Source of the DNA: Candidatus Thalassarchaeaceae archaeon | GTDB taxonomy: Archaea; Thermoplasmatota; Poseidoniia; Poseidoniales; Thalassarchaeaceae | Reading direction: 5' to 3' | Length of the DNA: 32,924 bases | NCBI GenBank assembly: GCA_023700245.1 | Contig: JAJPRE010000002.1 | Span: 98,363 to 131,286 of the forward strand | Shown: in pieces, positions 1 to 32,924 of the stretch | Layout: each line of letters opens with the position of its first letter | How positions within the stretch are numbered: the first letter of the stretch is position 1 | Position numbers and translations under genes: made by a program | Notes under the pieces: generated by a model | The model's database searches: none | What the model saw: the letters and a program-made list of their open reading frames with translations, nothing else | Told to the model about the DNA's origin: nothing

Positions 1-1
1 T

Positions 2-991
2 ATGTCAGTAACTGAAGGTATCATCATGGGAGAATATGATGTTTTAAGATCTGATGAAACGCCTAATGACGATAGGATGATGATTCCAGAGATTTTGGAA
101 TCATATGACTTAGTTCCAAATGAAATTGCTAACTTAATACGTGGTCCTGATGCTGGCGGAACTGAAAGGTCATTATTATCATGGACTGAAGGAAAAGAAG
201 ACTTTGTAGGCATTGATAATACTTTATCGCATTTAGTTCACGGGCCAGTAGATTGCGATCAAATAGATTATTTACTAAGGGACTCACACTTTACCGGAGT
301 TAAACATGGCATCATAGATCACAACAGACTCATATCAAGTATGAATAGAAAAGGGGGAGATATTGCAATTAATGAGGGCGGTATTTCTTCGTTGGAGGGC
401 ATGCTAGTTGCCCGAGGGCTTATGTATAGTTCAGTATATTTTCATAGGGTGACTAGGGTAACTGAAGTCATGCTTTCAAGCGCAGTAGAGAGAAGCCTAG
501 ACTCACTCCCAGATTCTCTTGATATGCAAAGATATGTAGATTCAGAAGTGTGGGGTGCATTAAATAGTGCAAATGATTATTCAAGAGATATAGTAAAACG
601 TTTTAAATATCGCCAATTAATGAAAGTGTGCGTTAGCCTACGTCGTCAAGAGTTATTGGATCATCAAGTTACCAGATTGATTGAAATGTCTCAAAATTCA
701 TCTATTAGAAGGTCATTTGAAGATGAAATTGCAACTCGTGCTGGGTTGCTTCCTGGTTATGTTTTAATAGATATGCCGAGTGTAAAATTACTTCTATCGG
801 AACCAAGGATGGCCCAAGTCGACATTAAAATTATTGGAGATGATGGAAAAATTAGGTGGCTAAGGGAGCATACTCCAATCGCCGAGGCATTAAGGAGTCG
901 CCAAGTAAGCCAATCGGCAGTGTATGTGATGACTGTCCCTAGCCATAGGGAGATAGTATCAAAACTAATTAAATCCTATCTTCTTGATTAG
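2..991 (+). CDS. HD-domain phosphohydrolase (COG1078-like), 5'-truncated
   Basis: The reading frame is open to the left edge, so the ATG at base 2 is probably internal and the protein is missing its N-terminal part, including the metal-binding HD motif expected in this family. What remains contains a stretch with DCDQIDYLLRDSHFTGV (residues 84-100 of the visible part) followed by G-x-I-D-x-x-R-L-I. This matches the conserved core of COG1078 HD-superfamily phosphohydrolases (D-x-D-x-x-D-Y-L-x-R-D). Family members are cytosolic metal-dependent phosphohydrolases, some acting on (d)NTPs, but the substrate here cannot be told. The rest is helical and charged with no membrane segment. The stop is followed by a 117-base gap carrying the gdhA promoter. 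I am confident of the family and not of the reaction. Confidence 0.8.
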   Translation: MSVTEGIIMGEYDVLRSDETPNDDRMMIPEILESYDLVPNEIANLIRGPDAGGTERSLLSWTEGKEDFVGIDNTLSHLVHGPVDCDQIDYLLRDSHFTGVKHGIIDHNRLISSMNRKGGDIAINEGGISSLEGMLVARGLMYSSVYFHRVTRVTEVMLSSAVERSLDSLPDSLDMQRYVDSEVWGALNSANDYSRDIVKRFKYRQLMKVCVSLRRQELLDHQVTRLIEMSQNSSIRRSFEDEIATRAGLLPGYVLIDMPSVKLLLSEPRMAQVDIKIIGDDGKIRWLREHTPIAEALRSRQVSQSAVYVMTVPSHREIVSKLIKSYLLD

Positions 992-1022
992 CTCTTCAAT
1001 ACTACTAATTAGATATTATTAG

Positions 1023-1033
1023 AAATTTTATAA
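1023..1033 (+). promoter_or_regulatory. TATA box for gdhA
   Basis: The A/T run aaattttataa is a plausible archaeal TATA element. It predicts transcription starting near 1055-1060, leaving a leader of about 50 bases before the ATG at 1109. The leader holds the G/C-rich patch TTTCGCGCG (1059-1067) and the CGCTCCATCAG motif (1066-1076), which stand out in this AT-rich DNA. A Shine-Dalgarno-like GGTGA lies at 1099-1103, five bases before that ATG. Confidence 0.45.
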
Positions 1034-2464
<1,431 letters not shown>

Positions 2465-2475
2465 AATATTATTAT

Positions 2476-4167
2476 CTATTCTTTATCATATCCTAAATCC
2501 TTATTTTTTATATTATTTACAATAATGTATCCAGAGAAGAATATGCCAAAAATTAATGCTATTATGATTGGCATAATATAAGATAACCCGCCTTCATTGA
2601 CTATTGATTCCCAATTAATGATGGAACTGGTCATGCTACCTCCTCCAAAAGAATCTTCATTCACTAACTGCGTAGGCGTCAATATTTTACAGTTCAATTG
2701 CTCATTTCCCGATTTAATACTTTGCCAATTGAATAATATTTCACCAGTTTCATCGGGATTTATCAAAGTATTGGGGTAACTATCAGTTTGTGCTGCTTCA
2801 CCCGTACTATTCAGATAACATGTAATCGCTATATGGGCCGGCGCATCGCCTACATTTTTTATTTTAGCAATCATCATAATGGATCCTGATGCATTTTTTA
2901 TATTATTTTCTGATTCTAAATTCACCCATTCAATTTTGGGAGTATTTTGAAATATTTTCATACTCTCCATCTTATCTAGTGAAATTCCATAAGTTCCATA
3001 ATTTTCTATCTGGGAGTTTTCTGGATTCCATGCCGTTCTATATTTGATTACATTTATTATTGCATTTTCCTTCCATATCTCATTTTCCTTCCAAATATTG
3101 TCCTGTGACCATGCAATTTCAATAATTCTTTCTCTCCCTCCATCAATGTAAGATATACCTTCTGAATTACTAAAATTCGTATATTTGTTAACGCCATAGA
3201 GTCCCAAAATTTGATATTCAACATAAACGGCATCAAATTCTAGGTACTGCCCTTTAATCCTTCTTTCCCACTTGTCGGTTAATCCTCCAGAGCCAAATGC
3301 ACTTTCCTCCCAATTTATTGTACTTTCCGGCATTGCTCTTATGTCATGATCATCAAAGCTATTTGTAAAATTAGAATTCCCGCTTATCGTTATTGATGAA
3401 TTATCACTTAATAGTAAAATTGGGCCTGATCTATCTAGATAAGAATCAAATAATTTGATATCTCCAGATGATTCAATTAAACCTCCTATTATTGAAGAAT
3501 TATATGAATTCAATGATCCTTCTATATTAATTTCATAATTTCGATTACCAAATGGCCTCATATTCCTGTGATTAAGTTCTATTGCATCATAATTATTTGT
3601 TACTCCTTCATCAAGTATCTGGATATTACTTACAGTTATCGGATTAGTACACCCATATCCATGCATCCCTATCTCAATGTCACCATTCTGGTCACTAAAT
3701 GAATATGAAAATTCTTCCCCACTCATCTCTAAAATTTCATCGTTGATATAGGCACTTGCACCATTAAATGTAGTCCCATCTAGCGCTAAAATCGTAATTT
3801 CAAATTCTCCATTATATAGATCTTCATTAATAATTATTGTTGATCTATTGTACTGATCACAATAGCCATACCCCACTAAGTTAGTAGGTATATTGTCAGA
3901 TATTATGGTCGAATTGTCAATAATTAACTTACCTCCAGATTCTATATTTATGCTCAAACCTGTTGAAATTATAATCTCTGAATTACTGATAGTTAACTTT
4001 CCCCCGTTAATAATTTTTATATTACTTTCTAAATTATTATTTTCAGTCCATGTTACATCTGATTCTATCAATATATCCCCTCCTTCTTGCCCCATCACTA
4101 TTCCTGAAAATGATATATTTAGATACATCATTATCATTATGAACGTAACAAATTTCTTAGTTTTCAT
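2476..4167 (-). CDS. Membrane-anchored surface protein, beta-helix-like, function unknown
   Basis: A 563-aa exported protein of unknown function. It begins with a signal peptide (MKTKKF, then a hydrophobic stretch to about residue 26). Near the C-terminus lies one membrane helix (PIIIALIFGIFFSGYIIV, about residues 531-550) followed by a short charged tail, so most of it should face outward. Residues about 30-95 show short G/N/S-rich strand repeats (KIINGGKLTISNS, NIESGGKLIIDNS) typical of right-handed beta-helix or pectate-lyase-like solenoids. The middle has beta-rich sequence with several N-x-S/T sequons. Residues about 415-510 look like one Ig/CARDB-type domain before the anchor. A local duplication, IWKENEIWKEN, is visible. 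It is transcribed away from carS and converges with gdhA. The architecture resembles the larger protein at 17389-21645. Confidence 0.7.
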   Translation of the reverse strand: MKTKKFVTFIMIMMYLNISFSGIVMGQEGGDILIESDVTWTENNNLESNIKIINGGKLTISNSEIIISTGLSINIESGGKLIIDNSTIISDNIPTNLVGYGYCDQYNRSTIIINEDLYNGEFEITILALDGTTFNGASAYINDEILEMSGEEFSYSFSDQNGDIEIGMHGYGCTNPITVSNIQILDEGVTNNYDAIELNHRNMRPFGNRNYEINIEGSLNSYNSSIIGGLIESSGDIKLFDSYLDRSGPILLLSDNSSITISGNSNFTNSFDDHDIRAMPESTINWEESAFGSGGLTDKWERRIKGQYLEFDAVYVEYQILGLYGVNKYTNFSNSEGISYIDGGRERIIEIAWSQDNIWKENEIWKENAIINVIKYRTAWNPENSQIENYGTYGISLDKMESMKIFQNTPKIEWVNLESENNIKNASGSIMMIAKIKNVGDAPAHIAITCYLNSTGEAAQTDSYPNTLINPDETGEILFNWQSIKSGNEQLNCKILTPTQLVNEDSFGGGSMTSSIINWESIVNEGGLSYIMPIIIALIFGIFFSGYIIVNNIKNKDLGYDKE

Positions 4168-4258
4168 AATATTCCCAAGTGTAGATGCCCAATTAACTAT
4201 TCGATTATATGATTAATATTGGGACAACTCTTTCAATAAATCATACTACGAACAATAT

Positions 4259-4912
4259 ATGTTCGTACTTGAGTTCGTTATAGATATTGTAACTATATTA
4301 TCATTATATGGTCCGGCATATCTGGCCAACACTGGTGCTATGTTATTTGGAAAATGGATCCCAGAATTAACCAAAACTAAGACTCTGACTATAGATGGAG
4401 GGCGGTCGTGGTCAGATGGAAATAGGATTTTGGGTGATGGAAAATCATGGAATGGATTATTCGGAGGTGCATTTTTTAGCGGAATACTGATGACTTTATC
4501 ACATATTATTTGGAACGATAATTCTATTGATTCAAATAAACTTTTTGTAGATCCACTGGATATGTCAGATTCTAGCGATTGGTTTTGGCTTTACAATGAC
4601 TATTTGACTGCCTTTATTTTGGGGTGTATTCTTGGCTTTTTTTGCCTGTTTGGAGATTCATTAGGATCATTTTTCAAAAGAAGAAAGGGACTCAAAAGAG
4701 AAGGTATTGTAAGTTCCAAAGCACCAATATTGGATACTATGCCGTTTGCGATTTGTATATTTTTATTCAGTTTTGCATTATTCCCAAATCAGGTTTTCAC
4801 TCAAAATTTGTTTATCTTTCCTATTTTAATTCTGTTAGTTTTAACGCCAATTATCCATAGGGCAACAAACATTCTTGGATTTAAGTTAGGACTCAAGGAC
4901 GTTCCATATTGA
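4259..4912 (+). CDS. carS: CDP-archaeol synthase
   Basis: Transfers CMP from CTP to 2,3-bis-O-geranylgeranylglyceryl phosphate, giving CDP-archaeol, the precursor of archaeal phospholipid head-group attachment. It is an integral membrane enzyme. The 217-aa protein has the family's conserved blocks: PAYLANTGA (19-27), the loop with IDGG and DGNRILGDGKSWNG (45-66), GDSLGSFFKRRKG (132-144) and APILDTMPF (155-163). Hydrophobic segments lie at about 5-30, 67-85, 115-132, 163-180 and 183-200. Length is close to the usual DUF46/CarS size. The ATG start has a TATA-like element (about 4232-4241) some 20-25 bases upstream and no Shine-Dalgarno, suggesting a leaderless message. It is divergent from the surface gene at 2476-4167. 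Confidence 0.92.
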   Translation: MFVLEFVIDIVTILSLYGPAYLANTGAMLFGKWIPELTKTKTLTIDGGRSWSDGNRILGDGKSWNGLFGGAFFSGILMTLSHIIWNDNSIDSNKLFVDPLDMSDSSDWFWLYNDYLTAFILGCILGFFCLFGDSLGSFFKRRKGLKREGIVSSKAPILDTMPFAICIFLFSFALFPNQVFTQNLFIFPILILLVLTPIIHRATNILGFKLGLKDVPY

Positions 4913-4923
4913 TTAAGTATATT
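4913..4923 (+). promoter_or_regulatory. TATA box of a probable leaderless purD promoter
   Basis: ttaagtatatt begins immediately after the carS stop and lies about 30-40 bases before the purD ATG at 4953. That is the spacing expected if transcription starts at or next to the start codon. No Shine-Dalgarno is seen before the ATG, but the octamer TTCGCGCG sits at 4940-4947. Confidence 0.45.
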
Positions 4924-4952
4924 CTTATTGCTAATTATCTTCGCGCGTCCTA

Positions 4953-6227
4953 ATGGCACTTCTAGATGTTCTGATTATAGGCAATGGAGGTAGGGAACAT
5001 GCTATCGCCGTTGGCCTAAATAATAGCAAGTCAATAGATAATATTCATGTTGCCCCAGGTAATGTCGGAACCCATAAAATCGGCGTAAATCATGATATTG
5101 ACATATCAAAATCTGAAAATATTACTAACTTGGCTTCTAAATTAAATGTAGATTTAGTAATAATTGGTCCTGAGATGCCACTTGTGAATGGCATTGCAGA
5201 TGAGTTAAATAAAATCAATATTAATTGTTTTGGTCCAATTTCTAAATGGGCTAATTTAGAAGGTTCTAAAAAATATGCAAAAGAATTAATGAAATCACTT
5301 AATATTCCAACAGCCGAATATGTATTGATATCAGAAGTATCTAATAATCATGAAATTTTAGAATATTTTAATCCTCCATGGGTTATAAAAAGGGATGTCC
5401 TAGCGGGCGGAAAAGGCGTCAAAGTTACATCTGATAAGATTACTGCCATATCTTCTATAAATGATGCAATTTTATCCGATGGTTGTGTATTGGTTGAAAA
5501 CTTCCTCAAGGGTGAAGAAGCTTCTATTCTAGTTATGATGGATGAATCGGATTATGTTTGTCTACCAGCCAGTCAAGATCACAAACGACTATTGGATAAT
5601 GATGAAGGGCCAAATACTGGAGGTATGGGTGCCTATGCTCCTGCTCCAATAGTCACCCCTTCGATCTTACAGCGAGTGGAAGAAGAGATAATTGAGCCCA
5701 TGCATCACTTCTTAAGAAATCAAGAAAATCCGTACAGAGGCTGCCTCTATGTCGGTTTAATGATAGATGATGATGGTGCTCCGAATGTTGTTGAATTTAA
5801 TGTTAGGTTTGGTGATCCAGAAACTCAAGTTACTATTCCCCTAATATCTTCAGATTTGGGAGAATTATTTTATTCCGTATCATCTGGAAAATTATCAGAT
5901 CATAAAATTAAATTTCATAAATTAAGTTCTGCAACTGTTGTTTTAGCATCAAAAAATTATCCAGATTCTCCAATCATTGGCGATTTAATTTATGGCTATG
6001 ATGTAGTTATTGATGAGGGAGAAATTAATGCATTTATACACTATTCAGGAACTGCAAAAAATGAACAAGGATTGTATATTTCTTCAGGAGGCAGGGTCCT
6101 TTCTGCAACAGGTGTTGCACCTACCCTTAGGGATGCCGTGGAGGCTTCATATCAAATCATAAATAATATAACATTAAGTGGTTCGCATTTCCGCTCTGAC
6201 ATAGCATCAAGAGCATTCCGGAGATGA
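4953..6227 (+). CDS. purD: Phosphoribosylamine-glycine ligase (GAR synthetase)
   Basis: Catalyses ATP-dependent joining of glycine to 5-phosphoribosylamine, the second step of purine synthesis, in the cytosol. The 424-aa protein is the standard monofunctional length. The N-terminal domain opens with LIIGNGGREHAIA (residues 7-19). The ATP-grasp domain carries PPWVIKRDVLAGGKGVKV and VENFLKGEEASI, then ASQDHKRLLDNDEGPNTGGMGAY, a PurD signature. The metal-binding segment VVEFNVRFGDPETQ has the expected Glu281 and Asn283. The C-terminal domain includes LSSATVVLASKNYP and SSGGRVLSATGVAPTLRDAVEASY. It lies 40 bases after carS but appears to have its own promoter, so the pairing may not be a true operon. 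Confidence 0.95.
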   Translation: MALLDVLIIGNGGREHAIAVGLNNSKSIDNIHVAPGNVGTHKIGVNHDIDISKSENITNLASKLNVDLVIIGPEMPLVNGIADELNKININCFGPISKWANLEGSKKYAKELMKSLNIPTAEYVLISEVSNNHEILEYFNPPWVIKRDVLAGGKGVKVTSDKITAISSINDAILSDGCVLVENFLKGEEASILVMMDESDYVCLPASQDHKRLLDNDEGPNTGGMGAYAPAPIVTPSILQRVEEEIIEPMHHFLRNQENPYRGCLYVGLMIDDDGAPNVVEFNVRFGDPETQVTIPLISSDLGELFYSVSSGKLSDHKIKFHKLSSATVVLASKNYPDSPIIGDLIYGYDVVIDEGEINAFIHYSGTAKNEQGLYISSGGRVLSATGVAPTLRDAVEASYQIINNITLSGSHFRSDIASRAFRR

Positions 6228-6251
6228 TATTTTTTCATATCAATACTATCA

Positions 6252-6264
6252 TTAATTTATATTA
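6252..6264 (+). promoter_or_regulatory. TATA box for the aglB operon
   Basis: The run ttaatttatatta in the purD-aglB gap fits an archaeal TATA element. It would start transcription near 6285-6292 and leave a leader of about 50 bases. This is the only clear promoter seen before the three-gene surface block running to 21645. Confidence 0.4.
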
Positions 6265-6329
6265 CTCCACGAACCGTTAAAACAATCTGTCAATTCGCCG
6301 CGATGTTAAGGCTTGATGCTGTAACGATT

Positions 6330-6335
6330 GGTGAT
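6330..6335 (+). promoter_or_regulatory. Shine-Dalgarno site of aglB
   Basis: GGTGAT lies five bases before the ATG at 6341. It is complementary to the 3' end of archaeal 16S rRNA and supports this start codon. Confidence 0.6.
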
Positions 6336-6340
6336 TAAAT

Positions 6341-9300
6341 ATGAATGATAAACAACAGGCAACAGGAGGTAATTTTTCTTCAAAGGATATTACTTCGATT
6401 CCCGTAATAGTAACTACATTAATGGTACTTTATTTTGGAATAAGTTTTGCCGTTAATGGCGGAATAGGTAATGATGGATATGCGAAGATATTAATCTTGC
6501 CACTTGCCGCAGGTATGGCCGCCGCCATAGGTAGGATTAGTCCATTCTTACCGATGGAAAATTTTTCTAAATATAGGTCAATTTCTATTTCCTTTGGAAT
6601 AATATTAGTAGCATTTTTGCTAAATATTATTTCACCAAGTAATTTCAATAATATCTTCATTATAACATTTATATTCGTTGGTTTATCTTCAGTTGCGTTA
6701 TCTCAACTAAAACGATTCGAAGCCTCAAATATTTTGTTATCAATTGTAGTGGGATTCCATCTTGCAGTGTCTTTTGCATCTAATATTTTTACGGATGCAG
6801 GATTGGACATCAATTCTGAAAGATCTGCAATCGGAATAGCATTCCTGACATTTTGGATTGCTTCCATATCTATGGGGTTCACGCTTGCAATGTACCTAAG
6901 AGGAACATTTGATCACAAGGGCGAAGGCTCACTATTCTCCGAAATGCCAACATTTAATGAAAATAAATCTATTGTAATATTTTCCACTTTTATCTCCATA
7001 ATATATCTCATACCTCTGCTTCAAATTGAAAATAACCAATCTCTTGGAATAGGTTGGGCAATTTTTACAAACTTAATAATTATCTTTTATGCTTTTTGTT
7101 ATTCAGAAAGATGGAATGTTATTGGAGCAATTATTGCCATAAATTGGTTCATATATACATTAGGACATCTTCAAGAAATAGGTAATACGTTTTATCCTAA
7201 TATTTTTGAAGGAGACGACTTTTTGGGCGCCTTTTCTTGGTTTTTTATTACCTTTTGGTTAAATATCTTGGCAATAACATTAGCATCAAGGGGATACTTT
7301 GGCGATATAGCACCTATGCGTACTCATGGTAAATTCAGATTGTGGTGGAATTCTAATTTCTATAATATTTTGATTCCACTCTCATTGATTACAGCCCTTG
7401 CCGTAAGAATCATTTGGAATGTGATACCTGCAATGAATGCATCAGGGACTGGTGACTGGGATATGTCAGGAGGTTCTGATCCATGGTATATGAAGCGTGT
7501 AGTTGATTATATAGTGGCAAATAATAGTCATTTAATTTTTGATATGGATAGAGCTTATCCAATCGGTGCAATTAATCCAAGACCTCCGCTATTTACTTGG
7601 TCTCTCGCATTAGGAGGGATTGCACTATCTTGGATTTTAGAATCTGATAATACTGGAGAAGTAGTTTGGTGGAGCCTAGCTACAATGCCAGCAATTTATG
7701 GCGCCTTGGTTGTATTGCCTGTATCTGGAATAGCCAATAAGATTTATGGGAAAAAAGCTGCCATAATATCAGCATGGCTCATCGCTTTGATGCCGGGGCA
7801 CATCAGTCGATCTACATTCGGTATGGTTGATCACGACTCATTTGCAATACTATTACTATCTACGGCATTTTACTTTTGGATTGCTTCACTTTCTCATATG
7901 AGTCAAGAAAGATTCTTTCGTAAAACATCTGCAAATCCATTGTACTTATTAGCCGGAATTAGGGAATCTTGGATTAGAAATCCGAAAGTTATGGCAAATG
8001 CCACACTCTCAGGCATATCATTTGCAGTCATGGCTCTAGGGTGGAAAGGGTTTGTATATGGTCCTGCAATCATATTCCTAGTATTTTCTCTTCAATTATT
8101 ATTTAATTTGTTCCGTTCTAGAGATAGTATACAATTATGTTCTGCTAATTTCCAGATGCTTTTTACAACCTTCATAATATCTCTTCCGTTCTATGCTTGG
8201 CCAGGATTAAATTTAGTTACTGATCCAAATGGATTACAACCATTATTTTTTATTATTGGCTTTTCTATAATTCTTGGATGGGTAACATGTTCATTCAGGG
8301 ACAAACCATGGTTGTTAGTTCTCGGAGTTGGAACTGCTCTTGTATCATTTATACTTGGCATATTATTCATACTTCAAGAAATCAATGCTTATGCAGGTTG
8401 GGATATCCTCTTCACCGGAGGATTCTACTTTGATAAGAATAAAATATTTGGTACAATTGGAGAAGCACAAGCGCCAAGTAGGGGAGTATTATTCGCATCT
8501 TACGGCCCTATTGTTGCATTAATAGCCCTATCTTTCGCATTCGTATTTCTGTGGAGAGGAGCAAGAAATAATCAAGGAGCATATACTCTACTTGGTTCTT
8601 GGGGAATAATTTCTACATATATGGCTTGGTCTGCAGGTAGATTTATCATAAATGCAACGCCAATAATGGCAATATTGGGAGGGATAGGTATTGCTATGTT
8701 ATGGAAATCTGCAAATTTTTCACAATTTACCAAAGAATGGAGAAACTCAGGAATTGGAACTCCTAGGGCTAGATTCCGTTCATTATGGCCTGCCACTAAA
8801 AGTCATGTTGGTGTTCCTATAATGGCAATTATATTCATGCTAGTATTTTCACAACATGTAACCTATGGAATAGACTCTGGAATTCCTCGACAATCAGAAT
8901 ATGCTTCTGATGTCGACCAAACAATATATGATTTAACTCCAGACATTCTAAAGACAAAATTAATTGGGAAGTTTTCTATATTGGATAGCTCGGATTATGA
9001 TCCAAGCTCTTCATCAGGTTTGCAATACATAGGTACATTCGGGCCAAGTTTCAATTCATATGGCTGGAATGATGCATATTCATGGCTAGAACAACAAGAT
9101 TCAGAAATTAGTTTTTCTGAAAGGCCAGCCTTTGTTTCTTGGTGGGATTATGGTTTCAGTGCTTTAGCACATGGTCAACACCCTACCGTTGCAGATAACT
9201 TCCAATCAGGAATACCTCATAGTGGAGGAATGCTATTATCACAAGGTCAAGAAGATACAATTGCGTTATTCTTAACTACTCTTACTCAAGGAGATATGAA

Positions 9301-12300
9301 ATATAATGGTGGCCTTAGTGAAGAATTACTAAATTCATTATCCAATAACATGAACGATGCCCAATTAGGTGAATTTATCAAAATAATGACTAATTCTAAA
9401 TCTTCATTTGTAATAGAACACGCAATGCAAGTAAGAGCTGCTAGTAATGGAGTAGAATTATTAAGTGGATTCCCACTTAATTCAAATGGCGTACCTTCAA
9501 TGGAAATTGAGTGGATCGTAGTCTCCGAAAATGGAGACACTACGTCGCTTGGTGGAAATCAATCAGCGGCAGTTTCATTATACAACCAAACAAGAGGATC
9601 TGCTTCAGTATCTTCAACATTAAGCGATTGGGATGAAGAACTATCTCCGTCTTATTACGATATTGGCGGATATAGGTACACCACGGATTTAATAGATGAT
9701 TTCGAATCTGCTTCTACTGGAATTCATAGAACTAATTCAAAATTGGCTATTTCTAGAGCCTTTTTTACTTCAAGTTTTGACATTGAACAATTGGTAGATA
9801 TGTATCACGGCATCTCTAATTCAATAACCTATTCAGTTCAAGATTACGAAGGGGCTTTAGGTGAAACTGTTGATAGAAATAATGAGATTAGATATTTCGC
9901 CGTAGATAATCGTTTGTACCCTCTTGGCGGTTCGTATTACGATGATTATTCATATCATTATGGTCAAACTACTGGTATATTCCATGCTCCAACCGGATTA
10001 TCTGGTCTAGATATGGATGACTATATTTCGACCCTTTATCAAACTCAAAGAGGTGATGGCGCAATAACTCCTCTTACAGCCGAACAGTTCAATGATGCAT
10101 ATATGCGAGATTTGGAACTCCAACAAAGTGGTGCAATTTCTGATGCTAGCCAAGTCATAAGGTATACTGATATTGACTATCAACATACTGCAAATTTCTT
10201 TGAAACAATGGTTGCTAGAACCTATGTTGGCTATGGGACCTCCACTCTAGGCCTACAAGGAGATGCTGAAACTCCTTCAGTTTGGTTTAATCCTCAGACA
10301 ACCGGTTTAACAGGTGCCCCAGGATCGTATTTACAGAATGCTTGGGCCTTACCGGGTGCAATGATGAATCATATGGTAATTTCAAATTGGTATGACAGTG
10401 ACTATGACGACGATGGTTTAGATAACCTAGTGGATGATAGGAAATGTGATGAGTTAATAGAAAGTTCAACAATACAAAATATATCGATTGGAGATACATC
10501 CATATTGTTGTTAGATGGGTCACTTATGCCATTAAGTGGAAGTGCATTTATTTATCATCCGACTGGAAATATTTCTATCAAGTGGACAGATAAAAATGAT
10601 AATACGTTATCTGGAGTTACTGGAGTTACAAAAGAAATAGTTTCTGATTCTTTACTATCTCATAACCCATCTGCACTTTGCGGAAGTATATATGATTCAA
10701 ATCGTTTCGTAAAAATTCTGAAATACTACAGTGGTGCAACTTTAGAGGGAACGGTATCACTAGATAGTTCTGGAATAGTCCCAAATGCTCGTATTTTGGT
10801 AGAAAGGGATGCATTCAGCGGAGATGAAATTGAAAATGCAGATGGAAGTGTTATTGATAGAGATGACAGGACATATTGGATACCAATAGGTTATACAGAT
10901 TCTAATGAAGATGGTGAATTTTCATTAACTGTTCCAGCAGGTAAGATTCGCGTATCGGCATATATTGGAGATATAGATTTAGATTCAGCCAGAGCGTCAA
11001 TCATGACTTCTGATGTTGGCTCTACTATGTTTGAATTAACTATTGAAGAAAATAGTCAAAGAATGACAAACCCAATTACTGGAATACTTGGAAATGTTGC
11101 TGGGGCAACTTGGCTAGCAGAATCTATTGTCAATATTTCAGGTACGGATGGACACAGTAACGGAAATGAAATACTACAAGTCAACATAGATGTAGATTCA
11201 TCTTCTGCATCTGGCGTCCTAACTTGGTCTGGTAGTGGAGATTTTAACGGCAATCCAATTAAGGATGCTCAAATAGTTCTTTCACCATCTTCTGAAAGTG
11301 TAATCCTTGCTCCCTACTTACTAGATACTTCTAATGGATCCGTCGAAGGTACCGAACTTCAATTCCAAGGTTTAGGTAATGTTTCATTTACTGGAGAAGG
11401 TAGCGTCCAATCGGATAGTATTTTATCAGTTTCAAATTTTACTGGAAACCATACTCAAACTGTGTATAATAATCACAGCATAATTGGAGATGGATTATTT
11501 GTTGGCCAAGGACAACTATCTAATGGTTTAATAAATGATGATATTACAATTGAAGATTGCCAAGATAACATATTACCAAATGGTAATATTTTATGTCATC
11601 TTGGTGATGGCAAATATTTGTTAAATGGTTCTATAAATGCTTCAGGCAAGTTTACTTCAGATGGCATTTCTACATTCACCAAATTCCTAAATCAAGCTAC
11701 TCTAATAGGATCAGGTATTTTTACAGTAGATACTAGCCTATCATTGGATTCATATGGAATAATTGATGGAATTGGTTCTTTTTTGGGAACTGGGATATTT
11801 AGTGGCCCAATGGTACAGCCTGGAACATTCCAAGTAGATGATGCAATACCTGGTACATATGATGTTTCTGTTATATTCGAGGATGGCTCTCATGTCAACT
11901 TGAGTACTCAATTCATCATACCTCTTATGAAATCTCCAATGCCTACTCCAATAAGTGTGTTTGGAGGATCAATATCTGGGAATTTAATTGATTCTGCTGG
12001 TGCGATAATTAATTCCTCAATATCTTTAATTCATTCTGAAGATGCCAATAATGGGGAAATCCCAACGGGAGATTGTTTAATTGTAAATGTTGCACCATGT
12101 TTGATTTATCCAGATGATTCTGGCAAGATCACATTTGGGCCTATAATTCCAGGATCATATGTTGCAGAAATAGATTCAGATAATGATGGAATGCCTGAAA
12201 TTTCAGTAGTTTATGATTTTAGCTCTGATGTATCATTCGATGCAATATTCCCATCTCCAATACCTGAAACATCTGATTTACGTTTTAAATTATTAAATAA

Positions 12301-15300
12301 TAATATATCAATTGAAAATCTTAATGTTTCATTTTATTCAGAAAATGATGAGACGAATATTATTAATGCATTATTTAGTTCCGATTTAAGTGAATATATT
12401 ATAGAATTAACTCCAGGTACTTGGATATTAAGTCATAATTTGGATGAAAATAATCAAATTTGGAAGATTATAGAGATAGGTTCGGAAGATTTAGTTGCAG
12501 AATATAATTTTGAAGTGAGTAAAATTATATCGGGAAATGCCTATCTTTCAACAACGTCACTTAATAATGAATCAATAATCTCAGTATTGCCTAATCAACC
12601 TATAAAATTATACTGGGGTGACGGATTATCAACAATAGTAAATTCTGACTCATCTGGATATTTCGAAGTTTCATTACCTGTAAATTCAATCGTAGATGCA
12701 TCTTTAATTTATACTTTAGATACTGCATACTCCTCGAATATTAGGTTTATAGTAAATACTGATATTGATGATAATCAATCATTTAATTTAACGGCGAATA
12801 GAGCAATTATTGTTGATGGTACATTAAGTATAGATATATTGGGTAATTATTATACTAATTCTCTGATTGACTGGGAAATTATGAATGTCATTGCGCGTCA
12901 AACACCAATTGATGAATCTCAACCCAATTGGAGGGCTGCTGTGGATCAAGGTGGTAACTTTAGAATGTTTATTAAAGAAGGTAATTGGCAATTTTCAATT
13001 GAATCCAACCTTAATATTTCCATTGATGAAGAACTCAATTCTTTTTATATTAATGAATCATCCAAAAATGTTGATTTATTAATTAACTCTGAAATGAGTT
13101 TTGTAATTATTGATTTCTTTATCGACCACAGTCAAGATGGCAACATGACTAACGGGACATTGGTGAATTATCCCTTTGCAATTAAATCTACAAATCCATT
13201 TATACCTACATATGAATTTAGTTTATCTAGTGATGAATGGATTTCAACAGGCAGGGCCGAAATTTCTTTATCGCCAGGCGTATATAATATAGCAATAGAT
13301 AGGCCAAATCCATCTTCAGGCGATGAATTCGATACATTGTATAATTCAAATGATATTATTGAAATAGGTTTAATTTCAAATTCTATTTCAATTCCAATAG
13401 CATTTGAACCTAACTGGTTGACTAATATTACTATTAAGAATGAATCTGGTGGCCTATTAGCAAATGAATTAGTTAAATTAAAGGACGTTGATTCTGGATG
13501 GTTGCTTTCTTATATGACTAATTCTAATGGTTCAATTTCAACTTATATCCCAGAAGGTCAATGGTTAGTAACTGTTGATCCAACAGAAACAAATTCTGGT
13601 GTTTTCGAAAGTATTCGAGAATTACTTAATGTATCAAATATTACTGCTTCGCAAGAATCAATACTTAGTACATCTGAAGTGGCTTTTACTACAATCACAT
13701 TAACAGATGGTGTAATGCCATTATCTAATGTGCAATTAAAATTAACAAATGATATTTTAGGCAGCTTTAACTCTCCCTATTCTGACGATCTTGGAAGAAT
13801 TGAATTAAAAATTGAGCCAGGTATGTGGGATGTTGAATTGAATTATACCGATACTAATGAAGTAATGTGGATTATTGATTCTACTCCCATATCTGCTAGC
13901 GAACTGACTCCAGGAATAAATCAAGATATTGACTTAAATGTAAGCAAATATGTCAGTCTCAAAGGAACTGTGTATTGGGATTTAAATGATAACGATTCTC
14001 CTAACATTGGAGAAGGTATGTTCAATACTTCTTTGATATTAATATCTGATGACCAGAATATCTCTCTAAAAACGGATGAATCTGGACAATGGTCGACCTA
14101 TCTTCCATATGGAAGTAATTGGACGATTTATTCTGAATTAGATGGTTTCGATAATGAAGAGGTAAATGTTACTTTGGTTGACGATTCAAATGTCAAAAAT
14201 ATCGAAATATCTGCTGGAATAGTGGAAATTACTGGTCAAATTTCTTATATTGATGCCGATCAATTTCAAGATATATCAGATAATGTGGAAATGATTATAA
14301 TGCCTAAATCAGGAATTATAAGGGATAGAGTTATTCCAAACAAAATACTTGATGATCAAATGTTGTGGAATGGTGAATGGAGCGCTATGGTTGAACCTGG
14401 TGACTGGATAGTTTGGATAACGGCCGAATCTTCATCTAACAATGTTCCATATTTAGTTTCAATGAATTTCATAGATGTAGGAATTGGTATAAATAATGTA
14501 CAATCGGATCTTTCAATCGGTGGTAAATTAATTTTAGATACTAAATGGTTAGACTATAATGGTACTTCGAATAACTTATTGGATTTAGAATCTCATAATA
14601 TTGTTCTTAGCAAATCCGGCTCTAAATTGAGTTGGGACGAGCAATTAGGAAATGATGGAATATTGGAATTGATATTACCAGCAGGGCAAATTGATACCTA
14701 TAGTAGCTTTAATTTCTCTCAAAAAGATAGATTAATGGATTATTCAGGTGGCAAAGGCGCCACTATCAGATCTTCACAAACCACTCCTTTGATAACTCTC
14801 GAAATTACTGCCGTAAAAAATCAAGATATTTCAATATCTAATTCAGGTCTTGGTTATGCAGATTTATCTTTGTCCGTTTCAAATTGTATAGTTAATTGTA
14901 CATATAATCCAGTTGAATTCAACTTCGATATAGAATATTTGGGGCACCAATCTTACGATAATTATACTATTAATGGCGTAGTTCCGGGTGCTGACGGTTC
15001 TCTGTGGGAGGTTGAATTTAAAGATACATTCGGTAATTGGACAAATACTAAATCAATTGATATGGGATTAGAGAATTCAATGATGAGTATATTACAGGCT
15101 AGAATTATTCCAGCTAATGTAGATGAAGCACACCATTTATTAAATGGCCATCAAATTAAAATTATATTTTCTACAATGGATGGTTATGTCAAAGAACATG
15201 TTATAATTGTAAACGTACCTCAGAATCATCAATTTAGTTCTGATGGATTTTTGGATGATGTTTATGGCATAGTAGAAAACGAGTTACTAAGCATCGATAT

Positions 15301-16039
15301 TGAATTCTCAAATTATGGTAATGGTGATGACATATTTAGGTTTGATTATAGCATAGAATCAATAGATGATTGGACTATATCGGGAATACAGTCTCAACCT
15401 TCATCTCCATTCTCTAATGGATCTACTGCTGTTTCTATACTTCCTCCAACTAATCTTACTGATGCCGTTTACACACTTCAATTACTCGTTACTGGTGAAA
15501 ACAACGATACTTACGGGCCGTATACTACTACAATTATGAAATCAAGTCCAATATTATCAATTTCTGATGACAATAGTATCATGCTGTTAAGTGGAGATAC
15601 CGGACCCCTAGCGGGAGAAATAGCCACGTATTTGGTCGTAGTTAAGAACTCAGGTTTGATAGATGCATCTTCTGTTGAATTAAATGGAGTACTTTGTTCT
15701 GATATAGGTTGTAATAATTTCCTCGGAGTTAATGGTTCAGATATTTCCAATGTTGCCGCAAAAGGAAGCTCTACCTTTTATATCAACATGGATTTTGCAA
15801 ATATTGAAGTTGAGAAGTATTTCGTCGAGTTTTACTTTTCCGATATTCCTAGAGTTGAAACAACGTCATGTAGTGATTTAAAATTTGATACTACTGAATG
15901 TGTTAAGGAAGCTCAGGTACTCACCCCAGATGAAGATTCTGATAATCCATTGTTAGGATATATTATTGGCTTACTTCTTTTAATAACTCTATTGTATATC
16001 ATCAGTAAAGCTACAAGAAAGCCAGGTGCACCTTTCTAA
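6341..16039 (+). CDS. aglB: Giant STT3/AglB oligosaccharyltransferase with repeat-rich surface tail
   Basis: Transfers a lipid-linked glycan to Asn of N-x-S/T sequons on the outer face of the membrane. Residues 1-840 are a multi-helix membrane domain with the STT3 acidic motifs: GGSDPWYMKR (Asp380) in the first external loop and GMVDHDSFA (Asp497, Asp499). The soluble catalytic part carries WWDYG at 934-938. Known archaeal AglBs usually end at about 600-1,000 residues. Here a Ca-loop-like segment, DSDYDDDGLDNLVDD (about 1352-1366), is followed by some 1,865 extra residues: a GxG-rich strand region (about 1627-1826), at least 11 Ig/carboxypeptidase-regulatory-like units (about 1790-2800), CARDB-like domains (about 2840-3190), and a membrane helix (about 3204-3222) with a basic tail. 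The frame is unbroken. The tail holds many sequons, so self-glycosylation is plausible. The enzyme call is firm; the role of the tail is unknown. Confidence 0.92.
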   Translation: MNDKQQATGGNFSSKDITSIPVIVTTLMVLYFGISFAVNGGIGNDGYAKILILPLAAGMAAAIGRISPFLPMENFSKYRSISISFGIILVAFLLNIISPSNFNNIFIITFIFVGLSSVALSQLKRFEASNILLSIVVGFHLAVSFASNIFTDAGLDINSERSAIGIAFLTFWIASISMGFTLAMYLRGTFDHKGEGSLFSEMPTFNENKSIVIFSTFISIIYLIPLLQIENNQSLGIGWAIFTNLIIIFYAFCYSERWNVIGAIIAINWFIYTLGHLQEIGNTFYPNIFEGDDFLGAFSWFFITFWLNILAITLASRGYFGDIAPMRTHGKFRLWWNSNFYNILIPLSLITALAVRIIWNVIPAMNASGTGDWDMSGGSDPWYMKRVVDYIVANNSHLIFDMDRAYPIGAINPRPPLFTWSLALGGIALSWILESDNTGEVVWWSLATMPAIYGALVVLPVSGIANKIYGKKAAIISAWLIALMPGHISRSTFGMVDHDSFAILLLSTAFYFWIASLSHMSQERFFRKTSANPLYLLAGIRESWIRNPKVMANATLSGISFAVMALGWKGFVYGPAIIFLVFSLQLLFNLFRSRDSIQLCSANFQMLFTTFIISLPFYAWPGLNLVTDPNGLQPLFFIIGFSIILGWVTCSFRDKPWLLVLGVGTALVSFILGILFILQEINAYAGWDILFTGGFYFDKNKIFGTIGEAQAPSRGVLFASYGPIVALIALSFAFVFLWRGARNNQGAYTLLGSWGIISTYMAWSAGRFIINATPIMAILGGIGIAMLWKSANFSQFTKEWRNSGIGTPRARFRSLWPATKSHVGVPIMAIIFMLVFSQHVTYGIDSGIPRQSEYASDVDQTIYDLTPDILKTKLIGKFSILDSSDYDPSSSSGLQYIGTFGPSFNSYGWNDAYSWLEQQDSEISFSERPAFVSWWDYGFSALAHGQHPTVADNFQSGIPHSGGMLLSQGQEDTIALFLTTLTQGDMKYNGGLSEELLNSLSNNMNDAQLGEFIKIMTNSKSSFVIEHAMQVRAASNGVELLSGFPLNSNGVPSMEIEWIVVSENGDTTSLGGNQSAAVSLYNQTRGSASVSSTLSDWDEELSPSYYDIGGYRYTTDLIDDFESASTGIHRTNSKLAISRAFFTSSFDIEQLVDMYHGISNSITYSVQDYEGALGETVDRNNEIRYFAVDNRLYPLGGSYYDDYSYHYGQTTGIFHAPTGLSGLDMDDYISTLYQTQRGDGAITPLTAEQFNDAYMRDLELQQSGAISDASQVIRYTDIDYQHTANFFETMVARTYVGYGTSTLGLQGDAETPSVWFNPQTTGLTGAPGSYLQNAWALPGAMMNHMVISNWYDSDYDDDGLDNLVDDRKCDELIESSTIQNISIGDTSILLLDGSLMPLSGSAFIYHPTGNISIKWTDKNDNTLSGVTGVTKEIVSDSLLSHNPSALCGSIYDSNRFVKILKYYSGATLEGTVSLDSSGIVPNARILVERDAFSGDEIENADGSVIDRDDRTYWIPIGYTDSNEDGEFSLTVPAGKIRVSAYIGDIDLDSARASIMTSDVGSTMFELTIEENSQRMTNPITGILGNVAGATWLAESIVNISGTDGHSNGNEILQVNIDVDSSSASGVLTWSGSGDFNGNPIKDAQIVLSPSSESVILAPYLLDTSNGSVEGTELQFQGLGNVSFTGEGSVQSDSILSVSNFTGNHTQTVYNNHSIIGDGLFVGQGQLSNGLINDDITIEDCQDNILPNGNILCHLGDGKYLLNGSINASGKFTSDGISTFTKFLNQATLIGSGIFTVDTSLSLDSYGIIDGIGSFLGTGIFSGPMVQPGTFQVDDAIPGTYDVSVIFEDGSHVNLSTQFIIPLMKSPMPTPISVFGGSISGNLIDSAGAIINSSISLIHSEDANNGEIPTGDCLIVNVAPCLIYPDDSGKITFGPIIPGSYVAEIDSDNDGMPEISVVYDFSSDVSFDAIFPSPIPETSDLRFKLLNNNISIENLNVSFYSENDETNIINALFSSDLSEYIIELTPGTWILSHNLDENNQIWKIIEIGSEDLVAEYNFEVSKIISGNAYLSTTSLNNESIISVLPNQPIKLYWGDGLSTIVNSDSSGYFEVSLPVNSIVDASLIYTLDTAYSSNIRFIVNTDIDDNQSFNLTANRAIIVDGTLSIDILGNYYTNSLIDWEIMNVIARQTPIDESQPNWRAAVDQGGNFRMFIKEGNWQFSIESNLNISIDEELNSFYINESSKNVDLLINSEMSFVIIDFFIDHSQDGNMTNGTLVNYPFAIKSTNPFIPTYEFSLSSDEWISTGRAEISLSPGVYNIAIDRPNPSSGDEFDTLYNSNDIIEIGLISNSISIPIAFEPNWLTNITIKNESGGLLANELVKLKDVDSGWLLSYMTNSNGSISTYIPEGQWLVTVDPTETNSGVFESIRELLNVSNITASQESILSTSEVAFTTITLTDGVMPLSNVQLKLTNDILGSFNSPYSDDLGRIELKIEPGMWDVELNYTDTNEVMWIIDSTPISASELTPGINQDIDLNVSKYVSLKGTVYWDLNDNDSPNIGEGMFNTSLILISDDQNISLKTDESGQWSTYLPYGSNWTIYSELDGFDNEEVNVTLVDDSNVKNIEISAGIVEITGQISYIDADQFQDISDNVEMIIMPKSGIIRDRVIPNKILDDQMLWNGEWSAMVEPGDWIVWITAESSSNNVPYLVSMNFIDVGIGINNVQSDLSIGGKLILDTKWLDYNGTSNNLLDLESHNIVLSKSGSKLSWDEQLGNDGILELILPAGQIDTYSSFNFSQKDRLMDYSGGKGATIRSSQTTPLITLEITAVKNQDISISNSGLGYADLSLSVSNCIVNCTYNPVEFNFDIEYLGHQSYDNYTINGVVPGADGSLWEVEFKDTFGNWTNTKSIDMGLENSMMSILQARIIPANVDEAHHLLNGHQIKIIFSTMDGYVKEHVIIVNVPQNHQFSSDGFLDDVYGIVENELLSIDIEFSNYGNGDDIFRFDYSIESIDDWTISGIQSQPSSPFSNGSTAVSILPPTNLTDAVYTLQLLVTGENNDTYGPYTTTIMKSSPILSISDDNSIMLLSGDTGPLAGEIATYLVVVKNSGLIDASSVELNGVLCSDIGCNNFLGVNGSDISNVAAKGSSTFYINMDFANIEVEKYFVEFYFSDIPRVETTSCSDLKFDTTECVKEAQVLTPDEDSDNPLLGYIIGLLLLITLLYIISKATRKPGAPF
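11220..11815 (+). repeat. GxG-rich short-strand repeat region in the AglB tail
   Basis: The translated region (about residues 1627-1826) repeats a short motif of hydrophobic-x-G-x-G-x-F/L-x-G type: WSGSGDFNG, FTGEGSVQS, IIGDGLFVGQGQL, LIGSGIFTV and IDGIGSFLGTGIFSG. This pattern suggests a small beta-solenoid inserted between an upstream Ig-like unit (its PAGKIRV turn at 10934-10954) and the downstream array. The units are diverged, so this is a protein-level and not a DNA-level repeat. Confidence 0.5.
11830..14720 (+). repeat. Tandem array of ~95-residue Ig-like units in the AglB tail
   Basis: A strand signature (small/acidic)-P-G-x-W/Y-x-V/I recurs with near-constant spacing. The G codon of the turn falls at 11852, 12152, 12416, 12680 (degenerate, LPVNSIVDASL), 12980, 13277, 13556, 13820, 14111, 14399 and 14684, so the steps are 264-300 bases. 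Examples are IPGTYDVSV, LTPGTWILS, KEGNWQFSI, PEGQWLVTV, EPGMWDVEL and EPGDWIVWI. Before most of them stands a D/S-x-x-G-x-(F/I/W/L) segment such as SSGYFEVSLP or ESGQWSTYLP. This is typical of carboxypeptidase-regulatory-like and SdrD_B-like sandwich domains. VYWDLNDNDSPNIGEG near 13972 is a particularly SdrD_B-like opening. Confidence 0.7.
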
Positions 16040-16084
16040 TTGAATACAAATGTTATTATTGTATTGCTATTTTAGTAAGTTTGA

Positions 16085-16092
16085 AGGGGATC
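16085..16092 (+). promoter_or_regulatory. Shine-Dalgarno site deciding the TTG start of the protease
   Basis: AGGGGATC lies four bases before TTG 16097. It is the strongest ribosome-binding match near this gene and supports the unusual TTG start. Confidence 0.55.
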
Positions 16093-16096
16093 GAAA

Positions 16097-17332
16097 TTGC
16101 AGCCTTTAATTAATTTGGACCTTTTGCCGGAACCAGATGACCCTAATATTTTGACTGCTATTGATAATAATGCAATTGGTTACCCAGGCAAAGCGTATGG
16201 CATTTCTGATAATGACTCAAAAAAATTAAGGAGAAATTTTTCACCATTGAAGAAAATACTTTGGCCATGGGGCGCTCTTATGTTTTCGTTATTTGTTACA
16301 TTTTTGATTTTAAGTTGGCCCATAATTAGTCCTTTGATATCTTCTTCATTACCTGATTCTGAGTGGGCATTTGATGAAACAGGAATAAGGGAAATGCAGG
16401 AAAACGGATACTATGGTTCTGGAGTAAAGGTATGTATGGTTGATACTGGTATAGATATTTCCCATCCGGATTTTTATAATGTTAAATTAGTTGGTTTTAG
16501 GGACTTTTATGGTAATTCTCATTCTGATGTGAGAGATATAGGAACTAATTCTCATGGTACATTGATGGCAGGTTTACTTGTTGCCAATGGGACTTTAATT
16601 GGAGCTGCGCCAGAAGTTTCTCTATCTATCGCGATATCTTTGGGGCCAACCGGACAATCTGGCCAAGAGAGTATGGTTTCACAGGCTATAAGATGGTGCA
16701 GAATTACTCAAAAGGCAGATATCATTAGCTTAAGTCTTGGTGCAAATCCTGGGGAAAGAATGGATGATACATCAGATACAGTTTTAGCAGTCAAAGAAGC
16801 AATAAATGAAGGTATTTTTGTAGTAGCTGCTGCAGGTAATACTGGATTAGATGAATCAGTTTATGATATTTCAACGCCTGCAAATGTAGAGGGAGTAATA
16901 TCAGTAGCAGCATCAAATAAAAAAGGCTTAATCTGGGGAAACAGTGCTATTGGTAATGAAATAGATCCATATACTGATTATGAAAGAGCATTTCCTAATC
17001 AAAAGCCAGAGATTTCAGCCCCTGGAGTAAGGCTATTATCAACATACTCTGCTGAATCTTCAGATTCACTTTATGCATATTCTTCGGGCACTAGTGACTC
17101 TACAGTATTAGTAACTGGGGCACTAGCATTACTATTGGAGTTATACGGAGACGCTATTGCTGGTGAAGACAACGTAATTAGCTATGATGAATTGATGCAG
17201 GTAAAGAAGGCACTTGCAAAATCTACAGGATCAAATATTCAAGGTTCAGATCATGACTTAAAAAGAGGATATGGGTTGTTAAATGTTAACTTATGGGCAC
17301 AAGAAATAAAAAATGAATTTGATTTTAATTAA
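16097..17332 (+). CDS. Membrane-anchored subtilisin-like (S8) serine protease
   Basis: A 411-aa subtilase. Residues 1-53 are a charged, probably cytosolic N-terminus. One membrane helix spans about 54-80 (WPWGALMFSLFVTFLILSW), placing the protease domain (about 90-400) outside the cell. The catalytic triad is visible: Asp116 in VCMVDTGIDISHPDF, His153 in NSHGTLMAG, and Ser333 in SSGTSDSTVLVTGALALL. The oxyanion Asn248 is in AAAGNTG. The serine segment departs from the usual GTSMAAPHVAG, lacking the Pro-His pair, though GTS and the following helix remain. No inhibitor_I9-type propeptide is apparent. It sits 57 bases after aglB and 5 bases before the next gene's stretch, so it is very likely co-transcribed. 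Cleavage of nearby surface proteins is an inference. Confidence 0.88.
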   Translation: MQPLINLDLLPEPDDPNILTAIDNNAIGYPGKAYGISDNDSKKLRRNFSPLKKILWPWGALMFSLFVTFLILSWPIISPLISSSLPDSEWAFDETGIREMQENGYYGSGVKVCMVDTGIDISHPDFYNVKLVGFRDFYGNSHSDVRDIGTNSHGTLMAGLLVANGTLIGAAPEVSLSIAISLGPTGQSGQESMVSQAIRWCRITQKADIISLSLGANPGERMDDTSDTVLAVKEAINEGIFVVAAAGNTGLDESVYDISTPANVEGVISVAASNKKGLIWGNSAIGNEIDPYTDYERAFPNQKPEISAPGVRLLSTYSAESSDSLYAYSSGTSDSTVLVTGALALLLELYGDAIAGEDNVISYDELMQVKKALAKSTGSNIQGSDHDLKRGYGLLNVNLWAQEIKNEFDFN

Positions 17333-17388
17333 AATTTTTGACACTCTCAGACCCTATTGTTAAATTAACTAGTCACGCCCGAAGTTGT

Positions 17389-20300
17389 ATGGGCAACAAT
17401 CCTAAAGCACGTAGTACTTTTCTAGTTTTCATAATGTTTTCTAGTATTTTAATTTCTTTAATAGGCCCAGCTTCATTCGTATCTGCAAATAATGAGACTG
17501 ATTCTGGAACCATTACTGGAACTGAAATATGGTCTGGGATACATGAATTAACAGGAGATGTGACTATTGCAACTGGTGCCCAATTAATTATTAACCCAGC
17601 TACTACTATTTCAATGCCTAATGGTACTCATATTGATGTTAGAGGAAGTATTTGTGCAGGGATGATTTCATGTGGCGCAGATTCTAATGCCAACCCTAGC
17701 CAAAAAATTACGTTTCAATGGAGTGATCCTGAGGTTTACAATGCTGGATATTGGGAAAATAAGAATGCAACTGGCGATTGCGTTGGCTTAACGCAAAATA
17801 ATCAAGAAATATCGGTAGTTGATCCCTCGTGTTACGAAGGTATTTTAATTCGGAGCTCGATTGATCTTTCCCTTACGGGTATGAGGCACGTCGTATTTGA
17901 TGGTGCATACGGATTACCTCATTTCATATCTTCAGTTAACGAGTGGAGATATGGTGCTCTGGTTATAGATGGCGCAAGTCCAACTTTCAAAAACTTAGAT
18001 TTTACAGATATAAATACTTCCAGTATCATTACCACCAACTTGGCACAACCAATTCTAATTGATGGTTCATTTACGGTTGGTAATGATGAAGAAAGTAGCG
18101 TCGGTGGTTCAGCATTACAAATTTACTCATCAGGAACCTCAGTTGCCCCATTTACATTAAATAATCCATTTTTTAAAGATGGAACTGAAAAGGGATGCCA
18201 AAATAATGACGGAGGCCGCTCTGCATTATGGGCACAACAATCTTTCGTAAATATTGATGATGCTAATATCGGTTTAGGAGATTTTGGAGTCACATTTAGG
18301 GATACGGCAGGAAAAATTACTAATTCCACAATTAATGTAAATTGCGTTGGAATCTCAATCCAGGGCAAGAGGACAGTAAGCGGAAACTCATTCGGTTTGG
18401 ATATTTATAATAATGATATAATTACTTCTGAAGGCACAGGTATATTTTCTTCAAACAGTGCTTTGGTAGATATTCGAAATAATCAGGTCAGCGGCGCATC
18501 TGGTGGATCTGGAATTGCAGTTTCATCTAGCGTAGCTAAAATTCACAACAATGACATAGGACCTATTGGAGGGTTTAATGGTCTTTGGCTTTATGGTTCG
18601 TTTGAAGTAGAGGCAGAGAATAATACTATCTCTGAAACAAATAAAGAACCTATTATCGCTGGTGAATATTATTATTCTGATACCCAAATTTCAAATTTAT
18701 ATCTTGTAAATAATGAAATATCTACCGATGGAACAGGTGCGTGTTCAAGCACGAAATGGTGGGGCGGAGAATTCCAATGTCCTGCTATTATGGTTTTCAG
18801 ATCCGGAGCTACAATACATGATAATAATATTGCAGCAGGAGATGCAAATGCTATTATGGCAAAAGGTGCTTTATTAGATGTTCAGAGAAATACATTCGAT
18901 GGTGCACTTACGGGTGCATTAATTACCAACTATGATGATGGATATGTTGATAGTCAACAATATGGTTCATTAGCGTTTTTCTCCCAAAATACTTGGTCTA
19001 ATGTTCAAATGACTTACAACGTTACAAAAAGTTCTGTAACGGTTCAGTCTGAAAATATTCCATCGGCTCCTACTGGGGAATACCCTGTAAGGTTATCTTG
19101 GCCAGATCAAGAAGCTTGGCCTGCAAATGGTTTTCAAACTCGAATAGAAGTCCCACCAGTAAAAAATTGCCCAGCTTGTGACGATATAATTCCTCGTAAT
19201 TTCCCACTTGCCCTAAATATGGATAATAATTCTACGGTTTTTACTTTTTCTAATTTATCAAATTTAGATACAAATAATATTTTTATTGAATCTCAACCAA
19301 CTCATTATGCCGTACAAGTGAGTAGGGCAGAGTTAGTAAGATTCCAGGCATTAATCAATGGAGCGGCCGTTTCAGATGCTTTAGTATTAATAGAAGATGC
19401 ATTAGGCAACGACCTTTACACGATATTAACTAAATTAGATGGTTATACTCCATGGTTTTCTCTTCCTTCTAATTTCCATTTAGACTTTAGAGGATTGGGC
19501 GGAGGAGATAATCCCGATGGTTTTGCCGATGATCAATATGAAGACTCATGTTCTGATGGAATAGATAATGATGGTGACCTTACAATCGATAATGATGATT
19601 CAGATTGTGATAATTCACAGGGTACTCGCGAATTATCAAGATATTTTTATACAATTTATCGCTTTGGATTTGGATATGCTACAGGAGAATTTACACTTGA
19701 TGAATCAACTTATCAAGATTATATAGAACTTGTTAATTTGGCACCTTCGGTTGAAATAACTCAGTCTAATGGGCACTCATACAGGTCAATTGTGAATGTC
19801 ACAGGTAGCGCATATGATGGGCAACTTGCAAGTAGTTATTCTACAAATGAATTGGCTCAGTGGGATCAACAAGGGTATGTTCACCGCATTGAAGTAAAAG
19901 ACCCATTTACAAACGAATGGCAAAATTCTGGTATGGCAATTGACGATAGTGGGGCAAATAATGGAATTGTAACAAGATTCAACCATCCTTTTAGCGCATG
20001 GTATTTTGAAATTGATATGTCCAATAGAGAGGAAGGAGATTATAGTTTTGAATTTAGGTCATATGATGGAACTGATTACAGCGAGATAATTACTAGAATT
20101 TTTAAAATTAATACTGAAGCTCCAATTATTTCAGTATCAACTCCAGCATCATTATCCAGTCATTCTGATGGTACTATTCACTTCGAAGGTGATTCTTCTG
20201 ATCCATATGGCTGTCCCTTGGAATGTAATGTAGATATAACTTCAATATATATGCTGATAGAAGGACCAAATTTTCAAGTCACAACTCCAATAGAGGTAAA

Positions 20301-21645
20301 TGATGGAGGTACTTGGGATTGGGATTGGGATTTTAGCGGACAACCAAGAGTTTCTGCATCCTTTACGTTCACAGTTTGGGCATCTGATTCTGATTTTTGC
20401 AATGGGATAATTGATGTTTGTTCTCCAATTATTCTATCATTGACTGTAGATAATTCTAATCTTGCACCAAGCATTAACATAAATGAACCGTCAGATGGCA
20501 TGAGGCTATCAGTTTCTGAAAATACTTTGGTAAGTGGTGTTGCGAGAGATTTCGATGGAGATGTTTCTAGGGTTGATATGGAAATAAAAGATATAGAAAA
20601 TGAATATATAGTAATTCATTCTCATTCAGTTTCAGATTTCTCAGAAAACGGGGAGTGGAATTATTCATGGGACTCATCCAATTTAAATCATGATTCTCCA
20701 TACCTCTTAAGATTTAGGTCGTATGATGGATACGATTATAGTGGATGGTCTGAATTACAAATTATCGCAGATAATCCTCCGGATGCTAATAATAATCAGC
20801 CTACTTTTACTTCAGAAGATTGGATAGATAGCACAACATTGTATTGCGATTTAAATTCAAAATCATCTAATAGATGTACAACCGCAACAATAAATTTACT
20901 CCAGTTCTTTGATGATGTAGATTCTGATTTAGAATATATATCGGTATATAATAGCATAGATGAATATGATGATAATTATGGTATTGTAATCAAAGTAAAT
21001 AGCAACGGAATTGCAACATATAATCCAACTGATATGAATTTTTATGATACTGATATTTCTACATGGTCCTTGACAAATATTATTTTCGTCGCAACTGATC
21101 AATTTGGATCAAAGATAAATTCAAATCCTACTTCATTTATTGTCGAACCTGTAGAATTTATAATTACTACTTTGGATAATGATATTGTAGATGATGATGG
21201 AGTTATGCTTTATTCTGGTTCTGGACTCCCAGGGCAAACAATATCTGTAAGCATAGGTGGCAATACAGTAAATACCACTGTAGTATCTGAAGATTCATCC
21301 TGGATACTTGGTGTCCCTGCTTCCAGAATCCCCGGTACATCGGCCACTCCTGAATTCTCAATGGGGGGACAAGATTCCATTCCTGTTGATATTATTTACA
21401 AAGGTGAACAAGATGAAAATGGATTTCCTATTGGATACATAATTATTACAATAATTATAATAATGGCACTTGCATTATTGGCATACTTCTTCATAGAAAT
21501 TGAAGTTTTGGATGAAGACAGCGAATTAATTGAAAATAATTTAGAATCCGGAAAAGAATTGCAGAAACACGAAGATCATCCTGGTTGGCTTTGGAATACA
21601 GTTGATGAAGAATGGATAGAAGATCCTAATCATATTTCAGAATGA
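17389..21645 (+). CDS. Large beta-helix surface protein with cytosolic W-rich tail
   Basis: An exported protein of about 1,418 aa, function unknown. I chose ATG 17389 over the in-frame TTG 17338 because it gives a compact signal peptide (short basic start, then FLVFIMFSSILISLIGP, ending near SANNET); neither has a clear Shine-Dalgarno. Residues about 35-550 contain right-handed beta-helix repeats rich in NxI/V turns (IYNNDIITSEGTGIFSSNSA, IRNNQVSGASGGSGI, IHNNDIGPIGG). A Cys-bracketed Ca-loop, CSDGIDNDGDLTIDNDDSDC (about 721-740), resembles MopE-type metal-binding motifs. Three or so Ig/cadherin-like domains follow (APSVEITQSNG, APIISVSTPAS, APSININEPSDG). A membrane helix (about 1349-1371) and a 47-residue acidic cytosolic tail with HPGWLWNTVDEEW end it. 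Last gene of the aglB-protease unit and a likely glycosylation or protease substrate. Confidence 0.8.
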   Translation: MGNNPKARSTFLVFIMFSSILISLIGPASFVSANNETDSGTITGTEIWSGIHELTGDVTIATGAQLIINPATTISMPNGTHIDVRGSICAGMISCGADSNANPSQKITFQWSDPEVYNAGYWENKNATGDCVGLTQNNQEISVVDPSCYEGILIRSSIDLSLTGMRHVVFDGAYGLPHFISSVNEWRYGALVIDGASPTFKNLDFTDINTSSIITTNLAQPILIDGSFTVGNDEESSVGGSALQIYSSGTSVAPFTLNNPFFKDGTEKGCQNNDGGRSALWAQQSFVNIDDANIGLGDFGVTFRDTAGKITNSTINVNCVGISIQGKRTVSGNSFGLDIYNNDIITSEGTGIFSSNSALVDIRNNQVSGASGGSGIAVSSSVAKIHNNDIGPIGGFNGLWLYGSFEVEAENNTISETNKEPIIAGEYYYSDTQISNLYLVNNEISTDGTGACSSTKWWGGEFQCPAIMVFRSGATIHDNNIAAGDANAIMAKGALLDVQRNTFDGALTGALITNYDDGYVDSQQYGSLAFFSQNTWSNVQMTYNVTKSSVTVQSENIPSAPTGEYPVRLSWPDQEAWPANGFQTRIEVPPVKNCPACDDIIPRNFPLALNMDNNSTVFTFSNLSNLDTNNIFIESQPTHYAVQVSRAELVRFQALINGAAVSDALVLIEDALGNDLYTILTKLDGYTPWFSLPSNFHLDFRGLGGGDNPDGFADDQYEDSCSDGIDNDGDLTIDNDDSDCDNSQGTRELSRYFYTIYRFGFGYATGEFTLDESTYQDYIELVNLAPSVEITQSNGHSYRSIVNVTGSAYDGQLASSYSTNELAQWDQQGYVHRIEVKDPFTNEWQNSGMAIDDSGANNGIVTRFNHPFSAWYFEIDMSNREEGDYSFEFRSYDGTDYSEIITRIFKINTEAPIISVSTPASLSSHSDGTIHFEGDSSDPYGCPLECNVDITSIYMLIEGPNFQVTTPIEVNDGGTWDWDWDFSGQPRVSASFTFTVWASDSDFCNGIIDVCSPIILSLTVDNSNLAPSININEPSDGMRLSVSENTLVSGVARDFDGDVSRVDMEIKDIENEYIVIHSHSVSDFSENGEWNYSWDSSNLNHDSPYLLRFRSYDGYDYSGWSELQIIADNPPDANNNQPTFTSEDWIDSTTLYCDLNSKSSNRCTTATINLLQFFDDVDSDLEYISVYNSIDEYDDNYGIVIKVNSNGIATYNPTDMNFYDTDISTWSLTNIIFVATDQFGSKINSNPTSFIVEPVEFIITTLDNDIVDDDGVMLYSGSGLPGQTISVSIGGNTVNTTVVSEDSSWILGVPASRIPGTSATPEFSMGGQDSIPVDIIYKGEQDENGFPIGYIIITIIIIMALALLAYFFIEIEVLDEDSELIENNLESGKELQKHEDHPGWLWNTVDEEWIEDPNHISE

Positions 21646-21683
21646 CATTAATCTATATCCTGACTAATATTCTGAGGGTAACT

Positions 21684-21694
21684 AAAGTATATTT
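21684..21694 (+). promoter_or_regulatory. TATA box for the STAND regulator gene
   Basis: aaagtatattt lies about 55-60 bases before the ATG at 21747 in a 101-base gap. It predicts a transcript starting near 21715-21720 with a short leader containing a weak AGGA (21741-21744). Confidence 0.4.
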
Positions 21695-21746
21695 GTATGG
21701 CCCAACTCTCGCTAACCTTCTTGTATGAGTAAGTAAGTGTAGGAAC

Positions 21747-24275
21747 ATGAGTAAAGTCCCTATGGCACGCCCCGGCGTCCAAGAGAGGATATTTCTTCAC
21801 CTTAGGGACTATGTAGATCACTCGGGTAAAGTCGAAGTGCCATTCGCATTATCTCAAATGGGTATTGCAAATGCAGTTGCTATTGCCCGTTCTAATGTTC
21901 CTAGGGCAATTTCAGGTATGAAAGAAAGCGGCCAATTAATAGAGCGACAAGCTCACGTTACTGGCGTTTCAAGGAAGAGAAAGGCATATTTCTTAACTAT
22001 GGATGGTGCAAAAGTCGCTGATGAAATTTGGACCAAAGTCTCACAACAAAAAATAAGACTTTTATTACCTGATGGGAGATCAGAAAATGTAATTCTTTCT
22101 GATGCTATTGAAATCTCCGATTTACCACTAAGGCATGTAGATTTTTTAAGATATATGGATGATAACGGAGTTGTTGATTTGTCATCACTTTCTCCAGAAT
22201 TAATTGAAAGAGATCTCTCTAAGCACATAGAAAAGCAATTAGTTTCTTATCTAAATGACATGCCAAGAACAAGGAGATTCTTTGGGCGTGAAAGTGAATT
22301 AGAAAATATGGTTGCCCTTTTAGAAAATAAATCTAATTCTATATTAGTACCAGGTATAGCAGGTATTGGAAAAACTGCACTTGCTGCTAAACTTCTTGAA
22401 CGCTTTACACATAGAAGAAATCTCCTATATCATAGATGCCAAGATTGGGAAGGTTCTCGTGCCTTCTTAGAGGCTTGCGCAGAATGGCTCTCTGCAATAG
22501 GAAGTAATGAATTGTCTGATTATATATCATCAACTCCTGTCCCACAATCTTCAATTGCAGTCAATATGATTTGCCAAGGGTTAGATGATTCTCCCTCTTT
22601 GATCGTCATCGATGATTTACACAAAGTTGGAGATGAGACTTTAATTTCATTATTGAGGGGCCTGACATTAAAAATTACCAATTTATCTGAAGTAGGCTTG
22701 GTTATGTTTTCACGTTCATTTAGGATGGTCGTTCCGGAATCTGACTCTAGTGGTAAAATAGTTACTCTAGTCATCCCATTGGAGGGACTTGATGCAGACT
22801 CAAGTAAACAAATACTAACTGCTATTTCGGATCTCGAAGGACAACAGTTTAATCATATTTTTACCCTTTCACGTGGCCATCCCCTAATTCTGGAATTAAT
22901 AAACCGAGGTAGCGTTGGTGAGAAATTTCATTCTACATTGGAAGCATTTGTAGATCAAGAGATATTCAGTAGGTTATCCGGTCCGGAGAAACGATTATTG
23001 GGCGCCATAGCAGTATTTAGGGAACCTGTACAGCTAGAAGCAATAAATTCAATAGAGGGAGAAACAGATATGTTGGATAAGTTAGTGGAAAAAGGATTAG
23101 CACGCCAATCAGATTATGAATCATATGATGTTCATGATCTTGTAAGGGAATTTCTTGTAAGGTCAATGGATGAAACATTAAGGTATGAATTACATGAAAA
23201 TGCTGTAAAATGGTATAAAAATAAAAGAAATGGTGCTACAGATACGATAGAGTACATCCATCATCTTCACTTATCAGGTAACTATGATGAGATATCTGAG
23301 ATATTAATCGCAGAGGGTCATAATCTCGTCACTGCAGGCCACACAGAGCTTTATTCGATTTTGAAGTCTTTAGAATCTGATGATTTTAACAAAAATAGTT
23401 GGGGATTAATAAGGGAATTAAGGGGCGATATATTGTCTCTCCAAGGGCGTTGGGATGAGGCAGAAATTGAATATAATTCAGCAATGAAAAGTATTGGAAA
23501 AAATACTATGATGCCTGAATTATCAAGATTACTTTCAGCCAGGGCTGATATTGCAGTAAAAAGAGGGGCGATGGATGATGCCTTAGAATTACATAGAAAG
23601 GCCCTTGAAATCCAAATTTCGATAAGGGATGCAGTAGGAGCAGCAAAATCATATAATAATATGGGCTATATTTTTCGAAGAAGAAAAGATACCAGGCATG
23701 CCTTAGAGGTATATGGTAACGTTGAAGAATTATTACAATCAGAAACAAATCCTGAATTATGCGATGCAAGAATAAGGCTTTCTTCAGCATTTTTAGAAAT
23801 GAATGAATTGGATAAGTCTAGGGAGCATGCTTTGATTGCATATGATGAAACTAAAGATAATGGCCAGGATTTTCTCCACGCGCGTTCAAGAGCAGTGCTT
23901 GGTAGATATTATGCTAAAATTTCTGATAACGACTTAGCATTACATCATTATTCAGGTGCATTAGAAGAATTATCAAAACAAAATAATCCAAGAAGCGTCG
24001 TTGAAGTTTCAATTTTATTGGGTCAAGTACTCATGGATGCAGGAAGAAATTTAGAAGCTTCAAAACATTATCTTGGAGGATTAGCTGTAGCCGAGGCAAA
24101 TGATTTTAGGATGATGCAAGGGGAATTATTGGCCAGATTGGGGGCTGTGGAATCTGATCGGTCCCAAAGAATGAATTATTTACAGGGCTCTTTATCAGTT
24201 TTTAGAGAATTGGGAGCAGTAGATAGAATGAAAGATGTTCAAAATTCTGTACATAGGGCAATTATGGGAAATTAA
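21747..24275 (+). CDS. Winged-helix / STAND NTPase / TPR regulator
   Basis: A cytosolic 842-aa protein of the MalT/NB-ARC-like STAND class: signal-responsive ATPases that switch on ligand binding. Residues 1-95 form a winged-helix DNA-binding domain (QERIFLHLRDYV, then SNVPRAISGMKESGQLIERQ as helix-turn-helix and VTGVSRKRKAYFLTMDG as wing). The NTPase follows: FFGRESELENMVALL (178-192), Walker A GIAGIGKT (203-210), Walker B SLIVIDD (284-290), a sensor-like VMFSRS, and a second winged-helix-type segment near 410-480. The C-terminal third (about 490-842) is built of TPR-like helix pairs (GRWDEAEIEYNSAM, GAMDDALELHRKALEI, SYNNMGYIFRRRKD). It follows the surface operon by 101 bases with its own TATA box. 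Target genes and trigger are unknown; local control of the surface genes is a guess. Confidence 0.82.
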   Translation: MSKVPMARPGVQERIFLHLRDYVDHSGKVEVPFALSQMGIANAVAIARSNVPRAISGMKESGQLIERQAHVTGVSRKRKAYFLTMDGAKVADEIWTKVSQQKIRLLLPDGRSENVILSDAIEISDLPLRHVDFLRYMDDNGVVDLSSLSPELIERDLSKHIEKQLVSYLNDMPRTRRFFGRESELENMVALLENKSNSILVPGIAGIGKTALAAKLLERFTHRRNLLYHRCQDWEGSRAFLEACAEWLSAIGSNELSDYISSTPVPQSSIAVNMICQGLDDSPSLIVIDDLHKVGDETLISLLRGLTLKITNLSEVGLVMFSRSFRMVVPESDSSGKIVTLVIPLEGLDADSSKQILTAISDLEGQQFNHIFTLSRGHPLILELINRGSVGEKFHSTLEAFVDQEIFSRLSGPEKRLLGAIAVFREPVQLEAINSIEGETDMLDKLVEKGLARQSDYESYDVHDLVREFLVRSMDETLRYELHENAVKWYKNKRNGATDTIEYIHHLHLSGNYDEISEILIAEGHNLVTAGHTELYSILKSLESDDFNKNSWGLIRELRGDILSLQGRWDEAEIEYNSAMKSIGKNTMMPELSRLLSARADIAVKRGAMDDALELHRKALEIQISIRDAVGAAKSYNNMGYIFRRRKDTRHALEVYGNVEELLQSETNPELCDARIRLSSAFLEMNELDKSREHALIAYDETKDNGQDFLHARSRAVLGRYYAKISDNDLALHHYSGALEELSKQNNPRSVVEVSILLGQVLMDAGRNLEASKHYLGGLAVAEANDFRMMQGELLARLGAVESDRSQRMNYLQGSLSVFRELGAVDRMKDVQNSVHRAIMGN

Positions 24276-24305
24276 ATATATATTGCAGCAATCAATATAA
24301 TTAGA

Positions 24306-25079
24306 TTATATAAAATTGGAAAACTCAGGGCCCATTTGTTTTGAAATAGATAAATTTCCATCAAAATGTTCACCTATGTGATACAATACCTCACTCTCAG
24401 CCAAATGTGGTGCATTATTTTTTTCTGAAAGATGGCATAATACTATACTGCTAAGTTCAGAGTGGCAAACTTTTGATAATATTTCACCAGTTTGGTAATT
24501 TGACAAATGTCCTCCCCTGCCGGAAATTCTCCTTTTTAATGAATCAGGATATGCACTATTCATTAATTTTTTTTGGTCATAATTAGCTTCTATTGAAATA
24601 TGTCTACAGCCCTGTATGTATTTCTCTAATTCTAATGTCGACTCTCCCAAATCAGTAATGAATGCCGCTTTTTCATTTTTACCGCTATTTGTTATTATTG
24701 CAACATTATCTGCATTATCGTGAGGTATTGGTACAGAAATAAAACTAAAATCTACTCCACATTCAACTCTATCGAGATTATTAAATGTTTTACAAACTTC
24801 TATCGGCTCCCAACCCATCTTTACTGCTGTTTCAATATTACTATGCAATATGGAATCCCATTTGATAGATGCTCTCTTTGCAGATTTGGAATGATCTCCG
24901 TGATGATGAGTGACAATGATAGAATCAATTTCTTTACCATCTAAACCAATTTGAATTAATTTTTTTTCAATTTGCTTAAGAGAAAATCCACAATCAATTA
25001 ATACGTTAGTTTCATTTGTCCTTAATAAGGTAGAATTACCTCTACTGCCGGAACCTAGGTGTATGATTTCCAAACTCAT
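24306..25079 (-). CDS. YycJ-like metallo-beta-lactamase-fold hydrolase
   Basis: A 257-aa soluble MBL-fold protein. It opens with LGSGSRGNSTLL and LIDCGFS, both typical of the YycJ/WalJ subfamily. Metal ligands are visible: THHHGDH (His58, His60, Asp62, His63), His120 in PIPHDNADN, Asp143 in FITDLGE, and His216 in IVLCHLSEKNN. GRGGHLSN (187-194) is another YycJ-type signature. Bacterial relatives have been linked to DNA repair or exonuclease activity and to cell-wall signalling contexts; the archaeal substrate is unknown. Length is normal for the family (about 250-265). It converges with the STAND gene, 30 bases between stops, and is divergent from the large repeat protein, with an A/T-rich promoter region (25105-25125) upstream of its start. 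Confidence 0.85.
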   Translation of the reverse strand: MSLEIIHLGSGSRGNSTLLRTNETNVLIDCGFSLKQIEKKLIQIGLDGKEIDSIIVTHHHGDHSKSAKRASIKWDSILHSNIETAVKMGWEPIEVCKTFNNLDRVECGVDFSFISVPIPHDNADNVAIITNSGKNEKAAFITDLGESTLELEKYIQGCRHISIEANYDQKKLMNSAYPDSLKRRISGRGGHLSNYQTGEILSKVCHSELSSIVLCHLSEKNNAPHLAESEVLYHIGEHFDGNLSISKQMGPEFSNFI

Positions 25080-25260
25080 GCCTATAATGTTCCGTGTGCA
25101 TAATAGTCTATCAATAAATACTATTAAATTAAATAATAACTACGATTTTAGAATAATTTTTCACAACTCATCGTTTATACTAATTTCAGTATGTCTGAAC
25201 TACGCTCCATCAGTATCATAAATTAGTTATCACCCCTTTAAATATAAAATAGTGGTAACC

Positions 25261-28200
25261 ATGCGTAAAAAACAAATAAGCGCATTATTATTATCATTTC
25301 TGATCTTAAGTAGTTTAGCATTTGTTTCTCAAACTAGGCCTCAATCTTCAGTTTCTTCAATTAATCCTAATGATGCAGAAGGCGGAGAACCTCCCATTAC
25401 AGATCAGGATGGAGATATGATACCAGATATGCATGAATTTATATTTGGAGATGATATTAATTTGGAATTAAATAATTTTAATATGATAATCAAGGGTCTT
25501 GACTCGTATAATGCAACTGATAATATTACGGATCACGACAATGATGGTGCGACTGCATTAATGGAATATTGTTGGCCATTCACTTTAGATTCGTGTTTAG
25601 ATTCTGAGAAAAGAAATTCTTTAACTGGCAAATCCCCCTCTGAAACCAAATCCGGTTTACGTGAATATTTGGATCCACGAGTTGCGGATACCGACGGGGA
25701 TGGCCTACCTGATGGCTACGAAATTCATATGTGCACCAGCGGAGGCGTCGGTTCACTAAATCCCTTAACAAATACATGGGATTGCTTATATTTTGATCCA
25801 CTGGATGGTCGGGATTTGATAGAAGATTTTGATCGGTGTGATAAGGATTTTAGTTGGGGCTGTGGAGATGGTTTCGATTTTAATAAGGATGGAATTATAG
25901 ATGCAGGTGAAAAATTTACTAATACTGAAGAATACTTATTTGGTGCACCCAATGATTGGATTACGGAAAGAGATGGCCTGTGGTGTTATGGCCAAATTCA
26001 AGGACTTAGTATATCTTCATGCCAATCAACATATGAAAGACCTACTCTAGATGATGGCTGGCTTGGGACAGATCCACGATTCTCTGATTCTGACTATTAT
26101 TCATGGACGGATTCAACCGCATCTTCGTTAACCTCAATTGGAGATGGTATACCTGATGGATGGGAAGCTTATAATGGACTAGATCCAAGAAATTATAGTG
26201 ACTCAATTACTGATCCAGATGGAGATGGCTGGGACATTAATGGCGATGGATTCTTAACTCCTGATATCACAATTTCAACCTCTGAATGGGGTGAACAATT
26301 CAGTAATTATGAGGAATATGTGGTCGATTCAGATGCAGGCACGGGAGTCTCTCCTGGAGTTGTGGGGATGAAATTATTAAATGATGGCGGGCCCATAATT
26401 TCCTTCAATCACGACTCTAAAACATCATTAGTCGACAGCTCGATAAATGATGTAATCGCGGATTCTCTGAGAAATAGGCTTATAATTGGTTCAAAATATG
26501 GTATATCGGTAGTAGACCCTTTCAGGGAAACATCGACTCTATTTCACTTAGATCAAGGAACTGAAATGAATATATTGGAGAAATACGAAATTGGAGATTA
26601 TAGCTATCTATTGATGGGAACAAATAAAGGTTTACAAATCTCTAAATTGGTAAATGGTTTACCTGAATTTGACTCTATGTTTTTTTTCCCAATGGGGTCA
26701 ATAACAGAGATTTCAAAATTAGAAACACAGAATAGTAATTTGGATTTACTGATTGGAGGAAACTCAGATATTTGGAAAGTCAGACTGTATGATGGATTTG
26801 AAAATGTACCGTATTATGAGAATATTGACCATGTATCTGAATTATCAGATTTATTAAATTCTTCTAACTCTACTATTACTGCCATTACTCATGTAGAAAT
26901 GGATAGCAGAATTCCGTTATTATTTGTTGGTACAGATTCTGGTTTAATAGCATGGAATACTACTGATGGAATTTCATCAATAGGAAGTCCTTGGTGGGTT
27001 TTTAATAAGACTAATGCTGATTATTTCGTCAATGAAAATATATTTGACTCTAGTAGTACTTCAAGAGTAAATCTATTGCAAAAAGAAATTGTAAATGGGG
27101 ATCTAAATGGGCTATGGTTAGGTATGGCCGGTGGAATTTATTTAATTAAATTGGATTTAATAATATCTCAGCCAACTGAAGCTTTTAACAATGAAAGAAT
27201 GTTAAATATTGATAATATTCTAGAAGGAGCTAATGATATTAGATCTATATTATCATATAATGACAAAATAATAATTGGCTCTAAATTCGGTACATGGTGC
27301 TTAGAAGGAAATGCTCAACAAGGAATATTGGGGATGTATCTTAATCAAACTATGATACCTGGTCTAGTTACATCTTTTGCATTATTGGAGAATTCTAATC
27401 AAACATGGGTATTCGCAGGTATATCTCCCGGCCAATACATGAATATAGTCCCCTTAAATCCTCTTTCTAATGATTCTGATTTAGATGGAATGCCGGATGG
27501 TTGGGAGTATGTCAATGGCTTAGATCCTACAGATCCATTTGACGCCGCTAGAGATTTAGATGATGATGGGGTCCAATATTTAGGTAACGACGGTCTCCTC
27601 CTGGATAGACTTTGGACCAATCTTGATGAATATAGGTATAGTTCTATTTCTGACGCAGGTGATAATAGTACAGATCCTAGAAATGTAGATTCCGATGGAG
27701 ACGGATTAACAGATGGAGAAGAATATTGGGGGTGGTTTTCTGATTCTTCAATCTTTAACTGTCATTACATTAATCTGCAGTATATCTGTGATGATGAAAC
27801 AGGGTTATCTGCACTTACTGTTCATTTAGAGGGATGGTTGGGCTCAGGTACGGGAGGAGGAACAGATGGCCCCACTGATCCAACTAATGCTGACACCGAT
27901 GGCGATGGTATGCCAGATGGTTGGGAAATTGAAAATAGGAGGTGGATAGGAAATGAATATACAGGAGGAAATGAATGGACACTGGATCCACTCAATCCTA
28001 ATGATGCGTTTCTCGATGCCGATGGAGATGGTCTAAAAAATATTTGCGAATATAAGTGGAGTAATTTATTAGATTCAACTTTACAAAATGGCCTTCTTTC
28101 TCATGGTGAAACAGCCGAAGCAGCTAAAGATTGGATACATACTGATCCAAATTCAGTAGATTCGGATGGAGATGGCTTACCCGATGGGTGGGAAGCTCGT

Positions 28201-30972
28201 TATGCATGTAATTGGTCACCAAGAAACTCCGGCATTAATCCAATGAATGGTTCAGATTCATTGAATAACCCTGATGGTGATGGATTCGATATAAATAATG
28301 ATGGAATTCTAAGTTCAGATGAACAATTAGTGAATTGGATGGAATACTACCTAAATAAAGATATTTTATATTCCACATCTACATCTTCAGGGTTAACGTA
28401 TCCAGAAAATTTTTCTACAAATTTATCTCATAATTCTTGGAATGATTTTGCATTAGAATCTTTTGGAGATCAATCTAGTTTGTACTATTCAGTTATCGTA
28501 GATGGCATTATTTTTCAGGATATTGGCTCTTCCAACCCCCTAGACGCGGATTCTGATAGAGATGGAATGCCAGATGGATGGGAGTTTTATCATTCAAGAT
28601 GGAGTTTATTTGACCAAGTTTGGTCATTAAATCTTGTCAATGAGGGAGATAGTTTAGGAGATTCCGATGGTGATGGGATGAATAATTGGGAAGAATATAA
28701 TGTTATTTCAAGTAATAAAAATGAAATAAGTAATACGATATCTTCTCCTCAATTTTTCTTAACAAATGTTGCGGGAGAATTAACATCAATGCCCTGGATA
28801 GGCGCAGAATCATCACAATCTTTTGGTGAATTTATATCATTTGAAGGAAATAATATATCTGGATTTACTGCAGATCCAAATAATCCAGATACAGATGGAG
28901 ATGGTATTTTAGATGGAATAGAATTGATATTTACAAAGTGGAACTCTTCTGATGAATTATGGACTCTTAATCCATTAGTTGCAGGAGATGGTAATTATGA
29001 TTCAGATTCTGATGGAATAACTGATATTATAGAATTAAATATGACTAACAATAATCCTTCTAACGGAGGTTTAGCACCCTCAGATGCACCTAAGTTTTGG
29101 ACTGAAGTGGAATCAATTAATCCTCAAGAATCAGTAAACAGGATATATAGAATAATTTTTGCAAAGGAATCTAGGGCGAGCTTAGCGATGGAACAATTTG
29201 TAGATTGGCAATCTGGTTTGGCACCAAAGCCTCTCTTAGAATCTATTTTTGGCATAACTGATCCTAATTCATTTGATACTGATAGGGATGGAATGAGTGA
29301 TGGTTATGAATATTGGTTCACGGAATGGAATTTAGAAGAAAACTCATGGTCAATGAATCCACTATCTGACTATGATATTGATATCGATTCTGATAATGAT
29401 TCCTTTGATTGCGATGGAAATGGAATAATAACTGACGCTGAGTCCTATGACAATTTAGCAGAATATGATGCAAGAATATATGGAAAGAGGCTTGCTGTTG
29501 GTTCAATACCAAATGGAACAGGTTTAGTTTCATATGGAAAAGATGCAATAATTGCACAAATGGAGGAAAATGAATTATCCTTATTATCTGCCAAAAGTAC
29601 ACTCTATACGATATTTTCTTCAAAAAGTATTTCTGCATCTGAGAAAATTGGATTGATTAATGAACTTAATTATGATAATTTTAATATCAGTTTAGCTGGA
29701 ATCAGTGATCCAAATGATGCTGACTCAGATAGAGACGGCATGTCTGATGGTTGGGAATATTGTTATTCAATATATGGAGAATTTTTACCTATTAATTCTT
29801 ATAGATGGTCATTGAATCCAATTAATCCATTAGATGTAAATTATGATCCAGACGCAGATGGATGGTATGATAGGGAACTACGGGATGTACCGGCAGAACA
29901 AGGGCATTGGATTGAAAGGCAATTTATATCTAATCCATTGAGTGATCAGATTGATAGCGGAACTTTGGAATTATATTTCACTAATCTCATGGAATATGAT
30001 AATGGTACTAATCCACTAGATTTTGATTCTGATGATGATTCTGTACTAATGAAACCAATTATCGTTAATGGAATTATCACAAATTATGTAATTGATAATA
30101 GCCTATCTGATGGACGCGAGATTTTCAAGTTCGGCACAAATCCATTAGATAATGATACTGATGGAGATATGATGCCAGATTTCTATGAATATCATAGAGG
30201 ATGGAATGAGACCAATGATAATTGGTCATCTTTACTAAAAATTTCCGTTCAATGGTATCAAGTATCTGCAACTAACTTTAAGCCTGTAGATGTTTCAAAA
30301 GGATATATATCTCGTCCAAATTTAAATTGGACATGGTTCACTCATGATGCTACTGATGCTACTGATGCTGGTTATGATGCAGATAATGATGGAGACTGGG
30401 ATTGTTCTTCTGGTAGTTGTACATATGTGCCCTACACTAACTTCCAAGAGTACTATGCTACGGTCAATGCCACCCTATCTTCCCCCTCTCTAGTTAGGGC
30501 CGCTGGATTATATGATTGCGCCGGAGAAATAGTGTATGAATGGTGGCAATTACGTCAATCATTATTGGGAACTTGTTCAGGCAGTACAGCAGTATCTACA
30601 AATTACTTAAGGATGAATCGAATTAATGATGGTGATATGCTATATTCACTTATTATAGATGATAATGATGAGAATTATGAAATAATTAATACTTCTGATG
30701 ATAATATTCTCATAAATGGGGCGTGGACTGATGAATATAATAGATTTGCAGGTGATCAATTTCATTTGCCTAATATAGGTCTTGGGGAATTTGTATTTGG
30801 GTGGTGGTTAATTGATATTGATGGGGATATGGTGGCAGACGGTACCGATCCAACCAATTGGGATACTGACGGAGACTGGCTGAATGATAATTTTGAAATT
30901 AAAGATGATTTATTGGATGGAGTGAGGGGCAATAGTGGTTCACCGATAAGATATGACGATCGAACTACATAG
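25261..30972 (+). CDS. Giant secreted Ca-binding DxDxDG-repeat protein with inner propeller
   Basis: A 1,903-aa exported protein of unknown function. ATG 25261 is preferred over the in-frame GTG nine bases earlier because it starts directly with the signal peptide (MRKKQISALLLSFLILSSLAF). Twenty or more thrombospondin-type-3-like Ca loops follow, often paired with an aromatic helix (ADTDGDGLPDGYE, SDLDGMPDGWEYVNG, ADTDGDGMPDGWEIENRRW, DSDRDGMSDGWEYCY). Between about residues 400 and 720 the loops stop, and seven hydrophobic-x-G-x-x-x-G strands appear instead, suggesting a beta-propeller. There is no C-terminal membrane helix; the protein ends NSGSPIRYDDRTT. It may be released or held by other means. 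It is divergent from the MBL gene and followed after 15 bases by a small unknown gene. Confidence 0.8.
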   Translation: MRKKQISALLLSFLILSSLAFVSQTRPQSSVSSINPNDAEGGEPPITDQDGDMIPDMHEFIFGDDINLELNNFNMIIKGLDSYNATDNITDHDNDGATALMEYCWPFTLDSCLDSEKRNSLTGKSPSETKSGLREYLDPRVADTDGDGLPDGYEIHMCTSGGVGSLNPLTNTWDCLYFDPLDGRDLIEDFDRCDKDFSWGCGDGFDFNKDGIIDAGEKFTNTEEYLFGAPNDWITERDGLWCYGQIQGLSISSCQSTYERPTLDDGWLGTDPRFSDSDYYSWTDSTASSLTSIGDGIPDGWEAYNGLDPRNYSDSITDPDGDGWDINGDGFLTPDITISTSEWGEQFSNYEEYVVDSDAGTGVSPGVVGMKLLNDGGPIISFNHDSKTSLVDSSINDVIADSLRNRLIIGSKYGISVVDPFRETSTLFHLDQGTEMNILEKYEIGDYSYLLMGTNKGLQISKLVNGLPEFDSMFFFPMGSITEISKLETQNSNLDLLIGGNSDIWKVRLYDGFENVPYYENIDHVSELSDLLNSSNSTITAITHVEMDSRIPLLFVGTDSGLIAWNTTDGISSIGSPWWVFNKTNADYFVNENIFDSSSTSRVNLLQKEIVNGDLNGLWLGMAGGIYLIKLDLIISQPTEAFNNERMLNIDNILEGANDIRSILSYNDKIIIGSKFGTWCLEGNAQQGILGMYLNQTMIPGLVTSFALLENSNQTWVFAGISPGQYMNIVPLNPLSNDSDLDGMPDGWEYVNGLDPTDPFDAARDLDDDGVQYLGNDGLLLDRLWTNLDEYRYSSISDAGDNSTDPRNVDSDGDGLTDGEEYWGWFSDSSIFNCHYINLQYICDDETGLSALTVHLEGWLGSGTGGGTDGPTDPTNADTDGDGMPDGWEIENRRWIGNEYTGGNEWTLDPLNPNDAFLDADGDGLKNICEYKWSNLLDSTLQNGLLSHGETAEAAKDWIHTDPNSVDSDGDGLPDGWEARYACNWSPRNSGINPMNGSDSLNNPDGDGFDINNDGILSSDEQLVNWMEYYLNKDILYSTSTSSGLTYPENFSTNLSHNSWNDFALESFGDQSSLYYSVIVDGIIFQDIGSSNPLDADSDRDGMPDGWEFYHSRWSLFDQVWSLNLVNEGDSLGDSDGDGMNNWEEYNVISSNKNEISNTISSPQFFLTNVAGELTSMPWIGAESSQSFGEFISFEGNNISGFTADPNNPDTDGDGILDGIELIFTKWNSSDELWTLNPLVAGDGNYDSDSDGITDIIELNMTNNNPSNGGLAPSDAPKFWTEVESINPQESVNRIYRIIFAKESRASLAMEQFVDWQSGLAPKPLLESIFGITDPNSFDTDRDGMSDGYEYWFTEWNLEENSWSMNPLSDYDIDIDSDNDSFDCDGNGIITDAESYDNLAEYDARIYGKRLAVGSIPNGTGLVSYGKDAIIAQMEENELSLLSAKSTLYTIFSSKSISASEKIGLINELNYDNFNISLAGISDPNDADSDRDGMSDGWEYCYSIYGEFLPINSYRWSLNPINPLDVNYDPDADGWYDRELRDVPAEQGHWIERQFISNPLSDQIDSGTLELYFTNLMEYDNGTNPLDFDSDDDSVLMKPIIVNGIITNYVIDNSLSDGREIFKFGTNPLDNDTDGDMMPDFYEYHRGWNETNDNWSSLLKISVQWYQVSATNFKPVDVSKGYISRPNLNWTWFTHDATDATDAGYDADNDGDWDCSSGSCTYVPYTNFQEYYATVNATLSSPSLVRAAGLYDCAGEIVYEWWQLRQSLLGTCSGSTAVSTNYLRMNRINDGDMLYSLIIDDNDENYEIINTSDDNILINGAWTDEYNRFAGDQFHLPNIGLGEFVFGWWLIDIDGDMVADGTDPTNWDTDGDWLNDNFEIKDDLLDGVRGNSGSPIRYDDRTT
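25684..30900 (+). repeat. DxDxDG thrombospondin-type-3-like repeat array
   Basis: Ca-loop repeats of the form D-x-D-x-D-G-(M/L)-x-D-G-x-E are spread across the gene, with clear copies starting near 25684, 26140, 27472, 27685, 27889, 28012, 28156, 28546, 28660, 28888, 29275, 29718, 30148 and 30857. From about 27670 on, loops tend to alternate: a DGMPDGWE loop with a tryptophan-rich helix, then a D-x-D-G-D-G-x-x-N-x-x-E-Y loop. This suggests a two-loop repeat unit. Confidence 0.75.
26470..27440 (+). repeat. Seven propeller-like strand motifs inside the repeat protein
   Basis: Seven copies of a hydrophobic-x-G-x-x-x-G/D-hydrophobic motif interrupt the Ca-loop array. They are LIIGSKYGISVV, LLMGTNKGLQIS, LLIGGNSDIWKV, LFVGTDSGLIAW, LWLGMAGGIYLI, IIIGSKFGTWCL and VFAGISPGQYMN. 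Their first G codons are at 26488, 26617, 26755, 26929, 27121, 27277 and 27418, so steps are 129-192 bases (43-64 residues). The count and spacing fit one seven-bladed propeller of the regulator-propeller type. Confidence 0.6.
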
Positions 30973-30987
30973 ATTATTATTAATGAT

Positions 30988-31479
30988 ATGCTACCTCGTA
31001 TAGATGTGGAAGATAATTCAGAGTATATCCCTGCCACTAATTCCCCGATTGAGGAAAAACTATTATTTCTACAAGAGAATATGGTTAATTTTGTAAATCA
31101 ATACAATTTGCCTCTAGTTGAGGTATCTTTAGTAATTTCAAAATTTATTAGAATTATTTCGGAATCATTGAATTTAAAGGCCGAGGAAGTAAATGAAGAA
31201 ATTCCTTATTTGGAGATTTTTAAAAAAAATTTAAATCTAGAGAATAATAATGATATTGATTTTCATTTCCCACTTGAATCTGTGCTTAAGAATGTTGATA
31301 TGGATAGAATGGACATTTTGGATACTATAATAAGGACAATAATTAACTCTACTGAATTGCCATTTATTAATGCCATGATATTATTAAAAGATTGGGAATC
31401 AATAGTCATTCTTCAATTATCAAAATCATCAAAACCTGGACATCTCTTTAGTCCAATCGAATTGCCTGATGATTTTTAG
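30988..31479 (+). CDS. Hypothetical soluble helical protein
   Basis: A 163-aa protein that I do not recognise. It has no signal peptide or membrane helix. It is acidic and mostly helical by composition (IEEKLLFLQENMVNFVNQYN, VSLVISKFIRIISESLNLK, MDRMDILDTIIRTIINSTEL), with a hydrophobic segment FINAMILLKDWESIVILQL near residues 125-143. It ends in FSPIELPDDF. The ATG lies 15 bases after the stop of the giant repeat protein on the same strand, so the two may share a transcript, although one is exported and the other looks cytosolic. Base composition matches its neighbours. The frame is a good candidate for a real gene because it fills the gap without overlap. Confidence 0.6.
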   Translation: MLPRIDVEDNSEYIPATNSPIEEKLLFLQENMVNFVNQYNLPLVEVSLVISKFIRIISESLNLKAEEVNEEIPYLEIFKKNLNLENNNDIDFHFPLESVLKNVDMDRMDILDTIIRTIINSTELPFINAMILLKDWESIVILQLSKSSKPGHLFSPIELPDDF

Positions 31480-31488
31480 TTAATACGT

Positions 31489-31806
31489 CTATTTTGACGC
31501 TATTATTTTGTTAGAAATCCACCATGAATCAAATATTGACCACAAATATAATAATGGCCACAAGATTATTGACAATATTAATGGAAGTTGTATTAATGTC
31601 CAACCAAATGCTTTATTACTTTCACCATTGAAATGTTGGCCTAAATATAAAAACGGAATTAATGATATTAATATTGAAAATATTGGCCTAAAAGTACCCC
31701 AAGGGCCAATCCCGCCACTCATTTCATCCCAAATAATCCCCATTACTCCCAAGGGATTTACCTTACTTTCTTCTGGTTGAAGTTTTACTAGGTATTCTTC
31801 TTCCAT
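31489..31806 (-). CDS. Small two-helix membrane protein, unknown
   Basis: A 105-aa protein that I do not recognise. A soluble N-terminus of about 38 residues (MEEEYLVKLQPEESKVNP, then a Gly/Trp-rich stretch) precedes two hydrophobic segments, about 43-58 (FSILISLIPFLYLG) and 68-92 (WTLIQLPLILSIILWPLLYLW), and a short C-terminus, SWWISNKIIASK. Both ends are therefore predicted on the same side. It converges with the small gene at 30988-31479 (9 bases between stops) and follows the UPF0201 gene on the minus strand after 59 bases. An overlapping plus-strand frame is a shadow: the minus frame has the membrane-protein pattern and fills the gap cleanly. Confidence 0.6.
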   Translation of the reverse strand: MEEEYLVKLQPEESKVNPLGVMGIIWDEMSGGIGPWGTFRPIFSILISLIPFLYLGQHFNGESNKAFGWTLIQLPLILSIILWPLLYLWSIFDSWWISNKIIASK

Positions 31807-31865
31807 GTATGGCGCTACAGGTCATTAGCAATCAATATAACGTTTAATTAAAATTTTATGCCCAG

Positions 31866-32390
31866 CTATTCTTCTTCTAGGAATGGAGACATTGTTGGAT
31901 TACCAAATTTATCAAACCACTCTACTGGTTCACCATTCACTTTCATGGCCAGATCATCATTTACTTGCCTCGGTATCAATTCTCTTCCTGGATGCCAAGT
32001 TTGATCTTCTAACCAAATCTCAAGATTTTCCTTTTCAAGTTCTATTTCCATCGATCCCCCTAAAGGGATGTCTTGAACTATGAAAGATATCACTTCTTTC
32101 ATAGCAGACTGTCTTGAAATGGAAAAAAATGTACAATTAATTTTTAAATTTTTAGTCATAACGTCGAATGCAGTATCCAATATTTTCTGTTTTCTCAACA
32201 ATAAAATAAATTTTTCAAAATTAATGGAATAACCTTTAATTTCTGTTGTTATCCTATTTGTAGGAAAAGATTGTTTTGTAATTACAGAATCGGACTTCCA
32301 ATCTGGAAATATATTATTTATCGATGATATGACATTATCCAGATCTTCATATGGGCGCAGGATTGTAGTAATCGTAATGTTTAATCCCAT
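31866..32390 (-). CDS. UPF0201-family protein (DUF54), putative RNA-binding
   Basis: A 174-aa cytosolic protein. It matches the archaeal UPF0201 family by its N-terminal strand and helix (ITITTILRPYEDLDNVISSINNIFPD) and by the family's core: FEKFILLLRKQKILDTAF, then FFSISRQSAMKEVISF and IPLGGSMEIEL (about residues 61-120). Members have a ferredoxin-like/RL5-like fold and are suspected to bind nucleic acid, with no established reaction. Typical members have about 135-145 residues. This one continues for about 45 residues after the core (EDQTWHPGRELIPRQ through SPFLEEE), with a conserved-looking W-F-D-K-F-G-N-P segment. It is divergent from the membrane gene at 32449. Confidence 0.75.
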   Translation of the reverse strand: MGLNITITTILRPYEDLDNVISSINNIFPDWKSDSVITKQSFPTNRITTEIKGYSINFEKFILLLRKQKILDTAFDVMTKNLKINCTFFSISRQSAMKEVISFIVQDIPLGGSMEIELEKENLEIWLEDQTWHPGRELIPRQVNDDLAMKVNGEPVEWFDKFGNPTMSPFLEEE

Positions 32391-32448
32391 GCTATCTGCC
32401 CATAGTATCTTCCAGTGGTTAATATCATTTAAACTATCATTTACACGA

Positions 32449-32924
32449 ATGGTTCAAACGATAAATTACTATGCAGAGTTTATGGCAAATCGCTCAGCAT
32501 ATGTTTCAATTGGAATAGCAATTTTTCCAGTATTATGTTTGACAGCCTTAAGGGCTATTCTTCCAGTAGTAGATGAGGTATTATCAAATGACCTATTTTC
32601 ACAAATAATCAGTTACTCTTTTGTACTGATTTTGGGTTTATTCATGCTATCAAAATATAGAGTAATCAAAGATCATGAGTACCACCGTTCAAAAGCAATA
32701 CGTAAACTTTCGAAATCTTACAAATTAGAAGATCAAGGATTATGGGAAAATAGTGATGAAATTTTAAATAAATTAGAAATAAGGGCAAAAAGTAATTCTA
32801 ATGATGATGAATTTAATTCTGTAATGAAAGGTTTTGTCGGTTCACTAAATAAAGAGAGAAATGAAGATACTGCGGAAGAGGAAGTTATTGAATACGTCAA
32901 TAATAATAATAATAATAATAATAA
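32449..32924 (+). CDS. Membrane protein with helical tail, 3'-truncated
   Basis: An open frame from ATG 32449 that runs off the window without a stop; 158 codons are visible. It has two hydrophobic segments, about residues 18-40 (YVSIGIAIFPVLCLTALRAIL) and 52-69 (IISYSFVLILGLFMLSKY). A charged, helical cytosol-like region follows (HEYHRSKAIRKLSKSYKLED, EILNKLEIRAKSNSNDDEF), then an acidic stretch NEDTAEEEVIEY and at least eight consecutive Asn residues at the edge. I do not recognise the family. The start has an A/T-rich stretch (ggttaatatcattt, 32417-32430) about 20-30 bases upstream and no Shine-Dalgarno, which fits a leaderless message. It is divergent from the UPF0201 gene. Confidence 0.6.
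   Translation, partial: MVQTINYYAEFMANRSAYVSIGIAIFPVLCLTALRAILPVVDEVLSNDLFSQIISYSFVLILGLFMLSKYRVIKDHEYHRSKAIRKLSKSYKLEDQGLWENSDEILNKLEIRAKSNSNDDEFNSVMKGFVGSLNKERNEDTAEEEVIEYVNNNNNNNN
32899..32924 (+). repeat. (AAT)n microsatellite at the window edge
   Basis: Eight full AAT triplets plus AA run to the last base of the window. In the frame of the truncated gene they encode Asn. The true length of the tract is unknown because the window ends inside it. Confidence 0.9.

Follow-up and report, generated by a model that had tools for sequence, protein, structure and literature searches.

The window analysed here, a 32,924-nucleotide stretch of a Candidatus Thalassarchaeaceae contig, carries on its + strand three codirectional and tightly spaced open reading frames, namely aglB, an S8 protease gene and a gene for a beta-helix protein (BH), which belong to a cell-surface locus conserved across Candidatus Poseidoniales (Table 1). 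The common direction and the gaps of 57 bases (aglB to S8) and of 5 or 56 bases (S8 to BH, counted from TTG 17338 or ATG 17389, respectively) had been reported by a sequence-only reading of the same DNA, and agree with ORF positions and Pfam assignments. The ATG appears the better start for BH, as the TATA-like element at 17358-17369 would lie inside the TTG reading, ~20-31 bases 5′ of the ATG; in relatives BH starts were set by rule, at the nearest ATG ahead of the signal sequence. No Rfam family was matched in the window. A hydropathy scan predicts all three proteins to be membrane-anchored with their bulk outside, which upholds the surface location proposed for them earlier, although the wording 'outer membrane face' does not fit an archaeon, in which the side in question is the outward one of the cytoplasmic membrane. 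Similarly, the first gene had been called a glycosyltransferase, which its STT3 match bears out, but the term understates a protein of which more than half is surface stalk.

Table 1. Genes and features of the locus (window coordinates)
Feature	Position	Strand	Evidence or remark
purD, phosphoribosylamine-glycine ligase	4953..6227	+	Pfam GARS_A/N/C; fixed upstream neighbour
TATA-like element before aglB, conserved	6272..6284	+	cgaaccGTTAAAAC in window; ACGGTTAAAAC in relatives
aglB, giant oligosaccharyltransferase, 3232 aa	6341..16039	+	Pfam STT3 68.1 bits, cut-off 24.5
AglB N-terminal extension, ~10 predicted TM helices	6341..7330	+	AF2 model helices 19-316
AglB OST part: STT3 TM domain and C-terminal core; motifs SDPWY, DHD, TIGE, WWDYG	7331..10210	+	Fold, motifs
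AglB stalk: tandem CarboxypepD_reg/CnaB-like beta-sandwich domains, later Ig-like (NPCBM_assoc/CARDB), N-x-S/T-dense	10718..15949	+	Pfam, AF2, sequon test
AglB C-terminal TM helix, then short basic tail	15950..16018	+	Hydropathy scan
S8 subtilase gene, TTG start, 411 aa	16097..17332	+	Peptidase_S8 140.1 bits, cut-off 21.8
S8 anchor N-in/C-out, TM near aa 59-80; triad D116/H153/S333	16097..17332	+	Pfam, alignment, hydropathy
TATA-like element of BH gene, conserved, TGTTAAATTAAC	17358..17369	+	RTTAWA count
BH, beta-helix/Ig surface protein	17389..21645 (alternative TTG start 17338)	+	Beta_helix 27.3 bits (cut-off 25.9), Big_7 30.2 (cut-off 24.1)
BH cytosolic tail motif HPGWLWNTVDEEWIEDPNH	21577..21633	+	Motif count in BH frames
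wHTH + AAA_16/STAND + TPR protein, candidate regulator	21747..24275	+	Pfam; fixed downstream neighbour

AglB combines extra TM helices, a canonical oligosaccharyltransferase (OST) part, a stalk and a C-terminal TM helix, and represents a new AglB variant. In the OST part D376, SDPWY381, D499-D501, T707-E710 and WWDYG936 (numbered by frame; subtract 2 for the protein itself) are invariant in 29/29 AglB sequences, and the AF2 model (mean pLDDT 71.5) aligns with A. fulgidus AglB 3wak over 488 residues (VIA-align Z 25.0, rmsd 4.6 Å), the PDB relatives being 5gmy/3waj (E 9e-13). A DK/MI motif on a kinked helix is likewise a known OST feature, according to PMC3703281. AglB is, as judged from its STT3 domain, catalytic motifs and GT-C OST fold, the oligosaccharyltransferase of its genome, glycan transfer being its predicted activity; all 23 Poseidoniales genomes with an STT3 match had exactly one, and therefore no spare OST was seen. 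Against the archaeosortase A-associated OST model TIGR04154 it scored below the cut-off (161.8 bits vs 450). The N-terminal TM extension is present in Poseidoniales AglB and absent from the AglBs of family f3 (a family that we guess to be Marine Group III), whose frames start 42-79 aa ahead of the site equivalent to residue 340 in the window; for this module, in a cursory test, no fold match occurs among the matches listed.

Beyond a stretch at about aa 1375-1450 that lacks a counterpart in most relatives follows the stalk of ~1,900 aa, in which CarboxypepD_reg was matched in 31/33 and 28/33 members. Its AF2 model (mean pLDDT 81.3 for aa 1270-2440) matches CnaB, pilin and SdrD-type folds as well as S. 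acidocaldarius SlaB (8qox_B, Z 8.1). As to a conceivable kinship with NOMO, NOMO_3rd was matched weakly in 1/33 members (E 0.0046), with no NOMO chain among the 50 fold matches listed and no lead from the literature. The stalk is dense in sequons: 74 stalks, from AglB frames pre-filtered to 3050-3400 aa, contain 3031 N-x-S/T motifs vs 1475 expected from simple letter shuffles that do not preserve dinucleotides, a 2.06x excess which reaches 2.51x for N-x-T, while the control motifs stand at 1.00x (reverse S/T-x-N), 1.03x (D-x-S/T) and 0.57x (N-P-S/T). Individual stalks carry a mean of 41 sequons (range 21-58; 42 in the window, where the excess, in an AT-rich genome, is 1.42x), and one third of the stalk sequons lie in shared alignment columns (5204/15793 vs 345 expected by density). 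In other Thermoplasmatota families homology extends along the full stalk (hhalign probability 100), and most stalks are sequon-enriched; in 3/7 family-f3 AglBs the stalk shows no enrichment (1.02-1.17x). The C-terminal TM and tail are visible in 17/20 of the AglB frames listed from these other families (exceptions L168, L169 and L171). Long AglB frames make up 30/70 of those outside Poseidoniia (counted by eye), and one complete genome (G318) has an AglB of 2079 aa.

In S8, D116, H153, the oxyanion residue N248 and S333 are invariant in 18/18 sequences; basic residues lie on the N-terminal side of its TM, ahead of which stands a conserved cytosolic peptide, LxPEPxDxRIL. Pfam reports only Peptidase_S8 in this protein and no I9 propeptide, a domain type that can be missed. 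BH consists of a signal sequence, a right-handed beta-helix, Ig domains, a C-terminal TM and a cytosolic tail, with GWx(1,2)[WY] within the last 90 aa of 89/91 frames; in three contigs a pattern related to this tail was confined to BH proteins, apart from one occurrence inside a 499-aa ORF. It had been proposed that BH is the likely substrate of AglB, and as a main substrate it is unsupported: 91 BH frames, their length filter also set beforehand, show no overall N-x-S/T excess (1257 observed vs 1385 expected by the same letter shuffles, 0.91x; window BH 0.62x), though N-x-T alone reaches 1.33x as compared to 1.06x for T-x-N. The sequon-rich partner at the locus is AglB itself, not BH, and the main substrate of AglB may be AglB. 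Other sequon-rich proteins exist, however, such as one of 2980 aa with 87 sequons encoded shortly before the window begins, so that the main substrate may also be a protein other than the stalk.

The trio had further been credited with one clear promoter, a claim which is not supported, as conserved TATA-like elements precede both aglB and the BH gene. As compared to simple letter shuffles that do not preserve dinucleotides, and with upstream regions that differ in length among the four genes, RTTAWA was present in 51/68 aglB upstream regions (22.3 shuffled) and within at most 90 nt of the BH start in 77/99 loci (19.8 shuffled), while the AglB-S8 gap showed no excess of TATA-like hexamers (17/95 vs 16.2 shuffled) and no TATA-like element was found before the wHTH gene. 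The relatives listed share GTTAAAAC at ~6275 but not the promoter originally placed near 6252 (TTTATATTA); a sigma-70 scan was set aside, with 95 matches vs 80.3 expected in an organism that is an archaeon. From these elements we infer two transcription units, aglB-S8 and BH-wHTH/TPR, the genes of each being presumably cotranscribed, though transcription may also read through from the first unit into the second.

Gene order was followed in two sets of Poseidoniales loci covering two families (f1 and f2, to which the names Thalassarchaeaceae and Poseidoniaceae were given by inference). AglB lies immediately 5′ of S8 in 60/60 loci of the first set (L032-L091) and in 76/76 of the second (L212-L291; those with at least 500 nt upstream), and BH immediately 3′ of S8 in 60/60 and 77/77, these being counts of loci whose contig reaches far enough, in sequences that are related and in sets that overlap in genomes and hence are not independent. 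They include L057, L071, L242, L244 and L274, recovered by a repeat search with nearer queries, and the aglB frames of L242, L244 and L274 are interrupted. The trio is therefore not limited to this genome, its order being kept in every Poseidoniales locus reached, and the sequence-only reading thus survives the refutation by a single-genome trio that it had itself named. To regard the conservation as specific to the trio would nonetheless be too narrow, as PurD and the wHTH-ATPase-TPR gene are equally fixed: the former adjoins aglB upstream in 55/56 loci of the first set (the exception having a fragmented aglB), the latter follows BH in 58/58 and 63/64 loci (the lone exception containing runs of N), and a block of ~30 kb is colinear between the families, comprising Orf563, CarS, PurD, AglB, S8, BH, wHTH/TPR, MBL, a TSP3 protein and three small genes. 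Outside Poseidoniales neither S8 nor BH stands beside AglB in 20 loci, and the stalk is therefore independent of both. Among 21 genomes of family f3 the S8 search found none in 17 and weak matches in 4 (E 1e-11 to 1e-14), and BH and wHTH/TPR were found in 0/21, with positive controls at 7/7 for each.

We favour, with a probability of about 0.5, a surface locus of two units in which AglB is both the OST and a surface glycoprotein that glycosylates its own stalk. The stalk would leave the membrane after the OST part, carry ~40 sequons and return to its C-terminal TM anchor, and AglB would transfer glycan to exported proteins, its own stalk included, so as to form a glycan-covered arch or spacer above the enzyme, comparable to pilin or SlaB-like stalks elsewhere. 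S8, predicted to be a catalytically active subtilase that is anchored in the membrane and faces the same side, and probably cotranscribed with aglB, would process or clear a surface protein of the locus; BH would be expressed from its own promoter as a surface protein anchored in the membrane, its conserved tail lying in the cytosol, and would probably be regulated by the wHTH/TPR ATPase. Physical contact among these proteins is conceivable on such an arrangement.

An appreciable though minority chance belongs to the explanation that the locus is an ancient neighbourhood without a shared pathway, the block having stayed unbroken in slowly rearranging genomes while three surface proteins work independently. 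It would account for the genes without a surface role in the colinear block, for the promoter element that BH has of its own and for the lack of S8 and BH beside AglB in the 20 loci outside Poseidoniales, but the order AglB-S8-BH is free of insertions and inversions in both locus sets, whereas CarS switches strand in f2 loci; elsewhere the compared contigs, possibly drawn from different genome regions, have few conserved runs, and no promoter element lies between AglB and S8. An extension of the favoured reading, in which the fused stalk is the main substrate of AglB and, in Poseidoniales, the cotranscribed S8 frees it so that its own C-terminal TM keeps it as a mature surface glycoprotein, making AglB in effect a polyprotein of enzyme and coat, is speculative and rather unlikely. 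Somewhat less credible is the original proposal that AglB glycosylates BH, S8 cuts it and BH is displayed: three surface proteins encoded on one strand, with tight gaps and an order universal in Poseidoniales, would suit it, as would the modest N-x-T excess of BH, but total BH sequons lie at or below chance and BH has a separate promoter element. Least probable is that S8 is simply the maturation protease of AglB, cutting between OST and stalk to leave a free-standing glycoprotein held by its TM, as the unit-like aglB-S8 pair, the TM of the stalk and the stretch missing from most relatives might suggest, since other families keep the stalk and its C-terminal TM without an adjoining S8.

Should the stalk be glycosylated by its own enzyme domain, as the favoured reading has it, the OST would be catalyst and structural surface glycoprotein at once, and we know of no other OST with both roles. 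The literature search returned no paper joining 'Marine Group II' with 'AglB' or 'Thermoplasmatota' with 'oligosaccharyltransferase', nor was a giant AglB described in the literature searched, which left subscription literature mostly outside its scope. For marine archaea that are abundant but uncultured, the locus suggests in concrete terms how the cell surface may be organised, and self-glycosylation can be tested in cultured relatives with a long AglB.

With respect to known systems, the AglB-Long OSTs (A. fulgidus AglB, PDB 3waj/3wak/5gmy/7e9s) have the STT3 domain, catalytic motifs and fold in common with AglB over model residues 336-1188, and the AglB_L1 peripheral domain of that group was matched in 2/33 stalk members; the solved A. 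fulgidus chain has 875 aa, however, as compared to 3232 aa here, the difference comprising additional N-terminal TM helices (~330 aa) and, on the C-terminal side, the ~1,900-aa stalk with its TM. The giant AglBs of other Thermoplasmatota (f3, f6, f7, f8, f11, f24, f27, f30 and others) share a homologous stalk after the OST core, a C-terminal TM and mostly a sequon excess, but are shorter (1861-2744 aa), with no N-terminal TM module where checked and no S8 or BH neighbour. S8 has its Peptidase_S8 domain and triad in common with intracellular subtilisins, Thermococcus subtilisin and the type VII mycosins (100.2 against a cut-off of 278.75 with the mycosin model), from which it differs by its N-terminal TM, its conserved cytosolic PEP peptide and the absence of a recognised propeptide domain. 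Tandem prealbumin-like beta-sandwich domains, finally, link the AglB stalk to those of Gram-positive pilins and MSCRAMMs (CnaB, SdrD B, SpaA) and to S. acidocaldarius SlaB, with Z 8-9 for CnaB/pilin chains and 11.1 for 3hn5 among the matches listed, although identity is ~10% and those stalks, unlike that of AglB, are not fused to an enzyme.

The three genes named in the sequence-only reading, encoding an STT3-type oligosaccharyltransferase (AglB), an S8 protease and a beta-helix/Ig surface protein (BH), were found as described by ORF and Pfam analysis of the window, which lies in a 1.47 Mb genome of 50 contigs. Conservation of their order, proposed as a check, was borne out in Thalassarchaeaceae and Poseidoniaceae (names inferred; together Poseidoniales): in 60 loci, each at most 20 kb long, and in a second set of 80 named loci, AglB is directly 5′ and BH directly 3′ of S8 wherever the contig reaches far enough, a count that includes five loci first missed and then recovered by a second search. 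The gene for a winged-helix/AAA/TPR protein (wHTH/TPR) follows BH in 58/58 and 63/64 loci of the two sets, respectively, while PurD directly precedes AglB in 55/56 loci of the first, the second set ending too near the aglB start. Comparison of longer contigs revealed a colinear block of approximately 30 kb shared by both families, from Orf563 to at least a 174-aa gene, with CarS on the opposite strand in the Poseidoniaceae contig. As the order is universal in both families and colinearity extends over this distance, the trio is a genuine, old and conserved locus, yet part of a larger fixed block. PurD is found near AglB in two distant families as well (loci L161 and L170), there on the opposite strand, and the PurD-AglB neighbourhood may therefore be older than Poseidoniales. 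The TSP3-repeat protein of the window is colinear with a Poseidoniaceae counterpart of near-equal length (1901 aa; 42-43% identity).

Features of the locus and its surroundings (window positions unless stated)
Feature	Position	Strand	Remarks
2980-aa protein, TSP3-like start	G000:C6:85649-94591		~3.8 kb upstream of window
PurD	4953-6227		upstream of trio
aglB-leader hairpin	about 6296-6325		degenerate
AglB gene	6341-16039	+	ORF + Pfam
N-terminal ~10-TM-helix module	6341-7330		fused to AglB in Poseidoniales
S8 protease gene	16097-17332	+	ORF + Pfam
S8 cytosolic peptide	16097-16200		ahead of membrane anchor
BH gene	17338/17389-21645	+	ORF + Pfam; alternative starts
BH tail motif	21577-21633		tryptophan-rich
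wHTH/TPR	21747-24275		downstream of trio
TSP3-repeat surface protein	25252-30972		1906 aa

S8 relatives (E 1e-10) occur in 226/243 genomes of the class, namely in 222/222 of these two families and, as weak matches, in 4/21 of a third, possibly Marine Group III. Using tblastn, neither S8 nor BH was detected near AglB at 20 loci outside the two families (7 from the third family, 13 from others), the sole wHTH/TPR match among these being weak and partial (L164, 40 bits); BH and wHTH/TPR were undetected in all 21 genomes of the third family, by searches whose positive controls worked.

The proposal of one promoter serving the trio appears to conflict with the upstream sequences, as BH has a TATA-like hexamer RTTAWA of its own within 90 nt in 77/99 loci (19.8 in shuffles). 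Since this hexamer is likewise enriched before aglB (51/68; shuffled 22.3), and not in the AglB-S8 (17/95; 16.2) or BH-wHTH gaps (13/92; 23.0), two transcription units, aglB-S8 and BH-wHTH/TPR, would be the simplest reading. In Poseidoniaceae-type loci (L065-L091), TGATAY is repeated before BH (75 in 25 S8-BH gaps; shuffled 4.5) and is a possible operator. A conserved aglB leader, which begins ~30 nt upstream of the frame start and extends 90 nt beyond it (L213, L231, L066 and others), carries a short hairpin, GAGCCT-N-AGGCT, in 42/67 loci (0.3 in shuffles). In PMC9723583, an oligosaccharyltransferase is listed as one of the genes with higher abundance in O1-active Marine Group II metatranscriptomes.

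Any products of the locus on which AglB acts would be expected to carry N-x-S/T sequons. BH, suggested as its likely substrate, contains 1257 as against 1385 in letter shuffles (91 frames), with N-x-T raised (1.33), T-x-N at 1.06 and N-x-S low (0.59), which is at odds with that role; ratios were lower for the cytosolic neighbours PurD (0.71) and wHTH/TPR (0.59). The sequon-rich product is instead AglB's own stalk, the beta-sandwich region C-terminal to the oligosaccharyltransferase (OST) part: 74 stalks hold 3031 sequons versus 1475 in shuffles (N-x-T alone 2.51; reversed motif 1.00, D-x-S/T 1.03, N-P-S/T 0.57), and on three contigs, where ORFs of 250 aa or more were compared, AglB ranks 2nd/54, 4th/189 and 1st/170 by sequon excess. 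Stalk enrichment was 1.02-2.57x in AglBs of the third family and 1.73-3.92x in nine of other families. The contig's largest excess belongs to the 2980-aa protein (87 versus 43.7 expected), a candidate major surface glycoprotein with a 2979-aa counterpart nine ORFs upstream of aglB in genome G165. A "glycosylate, cleave, display" pathway is unproven.

S8 has an invariant triad and an N-terminal anchor with basic residues toward the cytosol, preceded by a conserved peptide L-x-PEP-x-D-x-R-I-L. BH combines a signal sequence with a C-terminal TM helix and a cytosolic tail, the tryptophan motif of which is conserved in 89/91 frames; on three contigs, this motif matched only BH proteins and, internally, one 499-aa ORF. 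Both cytosolic motifs might dock with partners.

AglB itself is the more interesting object here than the proposed pathway. Its 3232 aa comprise an N-terminal segment of ~330 aa in which 10 TM helices are predicted, the OST part with all motifs tested, the stalk, which includes CarboxypepD_reg-like domains, and a C-terminal TM helix. Length is 3124-3335 aa in 55/56 uncut frames of the 60-locus set, the exception (L080) being split; the deviating frames of the 80-locus set (L242, L244, L274) are all interrupted. The C-terminal part is more divergent (25-64% identity to the window among alignment members) than the OST part (41-81%). STT3 matched in 96/116 Thermoplasmatota genomes, AglB frames of at least 1800 aa occur in about 30 of 70 matching genomes outside Poseidoniia (counted by eye), and in profile comparison seven AglBs of the third family and nine others align with Poseidoniales AglB across OST and stalk. 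No relative of the N-terminal module was found among the fold matches listed. The predicted structure shares the OST fold with A. fulgidus AglB (3wak; Z 25.0), and the well-modelled first half of the stalk (mean pLDDT 81.3) resembles, by fold only, CnaB, pilin and SdrD-type domains and SlaB; AglB is a known enzyme that here takes a new form, giant in size and bearing a stalk.

Follow-up and report, generated by a model that had tools for sequence, protein, structure and literature searches.

A giant AglB/STT3-type oligosaccharyltransferase with a novel membrane module and a long anchored tail throughout the marine archaeal order Ca. Poseidoniales

We found that a single frame in the analysed stretch of 32,924 nucleotides (the window) encodes an order-universal giant form of a known enzyme family, the STT3/AglB-type oligosaccharyltransferases (OSTs), with a novel membrane module. 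In the open-reading-frame reading of the window, the frame runs uninterrupted from 6341 to 16039 on the forward strand, where the adjacent S8 subtilase described below also lies, and specifies 3,232 amino acids. In all three domains of life, N-glycosylation centres on the enzyme STT3, and Marine Group II, to which Ca. Poseidoniales corresponds, is a globally abundant, uncultured marine order. Homologues were detected in 299 of the 319 genomes analysed from the order, and the fusion of the enzyme with its C-terminal tail is real and ancient. The giant OST, whose activity is predicted, is the only protein-glycosylating enzyme detected in the order. It is apparently undescribed, since no description of a giant or tailed AglB was found in the open-access literature searched. 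We put at about 0.6 the joint probability that the frame is the organism's OST of the AglB/STT3 family, extended at both ends, and that it would form the self-contained glycosylated arch proposed below.

The catalytic core was identified by several features. Pfam STT3 matched residues 379-782 (E=1.4e-18; 68.1 bits against a cut-off of 24.5), the Pfam AglB core gave a sub-threshold match at the WWDYG motif, and the nearest solved structures were those of Archaeoglobus fulgidus AglB (3waj and 5gmy, E=1.5e-11), which aligned over residues 352-665 plus the WWDYG stretch. The GT-C membrane core of STT3 (residues 331-841; 7331-8863), recognised by Pfam STT3 and TIGR04154, contains the catalytic Asp380 of the first DXD-type motif within GGSDPWY (7478-7480), the second DXD-type motif Asp497-His-Asp499 (7829-7837), and TIGE, a TIXE-type motif, at residues 705-708 (8453-8464). 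The soluble catalytic domain (residues ~842-1360; 8864-10420) carries WWDYG at residues 934-938 (9140-9154). D380, D497, D499, E708 and WWDYG showed no variation in all 51 complete relatives (51/51). Homology to the GT-C core, both DXD-type motifs, the TIXE-type glutamate and the WWDYG motif of the extracellular domain together characterise AglB/STT3 (GT66) enzymes, and all are present. The unbroken frame with STT3 hallmarks that the initial annotation described is thus borne out; its VDHD motif exists but spans residues 496-499 rather than 497-499, the acidic pair being D497/D499, and the TIGE loop glutamate is a hallmark that it lacked. No clear DK or MI motif, which forms the Ser/Thr pocket, was seen in residues 985-1030 from sequence alone, and variant types of this motif are callable only with a structure (PMC3703281). 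TIGR04154, which describes the STT3 subfamily of the archaeosortase system, matched residues 349-971 (E=2.5e-47) with 161.8 bits, below its curated cut-off of 450, which places the protein outside that subfamily although archaeosortase A is encoded in the source genome. No second STT3 was found in this genome of 1.47 Mb; because the genome is only 82% complete, a tail-less second STT3 could be missing. The AglB-L proteins of A. fulgidus (3waj/5gmy) and Pyrococcus furiosus likewise have the GT-C core, DXD-type acidic residues, TIXE-type loop, WWDYG and extracellular catalytic domain, but the A. fulgidus chain that was matched is only 875 residues long, compared with 3,232 here, and has neither the ten-helix N-terminal module nor the beta-sandwich array nor the C-terminal anchor.

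The tail that follows the catalytic domain is a tandem array of beta domains. It includes an AglB-type VKILKYYSGATLEG segment (at residue 1457) with a first CarboxypepD_reg unit (residues 1457-1545; 10709-10975), for which the Pfam profile fell just below its cut-off here and was detected in 49 of the 51 relatives. An order-specific beta-meander insertion (residues ~1600-1825; 11138-11815) comes next; its AF2 model has long strands and two invariant cysteines, and it has no counterpart in other STT3s of the phylum, whose matches begin at ~1825. Some eight to nine further prealbumin/CarboxypepD_reg-like beta-sandwich units, placed by unit profile centres, occupy residues ~1860-2800 (11918-14740), and two CARDB/NEW3 (NPCBM_assoc)-like Ig domains, supported by Pfam matches in relatives, occupy residues ~2945-3190 (15173-15910). 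Other STT3s of the phylum have homologues of this CARDB/NEW3-like end where their own tails finish. The AF2 model of residues 1360-2400 was all beta (pLDDT 83), with low confidence at model residues 85-97 (1444-1456). As the initial annotation had proposed, a second membrane anchor closes the chain: hydropathy places a helix at residues 3204-3222 (15950-16006), followed by the basic tip KATRKPGAPF. The C-terminus reads NPLLGYIIGLLLLITLLYIISKATRKPGAPF and has no PGF-CTERM signal before the membrane helix. Mean identity over the order, per 100 residues, is held at 27-57% throughout the tail, indicating that the tail is under purifying selection. The description of the tail as surface-layer-like did not survive, since no S-layer family matched the frame among the Pfam or NCBIfam results; tail profiles matched CarboxypepD_reg/prealbumin, SdrD_B/SpaA, CARDB/NEW3 and NOMO domains instead. 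Foldseek searches with the tail returned CnaB/SpaA-type pilins and streptococcal protease domains at very low TM-scores, which speak to the domain class only.

Profile searches of the PDB connected the tail to NOMO. NOMO2 was the sole match for residues 1360-2400 (E=5e-5) and the top match for residues 2380-3232 (E=2e-4), and for tails from the rest of the phylum it was clearly the top match (E=3e-37), followed by SdrD at 1.9e-8. Several two-domain stretches can be aligned to NOMO2, repetition inflates the total score, and single tail sequences found nothing in the PDB; the match therefore holds at the level of domains and not of orthology, which we do not claim. At that level, by profile comparison, the tail and NOMO share a domain class and its tandem order. 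NOMO, a subunit of the BOS complex of the eukaryotic multipass translocon, likewise combines tandem prealbumin/transthyretin-like domains with membrane anchoring, but it is a separate protein complexed with Nicalin and TMEM147, whereas the array of the order is always fused to STT3. The translocon that contains NOMO (TMCO1/BOS) is without OST in human cells (PMC7505659).

Tailed STT3s are widespread in the phylum. When the PF02516 profile was run over 390 genomes evenly sampled from Thermoplasmatota, the length of the STT3 frame was lineage-specific, at ~800-1,430 aa in some families and 2,080-2,750 aa in many; complete genes fetched from other lineages included long-tailed frames of 2,076-2,743 aa. 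In f3, the sister family within the class, STT3s measure ~2,340 aa, compared with 3,120-3,335 aa in the order. The length after WWDYG amounts to ~300, 560-840, 1,500-1,900 or 2,200-2,350 residues in different lineages. Among the complete genes fetched, a membrane helix with a basic tip ends all STT3s of at least 2,076 aa, including all complete members of the order shown, and none of those of at most 1,430 aa (the gene of L120 is truncated at a contig end). Other tails of the phylum were matched by segment profiles built from the order, with E values down to 3e-26 for residues 2400-2800 and 6e-18 for the C-terminal end. On a quick tree of STT3 cores, the order formed one clade with f3 as its sister, and the anchor trait needed just two changes. 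Given the homologous tails and this two-change distribution, we infer that the anchored repetitive tail is ancestral in much of the phylum, its length being lineage-specific and longest in the order. The other long-tailed STT3s share with those of the order the core, the CarboxypepD_reg-type array, the CARDB/NEW3-type end, the C-terminal anchor and the enrichment in sequons described next; they are shorter and have no homologue of the N-terminal module or of the 1600-1825 beta-meander. The long fused tail that the initial annotation singled out is thus real but not peculiar to this gene. In two other families of the phylum (L128 and L135), the STT3 tail terminates in a PGF-CTERM-like sorting signal, from which it follows that the OST may be an archaeosortase substrate.

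The tail is rich in N-x-S/T sequons, as the initial annotation stated, and this richness exceeds what composition gives, both in the order and in the other tailed STT3s of the phylum. The tail in the window has 42 sites compared with 28.1 expected after shuffling (z=3.0). Over 43 tails of the order, the observed-to-expected ratio was 2.0 with a mean z of 5.05, and over the tails of 27 other STT3 proteins of the phylum it was 2.6; the catalytic domain across the order is depleted (0.42). Control motifs in the order tails stayed close to expectation (reversed motif, 1.10; D-x-S/T, 1.01; Q-x-S/T, 1.04; the range quoted for Asp and Gln being 1.0-1.07). Among 226 open reading frames of the same genome, the sequon ratio was 1.02 for those without membrane segments and 1.13 for secreted ones. 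A composition effect is rejected by the reversed, Asp and Gln controls and by these genomic frames. Individual tail sequons are moderately conserved (mean 25%), and their asparagines are slightly better conserved than other tail asparagines (0.27 versus 0.18). The two sequons noted at 13142-13159 are present as the tandem N2268-M-T and N2271-G-T, the first retained as a sequon in 66% and the second in 97% of divergent relatives. The enrichment suggests that the tail is probably glycosylated. Its pattern is the one that should be expected of a real N-glycoprotein, and it should not be read as implying modification in cis by the protein's own enzyme; self-glycosylation of the tail, which had been suggested from the sequons, gains indirect support. 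Enrichment in the tail together with depletion in the catalytic domain makes self-glycosylation a concrete prediction.

The reading that we favour is a self-scaffolding, self-shielding single-chain OST. Sequons of exported proteins would receive a lipid-linked glycan from the enzyme, and so would those of its own tail or of a neighbouring one. The array, glycosylated and part of a chain that hydropathy and prediction anchor in the membrane at both ends, would arch above the active site as spacer and shield, so that the tail may act as the tether or canopy that the initial annotation envisaged. The arch would keep substrate chains close to the enzyme in the manner of eukaryotic accessory subunits with luminal beta-sandwich domains, and its architecture would be NOMO-like. 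The accessory subunits Ost1, Wbp1 and Swp1 place luminal beta-sandwich domains around STT3, and each is membrane-anchored; they are separate chains, unlike the single chain of the order, and among the families listed none of the three had a profile match to the tail. On the favoured reading, the order, and much of the phylum in shorter form, built extracellular bulk into the enzyme itself, whereas eukaryotes use separate substrate-managing subunits. With this natural series of tail lengths, the role of accessory domains can be tested directly, in part in lineages that have cultured members.

The most serious competitor, which we regard as possible but a good deal less probable, holds that the tail is a structural envelope stalk between the membrane and an outer layer and takes no part in catalysis. 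The tail domains do resemble stalk and pilin modules (CnaB/SpaA-type and SdrD_B) in fold and profile, the length after WWDYG varies freely among lineages from ~300 to 2,350 aa over a constant core, and the PGF-CTERM-like ends of L128 and L135 are shared with archaeal surface glycoproteins. Such a stalk is harder to reconcile with a tail that is never encoded apart from STT3 in the 319 genomes of the order and with an insert, conserved order-wide, that lies shortly after the catalytic domain; moreover, a single copy per enzyme is a costly route to building a layer.

The gene neighbourhood bears on a different proposal. The order CarS, GARS, OST, S8 subtilase and beta-helix surface protein is kept in loci of the order with enough flank, and the arrangement from GARS to the beta-helix protein is preserved in both families of the order. 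A membrane-anchored S8 subtilase (16097-17332; Pfam Peptidase_S8, E=1e-40) lies directly 3' of the OST in every such locus, and it may act in processing surface proteins or the OST tail. The subtilase might accordingly release or nick the tail to yield a separate glycoprotein and an AglB of normal size. Besides the conserved gene order, this proposal can draw on residues 1301-1500, which are filled in only ~70% of relatives, and on residues 1444-1456, whose low model confidence is linker-like. We nevertheless consider it unlikely: no recognisable cleavage motif was seen, other families of the phylum have the tail without a syntenic subtilase (as judged on short flanks), and cutting would give no release because both ends are membrane-anchored. 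The neighbouring syntenic protein (17338-21645; 1,435 aa) has a signal, a right-handed beta helix, a Big_7 domain and a C-terminal membrane helix; its sequons are depleted, with 13 seen against 20 expected.

The fusion itself is genuine. A search with residues 341-1320 against the 319 genomes of the order recovered the homologues in all 22 genera and both families. Uncut copies are single frames of ~3,120-3,335 aa, and the single frame recurs in assemblies made independently, among them one from a single cell (L045) and one from an isolate with the name PACB (L040) that was probably built from long reads. Split copies were seen in L073, L086, G134 and G182. In the two REDSEA MAGs (L073 and L086), the splits are frameshifts, the tail resuming immediately downstream in another frame, and in the single-contig genome G182 the split coincides with an N-run gap. 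The last 432 residues, used as query, always fell inside the same large frame where the contig was intact, and a tail encoded as a separate gene was not found in the 319 genomes. The two weak points raised by the initial annotation, a collapsed stop or frameshift and relatives with a separate tail gene, were both looked for: no hidden break emerged, no such relative was found, and the tail was confirmed as fused to STT3 throughout the order. The idea that an assembly or frameshift error fused an aglB of ordinary size with a surface-protein gene lying downstream, to which a draft source assembly of 50 contigs and the few split copies might lend colour, has a negligible chance of being right and was dropped: hundreds of assemblies, independent of one another and from 22 genera, have the same fusion, it occurs elsewhere in the phylum with other lengths, and the splits examined are frameshifts or an N-run gap. 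An oligosaccharyltransferase-annotated transcript rose while an MGII genus was active (PMC9723583), which suggests expression of the giant OST gene.

The extension at the other end, absent from the initial annotation, is an order-specific membrane module of ten predicted transmembrane helices (residues 1-330; 6341-7330) placed ahead of the first STT3 helix. Since the number of added helices is even, the topology of STT3 is unchanged. The AF2 model has ten helices (pLDDT 81.4, pTM 0.79), and the invariant residues include G236, E256, W269 and W300. Comparison with PDB folds gave no match at E<=0.001 (best E=0.85). A profile of the module was matched in 125 genomes, every one from this order, and always in the STT3 frame save for contig-end fragments; the same search found the module neither outside the order nor in a gene separate from STT3. 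A known membrane protein was rejected as its identity on these grounds. It is thus a conserved membrane module without a match among solved structures; its possible roles are handling of the lipid-linked donor and docking of the export channel. A far-reaching version of the favoured reading, which we regard as a long shot, would make the protein the equivalent, in one chain, of the eukaryotic OST and its luminal scaffold, with the NOMO-like array and STT3 in functional coupling from early in archaeal evolution, the N-terminal module acting as a flippase-like glycan carrier or export-channel docking unit, and NOMO descended from, or sharing ancestry with, an OST-coupled array. Elsewhere in the phylum, L120 and L123 have ~280 residues added ahead of the STT3 membrane part, and L126 and L134 have inserts preceding WWDYG; both kinds of addition are non-homologous to the module.

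Other proteins of the source genome were also recorded. The fasciclin-plastocyanin surface protein at 16974-18986 of L160 (G000:C1) ends in a PGF-CTERM-like signal, which is consistent with the archaeosortase system of this genome being active. Within the window, 25252-30972 encodes a secreted protein of 1,906 aa with TSP3-like calcium repeats and no close family. A second giant surface-protein frame, at 1-8505 of L166 (G000:C7), is a different protein: its 2,835 or more aa contain RCC1 repeats and numerous He_PIG domains. In the part of the genome that was sampled, it is the other large protein with strong sequon enrichment (64 against 39).
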